In this document: in pieces, positions 1 through 64,000 of the stretch
Numbering within the stretch: the stretch's first letter is position 1
Layout of the letters: each line of letters starts with the position of its first letter
Source: a virus
DNA: 64,000 bases
Virus record (IMG/VR): IMGVR_UViG_3300050821_004119
Span: 1 to 64,000 of that record
Strand: one strand, 5' to 3'
Notes under the pieces: model-generated
The model's database searches: none
Told to the model about the DNA's origin: nothing
What the model saw: only the letters and a program-made list of their open reading frames with translations
Program-made: the position numbers and the translations under genes

Positions 1-2160
1 TAATGAGAACCCAGCGCACTTATGAGCAATCGCCATAATGTCTTCTTGGAAAGCAAGGCAACCGAAGTTACCTTCTAGGATTGGTTTTAATTGAGGGAAA
101 AGATAGGTAATAGACTGTTTTCCTTGGCGACGTTCGATATACGTAGCAGTATCGCCGGAGAGCATCGGTCCCGGTCTACACAAGGAATTGAGAACAGCTA
201 AGTCTTCAACATTTCTAGGCATGGCCTGTTGCAATAATCGTACATATCCGCCTCCTGCTGCTTGGAAAATTCCCATTGTTCGACCAGATGTTAGCAATGA
301 ATAGATTTTAGGATCATCCATATTAATACCTGCCCAGGTAAAATTAGGATCATCATTTTGTTTTATTTGTCGCTCAACTGATTTAAGGATATCTAAGGTA
401 ATTAATCCCAGGATATCGAACTTAATTAATCCAAATGCTTCGACATCGAACATGTCAAGTTGCGCTAAAACTATTGTTTCTTTTGATCCTGTTGGTTTTG
501 CAACCATTAATGGAATAATGTCAGATACAGGCTTTGAAGCAATAATAACACCAGAAGCATGGGTACTAGCATGAGTACCGAGAGAACGTAACCCGCGAGC
601 ATAATGCAAGAGATATACGCCAGTTTCACCAAGGTTTTCAATAATTGTCCTAAATTCATGTGATTGTGTCCAAACGTCATCTAATGACAAGCCGTGAGGT
701 TCTGCTGCTGGTCCTGCTCCTTGAAGAGAAGATTCTCCTTCAGGAATAACCGCTGCCAACTTATTGGCAGTAGATAAATCTATTCCTAAGACCTGGCAAA
801 GTTTCTTAACGAGTTTCGCAGGTCCAAAAGTCGAATATGTTCCAATTTGACAAACATTCTGTTCGCCATAACGATCTCTGAGATATTGAATAATTTTTTG
901 TCGATGTTCCTTTTGAAAGTCCAAGTCAATATCAGGGGGTGCAAATCTTTCAAGGCGACCGGGATTAATGAACCGTTCGAATGGTAGCCTACGTGCAATT
1001 GGATCTACGCCAGTTATTCCAAGGACCCAGCAAACTATGCTTCCGACGGCTGAACCGCGCCCTACGCCAACCATGATGTCTTCGCGGTGGCAATACTGCA
1101 TGAGGTCCCACAGGACTAGGATATACTCTACGAAACCAGCCTTTATGATAATCGCCATTTCGTATTCGAGGCGGTCCACATATTCTCCTGGTACGTCATT
1201 ATTCAAGCGTTGATATAACCCCTGCCAGCATTTTTCCTGAAATGTTAATTTTGTGTCTGTCTCATAGATATCTCTGGGAACGTCCGGCACGAACCATTGT
1301 TTACGAAGAGGCAACTCGAACTCAACCTGATCGGCAATCTTCTGAGTATTCTCTAATTCATGTTGATGAAAAAGTTCTGCCATTTCCTCTGTAGTTTTAA
1401 GCCAACATTGATTGGTGGGGAATCTCCACCTATCAGGATCATGTTTATTAGATGCAGTATTACAACACAAAAGAGAGTCGTGACAATCATAATCGTTTTC
1501 TTCAAGGTAATGACAATCAGTCGAACAAATTATTTGAGACGATGGTACATACTTACGATACCATTCATTAAGTTTTTGTTGAGTATGTCCTTCTCCATGC
1601 CATTGTAATTCTGCGTAGAAGTCATTTCCAAATGTTTGAAATAACCAGTCAAGTTTTGCAAATGCTATTTCTTCAGAGTATTCACATTTGCCTTGACCAT
1701 CGGCATCCATACCACGTTGTAAATGTTGCGCGATAAAACCACCGATGCAAGCTGTTGTGGCGATTAGTCCTTCTGAATGTCTTGCAAGTATCTCAAGATC
1801 AATACGAGGTTTACGATATAAACCTTCAGTATATGATAGAGTTGATAGCTTTTTTAGATTATCCCATCCTTTTGCCGTCCTAGTTAAAAGAATGATATGC
1901 GAGGCACTAGAAATTCCTTTTGGATAATGTTTGCGATGTCTGGAATCTGGAGCGATATATGCTTCGATACCGATGATGGGTTTAATCTTATTCTTATTGC
2001 ACTCGTCCACGAACTTAACAACGCCAGCAAGAGAACCATGGTCTGTGACACTACAAGCGGTTTGACCGTCTTCTTTCACCTTTTTAACAAGCGAAGGAAT
2101 CCTGATCATTGAGTCTAATAAAGAATATGCTGTATGGACGTGAAGGTTGCAGAATTTCAT
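1..2160 (-). CDS. dnaE: DNA polymerase III alpha subunit (DnaE-like), partial at the window edge
   Basis: Replicative C-family DNA polymerase. Reading leftwards from the ATG at 2160, 720 codons are open to the window edge, so the C-terminal part is missing. The N-terminus has the PHP-domain signature LHVHTAYSLLDS (residues 6-17, metal-binding His7 and His9), followed by TDHGSLAG. The catalytic PPDIDLDF motif lies at about residues 408-415 (Asp410 and Asp412), preceded by GVGRGSAVGS. This is the usual order of PHP then palm. The start overlaps the stop of an upstream microgene (ATGA), so translation is probably coupled. It is the last replication gene visible in the minus operon. The family assignment is secure; whether it has proofreading or clamp-binding domains cannot be seen. 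Confidence 0.96.
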   Translation of the reverse strand, partial: MKFCNLHVHTAYSLLDSMIRIPSLVKKVKEDGQTACSVTDHGSLAGVVKFVDECNKNKIKPIIGIEAYIAPDSRHRKHYPKGISSASHIILLTRTAKGWDNLKKLSTLSYTEGLYRKPRIDLEILARHSEGLIATTACIGGFIAQHLQRGMDADGQGKCEYSEEIAFAKLDWLFQTFGNDFYAELQWHGEGHTQQKLNEWYRKYVPSSQIICSTDCHYLEENDYDCHDSLLCCNTASNKHDPDRWRFPTNQCWLKTTEEMAELFHQHELENTQKIADQVEFELPLRKQWFVPDVPRDIYETDTKLTFQEKCWQGLYQRLNNDVPGEYVDRLEYEMAIIIKAGFVEYILVLWDLMQYCHREDIMVGVGRGSAVGSIVCWVLGITGVDPIARRLPFERFINPGRLERFAPPDIDLDFQKEHRQKIIQYLRDRYGEQNVCQIGTYSTFGPAKLVKKLCQVLGIDLSTANKLAAVIPEGESSLQGAGPAAEPHGLSLDDVWTQSHEFRTIIENLGETGVYLLHYARGLRSLGTHASTHASGVIIASKPVSDIIPLMVAKPTGSKETIVLAQLDMFDVEAFGLIKFDILGLITLDILKSVERQIKQNDDPNFTWAGINMDDPKIYSLLTSGRTMGIFQAAGGGYVRLLQQAMPRNVEDLAVLNSLCRPGPMLSGDTATYIERRQGKQSITYLFPQLKPILEGNFGCLAFQEDIMAIAHKCAGFSL

Positions 2161-2228
2161 TTACTGCATCCATAACATGTGTTTTCACATTTCTTGATTT
2201 TCTTACCGCATACATAACATTTACGCAT
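2157..2228 (-). CDS. 23-residue CxxC/CxxC zinc-ribbon microprotein
   Basis: A 23-codon reading frame beginning MRKCYVCGKK with two CxxC pairs (C4/C7 and C18/C21), which is a minimal zinc-ribbon layout. Its TGA overlaps the ATG of the polymerase gene, and its ATG lies 1 nt after the stop of the preceding membrane peptide. A start 6 codons upstream is also possible but would overlap that stop. Function unknown; the tight packing is the main reason to call it. Confidence 0.5.
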   Translation of the reverse strand: MRKCYVCGKKIKKCENTCYGCSK

Positions 2229-2229
2229 A

Positions 2230-2295
2230 TTAATGAGTCCACACATATATTGCAATTACAATATACATAAATTCAACTGCGAATAAAACTTGCAT
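2230..2295 (-). CDS. 21-residue single-span membrane peptide
   Basis: Starts MQVLFAVEFMYIVIAIYVWTH and stops; almost the whole peptide is one hydrophobic helix. The ATG overlaps the stop of the 55-residue gene (TAATG), and the next microgene starts right after it. Such peptides can sit in the inner membrane, but no family is recognised. The call rests on stop/start coupling and composition. Confidence 0.4.
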   Translation of the reverse strand: MQVLFAVEFMYIVIAIYVWTH

Positions 2296-2462
2296 TACAT
2301 TCCCTTACTTATGAGATAATGAATTAAATTTGAAACATGTGAAAACAGTTTGATTGGAGCATAATGAACCGGGACATTATGATATAGTATCCAATAGCAC
2401 TGAGATTCAAAGGACCATGCGATCTCGAATGGTCCTTGTCCACTCTCAACAATTAACTTCAT
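2295..2462 (-). CDS. Hypothetical protein, 55 aa
   Basis: The reading frame MKLIVESGQGPFEIAWSFES... is 55 codons long. Its ATG overlaps the TGA of the 95-residue gene (ATGA) and its TAA overlaps the next ATG. It is rich in aromatic residues (SQCYWILYHNVPVHY). No family recognised. The chain of overlapping stops and starts on both sides supports a real gene. Confidence 0.55.
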   Translation of the reverse strand: MKLIVESGQGPFEIAWSFESQCYWILYHNVPVHYAPIKLFSHVSNLIHYLISKGM

Positions 2463-2746
2463 TGTTGATGTCCAATTTCAATTATGAAATGCGTCAGATT
2501 GTCTTCCGTGCGATCTTGACGGAACACGTAAATTGTAGAGCCGAAATCATGGATAATGCGACCATGTATGCGACCATAAGACTGATCCTTAGCGCGATCA
2601 AGCACAACTGAAACTCCAACTGATCGAATTTCTAATTCACAGTGTTGTAGTAAGTCCGAAAGCTGTACACCAATATTTCCGTCATCAACTGGAATCGTTA
2701 GGACCAATTCATAACCATCTGGGTGAGTGATATTACCTGAATGCAT
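2459..2746 (-). CDS. Hypothetical protein, 95 aa
   Basis: Begins MHSGNITHPDGYELVLTIPV and reads as a mixed alpha/beta protein with no membrane segment or Cys motif. TAATG overlap with the upstream 113-residue gene and ATGA overlap downstream place it in the minus operon. Function not recognised. Confidence 0.65.
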   Translation of the reverse strand: MHSGNITHPDGYELVLTIPVDDGNIGVQLSDLLQHCELEIRSVGVSVVLDRAKDQSYGRIHGRIIHDFGSTIYVFRQDRTEDNLTHFIIEIGHQQ

Positions 2747-3087
2747 TATTTAAATACCTCTGTGCAAAATTTTTGAAATATTTCTTCTTGATTTCCAATA
2801 AATATATCACCTTTTTTATCAGTCATTAATAAATTATCAGAATCTAAAAATTGTGGTTGATTAATTTGACTAATGCTAAAACCAAGTTCTATTTTTTGTT
2901 CATTGGTTAATGCATGAAATACTTTTCTTGACTGTTGAATTAATTTATCTGATTCTATTCGTAGTAATTGGTGATTTTTAAATTCGGGAGTCAATTGTAC
3001 TAAGTTCCAAGATTCATTAGATAATTCACTAGCTAATCTAGTATTATTAATCAAATTTCTAATCTCTGCAATTTCGCCAATTTCCAT
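2746..3087 (-). CDS. Hypothetical protein, 113 aa
   Basis: Highly charged, mostly helical protein beginning MEIGEIAEIRNLINNTRLAS. It is unusually AT-rich compared with the neighbouring ATPase gene. It directly follows that gene with a one-base stop/start overlap, so the two are probably co-translated. No recognised domain. Confidence 0.7.
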   Translation of the reverse strand: MEIGEIAEIRNLINNTRLASELSNESWNLVQLTPEFKNHQLLRIESDKLIQQSRKVFHALTNEQKIELGFSISQINQPQFLDSDNLLMTDKKGDIFIGNQEEIFQKFCTEVFK

Positions 3088-4424
3088 TATGAATTCTCCT
3101 TATTAGTAGCCTTGACTTCGCGACGAATGTCCTTCGCTATAATTTTCTTGAGTAATAACATCGGTTCACAGAGTTCTGCAAGACGTTCATTCTCAGCCTT
3201 AAGCTCTCGGATATATTCAACCGTTTGCTGTGCTTTAAAATTGCCGCCTTGTTTTGCTTCTGTTTCAATAATCTGAAGTTCGAAAATACGATTCTGTAGT
3301 AATCCGTTATCCTCAGTCAGTGAGGCAACCTTTTTATGAAGCGAAGGAATAGTCTTTTCCATTTCATGAAGATACTTTGTCGGAACTACTGATGAACCAG
3401 ACTCAGCCTTGTCATCAATAATCTCTTGCTGCATCTCTTCGAGATTCACGCTCTCAATCGTTTTGAAGTGATTCAGATTTACATCATTGATTGTCCAGGT
3501 TGATTCTGTCTTCGGTTCGTTAATACGATCTTGCAGTTGTATACGACCATTTACATATATACAATCACCGGGTTTCATGCCCTGAACTGTTGCTTGAACA
3601 TTAGATAGTCCACAGATATCTTCGTAAATCTTAATATCATTTGGGTATGTCACATAATGCAATAGAAAAGCTTGACATTGTGTCAGTACGTCCTTCACAA
3701 CACTAGCAGGACGTTGTGACATAATACAAAGGGATATCTCACGCTTACGTCCGCGTTTTGCAAGCTGTACGATCATTTTTAGAAGAGGGTCATCCTTGGC
3801 TACGCCAGCACCCTGCGGGCAGTATTCATGTGCCTCTTCAATAAAGATACGATGGTAATGTTTTGTTTCCTGTGTTGCTGCCTCGAAGACGCCTTGAAGA
3901 TAAGCCTTCAAATAAGTCTTACGAATATCGTCGTCAATACCCGCAAGCAGAAGGACAACGTTCATCTTTTTTAGGTATGCTTTTCTTCCCATTTCGTAGA
4001 ATTCATTACTGTTCGTTAGTTTAATGTCCAGCTTCACGGAATCGAAATTATTAAGAGATGCAAGAGATAATGTATCTATCTTGTTCGCAACGCTCTCCAT
4101 AGTAATAGGAGGTCCAGCGAGCACTACTTCCCCTAGTGTTTTGAGGAAATGATACTCATTCTCAATATCGCAAACCGTAAATCCAAGTCCAAGGCGAATA
4201 TGCTCTTCCATAAATCGGCGAGCAGAGGTAGATTTTCCACTTCCGGTCGAACCCAATAGAGCAATTGACTTGCCGTTAATCTCCTGAGGATCAAGCGCAA
4301 TCGTAGGAGCAAGGATAATATGCTGAGTATTCCGCTGTACTGGCTTCAGCGCGGCACCTAAGGAAGGCGGAGTTGCCATAGGCTTAAGATTAGGGCGCGG
4401 AGGTAGCGGTGGTAATCCTGACAT
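3087..4424 (-). CDS. HerA/FtsK-like P-loop ATPase with C-terminal coiled coil
   Basis: A 445-residue ATPase. Walker A is GSTGSGKS (residues 58-65) and Walker B FIEEAHE (194-200), followed by a PLLKMIVQLAKRGRKREIS segment and SQRPASV, the arrangement of the HerA/DUF87 branch of hexameric DNA-pumping ATPases. The first 30 residues are Pro-rich. Residues about 350-430 are heptad-rich and look like a coiled coil. HerA proteins usually work with the nuclease NurA in end resection; no NurA is visible, but a Cas4/AddB-like nuclease lies in the same operon (15.6-16.9 kb). Its role in replication, recombination or DNA movement is inferred. No TerL nuclease motif is seen, so it is not the packaging motor. 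Confidence 0.85.
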   Translation of the reverse strand: MSGLPPLPPRPNLKPMATPPSLGAALKPVQRNTQHIILAPTIALDPQEINGKSIALLGSTGSGKSTSARRFMEEHIRLGLGFTVCDIENEYHFLKTLGEVVLAGPPITMESVANKIDTLSLASLNNFDSVKLDIKLTNSNEFYEMGRKAYLKKMNVVLLLAGIDDDIRKTYLKAYLQGVFEAATQETKHYHRIFIEEAHEYCPQGAGVAKDDPLLKMIVQLAKRGRKREISLCIMSQRPASVVKDVLTQCQAFLLHYVTYPNDIKIYEDICGLSNVQATVQGMKPGDCIYVNGRIQLQDRINEPKTESTWTINDVNLNHFKTIESVNLEEMQQEIIDDKAESGSSVVPTKYLHEMEKTIPSLHKKVASLTEDNGLLQNRIFELQIIETEAKQGGNFKAQQTVEYIRELKAENERLAELCEPMLLLKKIIAKDIRREVKATNKENS

Positions 4425-4633
4425 TAAAATTTTACTCCATTCGCAATCAACAGAAGTCTAATCATTACATAGAATACTGAAGGAACATAAAACCAAAATT
4501 CTAAGGGATTACAGAAACAACATAATTTGTTGTTCTCACTGCATGACCATGTTTTGATACGCATAAATATTCTCAATATTGCAATCAATATATTAATCAT
4601 CATGATTAATTGGATGTCTATTGTACATCCCAT
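4424..4633 (-). CDS. Small membrane protein, 69 aa
   Basis: I choose the ATG at 4633, which has a GGAG 9 nt upstream, over an ATG 9 codons earlier that lies inside the preceding gene. Two hydrophobic segments (IQLIMMINILIAILRIFMRI and FWFYVPSVFYVMIRLLLIA) flank a short Cys-rich loop (SCSENNKLCCFC). A two-span hairpin in the membrane with a possible metal or disulfide loop is likely. No family recognised. Confidence 0.65.
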   Translation of the reverse strand: MGCTIDIQLIMMINILIAILRIFMRIKTWSCSENNKLCCFCNPLEFWFYVPSVFYVMIRLLLIANGVKF

Positions 4634-4634
4634 G

Positions 4635-4820
4635 TTAGCAATCTCCAAAACATGTATCATGAAATTTAGCTAATTCTTCATCTGTAAGTCCAACATGCTT
4701 CAGTGGGTGATAAAGAGCCCAAGGATTCTCCAGCATTGGTTTTGCATGTTTTGTTACATCGGTAACAGTATGATTTTCCACAGGAATTTGATCTTCGATG
4801 TTGTTGTCATATCCGAACAT
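4635..4820 (-). CDS. Hypothetical protein, 61 aa
   Basis: Acidic small protein beginning MFGYDNNIEDQIPVENHTV. The C-terminal part (ENPWALYHPLKHVGLTDEELAKFHDTC) looks like a compact helical motif. TAATG overlap with the preceding gene. Function unknown. Confidence 0.6.
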   Translation of the reverse strand: MFGYDNNIEDQIPVENHTVTDVTKHAKPMLENPWALYHPLKHVGLTDEELAKFHDTCFGDC

Positions 4821-5449
4821 TATTTATCTCCTTGGTAACGGTCGTCAAGTTCAGTACGATTATTCAATTGAAAATTTGACAGAAACATAAGTTCACAAGA
4901 AGCGTGTGCAGCATGTAGTCTATTTGTTTCAGGATCAACATCTTGTCCCATCATGATACAAAAAAGATGACGTAATGTGGCAGCTATTATTCGTGAATAT
5001 GCTAATCCTTTGCGCCAATTGTGCGAACTATACTTATTTGCGCCATGCGTCATTACATGAGAAACCTCTATAAGCCATTGTGCATCCAATAAATCAACCA
5101 TTGGTTTTCCTGAATCAGTTTTCGTACCACCGAATTGTTCTTTTATTGGAGTTCCAAAATATTCTGTGCCCAGTGTAGTTGTCTTTATCGGCATTCCAAT
5201 TCCAAAACTTATCCCGCTGTCATCATAAGGATCACTACCTGTAGGACCATTCAGAAGTTGAATAATATTTTTTTCTTGTATTATGAAATACCTATCTGTT
5301 GCCTTATGATAAACTTTATATTCTAAGAATGGCTGTAATGAAACAATTAAACAGTCTATTGTTTCTGGAATTGAACTATCAACAAAAATATTATTTGCTG
5401 TGACATAACTATCAACTGTATAAAAATGTTCTTCAATTTGATATCCCAT
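4820..5449 (-). CDS. dATP/dGTP diphosphohydrolase N-terminal-like protein
   Basis: A 209-residue protein. The C-terminal half (from GTKTDSGKPMVDLLDAQWL through SSHNWRKGLAYSRIIAATLRH to HAAHASCELMFL) resembles the phage family annotated as dATP/dGTP diphosphohydrolase N-terminal domain (formerly DUF5664), whose hallmarks are DSGKxxxDLL, NWRKG and a late H-A-A-H/C helix. The first 90 residues are not recognised. A role in adjusting dNTP pools fits the other nucleotide genes (ThyX, dCMP deaminase). No PurZ-type gene is visible, so this alone does not indicate a modified-adenine genome. Confidence 0.7.
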   Translation of the reverse strand: MGYQIEEHFYTVDSYVTANNIFVDSSIPETIDCLIVSLQPFLEYKVYHKATDRYFIIQEKNIIQLLNGPTGSDPYDDSGISFGIGMPIKTTTLGTEYFGTPIKEQFGGTKTDSGKPMVDLLDAQWLIEVSHVMTHGANKYSSHNWRKGLAYSRIIAATLRHLFCIMMGQDVDPETNRLHAAHASCELMFLSNFQLNNRTELDDRYQGDK

Positions 5450-8076
5450 TATACTTTTCCTATCTTATTTGAAGTGCCAAGTTCTTTTACCCGAAGGTTC
5501 GAAGTTTGAGGATTATTATCGAAGGCTAATCTTATTTGTCCTTCACCGCCGCCGCGATTCTTATCTAAGATTCCGATCATATGATCTTGTCTCTTAGCCA
5601 GCAAAAAGATTGCATGTGAATCTTGAGCGAATTTAATTGATGAAGCAAAATGTTCCTTAGCCGGGAGGTCTTCTTTCTGAGAATCTCGATTTAATTGTCC
5701 TAAAATTATAATCGGAACATTTAGAGAGTCCGCAAGATTTTTAATGTCCTGAGATGCTTCTGCGTACTCCTCATGTTTACCATATTTACCGCGAGAATGA
5801 TACGGAGAAAGATCAAGCAATTGTATGTAGTCGATCAAAATGTAATCAAGATTTCCCTGTGACTTCAAAATCCTTGCTTGCATTGCTATTTCGCGGACGG
5901 TATTCTGTTCTGACATCCAGGTTAGGCGAGATTTCTTAATTCGTTCTGCTGAATTTATTACCTGGTCGATTTGTTCCTGGGTTTCGTACCGGGATTTTTT
6001 GATAAATTCTTCCGGCATACCTGAATCTATTGCGAGCAGGCGAAAGTTATTTTCCTGGGGAGTCATCTCCATAGAAACAATCAACCCGGCAGCATGGGAA
6101 GCGTTCGTGAATTCGGCGACAGAAAGGGCGTGAACCCAATTCATCCCTACGATACTCTTGCCGACACCCAAGAACGCCCCTATGGCGTACATACGGCCCG
6201 GCTGGAGCCCAGAGAACATAGAATCTAGCCATGACCACTGAGGGCCAAGGGAGAGGCCCGCAAGCCCACCCTCGGTTCCGGCACGACGTTCCATTTCGGC
6301 TATCGTGTTCTGAATAGCCGTCGCCGAAGAACAAATTCGCCTCTCGTTTTTTACTTCGAGGGTTTTAGTAATATCTTCAACAATGCCCGAAAGAGTTTCT
6401 GTGATGGGAGAGAGCCCGTCTTTAACTTGCCGTTGTGATCGAAGTAGAATATCGCCAGCTTGTCGGCGGATGCCTTTTTCGTAGATTTCTTGGGCGAATT
6501 TGTCAACATGATTTCTTTGGACCCCCTGGAGTTTATTAATGGTGGAGATGATATCTTCTGAAACCTTCTTGTTAGATGCCTCAGTGATTAACAGAGCAAT
6601 GCTGACTTCAGCGTACTCAGTGTAAATCTCTTTCATTATTTTGTAGATTAATTTGAAGCGATTTAATGAAAAGTCTCGTTCTGAGATTTTGGAAAGCGTA
6701 ATCCAAGACTGTGGATTTAAAGCCAGTTCTGCTAAGACGATCATCTCAGCTTGAATATTAACAAGAGATTTATCACCAGTTTCCGTAATATAATCTTCGA
6801 CCGAATCCTTAGACAGATTTGTCATCGAAGACAAAGAGGAAACACCAAGTTCCCGATTAATAGATTTTACTGAATATGCGAGCAGAAATGGTTTAATCTC
6901 ATCAATGAGTTTTAGTTTAGATGAAGGAAGTGCAAGATTAATATTTGTAAATCTGGTTTTATACCAAATGATATAGTCGAGAGGAGAGATACTATCACTA
7001 GACAAGCGACTAATAAAATTGTCGCTTCCATGATTTCTGATTTCATCTTCAGGTTCGCTTTCTACAATTAGAAATGAGCAATTAATATTTGAAAACTCTG
7101 AACACTTTTTCGCGAATTCGAACATTCCTTCTTGCCCGCCGGTATCGCCATCTAGGCAGACTATAAGTTTACTGATTGAATGTTGCTGAAGTACGTCAAT
7201 TTGATCCTTTGAGATTTTATTGCCACAAAGACCGACAGCAGGAATACCATTCTGTTGACAAGCCAGGACATCGTGGAAGCCCTCGACAACAACAAGAGGG
7301 ATATCTATGTTTCTGAGGAGCTTTCTTGCCTTTGCAAAAGCATACAAACGTCCTGCACTTTCGAATAACTTTCCGTCACTGGATGATCCAATATACTTTG
7401 GGACATCAGTCGCTCGTGTGTCAGGTTGCCTTGCGAAGAATCCAAAAACTCGGTCAGATATAGTCCATTGTGGATAAAGTAATCGACCACCAAAAAGTCT
7501 TTGATGATTGGATAAGCAAGGTTCAATGAATTGGAGCACTTCCCCCGAACAATAATTTTGAATAAATTGCAACGAGGGACAAAAACCCACCTTAAGTGTT
7601 CGTAGAATGTCTTCGGTAATTCCACGCTCAAAAAAGAATTTGAGTTCTTTTGGAGAATTGAAAAGCTGTTCGCTGAAAATATCTGCGACCTGTTCAACGA
7701 TGTTGTATCCATTCTCAATCTCCTGTTCCTCTGGTGTAAGTTCCCGTTGGAACTGTGTTAAGTCAATATTGTAGATTTCAGCGACAAGATTAATCGCCTC
7801 GAAGAACGGGATATTGTGGATCTTCTCTACAAACGCAAACAAATCTCCGCTAACTCCGCACGAGAAACAACCCCAGACTCCCATCGAACCATCTGTATAG
7901 CGCACAAAAGGCGAAATTGTAAAGGACGGATTGCCATCTGAATGGAACGGACATAGGGTAAGATGTCGACTTCCTTGCTTCTTTGTCTCACCTGTGTACT
8001 TCGATATCAAGTCTACCAAATCAACTGACTGTCTGAGATGATTTTTTACCTCGGACAAATCATTATATCTTCTCAT
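5449..8076 (-). CDS. Bifunctional DNA primase-helicase (DnaG-DnaB fusion)
   Basis: An 875-residue protein joining primase and replicative helicase, as in T7 gp4 but longer. A CHC2 zinc finger is at C42, H45, C70 and C73. A TOPRIM core follows, with VVEGFHDV and CLDGDTGG. A middle region contains DnaB-like N-terminal helices. The RecA-fold helicase has Walker A (GAFLGVGKS, about residues 631-640) and Walker B (YILIDYIQLLDL), then ILGQLNRDSQ and an arginine-finger-like region near the end. It would unwind DNA and prime lagging-strand synthesis for the DnaE-like polymerase. The start has no clear Shine-Dalgarno; it lies 14 nt inside the preceding gene, so translation probably depends on re-initiation. 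Confidence 0.96.
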   Translation of the reverse strand: MRRYNDLSEVKNHLRQSVDLVDLISKYTGETKKQGSRHLTLCPFHSDGNPSFTISPFVRYTDGSMGVWGCFSCGVSGDLFAFVEKIHNIPFFEAINLVAEIYNIDLTQFQRELTPEEQEIENGYNIVEQVADIFSEQLFNSPKELKFFFERGITEDILRTLKVGFCPSLQFIQNYCSGEVLQFIEPCLSNHQRLFGGRLLYPQWTISDRVFGFFARQPDTRATDVPKYIGSSSDGKLFESAGRLYAFAKARKLLRNIDIPLVVVEGFHDVLACQQNGIPAVGLCGNKISKDQIDVLQQHSISKLIVCLDGDTGGQEGMFEFAKKCSEFSNINCSFLIVESEPEDEIRNHGSDNFISRLSSDSISPLDYIIWYKTRFTNINLALPSSKLKLIDEIKPFLLAYSVKSINRELGVSSLSSMTNLSKDSVEDYITETGDKSLVNIQAEMIVLAELALNPQSWITLSKISERDFSLNRFKLIYKIMKEIYTEYAEVSIALLITEASNKKVSEDIISTINKLQGVQRNHVDKFAQEIYEKGIRRQAGDILLRSQRQVKDGLSPITETLSGIVEDITKTLEVKNERRICSSATAIQNTIAEMERRAGTEGGLAGLSLGPQWSWLDSMFSGLQPGRMYAIGAFLGVGKSIVGMNWVHALSVAEFTNASHAAGLIVSMEMTPQENNFRLLAIDSGMPEEFIKKSRYETQEQIDQVINSAERIKKSRLTWMSEQNTVREIAMQARILKSQGNLDYILIDYIQLLDLSPYHSRGKYGKHEEYAEASQDIKNLADSLNVPIIILGQLNRDSQKEDLPAKEHFASSIKFAQDSHAIFLLAKRQDHMIGILDKNRGGGEGQIRLAFDNNPQTSNLRVKELGTSNKIGKV

Positions 8077-8245
8077 TCAAAACTTTTTCGTTAGCTCTTA
8101 AGTATTTGATATATTTCAAATGCAAATCGGCAGCTTCTAATGCTATTGTTCCATAATATCTGGTATCATTGTCTTCAGGATCACGTAGAAACGTTGATGC
8201 TACGATTCTCAGACATGCAACTTCTAAAGATTCTTGATCGTTCAT
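8063..8245 (-). CDS. Hypothetical protein, 60 aa
   Basis: Mostly helical, beginning MNDQESLEVACLRIVAST. A GGAG stands 5 nt before the ATG. Overlaps the primase-helicase start by 14 nt. No recognised family. Confidence 0.6.
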   Translation of the reverse strand: MNDQESLEVACLRIVASTFLRDPEDNDTRYYGTIALEAADLHLKYIKYLRANEKVLNEKI

Positions 8246-8253
8246 AAATTCTC

Positions 8254-8310
8254 CTAATAATGTCGATTACAGCCGCGCCCATGTGAGCACCACCAACAAG
8301 AGGTAATCAT
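8254..8310 (-). CDS. 18-residue Cys-rich micropeptide
   Basis: MITSCWWCSHGRGCNRHY fills the gap between two genes. Its ATG overlaps the TGA of the 63-residue gene (ATGA), and its TAG is followed at once by the GGAG of the next gene. The pattern C5, C8, C14 with H10 and H17 could bind a metal ion. This may only be a coupling device that carries ribosomes to the next start. Confidence 0.35.
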   Translation of the reverse strand: MITSCWWCSHGRGCNRHY

Positions 8311-8498
8311 TCTATTTCCCTCATTCTTAATTCAAGTGAAATTCCCTCAGGTTTGACGTTACCTAGCTTCAAGACAGGGATTTCACCTATTCTTGCTTCG
8401 ATGCGTTCTTGTTGCTGGTCGCCAAGTTCCTGAAGAATCTCTTGTTTATTTTTGATTCGTTGTAAGAACTGTTGCGAATCTCCACGTTTACTCTTCAT
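8307..8498 (-). CDS. Hypothetical protein, 63 aa
   Basis: Charged protein beginning MKSKRGDSQQFLQRIKNKQE; the N-terminal half is strongly helical (coiled-coil-like), the C-terminal half beta-like (GEIPVLKLGNVKPEGISLEL). Overlaps the preceding gene by 11 nt and the following micropeptide by 4 nt. Unknown function. Confidence 0.6.
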   Translation of the reverse strand: MKSKRGDSQQFLQRIKNKQEILQELGDQQQERIEARIGEIPVLKLGNVKPEGISLELRMREIE

Positions 8499-8652
8499 GA
8501 TTTTTTAGAAAATACCAAGCGTTACGCAATACACATTCAATCAATGGTTCAACTCCATACATTTGTGGACGGCGTGTTATAACACTTATATGTTGAAGAA
8601 GTTCTTCTTTGTCCATGTTATGAGGAACGAACATGATATTAGGATTACTCAC
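8488..8652 (-). CDS. Hypothetical protein, 54 aa (GTG start)
   Basis: The reading frame VSNPNIMFVPHNMDKEELLQ... has a GTG whose bases overlap the TGA of the upstream gene (GTGA), matching the coupling pattern of the operon. It ends ...NAWYFLKNHEE and overlaps the next gene. The segment HISVITRRPQMYGV resembles small phage proteins with a conserved RRPxMYG motif. Function unknown. Confidence 0.55.
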   Translation of the reverse strand: MSNPNIMFVPHNMDKEELLQHISVITRRPQMYGVEPLIECVLRNAWYFLKNHEE

Positions 8653-8903
8653 TTTGAAAACCCTTCATTCTTGACCCAATAATCTGTTCCTGAGAAACAC
8701 GTTTCGTTCAGGTAATATACACGAGTTTCTTCTTGTCCACTACAATTGTGATGACTAATAATTGAAGAATCTGGAAAATGCTTTTGGCAAAATATACAGA
8801 TAAAATAAAACTGACCAGTTTCCTTGCCAGTTAATTCTGTGATAACCGGAAAGGATTTACATTGAAAAACCCTACCGTACCAGTAATCCTTGATATTAGC
8901 CAT
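8649..8903 (-). CDS. Putative zinc-finger protein, 84 aa
   Basis: Begins MANIKDYWYGRVFQCKSFPV. Contains CIFCQKHFPDSSIISHHNC, a CxxC followed by His and Cys ligands, a plausible single zinc site. A stop/start overlap of 1 nt joins it to the helicase gene. Function unknown. Confidence 0.65.
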   Translation of the reverse strand: MANIKDYWYGRVFQCKSFPVITELTGKETGQFYFICIFCQKHFPDSSIISHHNCSGQEETRVYYLNETCFSGTDYWVKNEGFSK

Positions 8904-10345
8904 TATCGAATTTCCTTAAAATTGAATTTGGACTCATGCTTGTATATGCTGATACGCTTGCGAGTGTGATAGGCGAGCAGGTCTACAGAAGGTTTATAGT
9001 CGGCGACTTCAGCATGTGTTTTGCCAGGCGCATTTCGTAATGTTCTGCCTATGCGCTGATATACTTTGACGCTGGACTTGCCACCTCCTGCCATGTTTAG
9101 GGCATCTATGACGGGCAAGTCTAGGCCCTCGTCTGCAATACTGGTTCCGATAAGATGTCTTAACTTTCCTGATCGGACATCATTAAAAATCTTTTCTCTA
9201 TATTCTGAAGAATCCTTACCAGAAAGAAAGACAGTTTTTATTCCGCGAGCATTATGCAGCTTTTCGAGAGCAACCCCATGTTTGATCTGGGTAACGAGCG
9301 TCAGAATTGTTCTTCCGGCGTCGTACCATTCACGATTGATCTCAAGAACCTGATGGTGAAAATTAGTATTTTCCGTATAATAACATTTATTTAGAGTATG
9401 CCAATTGTCTTTTGGAGAACATCGTTCCTTTGGTTCGGCCTGTTGATGAACAGTCACGTTCGCAGGCACTAAATATCCCTTGTCAACAAGATCACTGATA
9501 CCTATATCGAATATCCTGGGACCTACAGCGGCTTCTATGAGCAGGTCGGCTCCGTCGTCGCGCCAGTCAGTTGCGGATAGTCCTAGACGCCATGTGGCGT
9601 TCTTGCACTTCTTCATTACCTGTGCGAAGGTGTCTGCAACAATGTGATGCACTTCGTCTACTATAACGACGTTCGCATCTTCGAGAAGTTTAATTACTTC
9701 TTCCTTCTTAATATTCAAGATTTCTTTTTTGTCTTCTGATTTATCCTCATGAATATCAAGGGCATAGGTAACAGTCTGCATTGTACAAATCGTAATAATA
9801 TTTGGTTCAAATATGCCACCTCCGCAAATACCTACAGCATCGAAATGTAATAGGCCGCGAAGAACTTCAGCAAACTGCTTCAGCAGGTCGATACGATGTA
9901 CTAGGATAACTGTGCGACGCTCAAGGCGGCTGACTAGGTGGGAAGAAACGAAAGTTTTGCCTGCGCCGGTAGCCATTCTAATAATTCCACACTTGTTTGT
10001 AATCGCTGATCGAATAGCTTCCTCTTGATACGGTCGAAGAGATAGTGCATCTTCTTTAATAGGATTAAAGAATTCGGGAGGCGATTCGATACGATTATCC
10101 CTTATCTGATATTCCAATCCATGTAGGTCTAGAAATTGTGTCACTCTTTGAAGCAGACCAGTTTGAAATACCCTGGTGGACGGCGTGATAAGGTACTTCC
10201 TTTCAGTCACATGTGGGTTAAAAGCCTTTTTGTGCATGAAATCTGGGTCCCTAAAACTGAGTTCCTGCATCAGGATAGTAAAGATTTTTTGATCAATAAT
10301 GCCAGTTATCTTGGACATTGTAGGAGTAACGTCAATTATTAACAT
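8903..10345 (-). CDS. UvsW-like superfamily 2 DNA helicase
   Basis: I start this at the ATG at 10345, which overlaps the preceding stop (TAATG) and has GGAAG upstream; a longer frame exists but lies inside the upstream gene. The 480-residue product has an N-terminal domain of about 100 residues, a Q-type motif (LRPYQEEAI), Walker A ATGAGKT (125-131), DEVHH (230-234), SAT (257-259) and motif VI QRIGRTLRN. This is the layout of phage UvsW/XPB-like helicases that remodel recombination intermediates and stalled forks. It lies two genes from the resolvase and recombinase, consistent with that role. Confidence 0.9.
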   Translation of the reverse strand: MLIIDVTPTMSKITGIIDQKIFTILMQELSFRDPDFMHKKAFNPHVTERKYLITPSTRVFQTGLLQRVTQFLDLHGLEYQIRDNRIESPPEFFNPIKEDALSLRPYQEEAIRSAITNKCGIIRMATGAGKTFVSSHLVSRLERRTVILVHRIDLLKQFAEVLRGLLHFDAVGICGGGIFEPNIITICTMQTVTYALDIHEDKSEDKKEILNIKKEEVIKLLEDANVVIVDEVHHIVADTFAQVMKKCKNATWRLGLSATDWRDDGADLLIEAAVGPRIFDIGISDLVDKGYLVPANVTVHQQAEPKERCSPKDNWHTLNKCYYTENTNFHHQVLEINREWYDAGRTILTLVTQIKHGVALEKLHNARGIKTVFLSGKDSSEYREKIFNDVRSGKLRHLIGTSIADEGLDLPVIDALNMAGGGKSSVKVYQRIGRTLRNAPGKTHAEVADYKPSVDLLAYHTRKRISIYKHESKFNFKEIR

Positions 10346-10707
10346 TAAGTATCTTCCATTATCGTTTGATATGCAGTCAACACTCTTGAACACGTCTCAT
10401 ATTTAGATTTACAACCACTTGCTGCTTTTTCAAGGTAATCACGAGCAGCAATCCTAATTTTATCCGTTCCAGCAGAGTAACGCACAGCTCCCCATAAACC
10501 AATAAGATAAGAATATGTTGAACCATAGAAGGCTAATAGGCGAATTAACTTCGCTACATTTTCTTTACTAGGTCCAGAATCAGGAATATCTTGTTGTTCA
10601 TCATCAATCAGATATTGAATCTCATCCAATAGTGCAGGAAAGGCATTATCAACATAGGATAATACATTATTGGTGTTGACTAAACCCCTAGCCGAACGAG
10701 CATTCAT
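10345..10707 (-). CDS. Hypothetical helical protein, 120 aa
   Basis: Predominantly alpha-helical protein with no Cys motif or membrane segment. Overlaps the P-loop gene by 4 nt (ATGA) and the helicase start by 1 nt. It sits between recombination genes, but no function can be assigned. Confidence 0.65.
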   Translation of the reverse strand: MNARSARGLVNTNNVLSYVDNAFPALLDEIQYLIDDEQQDIPDSGPSKENVAKLIRLLAFYGSTYSYLIGLWGAVRYSAGTDKIRIAARDYLEKAASGCKSKYETCSRVLTAYQTIMEDT

Positions 10708-11222
10708 AACTTGCGTTTCACCGCATCGAATAGAATATCTAATCCAGATGGATTACCCTGAACAACGGCATAAATACTTCGTTGAGATTTCAAAAGTTGT
10801 AACATTTCATTATCTAGTGCCTGGGCTTGTAATTCTGTTTGACTACGACCAGCAGGATTGTAAATCTTTGTTCGCTCTATAAAAATGTCATAATGATTTT
10901 GAGATTCATGTAAGTCTGTAATCAGTGAACGCAGATTATATTCGTTTGGTTTTATATATAATGTTTGTAATAACAACGGAGAGTCTGTGACAATTGCTTG
11001 AACCTTGCCGATCAATCTGTGTAGTCGATGACTTTGTTCTCCTAAAACATAAACCTGATTAGATAAGGCATGTTGTCTGCCTTCCCATGTTAAATCCTTA
11101 GCAAACTCAGTAACCAACTCTACATTAAAACCGTCTGTTTTCAATTTAAAAAATAAACCAGCGGCCATTGTAGACTTACCAGCACCAGGTCCAGCAAATA
11201 GATTTACAACTAATGTATTCAT
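10704..11222 (-). CDS. P-loop NTPase, probable nucleotide kinase
   Basis: A 172-residue single-domain protein. The Walker A GPGAGKS (11-17) comes directly after the first beta strand (MNTLVVNLFA), as in small nucleotide and shikimate-type kinases; VTDSPLLLQ resembles the second acidic strand. A deoxynucleoside or nucleoside monophosphate kinase is a reasonable guess given the dNTP genes, but substrate residues are not diagnostic. Overlaps neighbours by 4 nt on both sides. Confidence 0.7.
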   Translation of the reverse strand: MNTLVVNLFAGPGAGKSTMAAGLFFKLKTDGFNVELVTEFAKDLTWEGRQHALSNQVYVLGEQSHRLHRLIGKVQAIVTDSPLLLQTLYIKPNEYNLRSLITDLHESQNHYDIFIERTKIYNPAGRSQTELQAQALDNEMLQLLKSQRSIYAVVQGNPSGLDILFDAVKRKL

Positions 11223-11380
11223 CGTTTACCATAATCTATAACAATTTTCTTCTCTTTATACATCTTGAAAACATTTAGAAGATCGTCATAATCTTCAGGA
11301 AACATAAAATTACCACGCGTAACAACTTCATATTCAAGATTATATTGCTGAAGTTTGTTAATTAATTCCTTAACCTTCAT
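11219..11380 (-). CDS. Hypothetical protein, 53 aa
   Basis: The reading frame MKVKELINKLQQYNLEYEVV... fills the gap between the resolvase and kinase genes, with ATGA overlaps at both ends. The arrangement helix, two strands (YEVVTRGNFMFPEDY), helix is plausible for a small folded domain. Not recognised. Confidence 0.6.
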   Translation of the reverse strand: MKVKELINKLQQYNLEYEVVTRGNFMFPEDYDDLLNVFKMYKEKKIVIDYGKR

Positions 11381-11886
11381 GATACTTTCTTCTTTGCAGG
11401 CTTCTTAGGAGCCTTTAGTTCAAATTCACCCTTGAGAATAGCTTCACCACATTTGGCAAGTATGAAAGCATCGCATTCATCCTGTGAAGGAAAATCAATT
11501 TGCCACTTCTTATAGACAGCCAATGCCAAATCAGCTTTACCCTTAGATTTTCCACCTTTAGGCGTTTTTATCTCAAGGAAGCGTTTCATCGTTGTTGAGG
11601 CAACTGTAATAAACGGAATATTTTTCTCAATACAAACTCTTTGAATTATGTATTGAACCATACCGCTCTCAGCAACTCCAAACTTAGCAGCAAATGCAAG
11701 ACCTTCATGAACAACTAAGTCAATGTTATTCTCAATGTCTTCGTTTAATCTTTGTTCTAATGAATATAAACGATAGGCATTGTTGTCATGTTCAGCGGCA
11801 CTAATTTTCCAAGTATTATATCCCGTTTCATAAATGAGACATAGTGCCATATTGGTTAAGCCGGGATCAATTCCAAGAATTTTCAT
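11377..11886 (-). CDS. RuvC-like Holliday junction resolvase
   Basis: A 169-residue RNase H-fold nuclease. GIDPGLTN near the start gives catalytic Asp7. VVHEGLAFAAKFG provides the second acidic residue, and the C-terminal QDECDAFILAKCG helix carries the last acidic pair, the RuvC/poxvirus A22 pattern. It would cleave branched DNA before packaging. Start overlaps the recombinase stop by 4 nt. Confidence 0.88.
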   Translation of the reverse strand: MKILGIDPGLTNMALCLIYETGYNTWKISAAEHDNNAYRLYSLEQRLNEDIENNIDLVVHEGLAFAAKFGVAESGMVQYIIQRVCIEKNIPFITVASTTMKRFLEIKTPKGGKSKGKADLALAVYKKWQIDFPSQDECDAFILAKCGEAILKGEFELKAPKKPAKKKVS

Positions 11887-12944
11887 AAAAAACCATTTGC
11901 TAATCTCTCTAGCTCTGTAATCGCATCTTGATTACTACGAATCTCTTCTTTGAATTTATCAATTCCGTTCGCCCTGATCTCTTCAACATCACCTTCGACG
12001 ACGTACGGCAACACATATATATTTCCAGTCTTCGTCTCTTTGAAGTCGCTACCATTTAATACAAGAAATGAAAGGATATCTGTAATCTTATCGAAACCAA
12101 TCTTGTAATCAAGGTGAAGTTCAATGGGTGCAGAAATCGCTTTAATCTTTGATTTCTTTGTTTCGACTTTCATGTCGTGAGACATTGGATTACCATCTTC
12201 ATCCTTATTAAAATGCAATGCTGTTACCCAGGTCTTTGTTGTTGCAGAATACTTTAGGGCTTCCCCACCAGCCCCATAACGAGGGTCACCGAAAGACATG
12301 CCAGGCTTTAGCCGGAGTTGATTGATCCAAAACAGGGTTACTCCACGTCTTCCAGCACTCGCAACGAGGCGAGGGAGCCATAACGAACCAACTCTTGCAA
12401 GCGCCGCCATTCCGACGGCTTTTGTTGCGCTACCACCCCAAGAGTCATAAGTGATTGTGTCAACAATCTTTAAACGATTATTGAACACGAATTCATTTTT
12501 CACCTCTTCATAACCCATTAAATTCATGGCGATCAAACAGGCTTCTTCTGCTGTCTCTGGTCGAATTATAATAAGGCGATCAGGATCACAATTTACTCCA
12601 AGCATTTCAAAGAACTGAATATTTGCTGTGTGCTCCAAATCAATAAGGGCATGAATAGAAGAGGGATGCGATCTCTGATAGGTTCCGACAGAAGCAAGAG
12701 CAATACTAGTTTTGCCACTTCCGGGAGCACCTTCAAGAACATGGAGTCTGCCTTTCGCCCATCCGCCTAAGCCTAGAGCCTTATCTACAGAGTAAAATCC
12801 TGAGGAAAATGTTTCAATGTGTTTAATCGCTAAGGGGTCAGGAACAGAAAGCGGAGAGGTTAGTTTTGCTATCCTCTCTCGCATATTGTCCGCAGTATTG
12901 TCGGAGAGAGCAGTTACGCTCTCTCCTTTCTTTGGACGTGCCAT
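11883..12944 (-). CDS. RecA/UvsX-like recombinase
   Basis: A 353-residue strand-exchange ATPase. Walker A is GAPGSGKT (72-79), followed by LIDLEHTAN (Walker-B-adjacent acidic strand), IVDTITYD, and the loop-containing WINQLRLKPGMSFGDPRYGAGGEALKYSATTK, which closely follows the RecA motif around NQ and the L2 region. It would drive recombination-dependent replication with the SSB candidate, the UvsW-like helicase and the RuvC-like resolvase. Confidence 0.92.
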   Translation of the reverse strand: MARPKKGESVTALSDNTADNMRERIAKLTSPLSVPDPLAIKHIETFSSGFYSVDKALGLGGWAKGRLHVLEGAPGSGKTSIALASVGTYQRSHPSSIHALIDLEHTANIQFFEMLGVNCDPDRLIIIRPETAEEACLIAMNLMGYEEVKNEFVFNNRLKIVDTITYDSWGGSATKAVGMAALARVGSLWLPRLVASAGRRGVTLFWINQLRLKPGMSFGDPRYGAGGEALKYSATTKTWVTALHFNKDEDGNPMSHDMKVETKKSKIKAISAPIELHLDYKIGFDKITDILSFLVLNGSDFKETKTGNIYVLPYVVEGDVEEIRANGIDKFKEEIRSNQDAITELERLANGFL

Positions 12945-13081
12945 TAATCACCAAGTTTCAATTGACAATCAGCTTGAGTACACTTGTCGTTGACTAAACG
13001 ATGTCCCAATAGTGTTGTTTTTTCTCCACATAAGCATTCTTCAATTAGAGATGCTTCACATCCTTCGCAAATCTCACTCAT
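12944..13081 (-). CDS. 45-residue zinc-ribbon-like protein
   Basis: The reading frame MSEICEGCEASLIEECLCGE... has Cys at 5, 8, 16, 18, 34 and 39. Two CxxC/CxC pairs suggest zinc binding. ATGA overlap with the gene before and TAATG overlap with the recombinase gene. Function unknown. Confidence 0.55.
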   Translation of the reverse strand: MSEICEGCEASLIEECLCGEKTTLLGHRLVNDKCTQADCQLKLGD

Positions 13082-13212
13082 GTGTATAACACCACGATAA
13101 GACCACGGCATTCAATAGAATCTACTGAATCTCGACATCCTTTAACTTGTGCTTCTACGAAGGATTCAGGATTATATTTACCAAGTTCTGTAATTAAATC
13201 TGAAACTGTCAT
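13078..13212 (-). CDS. Hypothetical protein, 44 aa
   Basis: The reading frame MTVSDLITELGKYNPESFVE... is 44 codons long and fits the phage pattern of small proteins with an N-terminal helix then strands (GLIVVLYT). Coupled to the following zinc-ribbon gene by ATGA. Not recognised beyond that. Confidence 0.55.
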   Translation of the reverse strand: MTVSDLITELGKYNPESFVEAQVKGCRDSVDSIECRGLIVVLYT

Positions 13213-13214
13213 GA

Positions 13215-14684
13215 CTAAACTCCTATTGCCTGGGCAACTGCATCATTACCCTGTTCGGCGAAAGCAATGATCTGTGTGAGAGAATCGACATCATTAATCT
13301 GTCGCACCGTACGTACTGTTCCATCCGGGAAGAACAACTTCAAAAACTGCATTATGTTCGCCGGATTCTTGAATACCGGAAGAGACATAAGAAGTTTTGT
13401 AAGAGTCGCCCGATGTAAATCAACTGTACTAACATCTGCTGTAGTTATCGGATGATGTTCAACTACTGGAGCCGCCACAACAACCGCGCCTTGGCCCGGC
13501 AGTTTAGGAAGACCTGGGAGAATTGGTTTCACGACGACTGGTTCAACCGGCGGGCCAGCAAGAACCAATGTAGCTGCTGTAACGATCTCAGGCGTTAGAT
13601 TATACCCAGCATACTGATCTTCTTCTGCATCTACAATGAATTGTAGATATTCAGAGTTCAGCATTTCAACTCCCCAGGGATCAAGAACCTTAGAAGCCGT
13701 TTCATAAGCTGAAACAGTCTTCACCGGAGCCGGAGGAGCCGGAAGTTGACCAATTGCAGGAACCTTAGTAATCTCTGGGTTTAATTCAGCGACCGGAATT
13801 GTCGTATTCTTACCGCTGCCAGCAGGACGACCGCGTTTCTTCGGCTCATTGCCTGACTGCATCGTTATCTGCTTCACAGGAACTGCCGTAGCGACCGGAG
13901 TCACATTACGAATACCTGGAAGTGTCGGAGGAGCCTGAAGCGCAACCGTAGGGGCCGCAATAGCCTGTACGCGCGGATTCGGGACATGTTGTCCAACATT
14001 ATCGCTTGCCGATTTCAATGCCGCCTTAGCCTGAGAGTTATTATACCACTCTTCTTGTTGTTGTGGCGTAGTCAGCGGATTCGGATAGAACTTGCGGAAG
14101 TCGATAAGCATCGGCGATTCATTATCGCCGTACTCAGCTTGCGCCGGAAATTCCTCAAGATTAATTTCAGCTTCAAGAACATCAGAGATTGCCGTGCAAT
14201 TGTACTTCGTGTTGTACTGGCCTTCTCCGGTCTTAATAATCATCCAATCAACTGCCCAAAGCTGATTCTTCTCATATCCAAGAAGTGAAAGCTGTTCGCC
14301 CATGTTCTTCCACAGGGACAATTTCATATTCAAGCCGAGAATAAAACTCTCAGCATATGTCTTTTCCTTGGCGTTAATACCCTGGTAAACAACGACGTTT
14401 ATGAAATTCTCATACGTTGTATCCCAAGCAAGCAAGCTTTCATGAAAAATACAGGCATTACGAATGCCGATACAATCGCAAGGGCGCTTACCGATCACAG
14501 CGGCTACGTCGTCAGGCGGAAAGTGCTTCGCTTTGTCCCAAGTGCCGTTAGCGTAGATGCTGTCCGCGAGGATAGCAGGGGCAATCTGTGGGGCAAGGAT
14601 GCGTATGCGAACGGGAACATCCTTCTCCAACTTGAGAAGCGGAAGGGGCTTAGATTCTGAAAGTTCTTCTACGGTCCATGCCAT
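13215..14684 (-). CDS. Putative single-stranded DNA-binding protein (gp32-like), extended
   Basis: A 489-residue protein. The N-terminal 200 residues begin with a strand-rich LLKLEKDVPVRIRIL and hold a possible zinc site (HFPPDDV... then CDC, C and H in the CDCIGIRNACIFH segment), which recalls T4 gp32-type SSBs. Residues about 215-340 are Ala/Pro-rich and contain an AT-hook-like KKRGRPAGSGK. The C-terminal 80 residues form a separate helical segment. Location beside the recombinase supports an SSB role, but no motif is diagnostic, and another DNA-binding role is possible. A clear AGGAG precedes the ATG, and a candidate promoter lies upstream. Confidence 0.55.
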   Translation of the reverse strand: MAWTVEELSESKPLPLLKLEKDVPVRIRILAPQIAPAILADSIYANGTWDKAKHFPPDDVAAVIGKRPCDCIGIRNACIFHESLLAWDTTYENFINVVVYQGINAKEKTYAESFILGLNMKLSLWKNMGEQLSLLGYEKNQLWAVDWMIIKTGEGQYNTKYNCTAISDVLEAEINLEEFPAQAEYGDNESPMLIDFRKFYPNPLTTPQQQEEWYNNSQAKAALKSASDNVGQHVPNPRVQAIAAPTVALQAPPTLPGIRNVTPVATAVPVKQITMQSGNEPKKRGRPAGSGKNTTIPVAELNPEITKVPAIGQLPAPPAPVKTVSAYETASKVLDPWGVEMLNSEYLQFIVDAEEDQYAGYNLTPEIVTAATLVLAGPPVEPVVVKPILPGLPKLPGQGAVVVAAPVVEHHPITTADVSTVDLHRATLTKLLMSLPVFKNPANIMQFLKLFFPDGTVRTVRQINDVDSLTQIIAFAEQGNDAVAQAIGV

Positions 14685-14703
14685 TAGAAATTCTCCTGTT
14701 TAG

Positions 14704-14730
14704 TGCTTACACTAAGTATATTGGTAAAAG
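14704..14730 (-). promoter_or_regulatory. Candidate promoter, TTACCAATATACTTAGT class
   Basis: On the minus strand the gap before the SSB-like gene reads TTTTACCAATATACTTAGTG, holding a TATACT -10 box. The same TTACCAATATA...TAGT string recurs immediately before the gene starting at 18844. No TTGACA-like -35 is found at 17 bp, so a special factor may be needed. Confidence 0.5.
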
Positions 14731-14731
14731 A

Positions 14732-15232
14732 CTAGGAATTCTCTTGTGCCGGTGTTTCGACTATTTGAATGCGATTTTTTGGGACTGAAATCCATTTGCT
14801 GATACCATCAACACCCTGCCCAACGGCAACCACACGGCGCAATAAGGTTTGTTCCACACCCATAATCAAAAGCTGAATCATTTGTGGTAGCTGGAAATAT
14901 CCTTCAACATCTTTGAAATGATTACTCAGTAAATCAATATCTTGGTCGTTATTATAATCACCAACTGGATAAGAAAGATTATCATTAAAACAAAGAGCAA
15001 TAGCATCGCATTTACTAACGCGTGTATCAACTAAGGTATTCTCAAAACTTAAATTCTTGATATAACCACCAATAATTATAATTCCAACTTTTTTGTTTTG
15101 AAGAATAAAAGTATGCGGACGAGGTAATTCCTGTTCATGGTCGCACAATAATTTTTGAAGATTAGCGTCTTTCGCTAATATTGATGTTGGTCCCTCAACT
15201 GAGGGATAGATTACTTTCGTATCAACGCGCAT
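14732..15232 (-). CDS. Hypothetical protein, 166 aa
   Basis: Starts MRVDTKVIYPSVEGPTSILA. Strand-rich middle (FILQNKKVGIIIIGGYIKNL), no Cys cluster or membrane helix. GAGGAG lies upstream of the ATG inside the preceding gene. No family recognised. Confidence 0.7.
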   Translation of the reverse strand: MRVDTKVIYPSVEGPTSILAKDANLQKLLCDHEQELPRPHTFILQNKKVGIIIIGGYIKNLSFENTLVDTRVSKCDAIALCFNDNLSYPVGDYNNDQDIDLLSNHFKDVEGYFQLPQMIQLLIMGVEQTLLRRVVAVGQGVDGISKWISVPKNRIQIVETPAQENS

Positions 15233-15383
15233 TACGTTCTTTCTCCTCTAAAAACTTAAGAACAATTTCAGCTCTAGCCCACTTTGATGATAAATCGCGA
15301 TCAATAGGAGTTTCCACACCAGGTTGTTGGAAACTGTTCTGAATCGTAATAACCTTACGGTTCTGCCGATCTTTCTTTCCCAT
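15222..15383 (-). CDS. Hypothetical protein, 53 aa
   Basis: The basic reading frame MGKKDRQNRKVITIQNSFQQ... ends in a charged helix (KWARAEIVLKFLEEKER). TAATG overlap with the gene before; overlaps the next start by 11 nt and carries its Shine-Dalgarno. Unknown function. Confidence 0.55.
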   Translation of the reverse strand: MGKKDRQNRKVITIQNSFQQPGVETPIDRDLSSKWARAEIVLKFLEEKERNAR

Positions 15384-15649
15384 TATTGAATTGCGATCTT
15401 AATTGGAACACCTAATGCATGCAATTGTTGGATCAATAAAGAAAGTTCCTGTTCCCAGAAATATTTCTCTCCATCAGTTTCTGCAACACGCACAAGGCGA
15501 CGTGTTTCAGTAATACGATCATTAAGTTCGTTAGATTGTGACTGAATCTCGGACGGAGTTGAAGCAACGAACTTCTCAACTGGAGTTTGATTTGTTGCTT
15601 CATTATTACCTGCATAACCTTGATGCCATGCTGCTGGATCAGGAAACAT
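15383..15649 (-). CDS. Hypothetical protein, 88 aa
   Basis: Gln/Asn-rich, probably helical (SNELNDRITETRRLVRVAET). One-base stop/start overlap with the nuclease gene. Function not recognised. Confidence 0.6.
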   Translation of the reverse strand: MFPDPAAWHQGYAGNNEATNQTPVEKFVASTPSEIQSQSNELNDRITETRRLVRVAETDGEKYFWEQELSLLIQQLHALGVPIKIAIQ

Positions 15650-16932
15650 TATTTCTTCTCTTTCTCTTTGTTGACTAGTTTGGGGTACGATGCCCCTGGG
15701 ACTAAATGAAATGTTGATGGAAGCGAATCCTCGATCTCTTGTGCTCTTGTCGGATTCGTCTTACGAAGAGTCTTGAGCATATCCTCAATTCGCGTTTGCG
15801 ATAGGGACGCATGTTCTACAAAGAATTCAAATCCTAATAACTCTGCGAGTTTCTTATTATTGTAGTCCTTGTTTTGCATATGAGTAATCTTAATGTCTTT
15901 GCCGATTGAATCTAAGGTGATTCGTTCTTGATGCTCTTGTTGCATCCAATTGCGGATAACCGCACTGATCTGCTTACATCGTTCTTCGGCATACTTCTTG
16001 ACAGTCGAATACTTTTCATGCTCTTCCCAAATCTTATTCCAGTCTACGTCGCCTGTCAAGTTCACTTGTGAGGAGTATAGCATCATCTTTTCAAATGTTT
16101 TACAAACTTCCTTACGATGGCACCAGGCACACCACTTATTTTGCTTTTCAACTCCATCAAGAAACTTATTTTTATCTTTGGAACTTTCGTACAATTCCCA
16201 AGTTTTAACCATTTGTCCAGAAATACTTTTAATATAATCAATCGTATCTTGATGATTAAAGTCTTTTTCGTCAATCGTTACACATGTTCCTTGTGCTATA
16301 TATTCCCATAGGCCCAAGATGTTTGTGACTGTATAACCTTGAGTATCCAAAATAGGGACAAGCACAAGCCTGCAATATAGCATATATAGAGCACATTGTA
16401 TATTCTCATTAACGAGTTCGTCCTTTGTGGAAGCCCATCCTGTCTTTTTGTCGATCAGGAGAAGAGTAATACGTTTAGGATCTTGTATCTCAGATATGAT
16501 AGCTAATTCATCAATTGCTCCCATGCACGGTAATGCCCAGGAGTTATGTTTGAACAAATTCCCATCAGCGTCAATTAACTTCTGTTCGATATTAAGTATT
16601 TGTTTATTCTGAATCGGAATCTTAGGATGGAAAGTGTTCATTCGGAACATTTTCTCGCAAAGTTCCTTTGCTAGTTTGAACATTGCGAATGACTCTGCAA
16701 AACGTTCCTCTTGACAAACCTTCTCAAAACACTTGAGCATCTCTGGTAGAGAAGATGTGTCGTAGCCAGCCTCAGGCATATAGAACATCTCGGATGTAGC
16801 ATGAACTAAAGAACCTACGTCGGCCTTCTCGTTCACTTTTTTCATCTTGAATTGGGGATCATACTGTGTGAGGTAACGGCTTGGACACTCAGAGAAGTTC
16901 TGCATTGCCGATGCACTTACATGTTTAATCAT
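15649..16932 (-). CDS. PD-(D/E)XK exonuclease with AddB/Cas4-type iron-sulfur cysteines
   Basis: A 427-residue nuclease. It opens with a RecB-type motif (SASAMQNFSECPSRY), then GSLVHATSE, GAIDEL (Asp141) and LLLIDKKTG (Asp161, Lys163), the catalytic D...DxK core. Cys16 with C268-x2-C271-x5-C277 reproduces the four-cysteine iron-staple of AddB and Cas4 nucleases. It probably resects DNA ends for the recombinase, possibly with the HerA-like ATPase of the same operon. The remaining 150 residues are helical and unassigned. Confidence 0.85.
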   Translation of the reverse strand: MIKHVSASAMQNFSECPSRYLTQYDPQFKMKKVNEKADVGSLVHATSEMFYMPEAGYDTSSLPEMLKCFEKVCQEERFAESFAMFKLAKELCEKMFRMNTFHPKIPIQNKQILNIEQKLIDADGNLFKHNSWALPCMGAIDELAIISEIQDPKRITLLLIDKKTGWASTKDELVNENIQCALYMLYCRLVLVPILDTQGYTVTNILGLWEYIAQGTCVTIDEKDFNHQDTIDYIKSISGQMVKTWELYESSKDKNKFLDGVEKQNKWCAWCHRKEVCKTFEKMMLYSSQVNLTGDVDWNKIWEEHEKYSTVKKYAEERCKQISAVIRNWMQQEHQERITLDSIGKDIKITHMQNKDYNNKKLAELLGFEFFVEHASLSQTRIEDMLKTLRKTNPTRAQEIEDSLPSTFHLVPGASYPKLVNKEKEKK

Positions 16933-17009
16933 TTGCTATGCGTTTCTAGCCATAAGCAATAAAAGAATCCACCGAACATCCCCACAATAGTCATTAAGAA
17001 ATTAATCAT
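16929..17009 (-). CDS. 26-residue membrane peptide
   Basis: The reading frame MINFLMTIVGMFGGFFYCLW... is one hydrophobic span ending with LETHSK. ATGA and TAATG overlaps at its two ends integrate it in the operon. Unknown role. Confidence 0.45.
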   Translation of the reverse strand: MINFLMTIVGMFGGFFYCLWLETHSK

Positions 17010-17311
17010 TAGTGCTGGGTCGAATCTGAGAAACGAGTTGAACGTGCCGTTTTGCGAGCGATCTTGCTCTTAGCGCGATTACGATCTCTATCGACTTTCG
17101 AGAACTTAGACTCTTTATCTGAATAGCCGCGAGGAAATGTTCCATGAAGAAACATGTAATCTACTACGCCAAGCGGAAATGCATTTGTGCTATCGCCGTT
17201 TTCGTCTAGGACTAGATTCATCATCCAATTAGCAGTATTCATCGAAATTTCACTAAGGTCGTAGCTTTTTGCAATAACTAAATCGTTCTCTATAACCACA
17301 TCTGTGTTCAC
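17009..17311 (-). CDS. Hypothetical protein, 100 aa, basic tail
   Basis: Acidic N-terminal two-thirds with a strongly basic C-terminus (DRDRNRAKSKIARKTARSTR), which suggests nucleic-acid contact. Start overlaps the ThyX stop by 4 nt. No family recognised. Confidence 0.65.
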   Translation of the reverse strand: MNTDVVIENDLVIAKSYDLSEISMNTANWMMNLVLDENGDSTNAFPLGVVDYMFLHGTFPRGYSDKESKFSKVDRDRNRAKSKIARKTARSTRFSDSTQH

Positions 17312-18216
17312 TTGACGTATTCTCCTTCAAATGTTTTGCGATATTGAATCCATGTCGGACTGAAATTTCCGTGTTTCTTATTCATTGCGAAGTAGACAGG
17401 TTGTGCAACGTGTTCGAATGCCGACCAATGGCCACTCTGTTCTAGTCTCGTCGCCAATTCCAAATCTTTTTCGATATCTTGTGACCCATGGTTAAGGTAT
17501 GACACCCTGGCACATCTTGCAACTGATATTTTCCGTAAGTCATAATGTGATTCAGGCATTAAAGCATCATGATAATCTACTTGACTTACAAACGGCAAAT
17601 GCCATTCATCATTTTCAATATTATCAGGTGTATGATTTTTAATCACATATCGAATCATTTCAGCAATATGCCTGATCGTTGGATCAGCAAGATCACTGCA
17701 TCTCAGGTGAAAGAAATTATTCCAAGATGTCGAACTAATAACCGTCGTCATCCAAACGAATGGTTCAAGGAGTCGATTTGCAACTTGTTTATGACATCCT
17801 AAGTATGATAATTCTTTTACCTGTTCGACCGCTAAGTTCCTTGCCTTTATCCAATAATGCCTGGCATTAACCTGGAGATTCTCTGAAAGTTCTTCTCCTC
17901 CCTGCATACCCCTTTGATTCGTTTGCCATTTATAGGGCATTGCAGGATTTAATAACACCTGTTCAATGACCTTATTAATTGGAATAGCTCTTGAGGATGC
18001 TGCATTGCGTGAAAACTCACGGTGAGTCATTAGCTCTGAATGAACGAACCTTGGATAGGTTACAACAATCGTTGTCAATCTTGAACCATATTGATTCAAT
18101 GAGTCCGCAATGATCTTAGCTTCATACCTACTTTGATCACTGATTTTTAATATAGGTGAATCTTCAATGAAGAATTGATTACCATTATTCTCTTCGTTTA
18201 AGATGTATTCAATCAT
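17308..18216 (-). CDS. thyX: Flavin-dependent thymidylate synthase ThyX
   Basis: A 302-residue FAD-dependent enzyme that methylates dUMP to dTMP. The signature region THREFSRNAASSR (64-76) matches the ThyX motif RHRxxSxNxxSxR except that the first Arg is Thr. Later conserved parts (RLEQSGHWSAFEHVAQP) are also present; the C-terminal SPTWIQYRKTF fits ThyX. With the dCMP deaminase at 30.5 kb it gives the phage its own route from dCMP to dTMP. It overlaps both neighbours by a few bases. Confidence 0.93.
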   Translation of the reverse strand: MIEYILNEENNGNQFFIEDSPILKISDQSRYEAKIIADSLNQYGSRLTTIVVTYPRFVHSELMTHREFSRNAASSRAIPINKVIEQVLLNPAMPYKWQTNQRGMQGGEELSENLQVNARHYWIKARNLAVEQVKELSYLGCHKQVANRLLEPFVWMTTVISSTSWNNFFHLRCSDLADPTIRHIAEMIRYVIKNHTPDNIENDEWHLPFVSQVDYHDALMPESHYDLRKISVARCARVSYLNHGSQDIEKDLELATRLEQSGHWSAFEHVAQPVYFAMNKKHGNFSPTWIQYRKTFEGEYVK

Positions 18217-18844
18217 TAAATTTAATCTTACTTTCTCTAAATGAGATTGAAGAAATTACTGAACAAGTATCGCAGCGGTACATGTATGAATTACCCTCTT
18301 CAAATTCAAGGGTATAAAAGGCATGCATTAATCCAGGGCATCCATTAGGTCCGGGATGAAGTCTGGAGTTAGGACAATGAGATTGATCCCAAGGACCAGG
18401 TAATACCCGACCATACTTTTCGTTGTCATCGTTATTTACGACGGCTTTTGGCCTTGCCGATGTTTTTCTTGCCGGAGTCGGTCCCGCTCCATTTTGACTA
18501 GGGGACGATGGACTGAGGGACAGTAGTTGCATGCCCTTAATGCCTGTGACCGCATTAGGAACTGCATTTGGCAACCCGGCCAACTGCAATTTGTTATTTT
18601 GTACGACTTTCGGTTGTCTTGCCGGTGCTTCAGGTGTTGCCCCGGTCGGCGAGGCAAGCCCGGCTGAGGATTTAGGGGAGGCGACGTATGCCTCCTGCGT
18701 TGGGTCGATAGCTATGACCTCTAGGGCGTCGTCCAGGTACTCGCCGGACTCTACATCGTAGAAGAAGATGCCGTCCCGGTTCGCCGCATGAAGGGCCTCG
18801 GAATCGCACATCAGGGCGTTAGGATGATCGTTATTTGTGCTCAT
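18209..18844 (-). CDS. Hypothetical zinc-ribbon-tailed protein, 211 aa, possibly leaderless
   Basis: First gene of this arm of the minus operon. The middle (about 55-145) is Ala/Pro/Ser-rich and low complexity; the C-terminal part holds a CPNSRLHPGPNGCPG segment and RCDTC, a likely zinc site. No Shine-Dalgarno precedes the ATG. Instead the -10 box (TATATA) ends 7 nt before it, so the transcript may begin at or next to the start codon. A later in-frame Met (residue 12) also lacks an SD. Function unknown. Confidence 0.6.
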   Translation of the reverse strand: MSTNNDHPNALMCDSEALHAANRDGIFFYDVESGEYLDDALEVIAIDPTQEAYVASPKSSAGLASPTGATPEAPARQPKVVQNNKLQLAGLPNAVPNAVTGIKGMQLLSLSPSSPSQNGAGPTPARKTSARPKAVVNNDDNEKYGRVLPGPWDQSHCPNSRLHPGPNGCPGLMHAFYTLEFEEGNSYMYRCDTCSVISSISFRESKIKFND

Positions 18845-18862
18845 ACTATATATATTGGTAAG
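18845..18862 (-). promoter_or_regulatory. Candidate promoter of the leftward replication operon
   Basis: The minus strand reads CTTACCAATATATATAGT directly before the ATG at 18844 and matches the element before the SSB-like gene (14704-14730). Its position predicts a transcript with essentially no leader. Confidence 0.5.
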
Positions 18863-19390
18863 TCGGGTCGTTTTCTACTGTGTTTTGAGATTTGTAAAGA
18901 TTTCTTGTAAAAGGGCGGAAACGCGCTTGACAGGAGGTGTGAAATAGGAGTAAGGTTGTCGATAATCATACCAGGGTGCCGCGCGCGACGAGTAAGACGC
19001 ACGACACTTGCGAAGACAGGCGTAGTAAAGTACGTAAATCGCCCCCTTTGTGTGCAGAACAGCAGTCCCGAGGCCTCTCCAGCCCTAAGAAGCAGTACGT
19101 TGAGGATAGGGACAGCCAGGGTATGAAAAACTGAATCGTAAGAACCATTTAAGGAGATTCCCTATACCTTTAGAGGTGTCTGAAATGAGCGAAGCGAATG
19201 GATAGACGCTCACCAAGACAAGCGCACACGGCGCTAAACACCTAAAATGCGATCAGGGATTAATAGTGATTGCCGCTAAAGCTAAGGTCTCTCGAAGGAG
19301 CGAAGCGACGAGAGAGACGTAATTAGCGGTTGTATGAGCGAAGCGAATACAACAACTGGTTGCCAGCCAAAACACAAAAGGAGTTTAATC
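18863..19390 (+). ncRNA. Candidate large structured non-coding RNA
   Basis: A 528-nt stretch without a convincing gene, packed with complementary segments. Visible stems include TTTAGAGGTGT/ACACCTAAA (19169-19179 with 19238-19246, two-base bulge), CCGCTAA/TTAGCGG (19273-19279 with 19323-19329), enclosing TCTCTCG/CGAGAGA (19288-19294 with 19309-19315), GTTGTAT/ATACAAC (19329-19335 with 19347-19353), ATAGGG/CCCTAT (19106-19111 with 19160-19165) and CTGG/CCAG near 19365. GTGTGC (19050-19055) can pair with GCACAC (19224-19229) over long range, possibly a pseudoknot. Three loops carry the same GAGCGAAGCGA. A plus-strand transcript is assumed because the next gene is on plus; exact ends are unknown. 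Phages carry ornate RNAs such as GOLLD and ROOL; I cannot tell whether this is one of them. Confidence 0.55.
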
Positions 19391-19600
19391 ATGATAATAA
19401 GACAAAAGTATAGAAAAATAGAGATTAAAGGCACTAATCTAAGTCTTCCTAAAATGCAGTTCAAACAAGAATCTCCAACAGATAAACAAAAACAACTTTA
19501 TAAGTCTCTAACGAAACAAAACTTACCTGAAGACTTTGATCGTTATAAAACTGCTAGAACAATAACTGAATTAATCGCAAGAAAGAAGGCCGCCAATTAA
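19391..19600 (+). CDS. Hypothetical basic protein, 69 aa
   Basis: Starts at the ATG preceded by AAAGGAG (spacing 7) rather than at an earlier ATG inside the last hairpin of the RNA region. Lys-rich and helical (KQKQLYKSLTKQNLPEDFDRY). Its stop falls in the loop of a strong terminator. Expression may be governed by the structured 5' region. No family recognised. Confidence 0.65.
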   Translation: MIIRQKYRKIEIKGTNLSLPKMQFKQESPTDKQKQLYKSLTKQNLPEDFDRYKTARTITELIARKKAAN

Positions 19601-19618
19601 AGCGGCCTATTTTTATTT
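19587..19618 (+). terminator. Rho-independent terminator
   Basis: Stem AGGCCGC/GCGGCCT (19587-19593 with 19602-19608), 8-nt loop containing the TAA of the 69-residue gene, then ATTTTTATTT. It ends the plus transcript where it meets the leftward gene at 19613. Confidence 0.85.
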
Positions 19619-19750
19619 CTCTTCTTCTAGTAAACTATCTGATCCTATTAAAATCGTGAAAGGTCCAATTAGAACATAAATGCAATTCTCGTCCGCATCG
19701 TACGCTACGCCTATTGCAAATTGTAATCCTATATTAAATTGAATAAACAT
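19613..19750 (-). CDS. Hypothetical hydrophobic protein, 45 aa
   Basis: I take the ATG at 19750 with AAAGGA upstream; it lies inside the end of the two-span membrane gene. Sequence MFIQFNIGLQFAIGVAYDAD... alternates hydrophobic and polar residues, more like beta strands than a helix. Ends DSLLEEEK. Unknown. Confidence 0.5.
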   Translation of the reverse strand: MFIQFNIGLQFAIGVAYDADENCIYVLIGPFTILIGSDSLLEEEK

Positions 19751-20073
19751 ATTAATCCTTTTATCGTAAAAGATATTAGTGCGAAAATACTGTAGGAGAT
19801 CAGGCAGGCTATCCCTGCTGTTAGAATCGACAGAAAAATGCCTCCTGCGACCCAGGAGCACGCCCAGGCTAGTTTTGCGAACCAGAACACGATTAGGTCG
19901 ATTATCGCGAAGAACGCCGTGTTTATCAGGAGTGTGACAACAACTTCTGCGGTCGAATTATATTCATGGTGCGCCTGTAGCCAGCCTGGCCGTTGTAGAT
20001 TTTCCATATGCGCCTGCCCTCTATGATGGGGGGTGTGGTAGTGCTCATGGTGGCGCATGTGTGCGTGTCTCAA
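19729..20073 (-). CDS. Two-span membrane protein with His-rich N-terminus, 114 aa
   Basis: The N-terminal 30 residues contain about ten His (HAHMRHHEHYHTPHHRGQAH), suggesting metal binding. Two long hydrophobic segments follow (about 45-70 and 75-105). The probable start is a TTG at 20073 overlapping the preceding TGA (TTGA), matching the coupling used throughout; an ATG 5 codons later is the alternative. Role unknown. Confidence 0.6.
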   Translation of the reverse strand: MRHAHMRHHEHYHTPHHRGQAHMENLQRPGWLQAHHEYNSTAEVVVTLLINTAFFAIIDLIVFWFAKLAWACSWVAGGIFLSILTAGIACLISYSIFALISFTIKGLICLFNLI

Positions 20074-20219
20074 GAGAGGTACATTAATTTTAATAGCAGG
20101 GATTCGGCGGTATCAATTTCCTCTTTGAAATCTCCTGGTAATGCTTTGAAAGCATTAATTCGGGCTTTTAGGGCGAACTGAAGGTCTATATTTTCCTGAT
20201 CGGATAATACCATATCCAT
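20070..20219 (-). CDS. Hypothetical protein, 49 aa
   Basis: Helical acidic protein beginning MDMVLSDQENIDLQFALKAR. AAAGGA precedes the start at suitable spacing. Its TGA overlaps the TTG of the membrane protein. No family known. Confidence 0.55.
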   Translation of the reverse strand: MDMVLSDQENIDLQFALKARINAFKALPGDFKEEIDTAESLLLKLMYLS

Positions 20220-20223
20220 TATT

Positions 20224-20349
20224 TTAATTCCTTTCTTTTGTGCAAAAATTACAATATTCTTTACCAGTTTTTTTATCTATTACATAAATGCAGGTATTCG
20301 GCGAACAAACATATTTTCCGTTCATAACTGATTGAAAAAACTCACTCAT
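20224..20349 (-). CDS. 41-residue CxxC microprotein
   Basis: The reading frame MSEFFQSVMNGKYVCSPNTC... then CNFCTKERN gives C-x4-C and CxxC pairs, a probable zinc site. ATGA overlap with the upstream gene. Function unknown. Confidence 0.5.
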   Translation of the reverse strand: MSEFFQSVMNGKYVCSPNTCIYVIDKKTGKEYCNFCTKERN

Positions 20350-20525
20350 AATCCCAATTCCTTTTTGGCCTGTGCAAGATCACGTAATGTTCGAACATAA
20401 TTTTGCCATGCATCGTTAGCGGTAAAACCATTAACAATAGTTGTGTGCTTAGTTGCTTCCGTATAGACACGGAGAGCTTCATCGCGGATAGCTTCAAGCT
20501 TTGGAATCGTAATCTCAAGTGTCAT
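20346..20525 (-). CDS. Hypothetical protein, 59 aa
   Basis: Start chosen at 20525, where a GGA lies upstream and the ATG overlaps the preceding TAA (TAATG). Helical, beginning MTLEITIPKLEAIRDEALRV. Unknown. Confidence 0.55.
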   Translation of the reverse strand: MTLEITIPKLEAIRDEALRVYTEATKHTTIVNGFTANDAWQNYVRTLRDLAQAKKELGL

Positions 20526-20662
20526 TATCTTAATCCTTTCATATTGTCTGGAAGACATTTGTAACATACCAGTGAAATAATGTTTTCGACTTCTATTTCG
20601 TATATGGCGACGTTAATGCAACCACTGCATTTGTATTTTTTATCTATTGCGGTCAATTTCAT
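20525..20662 (-). CDS. 45-residue zinc-ribbon-like protein
   Basis: CSGC near residue 12 and CYKC near residue 33 give a four-cysteine ribbon. Starts MKLTAIDKKYKCSGC; ATGA overlap upstream, TAATG downstream. Typical of the microgene array here. Function unknown. Confidence 0.55.
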   Translation of the reverse strand: MKLTAIDKKYKCSGCINVAIYEIEVENIISLVCYKCLPDNMKGLR

Positions 20663-20802
20663 ATGGTTATTGTTGCTCCTGGGAATAATCTTTGATGTTC
20701 GGCTAAAACGATCTCGGGTTTCGCATACGTGCCGAAGCGTGTTTCAATGCCGTTAGCATACCAGGCATTCTTTTCGAGTGTGAGCTTAATTATGTTTTTC
20801 AT
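20659..20802 (-). CDS. Hypothetical protein, 47 aa
   Basis: Start taken at 20802 (ATGA overlap with the previous gene). Sequence MKNIIKLTLEKNAWYANGIE... looks like a short beta/alpha fold. No family recognised. Confidence 0.5.
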   Translation of the reverse strand: MKNIIKLTLEKNAWYANGIETRFGTYAKPEIVLAEHQRLFPGATITI

Positions 20803-20951
20803 TTGATACTTTCTTCTTGAGCAGTACGGTAGGTTATTAGAGCTTCGGCATCGCCGATATCGCAATATTCGTCACAAGGTGTAATTGCGGAATGTTTATG
20901 TATTTTATATAGAGCTTGAAGATATTCGGCTCTTGCTTGTTCGCGGGTCAT
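20799..20951 (-). CDS. Hypothetical protein, 50 aa
   Basis: The reading frame MTREQARAEYLQALYKIHKH... is helical, with two Cys (CDEYC) in the middle. ATGA overlaps at both ends support expression. Unknown. Confidence 0.5.
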   Translation of the reverse strand: MTREQARAEYLQALYKIHKHSAITPCDEYCDIGDAEALITYRTAQEESIK

Positions 20952-21043
20952 GATTTTCTTACTCCATGCATATCTGCAAGTCTTTCGAGTGCTTTAGCAA
21001 TTCGTTCTAAAACGTCAAAAAATGTTCCTTCATCTAGTATCAT
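20948..21043 (-). CDS. 31-residue helical microprotein
   Basis: MILDEGTFFDVLERIAKALE... is an amphipathic helix from end to end. TAATG upstream, ATGA downstream. Unknown. Confidence 0.42.
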   Translation of the reverse strand: MILDEGTFFDVLERIAKALERLADMHGVRKS

Positions 21044-21150
21044 TATCCTATTGCTCCTGGATATCCGCCAACGGTTTCAGCTAAATCTTGTATGAAATAT
21101 GAGAAACTAAATAACATTTCAGCAAGGTGGTAACGAATTAATTTGATCAT
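21043..21150 (-). CDS. 35-residue microprotein
   Basis: MIKLIRYHLAEMLFSFSYFI... is partly hydrophobic and ends GGYPGAIG. AGGAG lies about 14 nt upstream, which is long. One-base overlap with the next gene. Tentative. Confidence 0.4.
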   Translation of the reverse strand: MIKLIRYHLAEMLFSFSYFIQDLAETVGGYPGAIG

Positions 21151-21166
21151 TTTAAGAACTATTCTC

Positions 21167-21796
21167 CTATAAAATTGGTAGTGTAGAAAGAACTCCTCGG
21201 ATATTATATATTCTCGATGTAATATAACTGGAGGAATACCCTAGTGTGTTTGCAACTGTTTGGATCATGTTATTAGAAAGTCGATTTTTATTTGTGAAAC
21301 ATGGAACTAATTGTTGGCTATCGGTTTCACCATACATAATCAATTGAAGAATCTTGCGATCAAGAGGTTTTAATCTTGCGATAATTTCTTCGATCATCAA
21401 GTCGCTTAATGTTTCATTTTCATAATTTCGATCTTCTGCAATTCCGTATGCTGTTGCTGTTAGTTCTGTGAATTCAATTCTGTGTTTACGATTAAGACGA
21501 AATTCTTGAACCAGAAAATCCCTTACATTATATATGCCGCATGTCCTACAGAATTGCTCTGGGTCATTGTTACCTCTACCGTCGTCAACTATATTTGCAC
21601 GGTCGATACCACGGTTTGCACCTAGCATAAAATATTGCATGCATTCGTTGTCGATAATGTTGGAAGTAATTAAACCTCCTGCGATCTTCTTAGAAAACTG
21701 TGTGATGTAGTATTTATTCTGTTTTGCTAGTTTTATTAGGAATGCGTCTCGCAAATCATTATTGATTCGCATTTCTACGAATTTACTAATTACCAT
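21167..21796 (-). CDS. Sigma-factor-like HTH protein, 209 aa
   Basis: The C-terminal 70 residues (IIARLKPLDRKILQLIMYGE... then NMIQTVANTLGYSSSYITSRIYNIRGVL) have the layout of sigma-70 region 4: an L-x-x-L-D-R/E-x-x-I-L-x-L-x-x-x-G/E-E turn, then a helix-turn-helix where NTLGYSSSYITSRIYNIR is the recognition part. The N-terminal part has a C-x2-C (CRTCG) and helices that could stand for region 2, but no clear region 2 signature is visible. A phage sigma or sigma-like transcription regulator is inferred; it would be a candidate reader of the unusual promoters in this genome. Confidence 0.55.
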   Translation of the reverse strand: MVISKFVEMRINNDLRDAFLIKLAKQNKYYITQFSKKIAGGLITSNIIDNECMQYFMLGANRGIDRANIVDDGRGNNDPEQFCRTCGIYNVRDFLVQEFRLNRKHRIEFTELTATAYGIAEDRNYENETLSDLMIEEIIARLKPLDRKILQLIMYGETDSQQLVPCFTNKNRLSNNMIQTVANTLGYSSSYITSRIYNIRGVLSTLPIL

Positions 21797-22050
21797 ATCT
21801 CGATCAATTCACAGGATCTAATTAATAAACTTGGCAATTCTTTCACTTCAAGCATTGTTTTATTCAATGCGATAAAAGGATGTATGTTTGTGCGCTTAAC
21901 TGAGACACGAACGTTATCTTGCCACATGCTTCCTAATATAAACATGCGTTCCACTTGAGGTTGATCTGCATATATCCCTTGTCTACAATTTTCGCAACAA
22001 CATCCCTTTTTCTGTACATAACCCGGCTCATATTTGCAACTTTTAGTCAT
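21790..22050 (-). CDS. Cys-rich hypothetical protein, 86 aa
   Basis: N-terminal CKYEPGYVQKKGCCCENC gives a five-cysteine cluster, probably zinc binding; the rest is strand-rich (MFILGSMWQDNVRVSVKRTN). Overlaps the sigma-like gene by 7 nt and the previous one by 4 nt. Unknown. Confidence 0.6.
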   Translation of the reverse strand: MTKSCKYEPGYVQKKGCCCENCRQGIYADQPQVERMFILGSMWQDNVRVSVKRTNIHPFIALNKTMLEVKELPSLLIRSCELIEIW

Positions 22051-22451
22051 GTGAGACTTCTCCTGCTAAAAGATTGTACGCATTGTTTGGTAGCCTGTTC
22101 GCAAATGTTATTTGATATAGTCATTGATGGGATGCCGTCGCCTTCGCATATATGAATTTCGTTGCAATATATACATCCTAAGTAAACGTCTATTGAAGGT
22201 TTTCCCTTTTGCTGTTCTTTAATACTTAGGTCAAGTGATGTTGAAAGAGATTCCCAAAAGTTTTCATCTTCAATAGACGATAAAACGATTGTGCCGGTTT
22301 GCAAATGTTTTTGCCATAGGTCTATTAGAAAATGTATATGGGATGCCTCCGGCCCGTTCTTTTGAGACATTTGAGGAAGGGCAATGGAAATCCATTCGTT
22401 TTTCACAAATGTTTTCCCACCATTATCCCACTTATACTTATATTCACTCAT
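22047..22451 (-). CDS. Hypothetical protein, 134 aa
   Basis: Contains CIYCNEIHICEGDG in its second half, a possible zinc knuckle. Trp-rich first half. No recognised family. Coupled to the next gene by a 4-nt overlap. Confidence 0.6.
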   Translation of the reverse strand: MSEYKYKWDNGGKTFVKNEWISIALPQMSQKNGPEASHIHFLIDLWQKHLQTGTIVLSSIEDENFWESLSTSLDLSIKEQQKGKPSIDVYLGCIYCNEIHICEGDGIPSMTISNNICEQATKQCVQSFSRRSLT

Positions 22452-22452
22452 G

Positions 22453-22785
22453 TTATATCAAATCACTAAGACGCATGTTCAATAAACATCCACTATTTCT
22501 CATTCGTATGTTTTCTCTTGCTTGCAAAATCATATCCGAAGGTTTCACTAAAAAATCGGATGAAAAAATTACTTCGTGGTATTTTTCAGGGTAATTGGCA
22601 GTTTTATGTGAGATGCTTTGATGGTTACTCGTCGTAACCGAGTATTTCGTTGCATTGAAAATATACCCAAGGGTTTCATCATGGGTTCGGATGCACTGTT
22701 TATATGAGTAAACATTCCCTAATTTATCTTCTTTGTACGCAGAACCTTTGCCTGGCAAACCTGTTTGTGAACACATCTTAGGCAT
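22453..22785 (-). CDS. Hypothetical protein, 110 aa
   Basis: Start placed at 22785 because a GGAG precedes it by 8 nt; a longer frame would run far into the upstream gene. Begins MPKMCSQTGLPGKGSAYKED. Mixed composition with many aromatic residues. Unknown. Confidence 0.6.
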   Translation of the reverse strand: MPKMCSQTGLPGKGSAYKEDKLGNVYSYKQCIRTHDETLGYIFNATKYSVTTSNHQSISHKTANYPEKYHEVIFSSDFLVKPSDMILQARENIRMRNSGCLLNMRLSDLI

Positions 22786-23164
22786 TGAAATTACTCCAGT
22801 TTTTTTCAACATGATTAGTATTATAGAAGGAAACCCCGTTAACCTCATTGATCGTGCTCGATATACAACTTAATGATGTTCGATTTTCCTCGCGGATTAT
22901 TTCAACGCTTACATTGAGTGTATACTTGCAACTAATTTCGCGGGGTGGATTAACGGCAATGATTTGATTGTATTTTACCGTCTTGAGCATAGACGTTCCG
23001 CATTGCACGATGAACCCTTCAAAACCTTCGGATGCATCCCGAATCGCCCCAACGAAAATTTTCCCATCGGCGATAAAATGCACCTGGGTTCCGATCACGC
23101 GCGGTATCTGCTCCTTCGGGATAGTAGGCAAACCTACCATACCCATAGGGTTGGAATTTTCCAT
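22778..23164 (-). CDS. Hypothetical protein, 128 aa, first gene of the leftward microgene operon
   Basis: Strong TAGGAG precedes the ATG. The middle (TQVHFIADGKIFVGAIRDAS... MLKTVKYNQIIAVNPP) reads as a small beta barrel, similar in style to SH3/KOW folds. No recognised family. A TATAAT box lies about 70 nt upstream. Confidence 0.65.
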   Translation of the reverse strand: MENSNPMGMVGLPTIPKEQIPRVIGTQVHFIADGKIFVGAIRDASEGFEGFIVQCGTSMLKTVKYNQIIAVNPPREISCKYTLNVSVEIIREENRTSLSCISSTINEVNGVSFYNTNHVEKNWSNFNA

Positions 23165-23231
23165 AAGGTTGCTCCTATTGATAGGCGATATAATAAACTT
23201 GAATCGCCTCTTGGTTCTTCGATAGGTGCTT

Positions 23232-23254
23232 ATTATACTTCAGGAACGTGACTA
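23232..23254 (-). promoter_or_regulatory. Candidate promoter with an overlapping copy of the dispersed motif
   Basis: On the minus strand TAGTCACGTTCCTGAAG is followed directly by TATAAT (23232-23237). The first part is a copy of the TGTCACnnTCCTGrAG motif with its first base changed, placed where RNA polymerase would contact the spacer. No good -35 is visible. It would drive the leftward array at 19.6-23.2 kb. Confidence 0.5.
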
Positions 23255-23411
23255 ATAACTACCTTTTCTGTAAAGAACTTGTCACAATGCTGAAATTTTG
23301 TGTGAAAATGCCGAAAGCACCCGTTTCTTCCTTATATGCAATTGTTTTTGCTATTCAATAGGTCTAATTGTTAGGAGCAAGTAAAGCATGCGATTTTAGT
23401 AGTCAAAAGAC
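23255..23411. other. Divergent intergenic region with a motif copy
   Basis: Between the leftward and rightward arms. It holds another copy of the dispersed motif (TTGTCACAATGCTGAAAT, 23279-23296) and no gene. Likely a regulatory switch point between the two transcription directions. Confidence 0.4.
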
Positions 23412-23440
23412 TTGTGTTTTTAATCGCGGCATGGTATCGT
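23412..23440 (+). promoter_or_regulatory. Promoter, TTGTGT-17-TATCGT with extended -10
   Basis: TTGTGT (23412-23417), 17-bp spacer ending in TGG, then TATCGT (23435-23440). The predicted leader carries a CCTGC/GCAGG hairpin (23454-23468) ahead of the TAGGAG of the 80-residue gene. Confidence 0.55.
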
Positions 23441-23491
23441 AGTCGTATTCTCTCCTGCGTCTTGCAGGGAAAAGCTATAGGAGTTTATCAA

Positions 23492-23734
23492 ATGAAATTT
23501 CATCCCAAAGGTTCGGTTTCCCTGAACGCTACCCTTATTCCGGTCGGCGCAATCCCTGGTCAAACCGAAGCAGTGTTCCAGGTTTCTGCCGACCCAGAGA
23601 ATGGCGTGGTCGCCGGATATTACCTGGCAAGCGAATTCCTCGCCAATTATACGCCGGGCGCGGCAACAGGCAAGTCTTCTGCGGCATCGGTTGCCGAGCG
23701 TCTTGCGGTCGAGGATATTATTGCCTCCCTGTAA
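23492..23734 (+). CDS. Hypothetical protein, 80 aa
   Basis: Start chosen at the ATG after TAGGAG (spacing 8). Begins MKFHPKGSVSLNATLIPVGA; strand-rich first half, then an Ala/Ser-rich helix ending AVEDIIASL. GC content is higher than in the surrounding genes. Single-gene transcription unit with its own promoter and terminator. Unknown function. Confidence 0.7.
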   Translation: MKFHPKGSVSLNATLIPVGAIPGQTEAVFQVSADPENGVVAGYYLASEFLANYTPGAATGKSSAASVAERLAVEDIIASL

Positions 23735-23763
23735 ACAAAACCTTCTCCCTTAGAAGAAAGATT

Positions 23764-23788
23764 AAACCGCTCCGGCGGTTTTTTCTTT
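23764..23788 (+). terminator. Rho-independent terminator
   Basis: Perfect stem AAACCGC/GCGGTTT with loop TCCG, followed by TTTTCTTTT. It isolates the 80-residue gene from the next unit. Confidence 0.88.
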
Positions 23789-23812
23789 TGCCCTTTTCTT
23801 CTGTATTTATTC

Positions 23813-23867
23813 TTTACAATCTTAGGGCTTGTGTCCCTAAAGTTTAGGTGTACAATGTCGATATACT
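23813..23867 (+). promoter_or_regulatory. Repeated promoter module A (TTTACA-41-GATATACT)
   Basis: TTTACA (23813-23818), exactly 41 bp, then GATATACT (23860-23867) preceded by ATGTC, and a GGGAG ribosome site 8 bp later. The same layout recurs at 25348, 25943 and 26678. TTTACA is too far upstream to be a normal -35 for this -10. Confidence 0.55.
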
Positions 23868-23884
23868 AGAAAAGGGAGAAAAAC

Positions 23885-23992
23885 ATGACTAACAAGAAAT
23901 TCGCCAAAATCATTAAGAAAATTGAGAAATGGAAGAAAACCTATGTTCCACCTGAAGCACTTCAGTTTACCACGATAGGAGTATCGAAATGA
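23885..23992 (+). CDS. Lys-rich hypothetical protein, 35 aa
   Basis: MTNKKFAKIIKKIEKWKKTY... is a strongly basic helix, possibly membrane or nucleic-acid active. Preceded by AGGGAG. ATGA overlap with the next gene. Unknown. Confidence 0.55.
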   Translation: MTNKKFAKIIKKIEKWKKTYVPPEALQFTTIGVSK

Positions 23993-24117
23993 GTAATTAC
24001 ACAACGGCATTCCTTGAATCGTGCTTCGTGCTCAATAACTTGTACAATTATGGTTCTATCACTGCATGTCTTAGTGCAGCAGACTTACTTGACTCTATGA
24101 ATTCGGCAGGATTGTAA
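23989..24117 (+). CDS. Hypothetical protein, 42 aa
   Basis: MSNYTTAFLESCFVLNNLYN... , helical, coupled on both sides (ATGA, TAATG). No recognised family. Confidence 0.5.
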   Translation: MSNYTTAFLESCFVLNNLYNYGSITACLSAADLLDSMNSAGL

Positions 24118-24302
24118 TGCATGAATCAATTTTACGGCATGTCCAAGAAGTATTGCTTGCACAGAAAAACCATCGCCGGGTGAAACGCATCCTAGCGGAA
24201 ATAGACAAACCGCGTAACCAGGCAATCGCGGAAGCGCGCTTAGATGCCCGCCATTTTATCGACAATCTACCGATCACTGATTATAGGGGAGCAAGACGAT
24301 GA
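24117..24302 (+). CDS. Hypothetical basic protein, 61 aa
   Basis: Helical, Arg/His-rich (MHESILRHVQEVLLAQKNHR). TAATG overlap with the previous gene; its stop overlaps the ATG of the exported His-rich protein. Unknown. Confidence 0.55.
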   Translation: MHESILRHVQEVLLAQKNHRRVKRILAEIDKPRNQAIAEARLDARHFIDNLPITDYRGARR

Positions 24303-24421
24303 TGACTAGATTTATCGCGGCATTCATCCTTGCGGGGCTCCTAGCGGCACCTGCTCAAGCATATCGGCATTCCTCCCATCATTCGGGTTATCACTCTCAC
24401 CATTCTTACCACAGGCGCTAA
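24299..24421 (+). CDS. Exported His-rich mini-protein, 40 aa
   Basis: MMTRFIAAFILAGLLAAPAQA is a textbook Sec signal peptide with an AQA cleavage site after residue 21. The predicted mature peptide is only 19 residues with seven His plus Tyr, Ser and Arg (YRHSSHHSGYHSHHSYHRR). Periplasmic metal binding or envelope modulation is possible. No homologous family recognised. Confidence 0.62.
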   Translation: MMTRFIAAFILAGLLAAPAQAYRHSSHHSGYHSHHSYHRR

Positions 24422-24441
24422 AGTATATCGCGGCATCTGCC

Positions 24442-24449
24442 GATACACT
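24442..24449 (+). promoter_or_regulatory. GATACACT promoter-like box
   Basis: GCCGATACACTAG followed by AAAAAGGG resembles the GATATACT part of module A, but no TTTACA lies 41-42 bp upstream, where the His-rich gene ends. Tentative. Confidence 0.35.
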
Positions 24450-24467
24450 AGAAAAAGGGAAAATAAC

Positions 24468-24611
24468 ATGAACGCACCGCAATGGATAAAAGACTTACCG
24501 CCAACGACATTAATGCAATGGCATGAAGAAAAATCTCAAATGACAATGACATCCTTGGAAGTGGTTGCCCAGTTTGAAAAAGGCATAGTTCCCACACAGG
24601 TGTCAACATGA
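24468..24611 (+). CDS. Hypothetical protein, 47 aa
   Basis: MNAPQWIKDLPPTTLMQWHE... , acidic and helical; AAGGG upstream. ATGA overlap with the 131-residue gene. Unknown. Confidence 0.55.
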   Translation: MNAPQWIKDLPPTTLMQWHEEKSQMTMTSLEVVAQFEKGIVPTQVST

Positions 24612-25003
24612 AATTTAATCAAGTTTTCCATCCTGCTCGATTTAATAGGGCATTATTACAGGCAAGGCATCAAGAATTCCTTACAATCTATTCGGAAGAT
24701 GAATTGCTCAAACACAATATGTATCTTTCCGATGATGAACAAAGTGGTTTTTGGATAAGCGAACAAGGTGAGATAGGCAACCTGTTTTCCCTTAATCATC
24801 ATGGGGCCGATGCGATATATGCGGCACAAGACGTTGCGGGAGTATGGCTACAGTGCTTTCAAGGTTTTCTATCGGAATTCTACCATAAACATGGTTTCCG
24901 CATAACCTCACGTATACCCTGGGATGAAGCGTTCGCTCCACCAGAATGGGACTATACGAAGAATGGAACGCCGAACGTCGTTAACATGCACCTGTGTTAT
25001 TAG
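24608..25003 (+). CDS. Hypothetical protein, 131 aa
   Basis: Contains SGFWISEQGEIGNLFSLNHHGADAIYAAQ, a pattern reminiscent of phage acetyltransferase-like or GNAT-fold small proteins (the GEIGNLFSL strand-turn), but the match is too weak to assign. Ends just before a strong hairpin. Confidence 0.65.
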   Translation: MKFNQVFHPARFNRALLQARHQEFLTIYSEDELLKHNMYLSDDEQSGFWISEQGEIGNLFSLNHHGADAIYAAQDVAGVWLQCFQGFLSEFYHKHGFRITSRIPWDEAFAPPEWDYTKNGTPNVVNMHLCY

Positions 25004-25005
25004 AA

Positions 25006-25034
25006 GGAAAGGGCTACTCATAACAGCCCTTTCC
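25006..25034 (+). terminator. Bidirectional-type terminator hairpin
   Basis: Ten-bp perfect stem GGAAAGGGCT/AGCCCTTTCC with a 9-nt loop, followed by TGGTGTTTTAT on plus. It separates the plus unit from the convergent gene at 25049. The T-run is weak in both directions. Confidence 0.65.
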
Positions 25035-25048
25035 TGGTGTTTTATGGA

Positions 25049-25246
25049 CTATTCAGATTTTTCATGCCCAAGTATGCAATATGTAGCTACATGAGCACCT
25101 AGCAGGGCCGCCATGGCCTCCTTGAGGGTACAAAAGATAAGGGTGTAAAACTTATCTGTTTCCCCTTCCTTAATGTAGTAAGGAATCTGTACTTCGTATA
25201 CCGCTTCTGTTCCGTAGTACTTTGTCTTTATTGTCGCGGTTTTCAT
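25049..25246 (-). CDS. Hypothetical protein, 65 aa
   Basis: Lone minus gene inside the plus region. MKTATIKTKYYGTEAVYEVQ... is strand-rich; AAAGGG precedes the ATG. It is read from the left side of the divergent operator at 25333. Unknown. Confidence 0.65.
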   Translation of the reverse strand: MKTATIKTKYYGTEAVYEVQIPYYIKEGETDKFYTLIFCTLKEAMAALLGAHVATYCILGHEKSE

Positions 25247-25332
25247 GTTAGTCCCTTTCTTATGAAGTTTTCTTTCTTGTCGATATATTAGGATACAAAA
25301 GACACGATGTCGATAGGTCGAACAGGGAATAT

Positions 25333-25355
25333 ATTGTAAAGATGATCTTTACAAT
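25333..25355. promoter_or_regulatory. Palindromic operator between divergent promoters
   Basis: Arms ATTGTAAAGAT and ATCTTTACAAT (11 bp each) flank a single G, a perfect inverted repeat. Each arm supplies the TTTACA element for one direction: module B to the right and a TAATAT-type box for the minus gene to the left. This looks like a dimeric regulator site serving both units. Confidence 0.6.
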
Positions 25356-25402
25356 TAAAGGTGACCTAATCCTTATGTTTTATGCTAGGATGTCGATACA
25401 TT
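25348..25402 (+). promoter_or_regulatory. Repeated promoter module B (TTTACA-41-GATACATT)
   Basis: TTTACA (25348-25353), 41 bp, GATACATT (25395-25402) preceded by ATGTC, then TAGGAG. Same spacing as module A. Confidence 0.52.
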
Positions 25403-25420
25403 AAACATAGGAGAACCATC

Positions 25421-25555
25421 ATGCGGATCTTCAGTAGTGTACAATCAGCAGTTGCAGCAGGGTTCCATGTTTGGGACCGAACACAGGATGGAAGCTTTCT
25501 GGTAAGGATCTTAACACCTAAAGGATATGCACTCGCTTTAGCGAAAGGAAATTAA
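25421..25555 (+). CDS. Hypothetical protein, 44 aa
   Basis: MRIFSSVQSAVAAGFHVWDR... with TAGGAG upstream. A short amphipathic helix then strands (GSFLVRILTPKG). One base separates it from the next ATG. Unknown. Confidence 0.58.
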   Translation: MRIFSSVQSAVAAGFHVWDRTQDGSFLVRILTPKGYALALAKGN

Positions 25556-25556
25556 C

Positions 25557-25667
25557 ATGGAAAACATTAAAGGCAATATCCCTGCGCCTATCGTATGGCG
25601 AGCACTTACTGCCGAGGAAGCATCCGATATGTTGACCTTCGTTCTAGGTGAGATACCCAGGAATTAA
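25557..25667 (+). CDS. Hypothetical protein, 36 aa
   Basis: MENIKGNIPAPIVWRALTAE... , helical C-terminus. AAAGG lies upstream. The stop is followed within 3 nt by the hammerhead ribozyme, so self-cleavage would trim the mRNA just behind this gene. Confidence 0.55.
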   Translation: MENIKGNIPAPIVWRALTAEEASDMLTFVLGEIPRN

Positions 25668-25669
25668 AG

Positions 25670-25716
25670 CCCGCCTGAAGAGTCCAAGCAGGACGAAACC
25701 CCGTAAGGGGTCGCGG
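25670..25716 (+). ncRNA. Type I hammerhead ribozyme
   Basis: All core elements are present in order: stem I 5' strand CCGC (25671-25674); core CTGAAGA (25675-25681), a CUGANGA match; stem II GTCC/GGAC with an AAGCA loop; core GAAA (25695-25698); stem III CCCC/GGGG with a GTAA tetraloop, closed by the A-U pair next to the core; cleavage triplet GTC (ending at C25712); and stem I 3' strand GCGG (25713-25716). Stems II and III are looped and stem I is open, so it is type I. Self-cleavage is predicted between C25712 and G25713, separating the 36-residue gene from the lipoprotein gene. Confidence 0.88.
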
Positions 25717-25725
25717 ATATACCGC
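25713..25725 (+). promoter_or_regulatory. Post-cleavage hairpin competing with ribozyme stem I
   Basis: GCGG (25713-25716) can pair with CCGC (25722-25725) across ATATA. The same GCGG is the 3' strand of ribozyme stem I, so the two folds exclude each other. After cleavage the hairpin would sit at the very 5' end of the lipoprotein mRNA. Confidence 0.6.
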
Positions 25726-25748
25726 AACATATACTAGGAGAATTTATA

Positions 25749-25895
25749 ATGCGTTACCTTTCAATCCTTGCGCTTCTCGCGCTTGCTGCTTGCGGTTCTT
25801 CAACGAACGCGCTTCCGACAACGACCTCCGTCTCACGCGCCCCTGCGTACTACCAGAATTGTACGGTTCCTGTGAAATGTGGTAATTTCCACTAA
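25749..25895 (+). CDS. Small lipoprotein, 48 aa
   Basis: MRYLSILALLALAAC carries a lipobox LAAC with Cys15, so the mature product would be a 34-residue lipid-anchored peptide with Thr/Ser-rich N-terminus and a CTVPVKC pair. TAGGAG precedes the ATG. Small phage lipoproteins such as T5 Llp block receptors and prevent superinfection; that role is an inference here. It lies directly behind the hammerhead ribozyme, with a terminator after it. A TATACT-like box (25730-25735) just upstream could also be a weak promoter. Confidence 0.72.
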   Translation: MRYLSILALLALAACGSSTNALPTTTSVSRAPAYYQNCTVPVKCGNFH

Positions 25896-25912
25896 AACCT
25901 TGGGAAGGTCGT

Positions 25913-25941
25913 AAAAGGATGCTTTAATTGGCATCCTTTTT
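25913..25941 (+). terminator. Rho-independent terminator
   Basis: Ten-bp stem AAAAGGATGC/GCATCCTTTT with an 8-nt loop and T-rich tail. Two bases later the TTTACA of the next promoter module begins. Confidence 0.87.
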
Positions 25942-25942
25942 C

Positions 25943-25998
25943 TTTACAATTCTACGACATAAAACACTCAACAATCGCGGCATTTTATGCGATAATAA
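25943..25998 (+). promoter_or_regulatory. Repeated promoter module C (TTTACA-42-GATAATAA)
   Basis: TTTACA (25943-25948), 42 bp, then GATAATAA (25991-25998) preceded by ATGC; the 37 nt from TTTTATGC to the ATG are identical to module D. TGCGATAAT is a good extended -10. Confidence 0.58.
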
Positions 25999-26016
25999 GT
26001 ATAAGGGAGAAACAAC

Positions 26017-26115
26017 ATGAACGCTCTAATCGCCGGAATCGTCGCTCTAGCAATAGTTCTAGCAATCGCCGCTAGCCAAACTCTCTCACATGCGGTAGCA
26101 GCACTTCCGTTCTAA
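26017..26115 (+). CDS. 32-residue single-span membrane peptide
   Basis: MNALIAGIVALAIVLAIAAS... with AGGGAG upstream. Ala/Ile/Leu helix; an AAS could also be read as a signal-peptide end. Unknown role in early infection. Confidence 0.55.
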   Translation: MNALIAGIVALAIVLAIAASQTLSHAVAALPF

Positions 26116-26127
26116 AGGAGAAATAAC

Positions 26128-26265
26128 ATGACGCAGAGCGAATACGACAAAGCATATATAAAACTATGTGAAAAACTCAAGAGTTTACAATCAGAATCTA
26201 GTTTAGACTTAGAAGCCTGGTTTGAACGACAAATTGATAAATTAGACAAAGAATTCATGACCTAA
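26128..26265 (+). CDS. Hypothetical protein, 45 aa
   Basis: MTQSEYDKAYIKLCEKLKSL... is a charged helical protein, coiled-coil-like. AAAGGAG at good spacing. Unknown. Confidence 0.6.
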   Translation: MTQSEYDKAYIKLCEKLKSLQSESSLDLEAWFERQIDKLDKEFMT

Positions 26266-26281
26266 GTAGAGGAGAAACATC

Positions 26282-26407
26282 ATGCTTGCATTTATCTTCT
26301 TCACTCTTCTTTACGGATTCTGTTTAATAGGCATCTTGGCAGGGATATGGGCAGCAATTTGGATATTAGCATTAATCGCATCCTTCTTTCAAGGAGAAAC
26401 AACATGA
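26282..26407 (+). CDS. 41-residue membrane protein
   Basis: MLAFIFFTLLYGFCLIGILA... is hydrophobic throughout with Trp residues in the second half (GIWAAIWILAL). GAGGAG precedes the ATG, and the stop overlaps the next ATG (ATGA). Membrane-active peptide of unknown role; it lies far from the lysis genes. Confidence 0.55.
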   Translation: MLAFIFFTLLYGFCLIGILAGIWAAIWILALIASFFQGETT

Positions 26408-26580
26408 ACGTCTCGGCATCAATACAGAATGCAGAGTCCTGTTATTTGAACCGTATCGCAATGGCAGAGGTCGTTAAGATCATGCGTATAGCCGACAAGA
26501 CTAACCAACAAATGTCCCTAGCAGAGGAGCATCCGGTAAACGTGTTTTCTTATAATCCTAGACCTAACCAGGCATCGTAA
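26404..26580 (+). CDS. Hypothetical protein, 58 aa
   Basis: Start taken at 26404 after AAGGAG, overlapping the membrane gene stop. Helical (MNVSASIQNAESCYLNRIAM). Unknown. Confidence 0.58.
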   Translation: MNVSASIQNAESCYLNRIAMAEVVKIMRIADKTNQQMSLAEEHPVNVFSYNPRPNQAS

Positions 26581-26589
26581 GGAGTAGCC

Positions 26590-26673
26590 ATGAAGTACAC
26601 CAGAACAACCCGCATAATGCGGTTTTCTTACCGAACGCACTATTGGTACGTCCTATTTGATATAAAGGATTAA
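26590..26673 (+). CDS. 27-residue basic peptide
   Basis: MKYTRTTRIMRFSYRTHYWY... , Arg/Tyr-rich; AAGGAG precedes it. Tentative because of size. Confidence 0.4.
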   Translation: MKYTRTTRIMRFSYRTHYWYVLFDIKD

Positions 26674-26677
26674 AACC

Positions 26678-26733
26678 TTTACAAAACTACCCCCTTAGAC
26701 CCTAAAGAACCGCGCCCTTTTATGCGATAATAA
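26678..26733 (+). promoter_or_regulatory. Repeated promoter module D (TTTACA-42-GATAATAA)
   Basis: TTTACA (26678-26683), 42 bp, GATAATAA (26726-26733). Nearly a duplicate of module C in its downstream half. Confidence 0.58.
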
Positions 26734-26751
26734 GTATAAGGGAGAAACAAC

Positions 26752-26910
26752 ATGCAGAACAAAGAATTCGACAAAACGACAAAACTCGGCGATTATCTAG
26801 CGACAAACCCCTTCTCCTGGATAGAGAAGAGCAAAGCTAAACGGGAAGCGCGTCGTATCAGATTGGCGTCTAAACCACAGGGACCGTATTGTCCCCTCAA
26901 TACTATATAA
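26752..26910 (+). CDS. Hypothetical protein, 52 aa
   Basis: MQNKEFDKTTKLGDYLATNP... then a Lys/Arg-rich helix (WIEKSKAKREARRIRLASK). AGGGAG upstream. Last gene before the 1-kb control region; followed by a terminator. Unknown. Confidence 0.6.
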   Translation: MQNKEFDKTTKLGDYLATNPFSWIEKSKAKREARRIRLASKPQGPYCPLNTI

Positions 26911-26930
26911 GAACCGATCAAGAAAAACAG

Positions 26931-26952
26931 CCCTCCTAATTGGAGGGTTTTT
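26931..26952 (+). terminator. Rho-independent terminator
   Basis: Stem CCCTCC/GGAGGG with loop TAATT followed by TTTTTCTTT. Ends the early plus-strand region. Confidence 0.87.
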
Positions 26953-27736
26953 CTTTATGTCCTAATCAAGGTTAGCAGGCAGGAATGACGAAACGCTCAA
27001 TTTGACGCTTATCGCAGCGAATAGCTTGTAAATTGTAGAGACCTTTATTTTTTCGCCGCCAAGAACCTCAAAGCATAAGAACACCTAGATGAATACCTGA
27101 TCGTACACATAGCAGAACCCCTCCAGCAGGGCGTTCATATATAATAATGGCATTATCCCTCATTATATAGCCTGTCACGCTCCTGAAGGCATTTTAGGTA
27201 TATAGGCGAGCAGGGATAGCATGAGGATATATCATAGGAGGTCGTATGGGCTGTCACATTCTTGGAAGGGAGCATACGTCACAATCCTGGAGTATCTCTT
27301 GAATAGAACCTCGCAGGGCATTGTCACAATCCTGGAGGGGTGCGTGGGCGTACGTCCCTCGCGCTATTCACTCGGCATCCCACCGATTTCCTTGAGATTC
27401 AGGATTGTGACATCGCAGCAGCATGCCTAGCAGCGCGCCGTCATCCTCCCGCCATATCAAACATCGTAAACAGGGGTCGATGCGCTACAGGCAACGCTAG
27501 GCCATTGCATTAATGAGCGTCCTAAAACACGTCCAACATCACCCCTTGTAGAGCATGACCCTTTGTGCTCAACGGGTGGGATGCGCCTGCCCCATGACGC
27601 TCAATTTCGCGCGCGATGGAGTCTCTGCCCCATGTTTTGCCGGGGTGTCTCTCTGTGGGAAATCGGGCTACCCCCAAACCACACCCAAACTCGACACCCC
27701 TATTAACCTCAGGATTGTGACAACACTTAACAACAC
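26953..27736. other. Non-coding control region with repeated motif; candidate origin or regulatory hub
   Basis: About 780 nt with no supported gene. It holds six copies of the motif TGTCACnnTCCTGrAG: 27173-27188, 27252-27268, 27277-27292 and 27322-27337 on plus, 27399-27412 and 27709-27722 on minus. Other short features are CTGCCCCATG twice (27587, 27627), a GAGCA/TGCTC hairpin near 27551 and a direct repeat CAACACTTAA before the promoter at 27737. Clustered directional repeats fit an iteron-type origin, a packaging site or an enhancer-like array; the sequence does not decide. Confidence 0.5.
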
Positions 27737-27765
27737 TTAACAACCCTTGACAGCCGTGGTATACT
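27737..27765 (+). promoter_or_regulatory. Strong promoter TTAACA-17-TATACT
   Basis: TTAACA (27737-27742), 17-bp spacer, TATACT (27760-27765), with TGG just before the -10 (extended). Predicted start near 27772. The block TTGAC..CCGTG.TATACTG is shared with the promoter in front of the tRNA-Asp gene. Confidence 0.75.
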
Positions 27766-27771
27766 GATAAC

Positions 27772-27862
27772 ACAGAGAGAGCCTCTATGGGAGGCAACGC
27801 TACTACGCAGGATATATACTGCCTGTAGCCGACGGTACGACCCCGACTCTCTTTCTTTATGT
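27772..27862 (+). ncRNA. Candidate small RNA
   Basis: Directly downstream of a near-consensus promoter and containing no open frame with a ribosome site. Stems: GCCTC/GAGGC (near 27781-27795), CTAC-GCAG/CTGC-CT-GTAG (27803-27828) and a closing AGAGAG/CTCTCT pairing of the 5' end with 27847-27852, followed by TTCTTTAT. A GGTACGACC segment resembles a T-loop but the whole does not fold as a tRNA. Role unknown. Confidence 0.55.
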
Positions 27863-27934
27863 TCAAAATAATCGTAGTCGCATTACGACAATCGTGATAA
27901 AATGAAATATAATTCTCAACATTGTGACATAAAT

Positions 27935-27990
27935 CCATATGTTAAGAAATAAAAGAAATTGAACATATGGGTTGACTACCGTGTTATACT
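27935..27990 (+). promoter_or_regulatory. tRNA promoter with upstream inverted repeat
   Basis: CCATATGTT and AACATATGG (27935-27943 and 27962-27970, spacer 18) form a perfect inverted repeat. TATACT (27985-27990) follows with TGT before it. The predicted start is about 1-2 nt before the tRNA, so the primary transcript would begin almost at its mature 5' end. Confidence 0.6.
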
Positions 27991-27998
27991 GCTCGCAA

Positions 27999-28075
27999 GA
28001 CGCTGTAGCTCAGCTGGTTAGAGCGCCGCCCTGTCACGGCGGAGGTCGAGGGTTCGAGCCCCTTCAGCGTCGCCA
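27999..28075 (+). tRNA. tRNA-Asp (GTC)
   Basis: Full cloverleaf of 77 nt: acceptor GACGCTG/CAGCGTC, D-arm with AGCTCAGCTGGTTAGAGC, anticodon stem CCGCC/GGCGG with loop CTGTCAC (anticodon 28033-28035), T-arm GAGGGTTCGAGCCCCTT, discriminator G and encoded CCA. Confidence 0.97.
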
Positions 28076-28214
28076 CTTGCTTCTGTGTCGCTATTTAATA
28101 ATTGACCTGATCGGCTGGCATCGTTGGAAGTAGAATTTTGGTTCTTTTGTCAATATATATAATGAGAGGCTTTTCTCTCGAACCCGCTGACATTATGCAG
28201 CAGAGGATAATAAA

Positions 28215-28469
28215 ATGCAACTTAGTAAAATTCAATTTCCAGATCATTTTTCTGACGACCAAATAACAGCGCATCTTAATTCGATATTTATTCCACATCT
28301 TCGTGAACTTTCTATTATTTGTAAAGTAATTTCAGAATCTATTGATTCTGACTGGTCTGATAAACAGTATCAAGTTCAAGAACTGAGCGGACAGATTTCT
28401 TCTTTACGTGGCGTTATTAAGGGCTTAGAGCTTCTTCAAAAGGAAATTGGAATAAGTCCGGTTTACTAA
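28215..28469 (+). CDS. Hypothetical protein, 84 aa
   Basis: Lies between the two tRNAs, with AGAGGA upstream. Helical with regular heptads in the C-terminal half (YQVQELSGQISSLRGVIKGL), so a coiled-coil oligomer is likely. Unknown. Confidence 0.68.
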   Translation: MQLSKIQFPDHFSDDQITAHLNSIFIPHLRELSIICKVISESIDSDWSDKQYQVQELSGQISSLRGVIKGLELLQKEIGISPVY

Positions 28470-28507
28470 AAACATTGGCGACCGGATTATTCTGGTCGCC
28501 TCTTTAT

Positions 28508-28582
28508 GGTCTGCTCGTCTATCGGTTAGGACGCTGGCCTTTCACGCCGGTAAGTAGGGTTCGACTCCCTAGCAGACTACCA
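28508..28582 (+). tRNA. tRNA-Glu (TTC)
   Basis: 75 nt. Acceptor GGTCTGC/GCAGACT (first pair G-U), D-arm GTCTATCGGTTAGGAC, anticodon stem CTGGC/GCCGG with loop CTTTCAC (anticodon 28541-28543), T-arm TAGGGTTCGACTCCCTA, discriminator A, encoded CCA. Confidence 0.95.
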
Positions 28583-28618
28583 AAATCAATGTCATGGTAG
28601 CTCATCTGAAAGACATAC

Positions 28619-28999
28619 ATGATAAATTCAGAATATCAATCAAATTTATATTTTAAGAAACGATCTGATATTATTTCTCAATTAGGAGGAGCCTGTGTAA
28701 AATGTTGGTCAACTTCTAATTTAGAAATAGATCATCGAATTCCTGAAAATAAAAGTTTTAATATTAGTAAGAAATTAAAACAACATGGATATGATATTGA
28801 TGTTGAAATTTCCAAATGTCAGTTATTGTGTTTCAGATGTCATAGTGTGAAAAGTATTACTGAACGAGGAGATGTTGTAACCAAGGGACGTGATATTCAT
28901 GGGACATTATCTGCATATAGATATTGTAAATGTCCTTTATGTAAGGGTGCAAAGTCCGAATACATGAGAGAATATCATAGATTAAATCCTCGTTATTAA
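28619..28999 (+). CDS. HNH endonuclease, 126 aa
   Basis: Cys26/Cys29, then EIDHRIP (Asp38, His39) and CQLLCFRCH (Cys67, Cys71, Cys74, His75): an HNH fold with a structural zinc. The C-terminal part has a second CPLC. Very AT-rich and without a clear SD, which suggests recent acquisition as a free-standing homing nuclease beside the tRNA-Glu gene. Confidence 0.82.
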   Translation: MINSEYQSNLYFKKRSDIISQLGGACVKCWSTSNLEIDHRIPENKSFNISKKLKQHGYDIDVEISKCQLLCFRCHSVKSITERGDVVTKGRDIHGTLSAYRYCKCPLCKGAKSEYMREYHRLNPRY

Positions 29000-29115
29000 A
29001 TTCCAACTCGTGGCACCATGCGGTATGCGTTGAGGCGCGAAAAGTTAAGGCGAATGTCGTCATGACGACAATACCTTCAAAAGCTGGTGCAACTCCGATT
29101 TCCCGTTCTTTTTTT
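28985..29115 (+). other. Hairpin-rich spacer after the HNH gene
   Basis: GCACCA/TGGTGC, GGTAT/ATACC and the palindrome GTCGTCATGACGAC (29057-29070) can nest in one fold. GC content is clearly higher than in the HNH gene. No gene is supported. It may be a small structured RNA or a remnant carried with the nuclease. Confidence 0.3.
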
Positions 29116-29130
29116 TGCAAGGAGATTATA

Positions 29131-29331
29131 ATGAAAAGCGTCTGGTGTGGAATATGCCGACAAGAATATAATTTCCCAAATGATATAGATCCGACGAAAT
29201 GGGTTGATAGACATATTGAAACACATCGACGTGATTTAACGAGTGCTGAAGAAGATTACGAAATAATGAATCAGCAAGCAGAAAAACATTCTCAAAATCT
29301 CAAGTTTAGTAAAATGTACAACAGGAGTTGA
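29131..29331 (+). CDS. C2H2-like zinc-finger protein, 66 aa
   Basis: Start after AAGGAG at 29131. MKSVWCGICRQEYNFPNDID... WVDRHIETHRRD has CxxC and H-x3-H ligands, a classic single zinc finger, with an acidic helical tail. Possible nucleic-acid binder. Unknown function. Confidence 0.65.
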   Translation: MKSVWCGICRQEYNFPNDIDPTKWVDRHIETHRRDLTSAEEDYEIMNQQAEKHSQNLKFSKMYNRS

Positions 29332-29334
29332 CTT

Positions 29335-29490
29335 ATGCCTAAGGCTAAAAAAGTAATAACAAAAATTATTCCAGTCGTTGATCCTTGCGTTGGTCAGGAC
29401 TATGCACGTCAGCAGGTGACTAATCAACTTGTTCGTAACGCGGTCGCCGACTTTATGGAACTATGGAATCCGTGGAAATTCTTAAAATGA
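29335..29490 (+). CDS. Hypothetical basic protein, 51 aa
   Basis: MPKAKKVITKIIPVVDPCVG... , with AGGAG upstream and an ATGA overlap with the next gene. Lys-rich N-terminus; helical C-terminus (VADFMELWNPWKFLK). Unknown. Confidence 0.58.
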   Translation: MPKAKKVITKIIPVVDPCVGQDYARQQVTNQLVRNAVADFMELWNPWKFLK

Positions 29491-29648
29491 TTAATGTAGG
29501 GGATCATGTGACTCACAAACACTTTGGTGAAGGTATTGTGATTGAGATCGAACCAATTGTGGTTGAGTTTCATCCCAAACCATTTGTAAAGATTTTCAAT
29601 GTTTTCAACTCTGTGCAGTTGGATGTGGTAAAATCTGTGCATGAATAA
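29487..29648 (+). CDS. Tudor/SH3-like small protein, 53 aa
   Basis: MINVGDHVTHKHFGEGIVIE... matches the GDxVxHxxFGxGxV motif of the Tudor-like domain at the C-terminus of PcrA/UvrD helicases and of CarD-type RNA-polymerase-binding domains. A free-standing domain could target host RNA polymerase or a helicase; this is inference. Start chosen at the ATGA overlap (29487). Confidence 0.62.
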   Translation: MINVGDHVTHKHFGEGIVIEIEPIVVEFHPKPFVKIFNVFNSVQLDVVKSVHE

Positions 29649-30336
29649 TAATTATATTGCTTACTATCGGGTCAGCACGAAGGATCAAGGTCGGTCAGGT
29701 CTTGGTCTTGAAGCACAAGAAGCAACTGTAAAAGAATACTGTTTGAAGAATGATTTGAATTTGATTGCTTCTTATACAGAGGTTGAGACTAGCACAAAAG
29801 ATACATTGGAAAATCGTCCAGTGTTACAAAAAGCTCTTGGGCATTCTAAGAGAATTAGTGCTGTATTAATTATAGCCAAACTTGATCGACTTTCTCGCTC
29901 TGTGTATGTTACTTCATTATTACATAAGTCTGGTGTGGAATTTTTGTGCTGTGATATGCCATTAGCCAATAGGTTCACTATTAATATTCTTGCAGCAGTT
30001 GCTGAACAAGAAGCGCAAATGATTAGTGAACGTACTAAGGCAGCATTAAAGGCTTTAAAAGCCCGTGGTATTAAGTTAGGTACTCATCGTCCAGAGTGTG
30101 CTAATAATTTATCTGAAGAAGGAAGACAACTTGGTAATAAACGAGGTTCTTCTAGGAATCGACAGATTAAAAAAGAGGCTTACGCTGATATACTTCCAGA
30201 GATTGTGGCAATGCGTCATAGTGGCATGCAGATTAAAGATATTACTTTAACCCTCAATGATAAGGGTTATACAACTCGTACAGGTTGTGGTTTTCATACA
30301 ACAACTGTTCGGCGCTTACTTGCATTAGGAGTTTGA
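29641..30336 (+). CDS. Small serine recombinase (resolvase/invertase family)
   Basis: 231 residues. YYRVSTKDQGRSGLGLEAQ gives catalytic Ser12 and Arg10; LDRLSRSVYV and EQEAQMISERTKAAL are the remaining conserved blocks. The C-terminal 60 residues (MRHSGMQIKDITLTLNDKGY...TTVRRLLAL) form the HTH. Too short for a large serine integrase, so resolution, inversion or a transposition-like role is more likely than standard integration. Overlaps the preceding gene by 8 nt. Confidence 0.9.
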   Translation: MNNNYIAYYRVSTKDQGRSGLGLEAQEATVKEYCLKNDLNLIASYTEVETSTKDTLENRPVLQKALGHSKRISAVLIIAKLDRLSRSVYVTSLLHKSGVEFLCCDMPLANRFTINILAAVAEQEAQMISERTKAALKALKARGIKLGTHRPECANNLSEEGRQLGNKRGSSRNRQIKKEAYADILPEIVAMRHSGMQIKDITLTLNDKGYTTRTGCGFHTTTVRRLLALGV

Positions 30337-30338
30337 TC

Positions 30339-30467
30339 ATGAGTGAACATCACGATGACTGGTCATTAGAAGAAGATACTATGTGTACCTGTTCACATGA
30401 CGTTGTTTGTAATTTATGTAATAGTTTGACAAATGATTATTTTGATGATGTGGATATGGGGACATAA
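30339..30467 (+). CDS. 42-residue acidic CxC/CxxC protein
   Basis: MSEHHDDWSLEEDTMCTCSH... then CNLCN. Four Cys plus His suggest zinc. AGGAG precedes the ATG; its stop overlaps the dCMP deaminase start (TAATG). Unknown. Confidence 0.55.
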   Translation: MSEHHDDWSLEEDTMCTCSHDVVCNLCNSLTNDYFDDVDMGT

Positions 30468-30877
30468 TGGGTCGTAAGAGCTGGCATGATTACTTTCTGG
30501 ATATAGCTGTTGCTGTATCACAGCGGGCTAGTTGCTCACGCGCGAGCGTTGGAGCAGTCTTCATTAGAGACAATCGCATTCTGACAACTGGCTACAATGG
30601 TGCGCCAGGCGGCGTTAATCATTGTGAGCATCATAACAATAGTGACCTGTTGAATGGTCACTGTTATATTGCTATTCATGCTGAGATGAACGCTATTTTG
30701 CAGGCGGCTACGGTTGGTATCAGTCTTCAGGATTCCATGTTATACTGTACGCATGAGCCGTGTTTGAATTGCACTAAGGCGATTATTCAGGTAGGATGTA
30801 AGGACATCATGTATCTTCATAAAAAGGAAGATGTATTGGCGCGAGTTCTGCGATTGAAAGTCTACGGGTATTGTTAA
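30467..30877 (+). CDS. dCMP deaminase
   Basis: 136 residues. HAEMNAI (zinc ligand His71, catalytic Glu73) and CTHEPCLNC (Cys99, Cys102) are the cytidine/deoxycytidylate deaminase motifs; the GYNGAPGG segment is typical of dCMP deaminase. It makes dUMP for ThyX. It lies about 12 kb from thyX, in the opposite transcription direction. Confidence 0.93.
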   Translation: MGRKSWHDYFLDIAVAVSQRASCSRASVGAVFIRDNRILTTGYNGAPGGVNHCEHHNNSDLLNGHCYIAIHAEMNAILQAATVGISLQDSMLYCTHEPCLNCTKAIIQVGCKDIMYLHKKEDVLARVLRLKVYGYC

Positions 30878-31006
30878 ATGATTCTTGGTCCACCAACTCC
30901 ACAAAGCGTTCAATATACTTACACAGAAGGCATTGACTGCTGGTGGGGTCTTCCTGTTGTTATTGGTTTAGTATTGATTGGCCGAATGTTATGTTTGATC
31001 CATTAA
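30878..31006 (+). CDS. 42-residue single-span membrane protein
   Basis: MILGPPTPQSVQYTYTEGID... then a hydrophobic span WWGLPVVIGLVLIGRMLCLI. Starts 1 nt after the deaminase stop. Unknown. Confidence 0.5.
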   Translation: MILGPPTPQSVQYTYTEGIDCWWGLPVVIGLVLIGRMLCLIH

Positions 31007-31422
31007 GTGGTTATTATTCGGTGTGTACCTTCTGTAAAGAGGGTAAGTTCAATCTGATTGATAATGACATGAACACTGACTTCGAAGAACAGCATGTGAC
31101 TCACGGTGCATTGGAAATTGTGCCTGGTGCTAAGTTTCTCTCTGAAAATCTCAAACAGAATTATATTGACGTAGATAGACCTAAATTGGAACCAATTAAC
31201 ACCTCGATTGGACCCTCAGATAAGAAAGACATTATTGAATCTTTCAAGTCTGCTCGCAACATTAGAAATCATTATCTTCAACAGAAAGTTAAAAAGGAAT
31301 TCGTTGGATTTAATTTTTATCCAGTCATCGTTCCTTTGAATCCTTTTTACCTCAGTTATGAAGCACGGTCATTAACTCCAGAGGAATTGCTAATTCCTAA
31401 GCTTTGTGTTATAGTTTTATAG
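30991..31422 (+). CDS. Hypothetical protein, 143 aa
   Basis: Begins MFDPLSGYYSVCTFCKEGKF (start inside the end of the membrane gene, no clear SD; an earlier GTG-like start is possible). CTFC plus a later H-V-T-H could form a zinc finger. Last gene before the terminase pair. Unknown. Confidence 0.6.
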   Translation: MFDPLSGYYSVCTFCKEGKFNLIDNDMNTDFEEQHVTHGALEIVPGAKFLSENLKQNYIDVDRPKLEPINTSIGPSDKKDIIESFKSARNIRNHYLQQKVKKEFVGFNFYPVIVPLNPFYLSYEARSLTPEELLIPKLCVIVL

Positions 31423-31432
31423 GATATTACTT

Positions 31433-32098
31433 ATGGCAAAAACGCAATACAAGCAAGCGAAGGAACTTTCGCTCCAGGCGCGTCTCAAGCAGGTTCTTCG
31501 GCTTCATATGGGCGGAATGAGCCATTTTGGCATTGCCCGCGAGATGGAATATAGTGTTGCACAGGCCAAAAAGGATGTTGCGACGATCTCTCATGCCACA
31601 AGAGAATGGGATGACGTCGGTGAGTATCTGAAGGATGTTGTTACGCGCACTGGCGAATTACTGAAAAATTTGAAATATCAGCAGGATTTACTGCAAAAAC
31701 AGTTGGATTATTCGAATGAGTGGGTCGTTCAGCTTGATTCCTTCGCTCAGCCAATCAAAGAGAGACTGTCGAATGGAGAACTTGGTTCCATCCTTTACGG
31801 ACCTCGTGACTCTCGACTTTCTATCGCCCTTAGCTCTAAAATCACTGATCTGATCGAACAACAGGGTAAATTACTTGGTGTTTACGCCAAAACCATGGAT
31901 GTGACGGTCAAACTTGAAGAATCAGAGAAAACTACTGTGCTTGTTCTTCAAGCTATTCAAGAGGCCGCACCCGAACTACAATCCAAAATTGTGCGTAAAT
32001 TGAAAGCTCTACGTGCCTCTGAAAACCGATTCTCTAACGTAGAAGTCGAAAGACTCGAAGGCGAGTACGAAGAGCCTGGGTATCTCGATGCCGAGTAA
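31433..32098 (+). CDS. Putative terminase small subunit
   Basis: 221 residues, immediately upstream of TerL and overlapping it by 11 nt. The N-terminal part has an HTH-like segment (RLKQVLRLHMGGMSHFGIAR... YSVAQAKKDV), followed by a long helical, coiled-coil-prone region. DNA recognition at the packaging site is its expected role; assignment rests largely on HTH and position. Confidence 0.72.
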   Translation: MAKTQYKQAKELSLQARLKQVLRLHMGGMSHFGIAREMEYSVAQAKKDVATISHATREWDDVGEYLKDVVTRTGELLKNLKYQQDLLQKQLDYSNEWVVQLDSFAQPIKERLSNGELGSILYGPRDSRLSIALSSKITDLIEQQGKLLGVYAKTMDVTVKLEESEKTTVLVLQAIQEAAPELQSKIVRKLKALRASENRFSNVEVERLEGEYEEPGYLDAE

Positions 32099-33983
32099 TC
32101 CTAGGGGTGTAGACGGTCATCACGCGGGCGGCGGCGCACGTAAGAAGACGACTACGTACCTCGACATTGATAAGGTATCCGATAAGGCATCTAAATTGAT
32201 GACCTCTATTGATGATTACCTGAACGCACTACCTGACGAAGACGAAGTTGTCGATGAAATATTTAAGGAAAAGTTTGTAGATTTAAGAACCTGGCTTTAT
32301 GCTCCTGAATATATGGGTCTTGAAATTCAGTTATCGCCGATTCAGTTCGAAGTTATGCAAGCAATGGATAATTATGATCCAACGACTAATCCTTATACTG
32401 AAGCAGTCTGTGAATGGGGTAAAGGATCAGGAAAAGACTTTGTGTCTGCTCTTTGTGCTCTTCGTTGTGTCTATTGGTTGCTATGTTTAAGAAGTCCTTA
32501 TCTTTATTACAAGTTAGCAAAAGGTACTGGAATTCAACTTTGTAATGTCGCTTATACTGCTGAACAGTCAATTTACGTTTATTTTAAGCAATTAACCGGA
32601 TTGATTAAGGCTTCATCTTGGTTTGTGAAACAAAAACCTGATATTAAGAAGTCCAGAATTGATTTTGCAAATGAAATTACTCTTGTGTCTACTTCTACTG
32701 ACGGCGATAGTGCTGAGGGTCAGAATCTTATATTTGCGGTTATGGACGAAGCATCGGCTTTTAAAGATTCAAAGACGATTAAGGCGCAGTCGCGCAAGGA
32801 TGGGGTTAAAGTAGACCGAGCAGCAGATGGAATATATAAAGTATTAAGATCATCTATTAATTCTCGCTTTCCTAACTCTGGAAAATTAATGATCATCTCT
32901 TATCCTCGTTATAAGGATGATTACATTCAAACAAAGTTAGAAGAGAATAAAAATGCCACAAAAGGTTTCATTTCTGGTCCCTATGCAACTTGGGAAGTTA
33001 ATCCATCTAAACAAAGATCTGATTTTAATGAGGATTATGAAAAGAATCCTGAATTAGCCGATGCAATGTATGGTTGTAATCCTCCCTTTTCTGAGGACGC
33101 TTGGGTTAAGTATCCAGATAGATTCCTAAAATGCATTCTTAATTCGGTGAAATTAAATACTTTAAAGTCACCGATTAATGAATATGGCATTTATGATCCC
33201 TTTTTCCAGGGAACACCTGGTAAGCTATATTGTATTCATGTAGACCTTGCGCTTAATTCAGATAAGTGTGCTTTATCGCTTGCTTCGCAGGGACATCCTA
33301 TTATCAAAGAGAAGTGTCCTTGTGGAGCTAATGCTCCTTGGGATGAGAAATATGAAGTTTGCAGTAGTTGTGGTTTAACAAAGGACAAATGGCTGAAGAT
33401 TTCAATGCCAACAATGGTTGTTTCTTTATTGAAACATTTTCGCCCCAGAAGTTCTGCATCGGGTAGACAAGAAGTACATTTCGCTGATATTCGTGAGGAA
33501 ATTCTCTTTCTTCGTGATCGCGGACATAAAATATGGGCTCTATCATATGACGGATGGCAATCAAGAGATTCCATTCAGACGATGCAGCGTCTCTTAGGAA
33601 AACGAATTATCAAGGATAGATGGGGACAACCTATTCGTGAAGAGGAAATAGCTCAAACTTTATCAGTTGACCGAGATACTAAGGCTTATGACACATTAAA
33701 AGAGTTTATTTATGATGAGAGATTTTTTATAACACCTCCTGAAGATGTGAAGAAAAAAGAAGATTGGGAAACCTCAGAAGATCCAGTAGCAATTGCGTTT
33801 AGGGAATTTAGGGGATTGAGACTAATTAATGCAAAAAAGGTAGACCATGCGATTGGATCAAGTAAGGACTTCACAGATGCAATAGCAGGATGCGCTTATT
33901 GGATATCACAGATGCCAATATCAAGAGGCAGAGGTCCATCTTTAAATGGTTGGCGCGAGAATATTAGTACGGATAGGAGATAA
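32088..33983 (+). CDS. Terminase large subunit (packaging motor)
   Basis: 631 residues. Walker A EWGKGSGKD (109-117), Walker B IFAVMDEAS (215-223), and a coupling region. The nuclease domain begins YCIHVDLALNSDKC with catalytic Asp386. A four-cysteine ribbon (C410, C412, C425, C428) is inserted after the first nuclease strands, which is uncommon in TerL. It powers DNA packaging and cuts genome ends. Confidence 0.93.
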   Translation: MPSNPRGVDGHHAGGGARKKTTTYLDIDKVSDKASKLMTSIDDYLNALPDEDEVVDEIFKEKFVDLRTWLYAPEYMGLEIQLSPIQFEVMQAMDNYDPTTNPYTEAVCEWGKGSGKDFVSALCALRCVYWLLCLRSPYLYYKLAKGTGIQLCNVAYTAEQSIYVYFKQLTGLIKASSWFVKQKPDIKKSRIDFANEITLVSTSTDGDSAEGQNLIFAVMDEASAFKDSKTIKAQSRKDGVKVDRAADGIYKVLRSSINSRFPNSGKLMIISYPRYKDDYIQTKLEENKNATKGFISGPYATWEVNPSKQRSDFNEDYEKNPELADAMYGCNPPFSEDAWVKYPDRFLKCILNSVKLNTLKSPINEYGIYDPFFQGTPGKLYCIHVDLALNSDKCALSLASQGHPIIKEKCPCGANAPWDEKYEVCSSCGLTKDKWLKISMPTMVVSLLKHFRPRSSASGRQEVHFADIREEILFLRDRGHKIWALSYDGWQSRDSIQTMQRLLGKRIIKDRWGQPIREEEIAQTLSVDRDTKAYDTLKEFIYDERFFITPPEDVKKKEDWETSEDPVAIAFREFRGLRLINAKKVDHAIGSSKDFTDAIAGCAYWISQMPISRGRGPSLNGWRENISTDRR

Positions 33984-33984
33984 C

Positions 33985-35667
33985 ATGCTTACGAAAATCA
34001 ACGACAGGCCAAAAGCAAATCGTAGAACATACAGTTTTGAAGTATTGCATAATAGCAAGGATACCTTTGAATCTGATATGAACAATTTCCTTGAGCATGT
34101 TACGAAACGACGTTTTTTCGAAATTCAACAGGAAATATTAGGGCAAAAAGGCCCAACTAAGAATTCAACCATTGGTCAGAAGAAAAGCGTCGGAGGCAAA
34201 TTAAAACTTCGTCTTCCGATTTCAACGATTGCTGGTTTTGGTAATCAATCTGAGCAGACTTTAATGTCGGCATTTGGTTGGTATTGGGAACCGTTATTGC
34301 ATGATCTTGTGTTTTTTGAAGAAATGCGCGCAGCAGTTTCTCTTATTGATGGACAAGTTAATAAGCTGGTCGATACTGCTCTTTTGGGATTCCGCATTGT
34401 TAATGATGACCCAGAAGTTGTTAAAAATGTCAGCGAATTAATGCTTTATAACCAAAATGTGAATTTAAGAGAGTCAATTCGTCGTTGCATGGTAGATTTA
34501 TTCTCTATCGGTAATAGTTATACAAAACCAGAGTGGACTAAAACTGCTGCTGGAATGACAACGTTAGAAGTGATTCGTCCAGTTCGTGCAAATGCTATAC
34601 GTAAGTTGCGTAATGAGAAATTAGCAACCGAAGGATATGTCCAGTTGCTTCATCGTCCATCTGAATTTATTCTTGGTGGCACACCGCATACGCCTACGAT
34701 TTATCTATATGATGAAATGCTTTGTGGTATGCAACGTAGCACTGGATGGTATGCCTATGGTGTTCCGTTATTGGCATCATTGCCGTTCGCAATTAAACTG
34801 AAACTTCAAATGGAACGCGATTTGGCCGAGATGTTGCATCAACATTTGCCTCGTATTGTTGTGAAATTCTCCCCAGATGACCAAATGAATCAAGAACAAG
34901 TCGATCAGGCTCTTGCTGATTTGACAACTAAAGTTTCTCAAATGCGTCCGTCTGATAATTTTGCAACAACTCCTGACGTTGATATTACATATGCTGGTCC
35001 CCAGGGACATGCATTAGACTTTTCTTCTACACAGAAACACATCGAGGAACAGTTATTTTATGTTCTACCGTTCGCTCCATCAATTATGGGACTTGACTCT
35101 AAGTCTAATCCTTTCGATTCTCAACAACATTGGACTGTTGCCGTCAATACTGCTTATGACCTTAGACACGCTATTGGTGTTATGTTCCGCCCGATGTTTC
35201 GTGTTCTTGAAGAAGATTGGGGTTGCAGTGAAATAAGTATTGGATACGATGATCTTGATCCCGAGATGACCCAGAAGCATGCTGAGACTGATGAATATGT
35301 GACTAATAATGCTGTGTTAAAGCGTGACAATGGATTTCTCGATCAGGACACCGCTGCAATACAAGCAACCGCCCATCATCCAGATGGTTCTGTCAAGAAG
35401 GCCGCGAAGCCAGGAGCAATTCCTCCTCCCGTTGCCAATGACGGAACGAATACGAACGGAATTCCGAATAAACCGAAGAATTCTGGTAATCCTAAACCTG
35501 CTAAAGGCAAGGAACCTGTGAAGCCAAACGGTCGCGTTAGAACAAAGGGTCCTAAGAAGGATGGTACGAAAGTTCCCGATAAGGATAACCGTACTAAAGG
35601 AAAGAGACATTCGTTTCAGGATGAGGCACTTGCTCAATGGGCGATCTCTGAACTTAATGATGAATAA
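33985..35667 (+). CDS. Portal protein
   Basis: 560 residues from the ATG after AGGAG at 33985 (a longer frame runs into terL). The order terminase-portal-protease-capsid identifies it. Internal features fit: a helical stem region with acidic C-terminus and a Pro/Lys-rich tail (residues about 480-545). No catalytic motif. Confidence 0.85.
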   Translation: MLTKINDRPKANRRTYSFEVLHNSKDTFESDMNNFLEHVTKRRFFEIQQEILGQKGPTKNSTIGQKKSVGGKLKLRLPISTIAGFGNQSEQTLMSAFGWYWEPLLHDLVFFEEMRAAVSLIDGQVNKLVDTALLGFRIVNDDPEVVKNVSELMLYNQNVNLRESIRRCMVDLFSIGNSYTKPEWTKTAAGMTTLEVIRPVRANAIRKLRNEKLATEGYVQLLHRPSEFILGGTPHTPTIYLYDEMLCGMQRSTGWYAYGVPLLASLPFAIKLKLQMERDLAEMLHQHLPRIVVKFSPDDQMNQEQVDQALADLTTKVSQMRPSDNFATTPDVDITYAGPQGHALDFSSTQKHIEEQLFYVLPFAPSIMGLDSKSNPFDSQQHWTVAVNTAYDLRHAIGVMFRPMFRVLEEDWGCSEISIGYDDLDPEMTQKHAETDEYVTNNAVLKRDNGFLDQDTAAIQATAHHPDGSVKKAAKPGAIPPPVANDGTNTNGIPNKPKNSGNPKPAKGKEPVKPNGRVRTKGPKKDGTKVPDKDNRTKGKRHSFQDEALAQWAISELNDE

Positions 35668-35668
35668 T

Positions 35669-35715
35669 CTCAGGATTGTGACAAAATAGTTACTTCTATT
35701 GATCACTATGTTTTA
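35669..35715 (+). promoter_or_regulatory. Candidate late promoter 1 (motif CTCAGGATTGTGACA)
   Basis: CTCAGGATTGTGACA (35669-35683), AATAGTTA 16 nt from its start, and CTATGTTTTA (35706-35715) 37 nt from its start. The element at 44668 has the same three blocks at identical spacing. It precedes the protease/scaffold-capsid genes. Confidence 0.6.
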
Positions 35716-35734
35716 GAGGTGAGAAGGTATTGTT

Positions 35735-37612
35735 ATGGCTGATTCTACGCATGAACTTAATGATGTATTAAAGCAGTTGTCTGAATCAGGCGATTATGCT
35801 TCTTCTACTGTTCTAACGGAAGAATCAAAAACTGGCGTCAAAATTCCTTCTAGTCATTTGGCTAAAATTCAAAAGTGGACCCGTGAAGATATTGATAAAG
35901 AACTTATTCATACTTTCCCGGTTATTATGATTGACACCGAACCGACCCGTAACTTGGTAGTATATACTGAAGCGTCGCAAAAGAAGTCCTTAAAAGGATG
36001 GATTGGACGTACGGTCCTGTTTAATTGGAACGGCTCTGGTAATGTCGGAATAATTGGTCAAGCTGATCATTCACTTCAAGCTGCCTCACAAACAGCTCGT
36101 ATATATGATGCTCGTATGGTAAGAACCCCTAGTGGAGCAGTTGGTACGCTTGGTTGGTTTTATGCCGTTGAAGGCGTCGATGTTATTATTGATTCATTTA
36201 TTAAGAAGTTAAACGCCGGTGTTCTCCGTGAAGTATCAATTCACGTTGCAGTTCCAGAAGGTGTTGTTTGTTCAATAGATGGTAAATCTTTTTCTGGTTA
36301 TGAAGGTGGTGCTCATACCGAAGAAGAAGAAAAAACTATTTGTTTCGATCATCAGCCTGGCAATAAGTATGGACGCGAAGTTTGTTACATGTCTACTGGC
36401 GAAGGTAGACTTGATCCGCTTGAACTCAGTGCTGTTGCGGTTCCTGGATCTATTAATGCTCATGTCTTAAAAGACGATGAAGTTGAAAATTATAAAATTG
36501 TCTCTTTAAAAGAGGCTCTCGGTGGTTCTAATCACTTGAAGGAGATAATCATGGCTAAGAAGACGAAGACGGTCGCAGCCTTAGAAGAAATCGCGAACAT
36601 TGCGAAGAATGCTGGATTCCTTCAAGAAGCGAAAGAAGATCCTGCGGATGGCGATTGCGGCAAATGCGGACATGCTTCACATGAAGGCGCATGCTCTAAA
36701 AATTGTGGATCTTGTTCTAAAGATGAAACTGCTGATCCTAAGACTGCCAAGCCTGGAACGAAAACCAAAGATGAAGAGTCTAAGGATGACGAAGAAGAAT
36801 CCAAGAGCGAAGAAGAAGAGAATGGCAAAGATACGCCAGGTAATGATCGCAAAGATTTGAAAGTCAAAAAGGGCGAAGCTGTTTCTCCCAAAACCTCTAA
36901 ACCTGGAACAAAAACCAAGGATGAAGAGAAGAACGAAGAAGAGGAAGAAGCTGCTGATCCTAAGTCCAAAAAGCCTTCTACTACGACTAAAGATGAAGAG
37001 AAGAACGAAGAAGAAGAGCGTATGGATGATCCTGATGACAAAAAAGAAGAAGATGAAGAAAAAGAATCTGATCCGCCAGAAGGCGATGATGACTCTAAGA
37101 AATCCAAGAAGGCTTCTAAGCAATCCTTCCTGTTCGATGACAATTGCCCAGCTTGCGGCGGGAATAAAGAAACCGTCCAGCCATTATCTGAGTCCGAAAC
37201 GATCTCATTAATGCGCGATACATTCAAAGAACAAGTCGAAATCATCATTAAAGTTGCCAAGGAAAAGATCGCTACGGCAAAGCAAGCGGCAGTTCGTGCC
37301 GAGCAGTTCGACGAAATATTTGACCTGTTCGTTCAAGAAACGGCTACCATGGCTGTTAATAGTGGCCTGAAGAAATTTCAGGAACGTGACAATTATATTG
37401 TAACCCTAAAAGCATTATCTTTTAATGCTGTACGGGAAATTCGCGAGACACTTTCTTTGAAAGATTCCGCTCGTGAAGATAAAGTTGAAGTTATTCGTCA
37501 ATCAATGATGGAAAGATCCAAACAGAATCTTGGAACAATCATTGAAGATGATAACGGCAAAAAGAAATCTTCTAATGGCGTAAGCGCCCGTCCAAAATTT
37601 GGCCTAAGGTAA
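35735..37612 (+). CDS. Prohead protease with C-terminal acidic scaffold domain
   Basis: 625 residues. The N-terminal 260 look like an HK97-type prohead protease: LREVSIHVAVPEG and LDPLELSAVAVPGSINAHV resemble the ...SxG/V... and ELSxVxxPAxxxA motifs. A GHASHEGACSKNCGSC cysteine cluster follows, then a highly acidic region with three imperfect repeats of (A)DPKxxKPgTKTKDEEknEEEE (residues about 330-430). The helical C-terminus ends VSARPKFGLR. It resembles protease-scaffold fusions in other siphoviruses; the catalytic triad is not certain. Confidence 0.7.
   Translation: MADSTHELNDVLKQLSESGDYASSTVLTEESKTGVKIPSSHLAKIQKWTREDIDKELIHTFPVIMIDTEPTRNLVVYTEASQKKSLKGWIGRTVLFNWNGSGNVGIIGQADHSLQAASQTARIYDARMVRTPSGAVGTLGWFYAVEGVDVIIDSFIKKLNAGVLREVSIHVAVPEGVVCSIDGKSFSGYEGGAHTEEEEKTICFDHQPGNKYGREVCYMSTGEGRLDPLELSAVAVPGSINAHVLKDDEVENYKIVSLKEALGGSNHLKEIIMAKKTKTVAALEEIANIAKNAGFLQEAKEDPADGDCGKCGHASHEGACSKNCGSCSKDETADPKTAKPGTKTKDEESKDDEEESKSEEEENGKDTPGNDRKDLKVKKGEAVSPKTSKPGTKTKDEEKNEEEEEAADPKSKKPSTTTKDEEKNEEEERMDDPDDKKEEDEEKESDPPEGDDDSKKSKKASKQSFLFDDNCPACGGNKETVQPLSESETISLMRDTFKEQVEIIIKVAKEKIATAKQAAVRAEQFDEIFDLFVQETATMAVNSGLKKFQERDNYIVTLKALSFNAVREIRETLSLKDSAREDKVEVIRQSMMERSKQNLGTIIEDDNGKKKSSNGVSARPKFGLR
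36551..37612 (+). CDS. Nested in-frame scaffold protein start inside the protease gene
   Basis: A strong AAGGAG followed by TAATC and ATG (36551-36553) lies in frame at codon 273. Translation from it would give a 353-residue acidic scaffold (MAKKTKTVAALEEIANIAKN...) without the protease. Phage lambda C/Nu3 uses the same trick. Expression is inferred from the ribosome site only. Confidence 0.6.
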   Translation: MAKKTKTVAALEEIANIAKNAGFLQEAKEDPADGDCGKCGHASHEGACSKNCGSCSKDETADPKTAKPGTKTKDEESKDDEEESKSEEEENGKDTPGNDRKDLKVKKGEAVSPKTSKPGTKTKDEEKNEEEEEAADPKSKKPSTTTKDEEKNEEEERMDDPDDKKEEDEEKESDPPEGDDDSKKSKKASKQSFLFDDNCPACGGNKETVQPLSESETISLMRDTFKEQVEIIIKVAKEKIATAKQAAVRAEQFDEIFDLFVQETATMAVNSGLKKFQERDNYIVTLKALSFNAVREIRETLSLKDSAREDKVEVIRQSMMERSKQNLGTIIEDDNGKKKSSNGVSARPKFGLR

Positions 37613-37625
37613 GAGGAGCACTAAC

Positions 37626-38168
37626 ATGGCATCTACATTCGCACGAGTCTCAGGGGTCTTGATTGATCCTCTTACAGCGCAAACTAATTCGTTGTATGCT
37701 GATCCTTCTTTAAATGCTGGTAGCTCGAATGCCGCCGCAGTTGTTCCGGTGACGGGCTCAACAGCCCTTTACGGTCAGCTTTGGCGCGGTATGCCGATCT
37801 TCGTGAACCAAACGACTGGTAAATTGGTTCCCCCGAATGATGCAGGCGTGTCTGGTTCGACTTCATTGTATCTTGGCGTCTTAGTTGACGACTTCACGAG
37901 TTTCCACCTTGCGCGTGGAACGAAAGTTCCTTACATTGCTAAGGGTCGCGTTCGTTCTTATGCTGGCGGTACACTGACCATTGGTCAGGCTGTCAAGCCG
38001 GACACCTCTTCTAACTTCTCAGGCTTCGTTGCCTGGGTCGAAGGAACTGATGATCTTGCGCTGCGTGTTGGACAGTTCCTTCCTATAGATGACGGTTCTG
38101 CTGAGAACGGTTCGACTGCTGGAACCGGCGCGGTTCAGGGCGATACGATCTTCGTAAACCTGATCTAA
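37626..38168 (+). CDS. Putative capsid decoration (head) protein, 180 aa
   Basis: Small, Gly/Thr/Val-rich beta protein directly before the major capsid gene, the usual place of decoration or stabilising proteins. AGAGGAG upstream. Contains GRVRSYAGGTLTIGQAVKPD, similar in style to other head-decoration proteins. Specific fold not proven. Confidence 0.65.
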   Translation: MASTFARVSGVLIDPLTAQTNSLYADPSLNAGSSNAAAVVPVTGSTALYGQLWRGMPIFVNQTTGKLVPPNDAGVSGSTSLYLGVLVDDFTSFHLARGTKVPYIAKGRVRSYAGGTLTIGQAVKPDTSSNFSGFVAWVEGTDDLALRVGQFLPIDDGSAENGSTAGTGAVQGDTIFVNLI

Positions 38169-38232
38169 AATTCAATTTGAGGCAATAGGAGATTATTCAG
38201 GAAATTTTTACTCCATCCAAGGAGAGTCTACA

Positions 38233-39351
38233 ATGTCAACCCAAATTAAGAAAGTGTCATCTTTGACGGAAGCAATTGCATCAATTGTTACCGCTGTTGG
38301 TGAACGTACCCCCTTGAAGGCTTTTGACAAAGTTAAAAAGACTTCTGTCGCGGCGCAGTGCCGTGAAGCCGGAATTACAATTGGGGAATTGGCTGAATCC
38401 CTTGGTTATGGAGATGCCTCTTCATTCCTTAAACAGCAGCTTAATGTCGATACCAAAACTCTTCGCCTCGAAGAACTTTGGACATCTGATGAACTTCACG
38501 GTATGCAACCGGAACTGTTTCTTGATACGATTCTTATGGCTAACCTCAATGCGATGGTTACACATAACTTCGTTACGGAAATTCCGATCAACCGTGGTGA
38601 AATCGTTGTTCGTACGTTCGAAGACGGCGGACAGGTTTATGAAGTCGGACAAGGTGAAACGATTCGCGACGATCAGGGTGTCATCATCCGTCGTACGGTC
38701 TTCATAAAGAAAATTGGTCGTGGTCTTAATTGGTCTTATGAAGAAGAACGTCGTACGCAGTTCCCGCTGATTCAAATCAATTTGATGCGTATCGGCCTTC
38801 GTATGGCTCTTAAAAAGGACCTTGATGTTCTGAACGTGCTTCGCACGGGTATCCCGGCTCAACTGTCGAATGGTTCACAGCCTGCTCAAGCCGCGATTCC
38901 AACCCCAGTGTCAGTGTCTCAGTCGAATACCGCTGGTTCGGGTGTTCCCGCTGGTCAGCTAGTGTTCGCCGACATCGTGCAAATCGTTACCGATATTGCT
39001 AACCGCAATTATCATGGCGACTTCGCAGTGATGAGCCCCGTAACGTACGGTAAGTTCGCCCTTATTCCCCAGGTTTCCAATTACCTCAATGCTGGTCCGA
39101 TGGCGAGCAAGGTTCTTGAAACCGGCGTGATCTCCCACTTCTTCGGTCTGGATCTCTTCATTACGAAGCAAATGCCTGATAATGAAATCCTTGCCGGTCA
39201 AAAAGGCTTCGCTGGAGCGATCTTTGTTGAACAGCCCTTGTTGCTGGAAGAAGAGAAGATCATATCGAAGCAGATCGAACGCTGCCAGGTTACTGAATGC
39301 TACGGACCAATGGTTCTGTACACGCAGGCGCTCACGAGACTTCCTTTCTAG
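38233..39351 (+). CDS. Major capsid protein
   Basis: 372 residues, HK97-fold candidate by position (after scaffold and decoration genes), size, and composition. AAGGAG precedes the ATG. A hairpin follows the gene. Residues about 80-170 include a long strand/helix block (NRGEIVVRTFEDGGQVYEVG), plausible for the E-loop and spine region. Confidence 0.82.
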   Translation: MSTQIKKVSSLTEAIASIVTAVGERTPLKAFDKVKKTSVAAQCREAGITIGELAESLGYGDASSFLKQQLNVDTKTLRLEELWTSDELHGMQPELFLDTILMANLNAMVTHNFVTEIPINRGEIVVRTFEDGGQVYEVGQGETIRDDQGVIIRRTVFIKKIGRGLNWSYEEERRTQFPLIQINLMRIGLRMALKKDLDVLNVLRTGIPAQLSNGSQPAQAAIPTPVSVSQSNTAGSGVPAGQLVFADIVQIVTDIANRNYHGDFAVMSPVTYGKFALIPQVSNYLNAGPMASKVLETGVISHFFGLDLFITKQMPDNEILAGQKGFAGAIFVEQPLLLEEEKIISKQIERCQVTECYGPMVLYTQALTRLPF

Positions 39352-39372
39352 TCTAAAATTAAAGTAAAATAA

Positions 39373-39400
39373 ATAATCCCCCAATCAAACGGGGGATTAT
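39373..39400 (+). terminator. Hairpin behind the capsid gene
   Basis: Stem ATAATCCCCC/GGGGGATTAT (39373-39382 with 39391-39400), 8-nt loop. It lacks a T-run after it (ACTTATCTC), so it may be a partial terminator or a 3' stabiliser of capsid mRNA. Confidence 0.55.
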
Positions 39401-39424
39401 ACTTATCTCTTTAGGAGAAAAATT

Positions 39425-39874
39425 GTGAAGAAATTAATCGCTCTTGTCTCATTTCTTATCGTTAGTTCCTCAATGGCACTTGCACAAAGCATTTCGCTTT
39501 CTCCTTCAGTTGCACAACAGGCTGTGCCACAATTCTCACGTTGCGGTTCAACAATCGCGATTTCGTCCTCGACAGCAGCTACATCACTTCTGACCGATGG
39601 TACGCTTTCATTACTTGGTTTGCATGTTTGCGGTTATACGATTCAGATTGTTTCTGGAACGTCGCCGACATTCAAACTGGTTTACGGAACGCATACTTCT
39701 GCTAATTGCGACACTGGTGCGGTTAATGTGACTGGTGCCTTCGCTGGTACTGGCGTGTACGCTTCTGGTGCTCTTGGCTTGCAGTTGAATATTCCGGCTG
39801 GTCAACAGCTTTGTATCATCGCTGGCGGTACCTCTCCTGTTCTTGCAGGCTACGTGACGTACGGTTCTTGGTAA
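39425..39874 (+). CDS. Secreted protein with signal peptide, 149 aa (GTG start)
   Basis: GTG after TAGGAG. Residues 1-20 (MKKLIALVSFLIVSSSMALA) are a Sec signal with ALA cleavage. The mature part is a Gly/Thr/Ser-rich beta domain with four Cys that could form disulfides (RCGST, LHVCGY, ANCDTG, QLCIIAG). Right behind the capsid gene; export of a head-region protein is odd. No family recognised. Confidence 0.75.
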   Translation: MKKLIALVSFLIVSSSMALAQSISLSPSVAQQAVPQFSRCGSTIAISSSTAATSLLTDGTLSLLGLHVCGYTIQIVSGTSPTFKLVYGTHTSANCDTGAVNVTGAFAGTGVYASGALGLQLNIPAGQQLCIIAGGTSPVLAGYVTYGSW

Positions 39875-39875
39875 C

Positions 39876-40445
39876 ATGAAGACAGCTAAATTCATAGGAA
39901 TGCTAATGGTAGCATTCCTATTAGCCTTTCATCCGGCCATTTCATCAACCATTTATCCTCCGATATATGGTTATTGTTATCAGGTGTCGGTCCCATCCCC
40001 TGCCCCTACAACAGGTCAGGCAACTGTTCCTGTTTGTATTAATGGCGTTCTTCAGTCGTCTGCTGTGATTACAATTGGTCCTACTGCGATTCCGGTTGCA
40101 TTGCCAACCTCGTATCAAACAGCGTTTCCGACGCCAATCCCGACCCCGACTCCAGTTCCAACGCCTGCTGCTGTAGAAACAGAAGTTCCTTCATCTGCTA
40201 CTTCAGTTACATTATTAGCTGCTGGTATTGCGATCAGTGGAGTTACATTCTGCAATAATTCGACGCAAATTGCGTATATCTCGATGGTTACACCTGCTAC
40301 AACAACTAGTTTAGTAACTGCTCTTGGAGCAGAAGTTAGCGGTGTTCCATTCTGTTTCTCGCAAACCTCCCACAGTCTCTATCACGGTGCGTGGTACGGC
40401 ATCTGGGTCTCTGCAAATGGAACAATGACTGTTACTTACTGGTAA
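39876..40445 (+). CDS. Secreted protein with Pro/Thr linker, 189 aa
   Basis: N-terminal signal-like segment MKTAKFIGMLMVAFLLAFHP. A PTPIPTPTPVPTPA linker at about 88-101 separates a small N-terminal part from a beta-rich C-terminal domain with two Cys. One base separates it from the previous stop; no clear SD, so coupling is likely. Possibly a surface fiber or decoration. Function unknown. Confidence 0.68.
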   Translation: MKTAKFIGMLMVAFLLAFHPAISSTIYPPIYGYCYQVSVPSPAPTTGQATVPVCINGVLQSSAVITIGPTAIPVALPTSYQTAFPTPIPTPTPVPTPAAVETEVPSSATSVTLLAAGIAISGVTFCNNSTQIAYISMVTPATTTSLVTALGAEVSGVPFCFSQTSHSLYHGAWYGIWVSANGTMTVTYW

Positions 40446-40455
40446 GGAATTCGTT

Positions 40456-41172
40456 ATGAAAAACCTGATCGCTTCTATTATTCTGATATCCGGTGTACTA
40501 TTTTGTATGCCGGTGCAATCATATGCTACAACTACATCTTTAATTTGTTCAACACCCTCTGGTCTTATAGCCGTTCAGGGCACGACCTGTTCTGCTGCGT
40601 TCACATCTAAGACGACATCGACGGTCCCCGGATTAACCGAAGGACTTTGTGCTAAGGTTGTTAGCGGTGAATTAACTTATGGTTCATGCGGTGGCGGCGG
40701 AACTACGTCTACTCTTGGTGTTACTGGTACCTATAGTGCTCCATTCACTGTTCTTGGCGGATATGCTGGAACTGGTAAAACTGGTTTTGGTTTCTATACC
40801 CTAGGGTCATCGGCAACTGATACTTGCGATGGGCGTATAGGAGAATATCTTGATCTTGTGGTTGACGTTGGTGGAGCCTACAATGGTCCTGATATGACTA
40901 TTGACCATTTTGGACAATTTGGTTTTTGTAAAAGTTTAAATGTGGCCGGTTCTGTTATGACTACAGTTAGTGTGAGTTCACCGTCCTTAGTCACGACTGG
41001 CACATATCAAGATACTTCCGGTGGTCAAGAAGCCACTATGTCTTTGGGACAAACTGGAGCCCCCTCCGGTGGTTGCAGTTCTGGTTCTATTTACACCCGT
41101 TTAGATGGTACGCCTGGTGCAACACTCTACGTATGTCAATCTAGTCTCTGGGTAGCCGCAACTAGTCCGTAG
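40456..41172 (+). CDS. Secreted Cys-containing protein, 238 aa
   Basis: Residues 1-24 form a signal peptide ending SYA. The mature part is Gly/Ser/Thr-rich with beta character and paired Cys (LICSTPSG, GTTCSAAF, LCAKVV, GSCGGGG). The ending SGSIYTRLDGTPGATLYVCQ resembles endings of phage tail-fiber or head-fiber proteins. Third of three consecutive exported genes. Confidence 0.7.
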   Translation: MKNLIASIILISGVLFCMPVQSYATTTSLICSTPSGLIAVQGTTCSAAFTSKTTSTVPGLTEGLCAKVVSGELTYGSCGGGGTTSTLGVTGTYSAPFTVLGGYAGTGKTGFGFYTLGSSATDTCDGRIGEYLDLVVDVGGAYNGPDMTIDHFGQFGFCKSLNVAGSVMTTVSVSSPSLVTTGTYQDTSGGQEATMSLGQTGAPSGGCSSGSIYTRLDGTPGATLYVCQSSLWVAATSP

Positions 41173-41220
41173 TGACAATATTAATAATTTCATATACAAT
41201 ATACTAAAGGAGATTTTCTC

Positions 41221-41802
41221 ATGGCTCTTAGTTCAGAAACACGTCGTAATCTCGATACGCTCGGAATCGCGTATGTTAGTCTCGAAGAAGGCGGATTTTA
41301 TCAAGGAGTTCTGCCTGGTGGATTCTCAGATGTCAAAAGTTTAATATCGTTCCCTGGTCCTAAGGTTGAGTTTAAAGATGAATTCTCACGCGAAATCCTA
41401 GCTTTCAAAGAAATTCCTGAGCCCGTACAAATTCCACATGTCAAGATTTCAAAAGAGAAAAATGACAGAGGAATTTTGGAAGAGAGAGAGAATTCATTCC
41501 TCTCGATGGATCAAGATTCTTTGCATCAGGGTATTCTCGATGCTCTGCAAACCGGCGTGATCCGTTACGTGCCCGATGATGAAATGGCTGAAAAGTACCC
41601 CGAAACTTGGGCGAATCGTCAAGTTAAGAAAACGTGGCGTGGACCGAATGACAAACCCCAGAAGTCTGCTCACCAGTTGGTCGATGAAGCTGAACAGTCA
41701 GATGACTATGCGCGTCATGCACATAAGGTATCTGCTCATGTGAAGGCGACGCAGGCGGCTGTACTCGGTGGACATACTCCTCCGAAACCGCTCTCGAAGT
41801 AA
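41221..41802 (+). CDS. Hypothetical protein, 193 aa
   Basis: Charged protein after AAAGGAG. N-terminal part folded-looking (LGIAYVSLEEGGFYQGVLPG), C-terminal half polar. Placed between capsid and connector genes, so a head-related role is possible. Not recognised. Confidence 0.65.
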   Translation: MALSSETRRNLDTLGIAYVSLEEGGFYQGVLPGGFSDVKSLISFPGPKVEFKDEFSREILAFKEIPEPVQIPHVKISKEKNDRGILEERENSFLSMDQDSLHQGILDALQTGVIRYVPDDEMAEKYPETWANRQVKKTWRGPNDKPQKSAHQLVDEAEQSDDYARHAHKVSAHVKATQAAVLGGHTPPKPLSK

Positions 41803-41816
41803 AGAAATCGTAACAA

Positions 41817-41855
41817 ATTGTCACTAGTATGTCAGTGTGGTATACTAGTGACAAT
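41817..41855 (+). promoter_or_regulatory. Promoter embedded in a long inverted repeat
   Basis: ATTGTCACTAGTAT (41817-41830) and ATACTAGTGACAAT (41842-41855) are perfect 14-bp arms. Inside them TTGTCA (41818-41823), a 17-bp spacer ending TGG and TATACT (41841-41846) make a near-consensus extended -10 promoter. A dimeric repressor or activator on this repeat would directly control it. It reads into the connector genes. Confidence 0.68.
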
Positions 41856-41874
41856 ATAGGAAAGGAGGAATCAG

Positions 41875-42603
41875 ATGATCAGTCTTAGCACGACGCAGGT
41901 TAGAAATTTGTTACAATTGCCAGAACGGCCATACGAAGATACCAGATTTTTCGATGGTAGCAAATTTTACGATCTCGAACGATATGAAATCGTAAGAATT
42001 CTGTCAATGAGCGGCACTGCATCTGGTTCTTCCTATCTCTTTCGCAATGGTCTTGATTTCAATTTGAATTACGACTCAATTGATTTCACTGGTGCTGCTG
42101 TTCCTCCAGATATTAATACGGCGTTCACGACAGATTATACCTATTCACGTCTTGGTTCTTCCTTGGCGAGCAGTGCTGTTGCTAACGCGATTCTGATAAC
42201 AACATTTGATCTTGGTGCAAAATATCCATATGCTTCCACAAGCATTGATGGTATTAACACTGATCAATTGGCTACTTTTGTTTGTGCATTCAAGGCCTGC
42301 GCTGAGATTACGCGCGGCATGTCTGTATCTGAAATCGAACTTGCACAGAAGGTTCGTCGCGGTTCAGTGCTGTTTGATGACAGCAAGAAAACCTCTGACT
42401 TCCTAGATGAAACCCTTAAATGGGAAATGCATTATAAAAAGTATCTTTCTATGGTTCGTCCTCTAGGCATGATCCGTGGATTTAATTTAATTCGTCCGGT
42501 CGTAGGCAATTTGGTATTAGGAGAAGCTGGTCGATTTGCATTTGACGGTTTGTTCGACGGCGTAAATTCTATCAGTGGTGAGCCCTTCGGTGGCGCGTTC
42601 TAA
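41875..42603 (+). CDS. Putative head-tail connector/adaptor protein, 242 aa
   Basis: AAAGGAGG precedes the ATG. First gene after the promoter in the repeat. Position downstream of the capsid genes and upstream of the tail tube suggests an adaptor; no clear motif. C-terminal half helical around residues 130-190. Confidence 0.5.
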   Translation: MISLSTTQVRNLLQLPERPYEDTRFFDGSKFYDLERYEIVRILSMSGTASGSSYLFRNGLDFNLNYDSIDFTGAAVPPDINTAFTTDYTYSRLGSSLASSAVANAILITTFDLGAKYPYASTSIDGINTDQLATFVCAFKACAEITRGMSVSEIELAQKVRRGSVLFDDSKKTSDFLDETLKWEMHYKKYLSMVRPLGMIRGFNLIRPVVGNLVLGEAGRFAFDGLFDGVNSISGEPFGGAF

Positions 42604-43172
42604 TGTCGGTACTCAGGCGTAGTTTGGCGCAACGCGAGTTTAACAATATCCTGAAGCGATCTGCCCCCAGGAAATTGCAATTAATTCGCGCACTCCCATT
42701 AAATTGCACCGGCGGTAACTGCTTCCAAAATGGTCGCGGTTCTGTTTCTGCATTATGCCCGATATGCGACGGAACAGGTTATTTAACTGGTAGTCAATCC
42801 GGTGGGGCCGCGCAAAACCCTCCGTTCTCACAAGCACCCTACGCGACGACTTACCTTATATATGCTGACGTACAGCTTGGGCACGGCCTTTACGGCTCCG
42901 GCGGCGACTATATCAGGCTCATTGCCGATCTTGGTAAGCAAGATATTGGCGATGCTACGATTTTCTGTGAAATGTGGGGAATTGATCACGCGACGGGTAA
43001 GGTTATTTATCCTGTGATCGACCCTACGTTACCGCGACCGGATATGATTATCAGTGTTTATGGCAAGCCTTATAATGTGATCAGAGAGATTATAGCCGAG
43101 ATCGGTAATGAGCAAATTTGCAGAATTTTTAGCGCCAATGAAGGTAGCTTCGGAGTGATGGGTACACGATAA
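42603..43172 (+). CDS. Putative head completion protein with Cys-rich segment, 189 aa
   Basis: Start overlaps the previous stop (TAATG). CTGGNCFQNGRG then CPICDGTG looks like a small zinc-binding site early in the protein. The remainder is beta-rich. Position suggests neck assembly. Function inferred only. Confidence 0.52.
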   Translation: MSVLRRSLAQREFNNILKRSAPRKLQLIRALPLNCTGGNCFQNGRGSVSALCPICDGTGYLTGSQSGGAAQNPPFSQAPYATTYLIYADVQLGHGLYGSGGDYIRLIADLGKQDIGDATIFCEMWGIDHATGKVIYPVIDPTLPRPDMIISVYGKPYNVIREIIAEIGNEQICRIFSANEGSFGVMGTR

Positions 43173-43678
43173 TGTTTAGTGTTGAAGCAATTAATATCCC
43201 TATTGATCTCGAAGCGAAGTTACTGACGGCTCTTTCTCCTGAGAACCTAACGATCAGGACTATTGCAATTGCCAAAGAAGCTGGTACAATATTACTGAAT
43301 CATGCCGTACAGGCTTGTATCGACAGTGTGTACAGTGCTTCAAGTCTAACTACTGATCCAGAACACGAATATGAAAGAACACTAGCATTATTAGATTCAC
43401 ATTATGTCGATGATCAAGACCTGGAACAGTTTATAGGAATTGATCCCACCGCCGAAGCGGTTGATCCTCACTCGGGTAGAGAAATGGTGCTGGATTATGC
43501 GATTCCAATTCATGAGGGGTATACGCAACATTATTTTGGCCACAACACTGGCAATTTTGTTGTCGGCAAGCCGTGGTTTGATCAAACTGTCGCTGAAGCT
43601 GCACCGATCATTACTGCTTTTATCATTGAGGCTTATTCCACAATAGTTGAAGAGATATTAATTGAGGCTTTTAGGTGA
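43172..43678 (+). CDS. Putative head-tail joining protein, 168 aa
   Basis: Helical N-terminus (LEAKLLTALSPENLTIRTIA) and mixed C-terminus. One-base overlap with the gene before. Neck/connector role inferred from order. The stop overlaps the GTG of the HNH gene. Confidence 0.5.
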   Translation: MFSVEAINIPIDLEAKLLTALSPENLTIRTIAIAKEAGTILLNHAVQACIDSVYSASSLTTDPEHEYERTLALLDSHYVDDQDLEQFIGIDPTAEAVDPHSGREMVLDYAIPIHEGYTQHYFGHNTGNFVVGKPWFDQTVAEAAPIITAFIIEAYSTIVEEILIEAFR

Positions 43679-44163
43679 GGAAATTAAATGATCTTAAATT
43701 ACACGATTTAAAAGTCGATGAATTTGAGTATATTATTTCTTATTGTAAAATTCTCAATATTTCAATCTCCAGAAAACATCGTCAATGTCTTTATAATCAC
43801 AGTCATAAAGATACTAGGAAAAGGTTGACTTTTCACAATAGTCCTAGAAGTAAGGCTTATTATCAAGAAAATAAGCAAAAACTAAGTAGCAATCATAAAC
43901 AAAGATTATTGGATCAAAAATCTCAAGTAATTGAAGCATACGGTGGTAAATGTAATTGTTGTGGAGAAACTGGCCCTAAATTTTTATCTATTGATCATAT
44001 TTTTAATGATGGCTCTAAGGTTAGATCAATAGAAGGTAAGGGATCAATGGTTTATTATTACCTAATAAAACATAATTTTCCTAAAGAACGTCATCAGTTG
44101 TTATGCATGAACTGTAATTTTGGTAAACATATGAACGGCGGCATTTGTCCGCATAAGGAATAG
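43675..44163 (+). CDS. HNH homing endonuclease, 162 aa (GTG start)
   Basis: CNCCGETGPKFLSIDHIFND contains Cys93/95/96, Asp107 and His108; LLCMNCNFGKH supplies the second CxxC. This is the HNH endonuclease pattern common in phages. It sits between neck genes, overlapping the first by 4 nt and ending 2 nt before the next, and is more AT-rich than either. A homing insertion that kept the operon readable. Confidence 0.88.
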   Translation: MRKLNDLKLHDLKVDEFEYIISYCKILNISISRKHRQCLYNHSHKDTRKRLTFHNSPRSKAYYQENKQKLSSNHKQRLLDQKSQVIEAYGGKCNCCGETGPKFLSIDHIFNDGSKVRSIEGKGSMVYYYLIKHNFPKERHQLLCMNCNFGKHMNGGICPHKE

Positions 44164-44165
44164 CT

Positions 44166-44666
44166 ATGTACCCAATTGGCGAATCTTTTACGACATTAAT
44201 GTCGGTGGCCTTTCTCAATAGTTTGCAAGATGCAAATATGATATTGCCTACGACCCTGGGTTCTTCTGCGCTCTTTCCCTCGGATAGAATCAAAATCGTA
44301 TTAGGCAATGATGCTGCTGTTGTCGGTTCTAAAGATGTAATTGCTCTTCCTCTTAATCTCCCAACTTCCTTTATAGCTATTGGAAGACCATACGGCACAG
44401 AACATGGGTACTGTGGCGCGGATGTGAATACGGTTGTTCGTTGTTATATTCCCTTTTCCGTGTATGCAATGACAGCCGCAACTCAAGATGATATTGAACA
44501 GCGGTTATTGTTCTCTCGCCAACACCGTCAAAATGTCTATTCCTCTTATGGACTGGATATAATTGTCGCCTATACAAACGTCCGTGGTCGCCCTAGAACT
44601 CCGTCGCCGATCACTGGCCTCTTTGTCGTAGATTATGCCTATGAATTCTATTATGATCGTTCTTGA
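44166..44666 (+). CDS. Putative tail completion/terminator protein, 166 aa
   Basis: AAGGAA upstream. Last gene before late promoter 2 and the tail tube gene. A size of 166 residues is typical of tail terminators, but no motif is diagnostic. Confidence 0.5.
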   Translation: MYPIGESFTTLMSVAFLNSLQDANMILPTTLGSSALFPSDRIKIVLGNDAAVVGSKDVIALPLNLPTSFIAIGRPYGTEHGYCGADVNTVVRCYIPFSVYAMTAATQDDIEQRLLFSRQHRQNVYSSYGLDIIVAYTNVRGRPRTPSPITGLFVVDYAYEFYYDRS

Positions 44667-44667
44667 T

Positions 44668-44714
44668 CTCAGGATTGTGACATAATAGTTATTGATATAA
44701 CACTCTATGTTTTA
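44668..44714 (+). promoter_or_regulatory. Candidate late promoter 2 (motif CTCAGGATTGTGACA)
   Basis: Same blocks and spacings as 35669: CTCAGGATTGTGACA (44668-44682), AATAGTTA (44684-44691), CTATGTTTTA (44705-44714). It lies just before the tail-tube gene. Confidence 0.6.
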
Positions 44715-44766
44715 AGGGTGTATAGCGGATATTATTCTATTTTCATTTTAATTTAGGAGCACTACC

Positions 44767-45486
44767 ATGGCGCAAAAAACTTTAACAGGCCGTAATATCC
44801 GTTGGTATTTCAATGGTAAAGCGTTTGCCATGAGCCGCGTGACTTCATTGAAGCCGGATGTTACCCAGGGACTTGATAAGGTCCTCGAATGCGGTAATCC
44901 CCGGATTATCGAATATGCCAAGAAAGTTCCTGAGAATGCGATTTCTCTTGGTTTCACGATTATTAATAAAGCACAGATGGCTGTTGCTATGGGTCAGTCT
45001 TTGTCCGTATCTGCTGCCGTCGGTGAAGTTCCAGACTTGCCAGACAATATTGACATCGTTGAGCGTCGTATTCAACCCGGTACTGAAGGTACGTTGAGTG
45101 AAACCGTACAGGGTTACACGCTGTATCAAGCGGTCATGGTTGAGAAAAAAGCATGGGATCAAGAAGTTGATAAACTGTTAGCTGCTACGGTTTCTGCGAA
45201 ATCTTCAGAACCCCGCGATTTCGAAGGTATTGCTGGAATCAATTTCCAGAATTTCACTGGCGACGGCTCTACGACTGCGTTTGTTCTTGCTTCACATAGC
45301 GCGAACAACCTGTTAAAAGATGGTACGCTTGTGATTCGTGCGGAAGCGCCTTTGGGCACTGTTCTTAAATACGGTAGTGTCAATGATTACACTGCAGCAA
45401 GCACGTCGTCAACGACAACCGTTACGTTCAATGTTGCACCTGCTTCGTCAAGCGTTGCAAACATTCTTGTGGTCTACGCATCGTAA
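44767..45486 (+). CDS. Putative major tail (tube) protein, 239 aa
   Basis: TAGGAG upstream. Beta-rich, preceded by its own late promoter, and upstream of the chaperone and tape-measure genes: the usual place of the tail tube protein. The C-terminal 80 residues (after SSEPRDFEGIAG) form a separate Ser/Thr-rich domain, perhaps an Ig-like decoration on the tail. Confidence 0.7.
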   Translation: MAQKTLTGRNIRWYFNGKAFAMSRVTSLKPDVTQGLDKVLECGNPRIIEYAKKVPENAISLGFTIINKAQMAVAMGQSLSVSAAVGEVPDLPDNIDIVERRIQPGTEGTLSETVQGYTLYQAVMVEKKAWDQEVDKLLAATVSAKSSEPRDFEGIAGINFQNFTGDGSTTAFVLASHSANNLLKDGTLVIRAEAPLGTVLKYGSVNDYTAASTSSTTTVTFNVAPASSSVANILVVYAS

Positions 45487-45539
45487 GAACTAGAAAAATT
45501 CAAGTGGTTCAAAACCACATCAAATTGAGGAGATTATTC

Positions 45540-46844
45540 ATGAGTTCAGACAAAGTTTCTAATTTAATACCATCGGTAACTACGGCGACCGATGGTATTG
45601 CTATTGCCAAAAGGCATACCATTCTTGCGATAAGCGATTTTGGAACTTCCGGCATCAGCGAGAGTGCCCGTTTACCTCTATACCATTTTCACGAGCAAGG
45701 CCATATCATTTGGCACCTTGCGCTCGGTTTCAATGGTATTGTTGCAACCGTAGATCGCTCTCTGTATCCTTGGGCTGACAGATTGTTGCCGATTTTCCCC
45801 CGCAGTGAAGAGACAAAATTCGGACAACTGCAGATACGCCAGGCGTTAGAGATCGCGAAGCCAAGTATCATTTTGAGTACCTTCGACATTTGGATGACCG
45901 AGTACCTTGTGCATCCTGAAAAATCAAATAGCCTTGACGACGCGACGAAGGAAATTCTGTCGCACCAAAAACGCAAATTTCATCATATTCTTTATTTTCC
46001 TATTGACGGTTTACAAGAAGGTAAATATCTTCCTGTCGGTATGGATGATAGCGTACTAGGCGCAGATTCGCCCATTACGTATTCTAAGTTCTCGCGCGAT
46101 GCCATTAAATTCAATACGAATATTGATGTCCCATTCATACCAATCCCCCACAATCCTGCAATTTACCGACCGCTTGACAAAAAAGAATGCCGTCGTAAGA
46201 TGCACCTCAATGAAGATGCATTTATCGTAGGAATGATTGGTACGAACCAGTATCGAAAATCCTGGGGACATTTCATGGACGGCGTAGTACCACTTGCACA
46301 AAAACACAAGGATGTGCTTATCCTTCCTTATACCAACTGGTCGCAGATGTTAATGGGTGGGGCGGATATTAAGTCACTTATTTACCGCAGTGGACTCGAA
46401 GATCGCGTAATTGATCCTTCTGGATTATGTGGAAAACTGGATGACGAAGGCATGGCGATTTTGTATAATTGTCTCGATGTTTGTGTATTAGCAACCGTTG
46501 GAGAGGGCTGTGGTCTTCCTCCCCTCCGCGCCCGCGCATGCGGTATTCCTGCTCTCGTTACCGCAAATACCAGCAATACCGAATTCTTTGGACATCCCTT
46601 CGAAGGTATTAAAGTAAAAGCAAAATACTTCGACAATTTCGGTTCAAATCTGGAACGATACATTACCGATTCTGACGACCTCCGCGAGAAACTGGAAATC
46701 CTGTACAACAATCCCGAGTTTCGAAACGAAGTAGGACAGGCTGGATTAACGCATATGAAACAATTCGAAGTCGATAAAGTAATGCCACTTTGGGACGATG
46801 TTCTTGCAAAGATTCCTGTTCGCACAGATGAGGTGGCGCAATGA
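45540..46844 (+). CDS. Glycosyltransferase, GT-B fold (group 1/GT4-like)
   Basis: 434 residues from the ATG after GAGGAG at 45540. The C-terminal domain has DVCVLATVGEGCGLPPLRAR... and ACGIPALVTANTSNTEF, matching the E-x7-E/G nucleotide-sugar site of GT-B enzymes (EGxGLPxLEA). The N-terminal domain starts HTILAISDFGTSGISESARL. Between tail-tube and tail-assembly genes, it might glycosylate a tail protein; modification of host surface or DNA is the alternative. Confidence 0.85.
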   Translation: MSSDKVSNLIPSVTTATDGIAIAKRHTILAISDFGTSGISESARLPLYHFHEQGHIIWHLALGFNGIVATVDRSLYPWADRLLPIFPRSEETKFGQLQIRQALEIAKPSIILSTFDIWMTEYLVHPEKSNSLDDATKEILSHQKRKFHHILYFPIDGLQEGKYLPVGMDDSVLGADSPITYSKFSRDAIKFNTNIDVPFIPIPHNPAIYRPLDKKECRRKMHLNEDAFIVGMIGTNQYRKSWGHFMDGVVPLAQKHKDVLILPYTNWSQMLMGGADIKSLIYRSGLEDRVIDPSGLCGKLDDEGMAILYNCLDVCVLATVGEGCGLPPLRARACGIPALVTANTSNTEFFGHPFEGIKVKAKYFDNFGSNLERYITDSDDLREKLEILYNNPEFRNEVGQAGLTHMKQFEVDKVMPLWDDVLAKIPVRTDEVAQ

Positions 46845-47455
46845 GATATATAATTATAAGTCCCAACGCCATTAACGACTCATACGTTAAACAGATTGGT
46901 GATCTCCGTACTGAATTTATGCAGAATGCCCGTGTTACGACTGACGCTGGCGAATCTGTGCCGATGGAAGTAGTCCAACTAACCGATGGCGATTATGATG
47001 AGAAGAAGACTCTCAATGGTTCTTGGGCAAGTATGCAGGAATTTAATGAGAAGGTTCTTCCTGATTTAAATCTATATTTGAAATTGCAGATTCGTCACAA
47101 GACACAGGATATTGTTCATGTTGATCTTGGTAAGTCTTTGATCACATTGTACATGGCATACTTCGCAATCAATGCTGGTATCTCGACTAACATCAGTTGG
47201 CATATGCCTGATCCTAAGGACGAGAAGCCGACATTCAATATCGGTGGAGAAAGTGCATATTCGAATCCCCGCAATAACTTACGTCGTTATCTTGCCAGTC
47301 AGATTATGCAAAAGTCTATGAATGTTTTTATCGACAGTCCTACAATTGTCGATGTATTAAATCGCTTATTTCCCAGGATTGATCGCGAACTGCATATTGA
47401 TCCGTTGATAGAGATTCGCGAATCCGAAGAGGAGATAGAAAATGTCACACCATGA
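46841..47455 (+). CDS. Hypothetical protein, 204 aa
   Basis: ATGA overlap with the glycosyltransferase gene. Starts MRYIIISPNAINDSYVKQIG. No recognised domain; ends with an acidic tail overlapping the next gene. Could assist the glycosyltransferase or the tail. Confidence 0.6.
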   Translation: MRYIIISPNAINDSYVKQIGDLRTEFMQNARVTTDAGESVPMEVVQLTDGDYDEKKTLNGSWASMQEFNEKVLPDLNLYLKLQIRHKTQDIVHVDLGKSLITLYMAYFAINAGISTNISWHMPDPKDEKPTFNIGGESAYSNPRNNLRRYLASQIMQKSMNVFIDSPTIVDVLNRLFPRIDRELHIDPLIEIRESEEEIENVTP

Positions 47456-47675
47456 AGACCGCGAGAATCTGAAAATGATGATTCGCTCTACGGTCGAACA
47501 AAGATTTGGCACGGCGGCGGACTCGGTTCGCAACTTTGTTGAGAAAAAGGAAATCCCGCTGTCGATTGGCGAGATCATACAGAAGTTCATTCGTACCCAG
47601 GGGAACTATGCGATTAGGACTCTTGAGGCACATATTGATCATCATGAAGTTACATACAAGAAACAAGGAGATTAG
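47442..47675 (+). CDS. Hypothetical protein, 77 aa
   Basis: Helical, charged protein (MSHHEDRENLKMMIRSTVEQ). Just before the tail chaperone gene. Unknown. Confidence 0.58.
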   Translation: MSHHEDRENLKMMIRSTVEQRFGTAADSVRNFVEKKEIPLSIGEIIQKFIRTQGNYAIRTLEAHIDHHEVTYKKQGD

Positions 47676-47677
47676 TC

Positions 47678-48100
47678 ATGTCAGTAGTTCGTATCCCCCG
47701 CAAAATCAAGACCTTCGAATATGAGGGTTCAAAATTTGGTATTCGTCGTCTGCGTGTTGGCGAGATGGCTGAACTTACCCGCCTTACTTCCCTGTACCTT
47801 CTTTCAACCCGTCAAGAGTTGAAACAGGTCGTTGAAGATAAGATCACGGAATTCGCCGTTGTTCAGGGTGACCTGCATTTGATGCACGAAGCCCAAGTGT
47901 ACCTAGCGAAAACCGCTGTTATCGACCTCGAAAAACAGAATGCGATTTTCTTCGGCGACGAGAAGATTGAAGATGTGGACAATGACTTTGTGAGTGCCGC
48001 GTGGACCTGCTACAATACCGACGACACTGTGAAGGTTGAAAGTACTTCTGATCGCCCTTTGGAGCCCGTAGCGACTCCTCCGGCGACGACATCCGTCTAA
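47678..48100 (+). CDS. Tail assembly chaperone (short form)
   Basis: 140 residues, AAGGAG upstream. Its position immediately before the tape measure and the adjoining overlapping frame identify it as the equivalent of lambda gpG. The sequence begins MSVVRIPRKIKTFEYEGSKF. Produced by normal translation; a -1 shift yields the longer form. Confidence 0.75.
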   Translation: MSVVRIPRKIKTFEYEGSKFGIRRLRVGEMAELTRLTSLYLLSTRQELKQVVEDKITEFAVVQGDLHLMHEAQVYLAKTAVIDLEKQNAIFFGDEKIEDVDNDFVSAAWTCYNTDDTVKVESTSDRPLEPVATPPATTSV

Positions 48101-48351
48101 GACGAAACATTCTAAGTATAGCTGAGTATTTCCATATCAATCCGCTGGATGTTCATAAATGGGAATACTGCTACTTTTTAGAGGTAGTAGAGGATGTAAA
48201 TCGTTTAGTTGAGGAGAAGAATGCAAGGCAAATGGATAAGAATCCTGAGCCTGAAAAGAATGAAGATGGGACATACTTCGATAGCGAGTATCAAGAAGCC
48301 CATACCTTAACAAACGAGGAAATGATGTCTGAATTAGAGGGGTCTTTCTAA
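47678..48351 (+). CDS. Tail assembly chaperone, -1 frameshift product (gpGT-like)
   Basis: The slippery heptamer C CCT TTG lies at 48055-48061 (X XXY YYZ in the zero frame). The -1 frame is open from 48052, passes the zero-frame TAA at 48098 and continues to the TAA at 48349. The fusion would be 224 residues: 128 from the first frame plus 96 (GARSDSSGDDIRLRRNILSI... ending SELEGSF). The extension has no start of its own and ends one base before the tape-measure ATG. This matches the conserved lambda G/GT strategy, including -1 direction and position. Confidence 0.85.
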
Positions 48352-51300
48352 ATGTTTGAACGCAGTATTGGAATCAGATTAACCTTGTTGCCTGCCTTCG
48401 CAGAAGCGACAAAGTTAATTCTGTCCAATATTGGTGAGATTAATAAGGGATTGCAGTCCATCAATGAACAGGGTTCAAAGATTAATGTTAATGGATTGCA
48501 GACTTTAAATAAGGAATTATCTAGTCTAGTTGGTGCGGCTGGTGCAGCGAAGACTGCAATTGAAGCATTAAATGGCATCAAGATTTCCAAGAGTACTTTA
48601 TCGGCATTAGAAATTGGAATGACTGGTGTCGCTAAGTCGGCTAAGGTTGCAAAGGAAGCGATCAAGGAAACTGAAGTTCAGGTAGCACAGACCGCTACCG
48701 TCGTTGAAGCGAAGACCGCAGAGATGACTAAGGGATTTTTCAATTTAGCTGAAGAGGTAATGTTTGCTGAAAAGGCTTTAGCAAAACTTGCTCTTTTTGC
48801 TATGCCGAAAATGACCGAACCTATCGTTGGAATGAAGAATTTGACTGCGCACATTATGCTTGCAGAACAAGCAATGCGAAGACTCGACACCTTTGTTCCT
48901 AAAAATTTAGAAGATACAGTAATGCGACTGAATTCCGGCCTGCGGAATATGGTTGCTTTGTCATCTGGTGCTGGCGCTTCTCCGATGGCCTTGGGACCGG
49001 GACCTTCTTGGTCTACCGGAAGTAATCAATACGGTACGCGCAATATGTCGCTTGGTGCTGGCGGCACCCCAGAAGAAGCAAGACCTTGGTCGTCTGTTAC
49101 TGGCGACCGCCCGAATATGCTTGGTTCTGGTAATTGGGCTGGAAATAATATTACACCTTACGGTCAGCGAAATGTTACGCCAGGTTCTAGTGCCTATGAA
49201 TCTGGTTATGGCGGACAATCGTATTCTGGTGCTGCTGGAGCGATTACACCTTATGTTCAGGATTTAGGTCAGGGTAGATTTATTCCAAAAGGTGTTCCAG
49301 GTCGCCCTGATTACGGAGCTATGCCTCCTGCTGAATTTGGTAATAATGTAGCTAAATTCGGTAGTGCAATTTCAAGATTTGGCGATCAAACTCAATCATT
49401 TGGTTGGTCAGCAATAATGCCCGCAATGATGGCGGCTAGTGTTGCTGTTCCTGCGATTACAAGCCAAATGGATTTGCAAGACTTATATGCCGTTGCTCAT
49501 GAAGCATTGCAAGCCTCAAACGTAAGACCAGAACATTATGCTGCCAATATGAAGGGTGCAGAAGATGTATCTACAAAATTTGGTGGTTCATTAAGAGAAA
49601 ATATATCTGGTGTTTATACATTTATTTCTTCATTACCAACGGCAATTGATTTAAATAATCAAAAAAATATTGATTTAATGAATCAATCATATGAACAAAT
49701 AACAAAAGGTGGATTAGTTGGTGGTCGTTCTACACATCCGGTATCTCAAGAACATGCGATTCTTGATATTTTAGCATCTGTATCTAATTTGGGCATGCCT
49801 ATGAAAAATGCCGTACAATTAAGTCAGTCAATTAATACCCTTACCGATGTATATACTAATATCAAAAATAGGACATCTACGGACTTTGATTTACTTGGTA
49901 GTTCAGTTCGTAATATTGGTGCAATTGCTCATAACATGGGAATATCTTGGGAAGATACCATGACGATGGTAGGATTACTAGCAAAAGGAAAATATCGTGG
50001 TTCTGTAGCTGGTACTTCAATGAAGAGATTGTTCTCTCGTCAAACTATGGATCCGGCTCAAGCAAGAAAAGTAGAAGAAACTGTTGCTCATTTCGGCGGC
50101 AATGTTTCTATGTTCGATCATGGAAAAGTTCGATCTCCATTAGACTGGATTGCAGATGTTGCTAAATTTGAAGACCAACATCTGAAAGGTCCACAATTTG
50201 CTAAAGCAAGAATGCAATTAGAAGGTGGATTATCTGGTCTTTATCCTGGTGCTCCATTTGGAGAAATGGTTAATCTTTCTCGTGTAATGGGTGGTTCTAA
50301 AGGTTTTGCTGAATTTAAGAAATCACTTATTGGTGGTGCCCCTGGTGCAACTGATAGAGCAGCAGAAACCCGTGATATGGGTGGTAAGAATATTAAGTTT
50401 GAATCACAGAAGATTGATAATACTTGGCAGTTGGAGATGGCAAAAACCTTCAAAATGATGGGACCAGATATTATTAATGTTCTTCATTCTATTCAGGACT
50501 TGATTAAAGTATGGGATGGACTTTCTGATCCGGTCAAAGAATCTACTGTTCGTATTGCCGCATTCACTGTTGCGTTACTTGGTATTACTGGTATTGCTGC
50601 TATTTTCATTGGCAATTTCACTAAAATTGGTGGATTTGCAATTTCCGCAGGTGGTAATTTCATCAAATTGTCGGAACATTTACTTGGTTGTTCTGGTGCT
50701 GCCAATATTCTAAAAACAAGTTTGGTTGATAAACTCGCTGCATCAACCAGGGGAATTCTTGCTCCTGCATTAACCGCCGTAAAAACTGGATTAATGGGGA
50801 TGGTTAGGGCGTTTGCTGCATCAGATATTGCCATTGCTGCAACCGAATTATTATTAGGTCCAGTCGGTTGGATCATTCTTGGTATTGGTGCTATTACTGG
50901 TGGTTTTGCTCTTGCCTGGTCGAAAGATTGGGGCGGTATTCGAGAGAAGGTTGCTAATTTTCCTGCATTCCTAGGTGAGATCGTTGGACATATTCAAGTT
51001 TGGTTCGGGCATATTCCAGAACATTTACGGGATGCTGGTAACAAAATTAAAGAAATTTGGACCGGACTATGGGATGGCGTATTTGGTATTTTCAAAAATA
51101 TTTGGCAAGGAATTAAAGATATAATTTCTGGTGGTTTTCATTTCCCGGCAATTCATGTCAATTGGCCGCATCCTCCTGATTGGTGGGGGAAGACACAAGA
51201 AGAATTCCGTAAAGGACAAGCTAAGGGTGTTGCTGCTGAAGAAAAATCTGAAGGTATTACACATGCTACTTTTGGTACTTCACCTATGTCTCTGTTGTCC

Positions 51301-54072
51301 GGCGGTAATCAAGGTGGCGCGGCTGATCTGAGTTTCCTGACGAACGCTCCTGTTAGTAAGCCTGCTGGTCCTATTGGTCCTACGCTTGCTGCCGCACATC
51401 GTATTATTCAAAAACATGCTGAAAATGTTGCTGTTGTTAATAGTTTCGTTGCGGCGAACCCAGATCTTGCTTCTAGTGGAGGCGGCGGAGGTGGTTACAC
51501 GCCTGCTGCAAGCCCTGTAGCTCCTATTGTACAGGCCGCTGCTGGACATGCCGCCACTGTTAAGAGTGTTGTAAATTCTGGAGCATCCGATCAGGAAGTT
51601 GCCGATGCAATTGCCGCTCTATTTGATCCTTCAAAAAAGGTCAAGAAACATAAGGTTAAGCAGGGAATTGCTGACGGCTTCCTCGAATTAAAATCTCTGT
51701 CTATTGCACAGGTCGAAGAGTCTGCTGCTAAAATTACCGCTGCCTTAGAGAAGGCCGGAGCAAAGATTCACAAGACCTGGATTGATATTCTTGATCTTAA
51801 AACGATGAAGGTTACGCGGGTACATGGCGATTTATCTGCATACAAAGCCGCACTTGGAACAACAACTAAAGATGATTCTGTTCAAATTGCTCATGATTAT
51901 TTAATGAAAATTAAACGCGAAATCGAACATGGTGTTCCGGTCGATACAGATAAGGTGCTCGCAAATATGGCAATCCTGTATTCACATGCGATGTCTGATC
52001 ATGCGAAGAACGTCATTCTACAAATGGGAGATACGATTGCTGCTGCATTCCATAAGGCTGGCGACAAGATTAATCAGGCATTTGAGAAGAAGAAAGCTGC
52101 TTTTGATACAAATCTCAGAGAAGGTGCAACAACTCGCGCTGGCGATAAGTTCGATCTCCTGCAAGAACAAATGGGCGGTAAGGTTCCTACACTTGGGGAA
52201 TCTCCTACGACTAAAGACTTGACTTCGGTTATTAAAGCTGAAACTGCGGAACGTAATGCTCTTGCTTCTACTCTTCTTAATGAAAAAGATGATGCTAAGG
52301 ATTTGGCAACGAAGTATGCTGAACTTACCGCTGAGATTGATAAATTGAACGGCAAGTCTGCATACGAACAGAAAATTCGCCAAGAGAAGAAAGCCGAGCT
52401 TGCGGCCCTTCAACCTGCATATGATGCAGTAACAGCGCGTATCGCGGCCCAACAGGGTGTTGTCGATAATCTTAGTGCTTCTATTTTGAAACAAAATGAG
52501 GCGCTTAAAATTGCCAAAGACACATGGTCAGGGTTATTTTACAACATTCAACAACATAATGTTTCTACACTGATCGACCAGAATTTCAAGGGTCTTGGTG
52601 ATCATATTCAGAATTATTTCCAAAGACAGAATTTGCCAACTGGTTCCGCTGGTAACTCTTGGCGTGGACAACAGGCTAATGATTTTGCTAATCAGTTTAT
52701 GCAACAATTGATGACTGGAATTACTGGAGCGTCTGGAAGCACAAGTATGCTTGAGAAGATTTTTCACGCCGGTACTAAAGGTAATAAGAAAACTGGACAG
52801 CCTCCAACACAAGCTGAAACTCAGTATATTCAAAAAGCAGATGAAGGAAACAAGACTTTATCAAAAATCGAAAAGAACACACAATATTTAAATCCAAGTA
52901 CCGTTAAATCTGTTGGTGGTTCCAGTGTTGCCAATGCTAATGGAATACCCATGCCTGTTGCGGTATTTGATCAAAATGGTTCAACTGATGTTGGACAATC
53001 ACTTCTTGATACGCAAAATGCAATATTAAATAATACTGCAAGTGTGACATATGGTGGTGGAACTGCTAGCTCAAATCAAGCATCTGATCAATCTACTGCG
53101 CTGACTTCAATGCAAAAGTTTCAGCAGGTTGCTAATGATATTTCTACTGGAATGAGTTTATTGAATGGTCTTAAAGCAGGCGGTATTGGTGGAGCATTAC
53201 AGGCTGGTTCTGCTGCACAGAGTTTAGCTGGTGCATTTGGTGCCTCAGTTGGAACTAGTAATACGATTGCTTTAATTACAAGTGCACTTGGTTTTCTTGG
53301 AATTGGTCCGCATACTACACCGGCACAAGCACCTGATATTAACAATCCTCAATATGGTCAGAATACTGCAAATTGGTCTGGTTCACAACAACTTGTTAAT
53401 GGTCAGCAGATTCAACCTAATGCACAGTATTCCTCTTATATGGGTGCTCAAAACGAAGCAACACAGATGTATAATTATGTTTCTAATCCTGCTTCACAAA
53501 TTGGAATGAATCCAGCACAACAACTTGCAATTCAGCAAATGGCAGCACTCTCTAAAAATTCTAAGGGCGTTGACATGGGTGCGGCTGGTCTTGCTATTAC
53601 TTCAGAACATCAAGGTGTTTTGACTCTTGCTGATGGACAAAAAATCTCCGTTACAGATTTTGACAACCTATTGAATACTACACAGGGTATGTTATCGCAG
53701 TTCCAAAATAATGCCCTTCAGCAACAACAGAATGCTGATCGCCTTGCGTCTTCGTTTACCGCGATGTTGTTGAACGGTCCTGCTGGCTTCACTATGCCTG
53801 ATTTCGTCGGTGGTGGTTCTGGTCAAGCTGGAATTAATCATGTGATGCCGACTGCATCTGTTGGTAATAACAATTTAAGAACAACACAAAGTACACCAAC
53901 AACGCAAACTGTTAATGTTCAGATTATGCCTGGTGCGACGATTCATGGAGCAACAGTTGAAACTGTTCAGACAGCTATCGAAAATAGCATTCCTCAAATA
54001 ACACAAGCTGTGAATGCCCAGAACTATGGCGCGGCCAGGTTCTCGGGAAATTACACGAGTAATACGTGGTAG
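48352..54072 (+). CDS. Tape measure protein
   Basis: 1906 residues, the longest gene, right after the frameshifted chaperone. It sets tail length; at about 0.15 nm per helical residue it predicts roughly 285 nm. Helical throughout, with two hydrophobic segments near residues 740-840 (AFTVALLGITGIAAIFIG and LGPVGWIILGIGAITGGFAL), Gly/Ser-rich stretches and a Gln/Asn-rich C-terminal third. No lysozyme or peptidase motif seen. Confidence 0.95.
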   Translation: MFERSIGIRLTLLPAFAEATKLILSNIGEINKGLQSINEQGSKINVNGLQTLNKELSSLVGAAGAAKTAIEALNGIKISKSTLSALEIGMTGVAKSAKVAKEAIKETEVQVAQTATVVEAKTAEMTKGFFNLAEEVMFAEKALAKLALFAMPKMTEPIVGMKNLTAHIMLAEQAMRRLDTFVPKNLEDTVMRLNSGLRNMVALSSGAGASPMALGPGPSWSTGSNQYGTRNMSLGAGGTPEEARPWSSVTGDRPNMLGSGNWAGNNITPYGQRNVTPGSSAYESGYGGQSYSGAAGAITPYVQDLGQGRFIPKGVPGRPDYGAMPPAEFGNNVAKFGSAISRFGDQTQSFGWSAIMPAMMAASVAVPAITSQMDLQDLYAVAHEALQASNVRPEHYAANMKGAEDVSTKFGGSLRENISGVYTFISSLPTAIDLNNQKNIDLMNQSYEQITKGGLVGGRSTHPVSQEHAILDILASVSNLGMPMKNAVQLSQSINTLTDVYTNIKNRTSTDFDLLGSSVRNIGAIAHNMGISWEDTMTMVGLLAKGKYRGSVAGTSMKRLFSRQTMDPAQARKVEETVAHFGGNVSMFDHGKVRSPLDWIADVAKFEDQHLKGPQFAKARMQLEGGLSGLYPGAPFGEMVNLSRVMGGSKGFAEFKKSLIGGAPGATDRAAETRDMGGKNIKFESQKIDNTWQLEMAKTFKMMGPDIINVLHSIQDLIKVWDGLSDPVKESTVRIAAFTVALLGITGIAAIFIGNFTKIGGFAISAGGNFIKLSEHLLGCSGAANILKTSLVDKLAASTRGILAPALTAVKTGLMGMVRAFAASDIAIAATELLLGPVGWIILGIGAITGGFALAWSKDWGGIREKVANFPAFLGEIVGHIQVWFGHIPEHLRDAGNKIKEIWTGLWDGVFGIFKNIWQGIKDIISGGFHFPAIHVNWPHPPDWWGKTQEEFRKGQAKGVAAEEKSEGITHATFGTSPMSLLSGGNQGGAADLSFLTNAPVSKPAGPIGPTLAAAHRIIQKHAENVAVVNSFVAANPDLASSGGGGGGYTPAASPVAPIVQAAAGHAATVKSVVNSGASDQEVADAIAALFDPSKKVKKHKVKQGIADGFLELKSLSIAQVEESAAKITAALEKAGAKIHKTWIDILDLKTMKVTRVHGDLSAYKAALGTTTKDDSVQIAHDYLMKIKREIEHGVPVDTDKVLANMAILYSHAMSDHAKNVILQMGDTIAAAFHKAGDKINQAFEKKKAAFDTNLREGATTRAGDKFDLLQEQMGGKVPTLGESPTTKDLTSVIKAETAERNALASTLLNEKDDAKDLATKYAELTAEIDKLNGKSAYEQKIRQEKKAELAALQPAYDAVTARIAAQQGVVDNLSASILKQNEALKIAKDTWSGLFYNIQQHNVSTLIDQNFKGLGDHIQNYFQRQNLPTGSAGNSWRGQQANDFANQFMQQLMTGITGASGSTSMLEKIFHAGTKGNKKTGQPPTQAETQYIQKADEGNKTLSKIEKNTQYLNPSTVKSVGGSSVANANGIPMPVAVFDQNGSTDVGQSLLDTQNAILNNTASVTYGGGTASSNQASDQSTALTSMQKFQQVANDISTGMSLLNGLKAGGIGGALQAGSAAQSLAGAFGASVGTSNTIALITSALGFLGIGPHTTPAQAPDINNPQYGQNTANWSGSQQLVNGQQIQPNAQYSSYMGAQNEATQMYNYVSNPASQIGMNPAQQLAIQQMAALSKNSKGVDMGAAGLAITSEHQGVLTLADGQKISVTDFDNLLNTTQGMLSQFQNNALQQQQNADRLASSFTAMLLNGPAGFTMPDFVGGGSGQAGINHVMPTASVGNNNLRTTQSTPTTQTVNVQIMPGATIHGATVETVQTAIENSIPQITQAVNAQNYGAARFSGNYTSNTW

Positions 54073-54084
54073 ACGGAGATTATT

Positions 54085-55044
54085 ATGGCGTTGAAATTAA
54101 GTCCGACATGGGCCGTGGATGGCGTGGCATTAAGTCGCAACCCTGATTCATTCATTTATCAGTTTGACAAAGCGAACGTTACGTATGAAAAGCAAGCTGC
54201 CGGTAATCAATTGCGGATTCAAGCGCCGCGTTTAACGACGGCCATAGATGTTACTTTAACATGGAAACTTGCTCCTCGGCGCGTCGTACGTAATATTTTA
54301 CAGTATTGTAACAATTCATATCCGTTACCTGGTTCACCACATACGATCACAATCGACGGTATTCAGCCAGCTCTCGTGCTAAAAGGCTATTTTGATACGC
54401 CAAAATTGGAGATGTCTAAGGATAATCTCTCGACAAAAACCGGCGAAGGTGGTACACTACAAGACCTGACGATGACGATAAGATCGGACAGCAAGGGCTT
54501 CCAGTCTTTGAATTTCGTGCCCGTTGGCTCATCCTCGACGCCCGCTCAAGTACAGGGTTCGTTCGGCGGACAGATCGGAAACTACCTGGATTATTTGCCA
54601 AAGTGGGATGGCGCTTCGTACTGGACACAACCGTTTGCCTCCTCTACAACGATGACGGTTTATAATTTAGGGAATCAAGAATGGTTGCCCGTTGTAAAGA
54701 TTGACGGCCCGTTCAGCACCTTTAGCATGACGGAACTTAATTCTGATGTTGACGGAACTGGCCTAGGTGTCAAATTCCTGTGGACTGGTTCTCCAATCCT
54801 GACCGGACAGGGTGTATTCTTTAATACGTTTCAAAATCGTTGTTATACGCAAATCGGTTCTAGCTTAACAGAAGTGTTCACCTTTGTTCTTCAGACTGTT
54901 TCAGACGGACAACCATTTGGTTATTGGCCCGGCATGGTTGTAGGATCAAATTCATTCGTAGTTTCTGCGACTGGTTCGTTTACGAATTTCACTTTGGTGG
55001 ATTTCTCGAACAACAATCAAGAGCGTTTTAGGTATTGGGCTTAA
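54085..55044 (+). CDS. Putative distal tail protein (Dit-like), 319 aa
   Basis: First gene behind the tape measure; CGGAG upstream. Beta-rich, N-terminal half compact (VDVTLTWKLAPRRVVRNIL), consistent with a Dit-type baseplate hub subunit. The assignment relies on order. Confidence 0.6.
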   Translation: MALKLSPTWAVDGVALSRNPDSFIYQFDKANVTYEKQAAGNQLRIQAPRLTTAIDVTLTWKLAPRRVVRNILQYCNNSYPLPGSPHTITIDGIQPALVLKGYFDTPKLEMSKDNLSTKTGEGGTLQDLTMTIRSDSKGFQSLNFVPVGSSSTPAQVQGSFGGQIGNYLDYLPKWDGASYWTQPFASSTTMTVYNLGNQEWLPVVKIDGPFSTFSMTELNSDVDGTGLGVKFLWTGSPILTGQGVFFNTFQNRCYTQIGSSLTEVFTFVLQTVSDGQPFGYWPGMVVGSNSFVVSATGSFTNFTLVDFSNNNQERFRYWA

Positions 55045-55055
55045 GGAATTTATTT

Positions 55056-57662
55056 ATGCCAACTCCAAATATAGTAAATGCCGTTACGCTTGGAACAGGT
55101 TCCGTCGGTGGAGTTAATGTTTCCTTTGGTGGATGGACAGCACAATTTGAACAGAACATACCGCATCATACTCCTGCTGTTGGTAATCTTGTTATTCTTG
55201 TTGGTGGTAGAGATTTTAATCAAACTACCGGCGGTACAATGGGATCTGGCTGGAATCTGATTAGTTTAAATGGATTAACTCCAGGATCTCCTACACAAGG
55301 ATGTTCATCTTATCGTTACATTTGGTTAATGTGGAAAATTTGGACAAATTCAGACACTGTTGGTGAAACAGCAATGTTTCCATCTACTGGAGCAAATCAA
55401 TATACTATTTATGATATTGCTGCTGGAAGTTTTGATCCTATAAATCCAATTCCACAAACATTAATCCTTGGTAATTCACATCCTCCTTTTGATGACGGTA
55501 GAACTAACACTCCTCCATTTGGTCCTAGTTTTACAACCTGTGCAATTACTCCTAATTCAATTGGAATGTTACCTATATTTGTTGCTCAAGGAACAAATTC
55601 ATTTTCTCCTGCTGGTCCCCCAACATGGATGGGAGCAGGAGCAACATTAGATGGTTATTCATTTGTTGCAAACATCGGTGCAAGTACACCTTTGTATCTT
55701 TCTACTGCTCATGGTGCAATAACTACTGATATAACTACCCCAATTGTTGCTACATTTACTGCAGATGCAAATAATCCTCAAAACAGTAATTGGGACACTA
55801 TTGTTCTTCTTGTTGCCTCTGGTCCGCCTCCGACTCCTGTAACTATTCCTTCTAATAATGTTCAAACGCCGACTTTCACAACTCAGGTTTATCGAAATGG
55901 GAATTGGATAGATATCCGCACTCGTTCTGCTTCTGCTCGTATTGATAAGGGTAAGGCCGGACAAATGACCTTAGTTCTTGATGACAATGCAAATGATCCA
56001 CAGCGTTCACATCTATACGAAGGTGAAAAGGTTCGTGCATATCGCGGTGTTGTCGGTAGCACAAGTACGCGGTCCTGGACGGGTTTTGTCGATGCTCCTA
56101 CGATTACCGATGAAGGCCCTATTTCTCGATCAGTAGTCGTTACAGATTACCTACAGGAATTGAACACGGCTATTCTACTTGACGGACACGTATTCGATAA
56201 CTACGACCCGATGTATGTCTGTGCCTCTGTAATTCAGAACACGATTGACACAGGACAGTATGTGCCTACGGATGATGCAAATAATTCTCTTACAGGTGCA
56301 ACGACAAATTTCTCAACTTCAAGTGGAAACAAGATTTGTTATTTTCCTGAATTGTTTAATTTGAACGGCAGTGCGTTCACTCTCGCATCTGGACAACTAG
56401 GCTCTTACACATCTGGTCCGTTTGCCTATGCCTCGATGTCTGTGCCGATAGCTTCTGGTAACCAGGCATATCTGACCTACACGCTTCCTAATCAGTACCT
56501 GATCGCCTCTATGACTCAAATCCTGGGTTCTACGATGACGCTGGCGACGAGCAGTGTAATTCCTCCTGCCTCAGGACAGTACGTTGCGGATTATTATAAC
56601 GGTGTTCTATATTTTAATACTGCAAATCAGGGACAAACTCTTTATCTCTCCTCGACGTTCTTTCAATCTCCGATCTGGTCATTCGCACCGGGAACAAAAG
56701 CGTTCGACATTATCTCTGAAGTAATGGATAAATCGGGTTGCAGATGGGGTGTAGATGCATACGGCAAATTCTGGTCTAAGTTTATTGACTCGACGACCGC
56801 ACCAAAGCGAATATTCAATAGGGCTTCATACATTAATCTGTCGCTACAGATAAATCGTGATCGTCGTAATGTGATCGTAGTTGAAGGATGGAATCCTATT
56901 CTTTCACAATTGATCGTATCTATGGCTGTTAATTATACCGACATCTTCACACCTCCTCCATCTGGTCTCGGTAAGAAACAGATTATGATCGTTCAGGATC
57001 AATCCTGGATTACCCAGAGTGTTGTTAATCAAGCAGCGTATTATGCTGCACAGCAGATTGGTCGTCGCGGTAAGATTAAAACTGTCAAGATTATTGATGA
57101 TCCAACTATTAATGTTGAAGACTGCGTTGCATTTGTCCCGGCATTTCCAGAACTGACACCGGGAGATTTCTTCTATGTCGATTCAATTGAGTGGACATAT
57201 GCGATTCCTCAGGGTGGCGGCATTACCTCTACTGCTACATTAAGCGGTGGTAGTTTACCGGGCCAAGGTATCGTTTACATTAATACGATTAATACTAATG
57301 CATATCTCCAGGCTCTAGGAATAACGAATATTCAGCCTATTAGAGCCTGTTCGCTAACACCGGCTGGCGGAAATTATTACAGTTCTTTTAGTATCGCTGG
57401 AGGATTAACGATCAACTTTGACGAATCATATAGATCATATGGCGGATTATTTGGGGCATTCCTTAATCTTGAAGTATATGGATCTGATAGTTCATATCAG
57501 AAATTCAGTCTTAGTTCTTCGTATCAGGCTGGCGGAACATATTCGTATCCGATCAGCATGACGAACTTCAATCCTTTCGTGTTTTATGTTTTTAAGCTGT
57601 CATACCAGGATCCTTTTGGAAACCTCGGGATTTACCGCGACTTCATTTCTGCGTTGCCATAG
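55056..57662 (+). CDS. Putative tail-associated/baseplate protein, 868 aa
   Basis: Start taken at 55056 after AAGGAA; an earlier frame extends into the upstream gene. Begins MPTPNIVNAVTLGTGSVGGV, a Gly-rich beta domain of about 270 residues, then a region (IRTRSASARIDKGKAGQMTL...) reminiscent of the gp27-like tail hub core, then further beta domains. Likely baseplate hub with an N-terminal carbohydrate-binding-like domain. Confidence 0.62.
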   Translation: MPTPNIVNAVTLGTGSVGGVNVSFGGWTAQFEQNIPHHTPAVGNLVILVGGRDFNQTTGGTMGSGWNLISLNGLTPGSPTQGCSSYRYIWLMWKIWTNSDTVGETAMFPSTGANQYTIYDIAAGSFDPINPIPQTLILGNSHPPFDDGRTNTPPFGPSFTTCAITPNSIGMLPIFVAQGTNSFSPAGPPTWMGAGATLDGYSFVANIGASTPLYLSTAHGAITTDITTPIVATFTADANNPQNSNWDTIVLLVASGPPPTPVTIPSNNVQTPTFTTQVYRNGNWIDIRTRSASARIDKGKAGQMTLVLDDNANDPQRSHLYEGEKVRAYRGVVGSTSTRSWTGFVDAPTITDEGPISRSVVVTDYLQELNTAILLDGHVFDNYDPMYVCASVIQNTIDTGQYVPTDDANNSLTGATTNFSTSSGNKICYFPELFNLNGSAFTLASGQLGSYTSGPFAYASMSVPIASGNQAYLTYTLPNQYLIASMTQILGSTMTLATSSVIPPASGQYVADYYNGVLYFNTANQGQTLYLSSTFFQSPIWSFAPGTKAFDIISEVMDKSGCRWGVDAYGKFWSKFIDSTTAPKRIFNRASYINLSLQINRDRRNVIVVEGWNPILSQLIVSMAVNYTDIFTPPPSGLGKKQIMIVQDQSWITQSVVNQAAYYAAQQIGRRGKIKTVKIIDDPTINVEDCVAFVPAFPELTPGDFFYVDSIEWTYAIPQGGGITSTATLSGGSLPGQGIVYINTINTNAYLQALGITNIQPIRACSLTPAGGNYYSSFSIAGGLTINFDESYRSYGGLFGAFLNLEVYGSDSSYQKFSLSSSYQAGGTYSYPISMTNFNPFVFYVFKLSYQDPFGNLGIYRDFISALP

Positions 57663-57671
57663 GAGATTATC

Positions 57672-60026
57672 ATGGGTATATCAAATGCTGATTGGCATCG
57701 TAAAAGCCTACAAATCACGAATCAAAATCTTCGAGGAACGAATGCATCCTCGGGACGGTCTTCTGTTGGTCCCCGTGGTATTGATAAGGCTATTCAAGTC
57801 GGCGGTAAAACCGGCGGCGGTATTGGTGTTAATGCAGTTAATACTGATCAATTAGGAAATATTCAAACCTCAACACATTTGAATTTGCAACATTCCATTC
57901 TTCCGTTAGTCTCAGATGCAACGATTGTTATTACCACAACGAATGCAACGCATACGGCTGATATTCAAATCTATGGCGCTGGTGGCGTTGGAACGAATAT
58001 CTCGATATATCGACCAGATGGTTCGATAATGCTTTCGCCTCCTGTACTGGCAACGACGCAATCACATGACTTCGGTTCTACTGGCGTGTCCGTTTATATC
58101 CAGGTTTATTACGACGTTTTTCATGATGCACTTGGTAATGGTAAATTCATTGCGGTTTGGTCTAGTTCTGCATTTACCGCTCCTCAATTAAATGTTGCCT
58201 TTCAGGATGCAAAGGTCCCGTTTCTTGCATCTCCTGGTAACACGAATACACATTTGGCAACCGGAACCGCTGGGACATATACTAATACGACCTTCGGGGC
58301 ATATGGCACTTCTGGTGGAGCAGGGACACTTGGACTTACCACTATCGCGGGAGAAACTGGCCCGGCGATTACGCTTGCTTCTGCGGATTCCTCAATAACA
58401 ATTACTCCGGTCGTCAATAACATCGACTTCGCAGTTAATCATATTGATGCCTCTAAGGTGACAACAGGCTTACTTGCTCTTGCTCGCGGAGGAACGCATA
58501 CCGATCTATCAGCGACAGGCGGAGCACACAAGTTTCTGTCCCAAGCAACAGTCGGTTCTGATATTACAGTCGTACAACCTGCGTTTACGGATATTAGTGG
58601 TGTGGCCTCGGCGGCTCAATTACCTAATCCGACCGCAACAACATTAGGAGGAATAGAGTCTCTTGCTGCCGTTACTTCAAAGTGGATTAACACGATTAGT
58701 ACTGCTGGAGTACCTAGTGCAACACAACCTGCTTTTACGGACATCTCAGGAACCTTAGCTTCCACACAGATGCCTGCCCTTACTGGCGATGTGACTTCTA
58801 CTATAGATACCGTTGTTACAACATTGGCGGCTATTCAGGGTGTTCCGATCATATATAATCCTCCATTGTCCCCCGGAGATGTTCTTCAATATAACGGGAT
58901 TGATTGGGTTCCTTCGGCTGGTGGGATTATTAATGGTCAGATTTTATTTTTAGATAAGACTGCCGATGGAGTAATTGCGACATATAACAAGATTCAAACG
59001 ACTCCTGATACTTCAGCAGAGGCTTCAAATTCAGCTACTTGTTCTACCTCAAAGACGTTAATACAATCGTACGTAACGGCGATTGGATTTCCTGGAACAT
59101 CATTAATTCCTGCTGGTTCCTGGGCACAGAATATGTATACTCAGATTTCTAATGCTTCTGGTACTACGACATTAACATTAGATGTTTATTCCAGAACACA
59201 ACCTGGGGGAGTGGAAACATTATTGTTCTCAACAAATCAGGTAATTAGCGGTCTAGGAACTACGGTAAACTTTATTGAATGGCTATCGGTGCAACCGGCC
59301 TTTACTGTGAATTTCACTGATCGAATCGTGATTAAAGTATCTGGAACCGTCACGGGTTCTAACAAAACTGTATCTGTGTTTACTAATGGAACGACACATT
59401 ATAGTAATGTTCAAACTCCTATTACGACTACGAATGCGGTTTCCGCTCACGTTGTTAATACGATTGCAACAGCGACTTATACGGCATTACAGTCAGATGT
59501 CGCAAAAATGTTGCTTTTTACGGACAATGCAGCGATTACAATGACATTGCCACAGGCTGGCTCAAGTGGTAATTTTGCGAACGGTTGGTATACAATTGTT
59601 CATAACGCTGGAAATAATACCCTGACGATTATGCCTACTACATCATTAATTGACGGTGATGGAAGTGTATTGCTCACGGCAAATCAATCTGTTTGGTTAG
59701 TGTCCGATGGAACAAATTATTGGACGGCTTCTGCTAAACCTCTGTTCGCAGACATTGGCGGAACCTGCGCGGTAAATCAGGGTGGTACTGGTCTTACATC
59801 ATACACGACCGGCGACATCCTGTATGCCTCTGGGGCGACGATACTTGCTAAGTTATCCGACGTAGCCGTAGGGTCGGTCCTCGTGTCTGGGGGCGTCGGC
59901 GTGGCCCCTACGTACTCAACGACACCGGCGGTGTCCGGCGCGAATATCACGGCTTCCACAATTCCTACCACAGCGATGGTAAATATACTTGCTCAAATTG
60001 CAGCAGCATGCTCAATGAGGTTTTGA
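57672..60026 (+). CDS. Tail fiber/receptor-binding protein, 784 aa
   Basis: AGGAG upstream. Repetitive Thr/Ala/Gly-rich sequence with FTDISG repeats (PAFTDISGVASAAQLPNPTA, PAFTDISGTLASTQMPAL) and ALARGGTHTDLSATGG..., the style of phage fiber shafts. The C-terminal 150 residues (QSDVAKMLLFTDNAAITMTL...) contain another beta domain. Likely host recognition. Confidence 0.8.
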   Translation: MGISNADWHRKSLQITNQNLRGTNASSGRSSVGPRGIDKAIQVGGKTGGGIGVNAVNTDQLGNIQTSTHLNLQHSILPLVSDATIVITTTNATHTADIQIYGAGGVGTNISIYRPDGSIMLSPPVLATTQSHDFGSTGVSVYIQVYYDVFHDALGNGKFIAVWSSSAFTAPQLNVAFQDAKVPFLASPGNTNTHLATGTAGTYTNTTFGAYGTSGGAGTLGLTTIAGETGPAITLASADSSITITPVVNNIDFAVNHIDASKVTTGLLALARGGTHTDLSATGGAHKFLSQATVGSDITVVQPAFTDISGVASAAQLPNPTATTLGGIESLAAVTSKWINTISTAGVPSATQPAFTDISGTLASTQMPALTGDVTSTIDTVVTTLAAIQGVPIIYNPPLSPGDVLQYNGIDWVPSAGGIINGQILFLDKTADGVIATYNKIQTTPDTSAEASNSATCSTSKTLIQSYVTAIGFPGTSLIPAGSWAQNMYTQISNASGTTTLTLDVYSRTQPGGVETLLFSTNQVISGLGTTVNFIEWLSVQPAFTVNFTDRIVIKVSGTVTGSNKTVSVFTNGTTHYSNVQTPITTTNAVSAHVVNTIATATYTALQSDVAKMLLFTDNAAITMTLPQAGSSGNFANGWYTIVHNAGNNTLTIMPTTSLIDGDGSVLLTANQSVWLVSDGTNYWTASAKPLFADIGGTCAVNQGGTGLTSYTTGDILYASGATILAKLSDVAVGSVLVSGGVGVAPTYSTTPAVSGANITASTIPTTAMVNILAQIAAACSMRF

Positions 60027-60030
60027 TTCA

Positions 60031-61098
60031 ATGATTCTATTAGACAGTACCCTTAAATCCCTGGAAGTCGTGTTGGCTGGTGCAAAAACCACTACCGATT
60101 GTCCTTATGTCTCATCCTTTATGGACATCAGCCAAAGTACCTTTGGGATGTCAGGAGCTTCGTCTTCTGATGGTACTTCAAATGGCGTGACGACTGTTGC
60201 TGTAATTGCTGCTCCTGCTGCTAGTACAACTAGACAAGTTAAGTATTTCAGTCTATTTAATGCCGATACGGCGGCGGTTACGCCTACGATTCGTTACAAT
60301 GACAACGCAACGATCAGAAAGATTATAACTGTTACATTGCAGGTCGGGGAACGTCTTGATTTTATTTGTGAAAAGGGCTGGACAACATTCGATAACGTAG
60401 GGAATGTGAAACAATCTTTTAGCTATCCGACCGAACCTGTTAATACGGTTCTAGCTGGACCTTCTTCTGGTAGTGCGGCTGTTCCGACGTTTCGATCACT
60501 GGTGTTAGCTGATCTTCCCGAGGCGACAACAGGAGCTGTTTTATATTCACAAGGCGTGAGTACTCCTTCGATCTATACGACTACCCCAACAATATCAGGA
60601 GTTACCTTACAACCTTCAGCTACAGGTTCATATCCAAGTATTGATACTGGATCAAATCCACTAATTTTTACTAACTCTTCCAATGTTAATGTTAATTATG
60701 GAAATGGTCATATGGGGCAATTTAAGGTATGGGATGGAGGTACTGTTAATAATGTTCTTATAACTCCGACTTCATTTGGTTTCTCCGGTGGCACCAGTTC
60801 TTTTCAAGACAAGACAGTACAAATAAACACAGGTTTTATACCTCCATCATTTTTGGCTAACGGTGGTCTAACTGCAAGTACTATTCATATTGTTAATGAT
60901 ACAATCACGGCTCCTGCTGGCGTAACGACAACAGTAACTTTTAGTGGCAATGCAATATTTGCAAACACGCAATATAATATATTAATTACGAATGAAACAA
61001 CATTTGCAACAATCACACCGGCTACTAAATTGACAACTGGATTTACTTTTCCTTCAGTTGCTTCAACTGTTTACACATTCACATGTATAGGGGCTTAA
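60031..61098 (+). CDS. Putative minor tail/fiber-tip protein, 355 aa
   Basis: Beta-rich with RQVKYFSLFNADTAAVTPTI... and TLQVGERLDFICEKGWTTFD, a segment found in phage tail proteins. The middle repeats the fiber-type phrase TNTVLAGPSSGSAAVPTFRSL. It follows the fiber gene by 4 nt, so it probably forms part of the same appendage. Confidence 0.62.
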   Translation: MILLDSTLKSLEVVLAGAKTTTDCPYVSSFMDISQSTFGMSGASSSDGTSNGVTTVAVIAAPAASTTRQVKYFSLFNADTAAVTPTIRYNDNATIRKIITVTLQVGERLDFICEKGWTTFDNVGNVKQSFSYPTEPVNTVLAGPSSGSAAVPTFRSLVLADLPEATTGAVLYSQGVSTPSIYTTTPTISGVTLQPSATGSYPSIDTGSNPLIFTNSSNVNVNYGNGHMGQFKVWDGGTVNNVLITPTSFGFSGGTSSFQDKTVQINTGFIPPSFLANGGLTASTIHIVNDTITAPAGVTTTVTFSGNAIFANTQYNILITNETTFATITPATKLTTGFTFPSVASTVYTFTCIGA

Positions 61099-61099
61099 T

Positions 61100-61294
61100 A
61101 TGGATAACGCACCAACTTCCGAACAAACTGCACAGGCTGAGGCTATTATCACCAGGTTGAATACACCAACTACACCTAATGCTGCTCAAATTGCTATGAC
61201 TGCCTACCAAGCCGCCTACGCGTCCAAGGACGTTACTGCCCTAGCCCAGGCCATCGCCGACCTTATCGCTGCGGGATCAGGTATCCCATTGTAA
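61100..61294 (+). CDS. Hypothetical Ala-rich protein, 64 aa
   Basis: Helical Ala/Thr/Gln-rich protein ending GSGIPL, one base after the fiber-tip gene. May be a small chaperone or appendage subunit. Unknown. Confidence 0.55.
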   Translation: MDNAPTSEQTAQAEAIITRLNTPTTPNAAQIAMTAYQAAYASKDVTALAQAIADLIAAGSGIPL

Positions 61295-61298
61295 GGTC

Positions 61299-61336
61299 AC
61301 ATTCCTGAGATACTCCCAATATTTCAGGAATGTTTT
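61299..61336 (+). terminator. Terminator-like hairpin ending the tail cluster
   Basis: ACATTCCTGA (61299-61308) pairs with TCAGGAATGT (61324-61333), followed by TTTC. The left arm also resembles the dispersed motif (GGTCACATTCCTGAGA, 61295-61310). Confidence 0.55.
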
Positions 61337-61373
61337 CGGCCTATTTTATACCTACGTGGAGATATTTTTAATC

Positions 61374-61673
61374 ATGAGAAATCCAATATTAATTGGTTCA
61401 ATGCTTCCGCTTGCTAATCTAGGCTTCGCGACCTCGGTTGTGAACCCGATTGCACAGTTTGGAACGAACCTGACCCAGCCTGAGGCACAAGTTTTATCCT
61501 CGCTTATTACGATTTGCGGTTCTTTCGGTGTAGCCCTGTTTATGTGGTTCCTGAATAACAACAAGAATAATCCTAATAAGAACAGAGAAGTCGTTACGTA
61601 CAGTCGTACTTCTCCTACGCCGCAACCCACTGAAATTATCAGTGATGTGAAAAAGGAAGTAAACAATTTATGA
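61374..61673 (+). CDS. Holin-like membrane protein, 99 aa
   Basis: ATG at 61374. Hydrophobic N-terminal segment (MRNPILIGSMLPLANLGFAT) and a clear span LITICGSFGVALFMWFL, then a polar, Asn/Lys-rich tail. Directly before the endolysin and overlapping it by 4 nt, as expected for a holin. The type cannot be fixed. Confidence 0.7.
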   Translation: MRNPILIGSMLPLANLGFATSVVNPIAQFGTNLTQPEAQVLSSLITICGSFGVALFMWFLNNNKNNPNKNREVVTYSRTSPTPQPTEIISDVKKEVNNL

Positions 61674-62284
61674 TTATCGACGTTTCGGAATTTCAGGGAG
61701 AAATCGAGTTCAAAAAGGTCGCAGACTCTAAAGAGATAAATGCCGTGTACATTCGCGCGACTCAAGGCGTTCATACCGTCGATTCAAAATTTGCTGAATA
61801 CCACGATGGTTTCAAGGCTGTGGGCATCCCCGTCGGGGCATACCACTTCTTCGAATTCATGGCAAATCCAGCACAACAAGCACAGCATTTCATCAATACA
61901 ATTGCTGGTCGCGAAGGTGATTTGATGCCGATGGTCGATTGCGAAGCTGGCGGACTTGTTGGACATTCTGATTTAGGCGATAAGATTCAGTGGTTACATA
62001 CATACAACCAGTTTTTGTTAAATCATATGGAAACTAAGAATCTATTGATTTATACGGCATTATCATTCTGGAATGATGAATATCATGGAACTGGTTCGTT
62101 TGCCGGGCATCCTTTATGGATTGCTGAGTATAATAACGACAAAGAACCAACGCTTCCTAATGGTTTTACAAAATGGACACTTTGGCAACATACCGATCAA
62201 GGTCATATTGCCGGGATTACCCAAAATACTGTGGACCTCAACCGTTTAAACGGACCTGATCTTTCTGATATTAAGAGAGTTTAA
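61670..62284 (+). CDS. Endolysin, GH25 lysozyme family
   Basis: 204 residues, a single catalytic domain: IIDVSEFQGEIEF (Asp4), YIRATQGVH, GAYHFFEF, MVDCEAG (Asp/Glu pair) and late WTLWQHTDQGHIAGI...VDLNRL are GH25 muramidase motifs. It cuts peptidoglycan at host lysis. No cell-wall-binding repeat and no signal peptide, so export depends on the holin. Confidence 0.93.
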   Translation: MIIDVSEFQGEIEFKKVADSKEINAVYIRATQGVHTVDSKFAEYHDGFKAVGIPVGAYHFFEFMANPAQQAQHFINTIAGREGDLMPMVDCEAGGLVGHSDLGDKIQWLHTYNQFLLNHMETKNLLIYTALSFWNDEYHGTGSFAGHPLWIAEYNNDKEPTLPNGFTKWTLWQHTDQGHIAGITQNTVDLNRLNGPDLSDIKRV

Positions 62285-63631
62285 ATGTCTATTAAAATGT
62301 ACGAACGTCATGAAATTACAATTGAATTAATTAATCAATGGGTAGCTGAATGCGAAACAGTTTCACAGGCAGCACGTAAATACCACAATCAAATTCATAG
62401 TAAAGTTCATGGCGTACCATCTACATATAATGGTGCTCGCCTGTTTATGTCCAATGTAATATCTGGTGGATCAGGGAAAGTAAATACAATTCCACCAGTG
62501 CTCGGAAATGCTGTTGAAAATCAAGCGTTAAATCGTATTCATGAATTGTTAATGGCATCAAATATTCCGGTCGAACAAATTGGTAAAATAGATAAAGTGC
62601 GTTTGTCTTCGGACGCAGTGAAGGTTCGTCAAGAAGATGGCTCAGATATTCTGACTCCGAAGTATCGCACAGGTATTACGATCTCTCCAATTTGGGCAGA
62701 AGGTCCTAAATGGCCTGTGATCGAACAGGGTCCTAGTCTCAATATTCAGTATGTACCGAAAGTGGAAGCCGTTTCTAATACGAAGACCAAGGTTTTCGGA
62801 TGGATGGACACGCAGATTTGGTACTATCGCAATATTGAAACAATGGAATTGACGCCTTTTCATGATATTGATGCTATCAATATCGGACTCGAAGCCCTTC
62901 GTCTATATCAACCTGATGTCCTTGTGATCGACGGTGACCTGATTGATATGGCTTCACACAGTAAATATCTCCAACTTCCAGAATTCCAATTGACATATCA
63001 ACCTTCAATTAATTTCACAACGAGATTAATCGGGAAGATGCGTTCGATTGTTGGTCCTAAATGCATTATTAAGTACGTACCAGGAAATCACGAGCGTCGT
63101 GCTGCCGAGTATGCTGCGATTAATGCGAAAGCAAACTACGGTATCAAGCGTGGAACATTCGAAGGCGAACTGCCGGACACATGGCCTGTGCAATCACTCC
63201 CGTATTTATTAAGACTCGAACAAGCGAACGTCGAATACTTGAATGAATACCCAGGTGGGGAATATTGGGTAAATCCTAATATCATTTTCACACATCAGCC
63301 GGAGAAAAATAAGGACATACGGGCAACATTGATTCACGGACATGAAGAGTCTGGGACAATGAAGTCTCATTCGGTTCATACAAGCTCTGGTATTAAAGTC
63401 TATCGTCGTTATTGCGTTCCAGGTTTCGGTCGTCAAGATAACAACACGGATAAAACTCTCTTGAGTGCGACCGCTGTTACCTCTAACAGGGCTAAGAAGT
63501 CAGGCAACCAGGCGTTCTGTACGATTGACATCGTTCGCGAGGACTTGTTTCAGGTTCTAGTTCATGATATTATGAATGGAGAATGTTCATTCTACGGTAA
63601 ACATCTTCAGTCCAAGGATCTAAAGAAGTAG
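62285..63631 (+). CDS. Calcineurin-like metallophosphoesterase, 448 aa
   Basis: DGDLIDMASHSKY (metal ligands), GNHERRAAE and LIHGHEES are the phosphoesterase motifs, in the order GDxxD, GNHE, GHxH-like. The N-terminal about 120 residues contain an HTH-like segment (ETVSQAARKYHNQIHSK). Located after the endolysin, downstream of structural genes; substrate unknown (nucleotide, DNA end or phospho-protein). Confidence 0.83.
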   Translation: MSIKMYERHEITIELINQWVAECETVSQAARKYHNQIHSKVHGVPSTYNGARLFMSNVISGGSGKVNTIPPVLGNAVENQALNRIHELLMASNIPVEQIGKIDKVRLSSDAVKVRQEDGSDILTPKYRTGITISPIWAEGPKWPVIEQGPSLNIQYVPKVEAVSNTKTKVFGWMDTQIWYYRNIETMELTPFHDIDAINIGLEALRLYQPDVLVIDGDLIDMASHSKYLQLPEFQLTYQPSINFTTRLIGKMRSIVGPKCIIKYVPGNHERRAAEYAAINAKANYGIKRGTFEGELPDTWPVQSLPYLLRLEQANVEYLNEYPGGEYWVNPNIIFTHQPEKNKDIRATLIHGHEESGTMKSHSVHTSSGIKVYRRYCVPGFGRQDNNTDKTLLSATAVTSNRAKKSGNQAFCTIDIVREDLFQVLVHDIMNGECSFYGKHLQSKDLKK

Positions 63632-63641
63632 GATTTCAGTC

Positions 63642-64000
63642 ATGGCAAAATCTAATCCGGCTGGACATGTCTATTTAATGGGCGACATTGATGATAAACC
63701 AAATGTCGATGAGAATGTTGCCTTTCGTGCGATTACTTCAATGCTTGATATTCACAAAAAACTGAGACTAACGATTCCAATTACTCTATTTCTATCTACA
63801 TACGGTGGAGATGTAAGTATGACATGGACGATATTCTCAGTTATTGATCGTATTCGCAGAGAAGGTCGTAAGGTCAATGGACATGTACTTGGTGCGGCAC
63901 AAAGTGGAGGGTTTTATATCCTTCAACATTGTGATCAAAGAATTGCAGAGTCATCTTCTTCTTTCATGGTTCATGAATTTCAAAGCAGTGCTACCGGAAG
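63642..64000 (+). CDS. ClpP-like serine protease, partial at the window edge
   Basis: The visible 119 residues include VYLMGDIDD, LFLSTYGGDVSMTWTIFSVI (the oxyanion-loop GG), GAAQSGGFYILQHCDQRI (catalytic Ser in the S-G motif) and SSFMVHEFQS (catalytic His), the ClpP/SppA-type fold. ClpP-like proteins often act as phage prohead proteases, but this one lies far from the capsid genes, so another role, such as regulatory proteolysis, is possible. Confidence 0.83.
   Translation, partial: MAKSNPAGHVYLMGDIDDKPNVDENVAFRAITSMLDIHKKLRLTIPITLFLSTYGGDVSMTWTIFSVIDRIRREGRKVNGHVLGAAQSGGFYILQHCDQRIAESSSSFMVHEFQSSATG

Follow-up and report, generated by a model that had tools for sequence, protein, structure and literature searches.

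Genomic setting of the ribozyme

The stretch of DNA analyzed (the window) comprises 64,000 nucleotides, positions 1 to 64,000 of the 70,311-base IMG/VR record IMGVR_UViG_3300050821_004119, which represents an uncultured phage; its genes include those for terminase, the major head protein and the tape measure. Replication genes run leftward up to ~ 23 kb and structural genes rightward from ~ 31 kb, with very small ORFs lying between the two blocks. Three of these small ORFs make up a short apparent transcription unit of about 550 nt that is closed by a terminator-like hairpin and contains a hammerhead ribozyme. A previous reading of the sequence alone (the sequence-only reading) had placed this ribozyme between a 36-residue gene and a lipoprotein gene; both ORFs are present as described and run in the same direction. 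The features of the unit are the following (evidence in brackets):

25421-25555, + strand: ORF of 44 aa (MRIFSSVQ...) that opens the apparent unit (ORF list; homologue in contig L437, 2001-2135)
25557-25667, + strand: ORF of 36 aa, TAA stop ending 3 nt before stem I (direct reading, ORF list)
25671-25674, + strand: stem I, 5' strand CCGC (direct reading, Rfam, descriptor)
25675-25681, + strand: catalytic core CUGAAGA (direct reading, Rfam)
25682-25694, + strand: stem II GUCC-AAGCA-GGAC, with GUCC at 25682-25685, GGAC at 25691-25694 and loop AAGCA (direct reading, Rfam, folding)
25695-25698, + strand: core GAAA, with GAA at 25695-25697 and A25698 pairing with U25711 (direct reading, Rfam)
25699-25710, + strand: stem III CCCC-GUAA-GGGG, with CCCC at 25699-25702, GGGG at 25707-25710 and loop GUAA (direct reading, Rfam, folding)
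25710-25712, + strand: cleavage triplet GUC (G25710-U25711-C25712), predicted cut between 25712 and 25713 (sequence, Rfam; cleavage inferred)
25713-25716, + strand: stem I, 3' strand GCGG, doubling as 5' strand of the downstream hairpin (direct reading, folding)
25722-25725, + strand: CCGC, a second copy of the 5' strand in stem I, +10 to +13 of the cleaved RNA, closing the hairpin 25713-25725 (direct reading, folding; recurrence in surveyed hammerheads)
25736-25740, + strand: ribosome-binding site AGGAG of the lipoprotein gene (direct reading)
25749-25895, + strand: ORF of 48 aa, small lipoprotein with lipobox-like LAAC, start at +37 after the cut (ORF list)
25913-25940, + strand: terminator-like hairpin at the end of the unit, with 10 perfect pairs and a final TTTT (direct reading)

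The terminal hairpin was not flagged by a consensus terminator scan. The 48-aa lipoprotein had no Pfam match, no relative in the phage collection and only weak matches to PHROG, the best of them to Rz-like spanins (E 0.017).

Relatives of the phage were scarce: no relative was found in the named phage collection, either by DNA or by the 573-aa protein encoded at 33946-35667, nor did the recombinase used as query retrieve one. The only relative found to reach the ribozyme region was contig L437, with a terminase 87% identical in the best segment. In this contig the homologue of the 44-aa ORF is soon followed by an apparent terminator (as judged by eye); no hammerhead match was obtained, and its ORF list holds no counterpart of the 36-aa ORF or of the lipoprotein. 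Since L437 is without all three elements while keeping the homologue of the 44-aa ORF, the 36-aa ORF, the ribozyme and the lipoprotein gene together look like a removable cassette.

Several other features were recorded in the window. Five small genes at 25409-26407 have a nearly identical leader (AGGAGAA...ATG) in common. The divergent intergenic stretch at 25247-25420 holds a perfect 11+1+11 palindrome, ATTGTAAAGATGATCTTTACAAT (25333-25355), the sole one in the window with arms of at least 10 and a candidate operator, as well as three copies of TGTCGATA inside 125 bases (25278, 25308, and 25391), a possible regulatory repeat with eight copies on the + strand of the whole window. Genes for tRNA-Asp (27999-28075) and tRNA-Glu (28508-28582) were located, and the corresponding region of L437 likewise contains two tRNAs (at 3239 and 3630). 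An HNH endonuclease (28619-28999) and a recombinase of the integrase/invertase family (29641-30336) lie beside the small-gene region. The replication block includes a Thy1-type thymidylate synthase (17308-18216, - strand) and a RecA-like protein (11883-12944, - strand). A phage-encoded HerA-like ATPase is found at 3087-4424 (- strand; Pfam DUF87, E 5.6e-10; solved HerA-type chains, E 1.6e-11); PHROGs labels it terminase, and the terminase adjoining the structural genes is at 32088-33983.

Identity of the ribozyme

A full-length match to Rfam RF00163 (Hammerhead_1) was obtained with cmscan at 25669-25718 on the + strand (33.4 bits, E 1.7e-6), and direct reading confirmed the full core, the position and the stem lengths that the sequence-only reading had given. 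The core pattern CUGANGA...GAAA...NUH is present as CUGAAGA, GAAA, and GUC at 25675-25712, the stems are perfect, with all 12 pairs (4 + 4 + 4 bp) and the closing A-U pair intact, and stems II and III are closed by loops while stem I is open, which is the type I arrangement. The CUGAAGA variant, in which the free position 7 is A, accounts for 23 of the 381 nonredundant type I hammerheads among the matches listed. The RAGATH-1 hammerhead (RF03152), whose catalytic core is related to that of the window ribozyme, scored 21.1 bits against a cut-off of 56.3.

The score lies 0.6 bit below the RF00163 gathering cut-off of 34 bits, and for this reason a default Rfam scan shows no hammerhead; this curated cut-off is a practical threshold and no property of the hammerhead class. 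When the whole 70,311-base record was searched with RF00163 alone, the E value of the window hammerhead was 4.6e-8 and no second match appeared. A strict type I descriptor run on both strands of the window retrieved this one site, and none in 100 simulated windows (first-order Markov). We therefore consider it confirmed that the element is a real, near-textbook type I hammerhead for which self-cleavage is predicted. As hammerheads are already known in phages and prophages (PMC3088659), the ribozyme itself adds one more member to an established class.

That cleavage would leave a 5'-OH at 25713 on the lipoprotein message, as previously suggested, is supported by sequence, Rfam, and comparative evidence. 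By eye, loop II and the tail of the window hammerhead share Watson-Crick complementarity over at most 2 nt, hence no visible pseudoknot, and its activity at low Mg2+ may consequently be modest; pseudoknots have been predicted in only about 40% of hammerheads (PMC3088659). The missing pseudoknot, the score under the Rfam cut-off and the absence of the ribozyme from the close relative L437 are what one would expect of an inactive relic or of a chance look-alike that does not cleave, but core and pairs without a single defect in a 70-kb phage record, together with the empty simulated windows and the single-family E value, make such an origin very improbable. The most plausible role of the hammerhead is the processing of a multi-gene message, as had been proposed for hammerheads of prophages (PMC3088659).

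The downstream hairpin and the upstream stop codon

Past the predicted cut, the RNA begins GCGGAUAUACCGC, and its first 13 nucleotides (GCGG-AUAUA-CCGC, 25713-25725) can form a hairpin in which the 3' strand of stem I serves again, now as the 5' arm, the second CCGC starting at +10. In the folding analysis, the hammerhead was the lowest-energy fold of an RNA ending at 25721 (- 19.2 kcal/mol), and the hairpin became the lowest-energy fold once the CCGC copy, a few bases further on, had been transcribed (- 20.7 kcal/mol). Folding of the same type was applied to 93 nonredundant copy-bearing relatives among the matches listed: before transcription of the copy, stem I was part of the lowest-energy fold in 66, and afterwards 56 contained the hairpin and 14 contained stem I. 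Folding did not predict that cleavage would make the ribosome-binding site clearly more accessible. An extended outer stem I was also considered as the reason for the downstream CCGC and was rejected, there being no complementary GCGG just upstream of 25671 (by eye). The sequence-only reading, supported as to the hammerhead, its location and the predicted 5'-OH end, overlooked both this hairpin, which competes with stem I, and the close association with the stop codon of the upstream gene.

At the window site alone the copy is not significant, because CCGC is found at equal distance in 10.9% of non-hammerhead TCGCGG sites. Its recurrence was surveyed in type I hammerheads collected from viral contigs with patterns blind to the sequence downstream of stem I, as well as from bacterial genomes, after the removal of similar sequences; all figures are samples, counted among the matches listed. 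A copy was scored when it fell at +8 to +20 of the cleaved RNA, and the six following 13-nt windows served for comparison. Hammerheads with stem CCGC had the copy in 110 of 214 cases among the matches listed (a total that includes the bacterial-genome set) vs. 8-21 in the other windows, and the bacterial genomes alone gave 43 of 100 listed matches vs. 2-8. As all members of the CCGC family have one identical stem I, permuting their tails is uninformative; the controls were instead the position windows, TCGCGG sites outside hammerheads, hammerheads with different stems and a second collection. For stem GCCA (L356, L555-L582), 25 of the 29 nonredundant hammerheads among the matches listed carried the copy vs. 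0-5 in the other windows. The copy follows the stem, as the listed GCCA hammerheads have GCCA 25 times and CCGC never, and for all stems other than CCGC taken together it was counted 39 times among the matches listed vs. 19.2 by permutation (p 2e-4).

This enrichment has limits. Stem CCCA had the copy in 7 of 79 listed matches (other windows 0-3), these hammerheads being mostly without the hairpin, and stem CCCG in 1 of 15 listed. AT-rich stems showed no positional enrichment among the matches listed (21 vs. 20, 19, and 17), which limits the claim of a capturing hairpin to GC-rich stems, and even there it fails for CCCA and CCCG. Six hammerheads among the matches listed have a 5' strand that departs from CCGC opposite GCGG, mostly by one G-U pair. 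In five of them the downstream element is fully Watson-Crick complementary to the 3' strand, and in none does it repeat the 5' strand, which indicates that pairing, not duplication, is kept. Covariation was visible solely in comparisons between phage hammerheads that are not related, the one close relative, L437, having no ribozyme.

A downstream ORF starts within +12 to +130 in 89 of 99 copy-bearing hammerheads among the matches listed, with the median at +37, the very distance found in the window. The association between hairpin and downstream gene (89/99 vs. 65/94 overall among the matches listed, p 5e-4) is weaker inside each collection (p 0.05 and 0.15). The known pseudoknot, which pairs loop II with the bases immediately following stem I, reached at least 4 bp in 43 of 78 relatives among the matches listed vs. 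16.7 by permutation; since the bases following stem I largely fall in the hairpin loop, formation of the hairpin would abolish the two contacts that retain the downstream product. Some phage and bacterial contigs contained four or five hammerheads in the space of a few kilobases (L187, L216, L261, L288, L441, L442, L491), each ribozyme often lying directly before a gene.

The second population feature concerns the upstream gene. Across three stem families, upstream stops amounted to 15 per nt at - 5 to 0 vs. 2.1 per nt at - 30 to - 6 among the matches listed. Where the gene runs into the ribozyme, it stops at the UGA of the CUGA core in 66 of 85 listed cases (one third expected, p 7e-17), and among the listed GCCA hammerheads this core UGA is the upstream stop in 11 of 24 assigned. 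In the window, the TAA of the 36-aa ORF lies within 5 nt of stem I (3 nt), a tight spacing that is common, not universal. Hammerheads with the hairpin had 48 tight and 39 loose spacings, and those without it 43 and 39 (among the matches listed); as the spacing is the same in both groups, hairpin and stop-codon link are separate features. With its downstream copy and its tight upstream stop, the window hammerhead fits both.

These counts bear on the simplest alternative, namely a plain hammerhead that cuts the message between two genes and is followed by an incidental CCGC in this phage. The ribozyme is complete without the copy, about half of the CCGC and most of the CCCA hammerheads among the matches listed do without one, and the chance of a copy at a single site is ~ 11%. 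Against this stand the strong population enrichment and the stem-specific matching of the copy among the matches listed, and the window also has typical distances to stop codon and start codon, all of which leaves an incidental copy rather improbable in our judgment.

Proposed mechanism and known systems

The interpretation we favor, at somewhat better than even probability, is that the element acts as intercistronic RNA punctuation, in which the predicted cut would separate two cistrons and leave a lipoprotein message with a hairpin-capped 5'-OH, as in RiboJ. Its established starting points are the sequence and fold of the ribozyme, the hairpin and its recurrence in phage hammerheads, and the tight stop spacing. 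During transcription of the three-gene RNA, stems II and III would form, followed by stem I, and the RNA would cleave itself after C25712. The CCGC copy (25722-25725), transcribed right afterwards, would capture the 3' strand of stem I in the hairpin 25713-25725, thereby stripping the downstream product from the ribozyme and making re-ligation unlikely. The lipoprotein mRNA would then begin with a 5'-OH inside a hairpin, with its ribosome-binding site about 10 nt further, while the stem III hairpin and a 2',3'-cyclic phosphate would form the end of the upstream product. As the upstream stop sits at or near stem I (3 nt from it in the window), a ribosome terminating there would lie over the 5' portion of the ribozyme, and cutting may in this way be linked with translation termination. 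The steps that we infer are cleavage, capture of the product, protection of the mRNA and coupling to the ribosome.

The same hairpin may inhibit and not help, as in the uncut RNA it competes with stem I, which here has only 4 bp. In a regulated ribozyme of this kind the hairpin would be an anti-ribozyme, the RNA being active when GCGG pairs with the upstream CCGC and inactive when GCGG pairs with the downstream one, a possibility that we regard as unlikely, if less so than an incidental copy; it is equally doubtful, at the same level, that transcription speed and a ribosome on the upstream stop set the choice of partner and hence decide whether the message is cut. Consistent with such regulation, 25713-25716 has two mutually exclusive partners, the lowest-energy fold of the uncut RNA is the hairpin, the stop lies 3 nt from stem I with a spacing usual in the surveyed hammerheads, and a ribozyme can be kept from assembling in vivo by a competitor that lies downstream of it (PMC2817708); in that work, done in yeast, a competitor downstream of a self-cleaving ribozyme could have this effect when helices were weak. 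However, the ribozyme is transcribed first and remains the lowest-energy fold until the copy appears, and the frequency of the hairpin is the same whether the stop spacing is tight or loose, which does not point to a joint switch. Between capture of the product and inhibition of the ribozyme, sequence alone does not choose.

Extended beyond the window, the punctuation reading would hold that a large fraction of the type I hammerheads in phages are full modules, in which a stop codon fused to the ribozyme (often as the core UGA) couples termination with cutting, and a strand-exchange hairpin captures the 5' end, renders cleavage irreversible and leaves a protected 5'-OH hairpin, as a natural counterpart of RiboJ; we give this wider proposal slightly less than an even chance. 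If hairpin and stop coupling are functional, the ribozyme would make defined, protected message ends between phage genes, and such elements would supply natural, compact RNA insulator parts. The downstream copy and the core-UGA stop could then also serve as signs for spotting working phage hammerheads below the Rfam cut-off, like the one in the window.

The role of hammerheads in bacteria and phages has been described as one of the field's open questions (PMC6155905), to which hairpin and stop coupling, if functional, would offer a concrete answer. Type I hammerheads in phages and prophages, with a possible role in cutting long phage transcripts, were published by Perreault et al. 2011 (PMC3088659). 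The window ribozyme is like these in its core, its three stems with an open stem I, its GUC site and its position between small phage genes, and differs from the RF00163 phage hammerheads in scoring just below the cut-off and in the lack of a pseudoknot visible at loop II. Neither the capture hairpin nor the fusion with the stop codon turned up in the passages of PMC3088659 consulted or in the mostly open-access papers that the literature search covered; we make no claim of priority, and within that scope the hairpin and stop architecture appears to be a little-described variant common to many phages. The closest functional parallel is RiboJ, a synthetic insulator made of an sTRSV-derived ribozyme and a 23-nt hairpin, which raises transcript abundance twofold on average, its authors considering the terminal hairpin a possible cause (PMC6206723). 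The likeness is one of function only, as RiboJ was engineered from a satellite-RNA ribozyme, whereas the window ribozyme is natural, of type I, and has a hairpin that shares its 5' strand with stem I; the order of self-cleaving ribozyme, hairpin and ribosome-binding site is the same in both.

Follow-up and report, generated by a model that had tools for sequence, protein, structure and literature searches.

A repeated asymmetric word as the probable binding site of an early-to-late regulator in an uncultivated tailed phage

Introduction

Why should one short DNA word recur at regulatory places scattered over a phage genome, and what reads it? The question is raised by a control region near 27 kb in a 64-kb stretch of DNA (the window), which is part of a 70,311-base IMG/VR virus record (G000). 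An initial annotation described a cluster of copies there, with others at late promoters, and suggested that one dedicated DNA-binding protein links replication or control with late transcription. Here we examine the word in the window and in related contigs.

Results

The phage and its relatives

To judge from its sequence, the window comes from an uncultivated tailed phage of bacteria. G000 encodes a DnaB-like primase-helicase, a RecA/UvsX-like recombinase, thymidylate synthase, terminase, a major head protein and a tape measure protein; a PHP-type DNA polymerase III alpha is encoded by the relative G002, and its G000 orthologue is interrupted by the record end. Replication genes run leftward (2-23 kb of the window), small genes rightward (23.4-26.9 kb) and structural genes rightward (31-64 kb). 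A noncoding stretch of about 1 kb (26.96-28.0 kb) is GC-rich first and AT-rich after. An Rfam scan found two tRNAs and nothing else.

The relatives compared were G002 (70,111 bases), G001 (11,559 bases) and L012 (5,051 bases), all metagenome contigs retrieved by portal and capsid protein searches, with 55-87% identity to the window in most structural proteins examined. Portal and capsid queries gave zero matches among 50,697 phage records, as did the portal query against bacterial genomes, and searches with the portal, capsid, primase-helicase and sigma-like proteins yielded no relatives beyond those contigs. By these searches, the phage belongs to a group without cultivated relatives that is known from metagenomes alone.

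The word is enriched, asymmetric and mostly intergenic

Read in the late direction, the best consensus is the 15-mer YTCAGGANYGTGACA (the refined motif), which has 15 copies in the window at two or fewer mismatches against 1.47 expected. The 16-mer TGTCACNNTCCTGRAG gave 12 matches at the same tolerance against 0.61 expected from shuffles, and none of 100 shuffles reached that number. Across 27 sites in three genomes the word is YYTCAGGANYGTGACA, with CAGGA and GTGAC almost invariant; it is asymmetric, with no dyad symmetry. For a 40-bp DNA-affinity probe, the word-bearing sequence is CTCAGGATTGTGACA. Intergenic DNA holds 12 of the 15 copies, against about 10% of the window that is noncoding (binomial P ~5e-10, a value to be read knowing that seven of the 12 form one cluster and are not independent, and that the coding list was compiled by hand from ORFs and orthologues). 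Random, mainly genic positions, which the initial annotation had named as the outcome that would count against it, were thus not what the window-wide scan returned. A literature search for the motif string found no match in a phage context, only unrelated animal and human studies. The viral contig L021, where the word follows a stop-like triplet, was set aside as an unrelated chance match.

G001 and G002 carry the word at places matching those of the window. It lies on the 3' side of the portal-position gene in all three genomes, before gene 44767 also in G002 (the G001 contig stops earlier) and at the start of the leftward operon also in G002; the third short contig, L012, bears an in-gene copy. 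The control-region clusters of G001 and G002 consist of leftward copies and then one rightward copy. No conserved site lies in the roughly 20-kb body of the leftward arm.

Two copies are doubtful:

61295-61310, minus strand: doubtful site in a terminator-like hairpin arm; three mismatches to the 16-mer, one to the refined motif
19924-19939, plus strand: doubtful in-gene copy; two mismatches to the 16-mer, one to the refined motif

The first does lie in a hairpin, as described, and no counterpart was found in G002. The second does lie inside a gene, but the single mismatch claimed for it holds only against the refined motif; it is probably a chance match, because G002 has no copy at the same place.

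Late sites share a second element at a fixed distance

Three positions in the structural arm carry the word, each followed by a second element:

35668-35683, plus strand: late site immediately following the stop codon of gene 33946-35667, by position the portal gene; also at the matching place in G001 and G002
35706-35715, plus strand: late -10-like element CTATGTTTTA, 22 bases past the 35668 site
37376-37391, plus strand: late site inside gene 35735-37612, upstream of the possible scaffold and major capsid genes; also in G002 and L012
37415-37424, plus strand: late -10-like element TTATCTTTTA, 23 bases past the in-gene site
44667-44682, plus strand: late site immediately following the stop codon of gene 44166-44666; also at the matching place in G002
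44705-44714, plus strand: late -10-like element CTATGTTTTA, 22 bases past the 44667 site

All structural-arm copies, in G000, G001, G002 and L012, are oriented with transcription. The second element was defined on the five late sites that lie between genes, drawn from three genomes, leaving the in-gene sites unused. At these five, 45 of 50 columns agreed with CTATNTTYWA, whereas none of 300 rotated controls exceeded 39. Before word and element were searched for together, and with one in-gene sequence already in view, the first position was relaxed from C to Y. The resulting YTATNTTYWA stands 22 or 23 bases after the word at seven of the eight late sites on four contigs, and at the eighth with one mismatch, in a small set that comprises three positions, each in two or three genomes. 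By chance, the widened element would fall at a gap of 22 or 23 with a frequency of 0.0007-0.003 per site, as estimated from shuffled local sequence.

Searching for the word plus the element with a gap of 21-23 bases, we obtained perfect matches in G000 only at 35669, 37377 and 44668, and in the relatives only at G001 10309, G002 13107 and 22530, and L012 71. The copy at G002 14778 (14777) has one mismatch in the element, and a combined match at G002 21918 has four mismatches in the word. The late positions hold the word, the 22- or 23-base gap and YTATNTTYWA, and a conserved -35 is absent. If TATNTT is the -10, as we infer, the word would lie at about -50 to -36, and this position together with the missing -35 suggests the layout of an activator-dependent promoter. 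The late-promoter architecture itself, as predicted by comparison of the contigs, is well supported.

The gene for the possible scaffold protein is weakly matched to PHROG 673 (E 0.023), and the product of gene 44767 would by position be the major tail protein. A further conserved sequence, ATAGCGGATATTATTCTATYTTCA, is found at 44720-44745 of the window and 22570-22595 of G002, in the leader of gene 44767 downstream of the predicted late promoter.

The in-gene copy is constrained at the DNA level

The copy at 37376-37391 was missing from the initial annotation and is kept in two relatives. It lies within the longest run of identical DNA between gene 35735-37612 and its G002 counterpart, TTTCAGGAACGTGACAATTATATTG, which is 25 bases long; the next longest is 14. 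The codon-by-codon alignment of the two genes holds 346 identical residues, of which 184 have identical codons (M and W excluded). L012 has CTCAGGAACGTGACA at the same place. Given the difference between the 25-base run and the next longest, the most economical explanation is selection acting on the DNA word as such, and the DNA appears to be constrained. A point against the late-promoter proposal is that the -10-like element in this gene coincides with a stretch where the protein too is conserved. An in-gene promoter before the capsid genes would mean that such elements hide in coding sequence and that conservation still reveals them.

The control region and the copies at 23 kb

The early copies are the following:

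23238-23253, plus strand: site in the gap that separates the leftward operon from the rightward small genes; one mismatch; abuts a leftward TATAAT at 23232-23237
23280-23295, minus strand: leftward-operon leader site, preceded by a predicted promoter (TTGAAT-N16-TATAAG, 23358-23331); counterpart at G002 69100
27173-27188, minus strand: control-region site 1; exact match; CAGGA..GTGACA reads leftward, with TATATAAT 3 bases past GTGACA
27252-27267, minus strand: control-region site 2; two mismatches
27277-27292, minus strand: control-region site 3; one mismatch to the 16-mer
27322-27337, minus strand: control-region site 4; exact match; adjoins a GC-rich block partly kept in G001 and G002
27397-27412, plus strand: control-region site 5; one mismatch
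27707-27722, plus strand: control-region site 6; one mismatch; counterparts at G001 2788 and G002 3319
27737-27765, plus strand: predicted promoter TTAACA-N17-TATACT with an extended -10, downstream of site 6
27914-27929, plus strand: weak control-region site 7, CTCAACATTGTGACA; two mismatches to the refined motif

The six copies reported between 27173 and 27722 are all there (two exact, three with one mismatch, one with two) and occur in both orientations as described, sites 1-4 leftward and sites 5-6 rightward; the copies given at 23238, 23280, 35668 and 44667 and the partial one at 27914-27929 were likewise recovered. The late element is absent from the copies in the early region (at 23.2 kb and at 27.1-27.9 kb), which keep no single distance to a -10. 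A fixed sigma-70 -10 downstream of the control-region sites was rejected, the only signal being a weak excess at a spacing of 14-15 bases.

Several early copies touch promoters predicted by consensus scans. The rightmost copy in G001 and G002 presents GTGACA as a -35-like element, 17 or 16 bases before a -10. Between site 6 and the promoter of G000 there are two copies of a 10-base unit (27720-27739), a duplication that, read from the sequence, adds about two helical turns relative to G001; the helical phase of site 6 relative to the promoter may matter. In G002, the copies at 166 and at 69966 share bases with the TAAAG box of predicted TAAAG-N16-CGATA promoters. Taken together, these placements, which depend on consensus-predicted promoters, fit repression or tuning.

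Promoter-like TAAAG-N16/17-CGATA sequences precede small early genes at 23838, 24419 and 26703 of the window, at G001 1221, 1639 and 1945 and at G002 177, 2561 and 69977. They resemble the flagellar sigma-28 (FliA) consensus, and in each of the three genomes it is the early control region where exact matches are concentrated; they could be read by host FliA or by a phage sigma factor.

Two further repeats or blocks were seen in the noncoding DNA. A 20-nt repeat, TTGAC[AT]nCCGTGnTATACTG, occurs at 27747-27766 and 27972-27991, the second copy just upstream of the tRNA-Asp gene. At 27618-27637, a 20-base block around GTCTCTGCCCCATGTTTT is identical in G002 amid diverged noncoding DNA.

A sigma-like protein and other candidates

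One conserved gene may encode a transcription factor:

21167-21796, minus strand: candidate ECF-like sigma factor of the phage, also conserved in G002

TIGR02937 is the sole NCBIfam match of both sigma-like orthologues, nearly full length with E-values of 0.005 and 0.004, which are below the cut-off. The protein has a weak Sigma70_r4_2 match and none to the Pfam family Sigma70_r2; a profile search of solved structures returned nothing, and the structure model (pLDDT 47) was too poor for fold searches. Comparison with Escherichia coli FliA and RpoE was near noise, the only likeness being a stretch resembling region 4.2 of RpoE. With modest support, then, the protein looks like a divergent ECF-type sigma factor, and it is possible that it is the RNA-polymerase partner at the late promoters.

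A LuxR/GerE-type HTH protein is encoded at G002 4434-4724 (locus L013), between the genes for a tudor-like protein and a serine recombinase; we rejected it as the binder of the word, the window having no orthologue at that place. The tudor-like neighbor (29463-29648 of the window, 4102-4437 of G002) is a small protein weakly similar to the PcrA/UvrD tudor and CarD/Mfd RNA-polymerase-interacting domains; in its G002 version two stretches are matched and the Pfam tudor threshold is passed.

Discussion

We propose, with a probability of roughly 0.55, that a single phage-encoded regulator has the word as its binding site and would run the early-to-late switch. The dedicated protein suggested at the outset is favored because the same asymmetric word is used at the 27-kb region and at the late positions, is kept in relatives and stands at a fixed distance from the late -10-like element; the link to replication that was suggested with it is only hinted at. 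At late promoters, which have the -10-like YTATNTTYWA and no recognizable -35, the regulator would bind at about -50 to -36 and recruit RNA polymerase, perhaps joined by the phage's own sigma-like factor. The three late promoters would serve head gene 35735, the scaffold/capsid genes 37626-39351 and gene 44767. Early, the same protein would occupy the clustered copies at 27.1-27.9 kb and those at 23.2 kb, where it probably represses or tunes early transcription and its own. The sequences show the sites, how they are conserved and oriented, and the constant spacing at the late ones; that binding activates at the late sites and represses at the early ones, and that the protein is encoded by the phage, are likewise our inferences. 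The proposal maps a possible early-to-late switch: three late promoters, one control region for early genes, and a bipartite late promoter for which other genomes can be searched. A more specific version is tentative: a hitherto unrecognized regulator family might read the asymmetric 15-bp word in the combination word-22/23-YTATNTTYWA together with the divergent phage sigma factor, and shut the TAAAG-N16/17-CGATA early promoters.

Activator sites that lie upstream of a -10 and replace a proper -35 are found at several middle or late promoters of other phages, as with the MotA boxes of T4 and the Ogr and C sites of P2 and Mu. The layout predicted here is similar, although the sequences, distances and proteins differ, and no MotA, Ogr or Mu C homologue was recognized in this phage. 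A single regulator with two roles has a precedent in phi29 p4, which represses early promoters by binding over their -35 and activates a late promoter whose own -35 is poor (PMC3100819). Our proposal resembles it on the late side, where the site lies upstream of a predicted late promoter without a good -35; on the early side, copies overlap promoters that are predicted by consensus only (G002 166/69966, G001 2788 and G002 3319). The p4 sites, however, are inverted repeats (CTTTTT-15-AAAATG) at one locus, and p4 acts with p6, whereas here copies of an asymmetric word are spread across more than 20 kb, with late sites at about -50 to -36. The word may work like a p4 site, but because it is asymmetric and dispersed we do not file it as a member of that class.

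It is unlikely, although the best of the rival explanations, that the copies are operators and stoperators of a prophage repressor in the manner of cluster A mycobacteriophages, where repressor bound to its site prevents transcription from starting or elongating. In L5-type phages, 20-30 sites of this kind lie in the direction of transcription (PMC6550527), and several features are alike: a short asymmetric 15-bp word recurs over the genome, for the most part reading with transcription, the late copies all do so, two of the three late copies lie directly past a stop codon, and the leftward-operon leader site (23280, G002 69100) also reads with transcription. A constant spacing from a -10-like element is not required of stoperators, but every late site has such an element at 22 or 23 bases; there are 12-15 sites where the L5 type has 20-30 through both arms, no conserved one lies in the body of the leftward arm and the cluster holds both orientations. 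Scans of the conserved proteins with Pfam, PHROGs and NCBIfam recognized no HTH immunity repressor, and the phage has a single recombinase, a small one of the serine type.

Rather improbable is a replication origin or centromere, in which a phage initiator or partition protein would bind the 27-kb cluster as iterons and the dispersed copies would be secondary. About 1 kb of noncoding DNA with seven copies in both orientations, GC-rich and then AT-rich, has the look of such a region, and the cumulative GC-skew minimum of G000 falls at 27935, although the skew is confounded with the direction of transcription. Iterons need no fixed spacing, but the late copies are tied to the -10-like element, and no initiator or ParA/ParB was recognized among the proteins scanned.

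The word could also be a direct promoter element, GTGACA serving as a -35 and the second element as a -10, both read by the sigma-like protein (21167-21796), which the initial annotation had put forward as a candidate reader. This we consider quite improbable. The phage does carry a sigma-like gene, and phage 7-11 has bipartite late promoters, GTAAtg-(16)-aCTA, that a phage sigma factor reads (PMC8948821); a dedicated two-part or single late motif alongside a phage sigma or sigma-like gene is common to phage 7-11, phiEco32 and the phage described here. The motifs do not match, however, the gap is 22 or 23 bases in place of 16 (or the usual ~16-18), and the conserved upstream part, at 13-15 bases, is wider than a usual -35. 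Early copies, moreover, occur in both orientations with no -10 at a fixed spacing. We rejected the sigma-like protein as sole reader because of the gap and of the missing fixed -10 in the early region. Chance or an assembly artefact might explain the two weakest copies (19924 and 61295) but is refuted for the main set, which is enriched, kept in independent contigs and constrained inside a gene.

Other features of the genomes

The small serine recombinase (29641-30336 of the window, 231 aa) is kept in all three genomes. At 970 aa, the terminase ORF of G002 (8578-11490, locus L013) exceeds its counterparts in the window and G001, which have 631, the extra length being a probable intein or other insertion.

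Follow-up and report, generated by a model that had tools for sequence, protein, structure and literature searches.

Organization of the locus

The window, by which we mean the whole 64,000-nucleotide stretch analysed here, belongs to a virus record of 70,311 bases. Directly upstream of its tail tape-measure gene lies a short open reading frame (ORF) whose 3' end is overlapped by an open −1 frame. The features of this region are as follows.

47665–47670, + strand: Shine-Dalgarno sequence AAGGAG of the chaperone ORF, 7 bases 5' of its ATG and kept in the relative described below
47678–48100, + strand: 0-frame ORF of 140 aa, a G-like tail assembly chaperone as identified from position and layout
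48055–48061, + strand: slippery heptamer C_CCT_TTG, in phase, the sole X_XXY_YYZ of the overlap in both phages
48052–48100, + strand: overlap of the 0 and −1 frames in which the shift would have to take place, bounded by TGA 48049–48051 (−1 frame) and TAA 48098–48100 (0 frame)
48061–48351, + strand: T-like extension in the −1 frame, 96 codons plus TAA, with no conserved start of its own
48337–48342, + strand: Shine-Dalgarno sequence GAGGGG of the tape-measure gene, assigned from sequence and lying within the end of the T frame
48352–54072, + strand: tail tape-measure protein of 1906 aa, matching PHROG tape-measure families (best E 4.8e-20)

In the frame of the ATG at 47678, the codons around the heptamer are GAT CGC CCT TTG GAG; CCCTTTG is read C CCT TTG and fits the X XXY YYZ pattern in the right frame, as the earlier note had claimed. 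In the −1 frame, TGA 48049–48051 is followed directly by TCG CCC TTT GGA, and the frame stays open up to TAA 48349–48351, which abuts the tape-measure ATG at 48352. The earlier description of a −1 frame open from 3 nt before the heptamer to this TAA is accurate in all its coordinates. The predicted products are an unshifted protein of 140 aa and a fusion of 224 aa that includes the 96 −1-frame codons past the heptamer. A +1 shift was ruled out because the +1 frame is full of stops.

Two other genes of this neighborhood stand out. Within the tail gene cluster, a group 1 glycosyltransferase gene (45504–46844, + strand; PF00534, E 2.4e-7) lies between the chaperone and the presumed tail-tube gene, and an ORF among the head-tail genes (43675–44163, + strand) has an HNH-endonuclease-like pattern (CNCC...IDHI...CMNCN), as judged by eye.

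How much of this layout might arise by chance? The −1 frame stays open in only 0.06% of 20,000 base shuffles of 48055–48348, and across the same interval 10 and 11 stops interrupt the other two forward frames. In-phase X_XXY_YYZ heptamers occur 60 times in the 16,579 codons of 53 window ORFs, such that ~0.06 are expected in the 49-base overlap. The heptamer by itself is thus weak evidence, and the argument is carried by the layout together with its conservation. The same layout test flagged a UvsX-like recombinase gene (11377–12944, − strand), which overlaps the next gene by 46 bases in the −1 frame and has an in-phase TTTTTTA within that overlap. The next gene is a RuvC-like resolvase with its own ATG, and this second case is probably due to chance.

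Family and structure searches

Scans of G and T against Pfam and PHROG gave no significant family; for G there was no Pfam match and no PHROG match below 0.05. Such chaperone proteins often share no detectable sequence. AlphaFold models were weak (mean pLDDT 40 for G and 65 for T), and matches of the T profile to solved structures, which consisted of repetitive designed proteins and short stretches, were set aside.

Conservation of the extension

A search for relatives in viral contigs found a single contig that covers the region, IMGVR_UViG_3300012210_000006; two further contigs (L013 and L015) are fragments that end short of the chaperone region, and a search of genome contigs found no close relatives. 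Conservation therefore refers to one pairwise comparison with a close relative, plus remote, weak matches to T. Both ORFs recur in the relative, as does the heptamer, in unchanged phase, and there too the TAA of the extension abuts the tape-measure start, which in this phage is a GTG. The 0-frame protein is 74% identical between the two phages and the −1 extension 76%. The linker around the heptamer has diverged, with changes in length and an ungapped flank identity of 24/57 (42%), and amid this poorly conserved sequence CGCCCTTTGGA is unchanged. Seven identical bases would be expected by chance at that flank identity with p ~0.002.

What does the comparison say about the coding status of the extension? 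First, synonymous sites are saturated, differing between the window and the relative at 66–81%. Second, over the 82 codons past the G stop, the substitutions fall at the three −1-frame codon positions as 15/9/32, with pS 0.69, pN 0.12, dN/dS 0.07 and zero stops. Third, the other two forward frames have 7–10 stops in each phage and dN/dS >1. This substitution pattern indicates that purifying selection acts on the extension as a protein, and in the −1 frame only. The refutation check proposed in the earlier note, lack of conservation of the extension in relatives, was thus run, and the extension proved to be conserved.

A real base insertion or deletion, or a sequencing or assembly error, could in principle have split one gene, leaving the −1 layout as an artefact or a decaying gene, and both phages are known as metagenome contigs. 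This is extremely unlikely: the layout is the same in two contigs with saturated synonymous sites, the dN/dS of the G and T parts are both low, and remote phages, some of them isolates, show the same −1 relation. Because the dN/dS of 0.07 is specific to the frame, the extension is selected as a protein in the −1 frame and does not reflect recent sequencing errors.

A second alternative is that G and T are two separate adjacent genes, with T translated either by reinitiation once G has terminated or from some non-standard start, with no frameshift. The first in-frame ATG of the extension, at 48232, has an AGGAG-like stretch upstream of it, and the only other start of a usual type is CTG 48145. 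However, the ATG lies deep inside the extension, and neither start is present in the relative, whose only ATGs are near the end of T, which bears out the earlier claim that the 96-residue extension has no start of its own. The two phages share no usual start codon upstream of the last ten residues of the extension, which disfavours separate translation of T, and in both phages every usual start is downstream of the selected T-like core (residues IRLRRNILSIAEYF...). In addition, the relative has its G stop further downstream, which leaves the two phages with no shared reinitiation distance, and in each of them the −1 frame runs open through the heptamer. Translation of T as a separate gene is therefore very improbable, and frameshifting is the preferred reading.

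The window and its relative also form an intein-empty/occupied pair. An in-frame insertion of ~335 residues (9571–10575) in the terminase large subunit of the relative has matches to LAGLIDADG (E 2.5e-14) and to intein splicing (E 4.7e-8), and the terminase of the window (32088–33983) has no such insertion. Besides this terminase, a HerA-type ATPase gene of the window (3087–4424, − strand; DUF87, E 5.6e-10) matches a PHROG named terminase large subunit (E 5.7e-19).

Remote phages with a T-like domain

Phage records were searched with the fusion or with the extension of the relative, and the matches, each non-significant taken singly, included Yersinia phage vB_YenM_12 and near-copies (tblastn E 0.6 and 0.1), Vibrio phage 1.123.O (E 4), Salmonella phage F1055 (E 6), and Mammaliicoccus and Pectobacterium matches (E 9). 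The Pectobacterium match (Horatius, E 9) was taken as chance, as the genes annotated there are on the opposite strand and include no tail gene. In vB_YenM_12, F1055 and 1.123.O the match is closely followed by a tape-measure gene or a tape-measure match; each falls at the end of an ORF in the chaperone position and uses the −1 frame relative to that upstream ORF. In 1.123.O, the ORF after T matches tape-measure PHROGs. When the Yersinia T domain was in turn used as a query, it matched Escherichia phage BUCT618 (E 8e-12) and Vibrio phage 13VT501A (E 2e-5), both again in the −1 frame.

The upstream ORFs of vB_YenM_12, BUCT618 and 13VT501A have weak matches to chaperone PHROG 1613; that of F1055 matches Pfam PF10109 Phage_TAC_7 above the cut-off, and that of 1.123.O has no family match. 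In-phase heptamers occur in the overlaps of BUCT618 (TTTTTTG), 13VT501A (CCCAAAG), 1.123.O (TTTTTTT) and F1055 (TTTTTTT); the vB_YenM_12 overlap has no heptamer of classical form. An hhalign comparison of the window/relative T pair with four remote T domains gave a probability of 95.7% over 34 columns, although the pair was picked after the BLAST matches and so this is not an unbiased test. The shared T core reads RRNILSIAEYFHINPLDVHKWEYCYFLEVVEDV versus RAAIFSVAKFYNVSPNEVRKWPYEFFLDALESV.

The T core (window 48100–48200) looks a little like a helix-turn-helix. The T domain of 1.123.O (L021 1495–1671) has weak, below-cut-off helix-turn-helix matches, with a best E of 6e-4.

Five isolated phages have a −1 T extension that is either annotated as a separate, truncated hypothetical protein or left without annotation. 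These extensions are as follows.

L017, 3974–4189: T extension
L018, 1501–1656: T extension
L019, 1480–1707: T extension
L020, 1519–1728: T extension
L021, 1495–1674: T extension

Since the T domains are annotated in these ways, annotation pipelines miss the fusion in the Yersinia, E. coli BUCT618, Vibrio and Salmonella F1055 phages.

Probable slip site and junction

In simultaneous slippage at this heptamer, tRNA-Pro in the P site shifts from CCU to CCC, on which a tRNA with a GGG anticodon would pair fully, and tRNA-Leu in the A site goes from UUG to UUU and retains two pairs. Because both tRNAs would slip after TTG has been decoded, with Leu already added, the main junction should be DRPL-GARSD (Leu kept), with the tryptic peptide VESTSDRPLGAR. 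A slip before TTG is decoded, that is, a P-site slip, would give RPF-GARSD, which should be a minor form with the peptide VESTSDRPFGAR. The earlier note had proposed RPF/GARSD as a junction peptide, and this holds only for the expected minor product; the main shifted form should be RPL-GARSD. An example peptide of the T part is NILSIAEYFHINPLDVHK. On HIV U_UUU_UUA, 70–80% of the product has Leu (PMC5009743).

Is CCCTTTG the site of the shift? A real −1 shift could use another position of the overlap, or depend on the slip of one tRNA alone or on transcriptional slippage, rather than on dual slippage on CCCTTTG. The overlap of the Yersinia relative, with no classical heptamer, suggests that other sites can serve in such a gene position. 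Nonetheless, neither close phage has an X_XXY_YYZ in the overlap other than CCCTTTG, which is identical in the two, and the 49-base overlap has no homopolymer run long enough for polymerase slippage. A different site or mode of slippage is thus unlikely, and we favor dual slippage on CCCTTTG.

No Shine-Dalgarno-like element was found 6–17 bases upstream of the heptamer in the window or the relative, the best upstream duplex energies being −3.7, starting at −24, in the window and −1.8 in the relative. Folding revealed no downstream RNA structure stronger than shuffles (z 0.1 to 1.5). Without stimulators, C_CC.U_UU.G is among the patterns that shift >0.10% in E. coli (Sharma et al. 2014, PMC4066793), and C_CCU_UUG is outside the most efficient class of E. 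coli heptamers (PMC4066793); these efficiencies are for E. coli, and the tRNAs of the phage's host may differ. With a modest heptamer and no Shine-Dalgarno-like or structural stimulator, a low shift frequency is expected, in line with the lambda ratio of ~30:1 (PMC5009743). One tentative possibility, which we regard as rather doubtful, is that C_CCU_UUG is a naturally selected chaperone slip site that has neither a 5' nor a 3' stimulator, with its modest slipperiness alone setting a low GT:G ratio. A literature search for CCCTTTG or CCCTTT with frameshift or phage found no relevant phage case; key papers lay outside that search.

Interpretation

The locus is very probably the G/GT tail assembly chaperone gene of the phage, expressed by −1 ribosomal frameshifting of the lambda G/GT type at CCCTTTG. 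The layout, the phase of the heptamer, the close relative and the remote T-like domains all support the earlier proposal of a −1 programmed frameshift in a tail chaperone gene; production of the fusion, the occurrence and frequency of the shift, and the roles of G and GT are inferred. Most ribosomes would translate 47678–48100 and make the 140-residue chaperone (G). A small fraction would slip one base back with tRNA-Pro on CCT and tRNA-Leu on TTG, the tRNAs would re-pair on CCC and TTT, and 96 more codons would be read to give the 224-residue fusion (GT). By analogy with lambda, many copies of G and few of GT would then coat the tape-measure protein, and the T part would recruit the tail-tube subunit. 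In lambda, G binds the tape measure, T binds the tail-tube protein, and neither is in the virion (PMC5009743); these properties, carried over from lambda, would presumably apply here as well.

Comparison with known systems

−1 G/GT frameshifting is widely conserved among tailed phages (PMC5009743), and the present locus adds a well-supported case of it from a phage lineage for which the databases contain almost no relatives. The slip site is less usual than A- or G-rich ones, as the earlier note had remarked: the slip core is pyrimidine-only (CCCTTT).

The locus is like lambda G/GT (G_GGA_AAG, −1) in its position directly upstream of the tape-measure gene, a short 0-frame ORF followed by a −1 extension that has no start of its own, and an in-phase heptamer near the 3' end of G. 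It differs in that G of the window has no detectable family match and the heptamer is C_CCT_TTG. The P2 E/E' and Mu 41/42-type genes (PF10109 Phage_TAC_7), here represented by F1055, likewise have a −1 extension between the tube and tape-measure genes, and the F1055 extension is weakly similar to that of the window. However, F1055 has the in-phase heptamer TTTTTTT and a 0-frame protein that matches PF10109, whereas that of the window does not. Finally, Yersinia phages vB_YenM_12/vB_Yen_X1 and Vibrio phages 13VT501A and 1.123.O also have a T-like domain in the −1 frame. These Yersinia and Vibrio phages are contractile-tailed (they have sheath genes), with a T that is ~30 residues shorter than that of the window and with slip sites that differ from CCCTTTG (CCCAAAG, TTTTTTT, or none evident), but their T domains and that of the window have in common the motif ...VAk.f.isP.eV..W.y..FLd..E.v.
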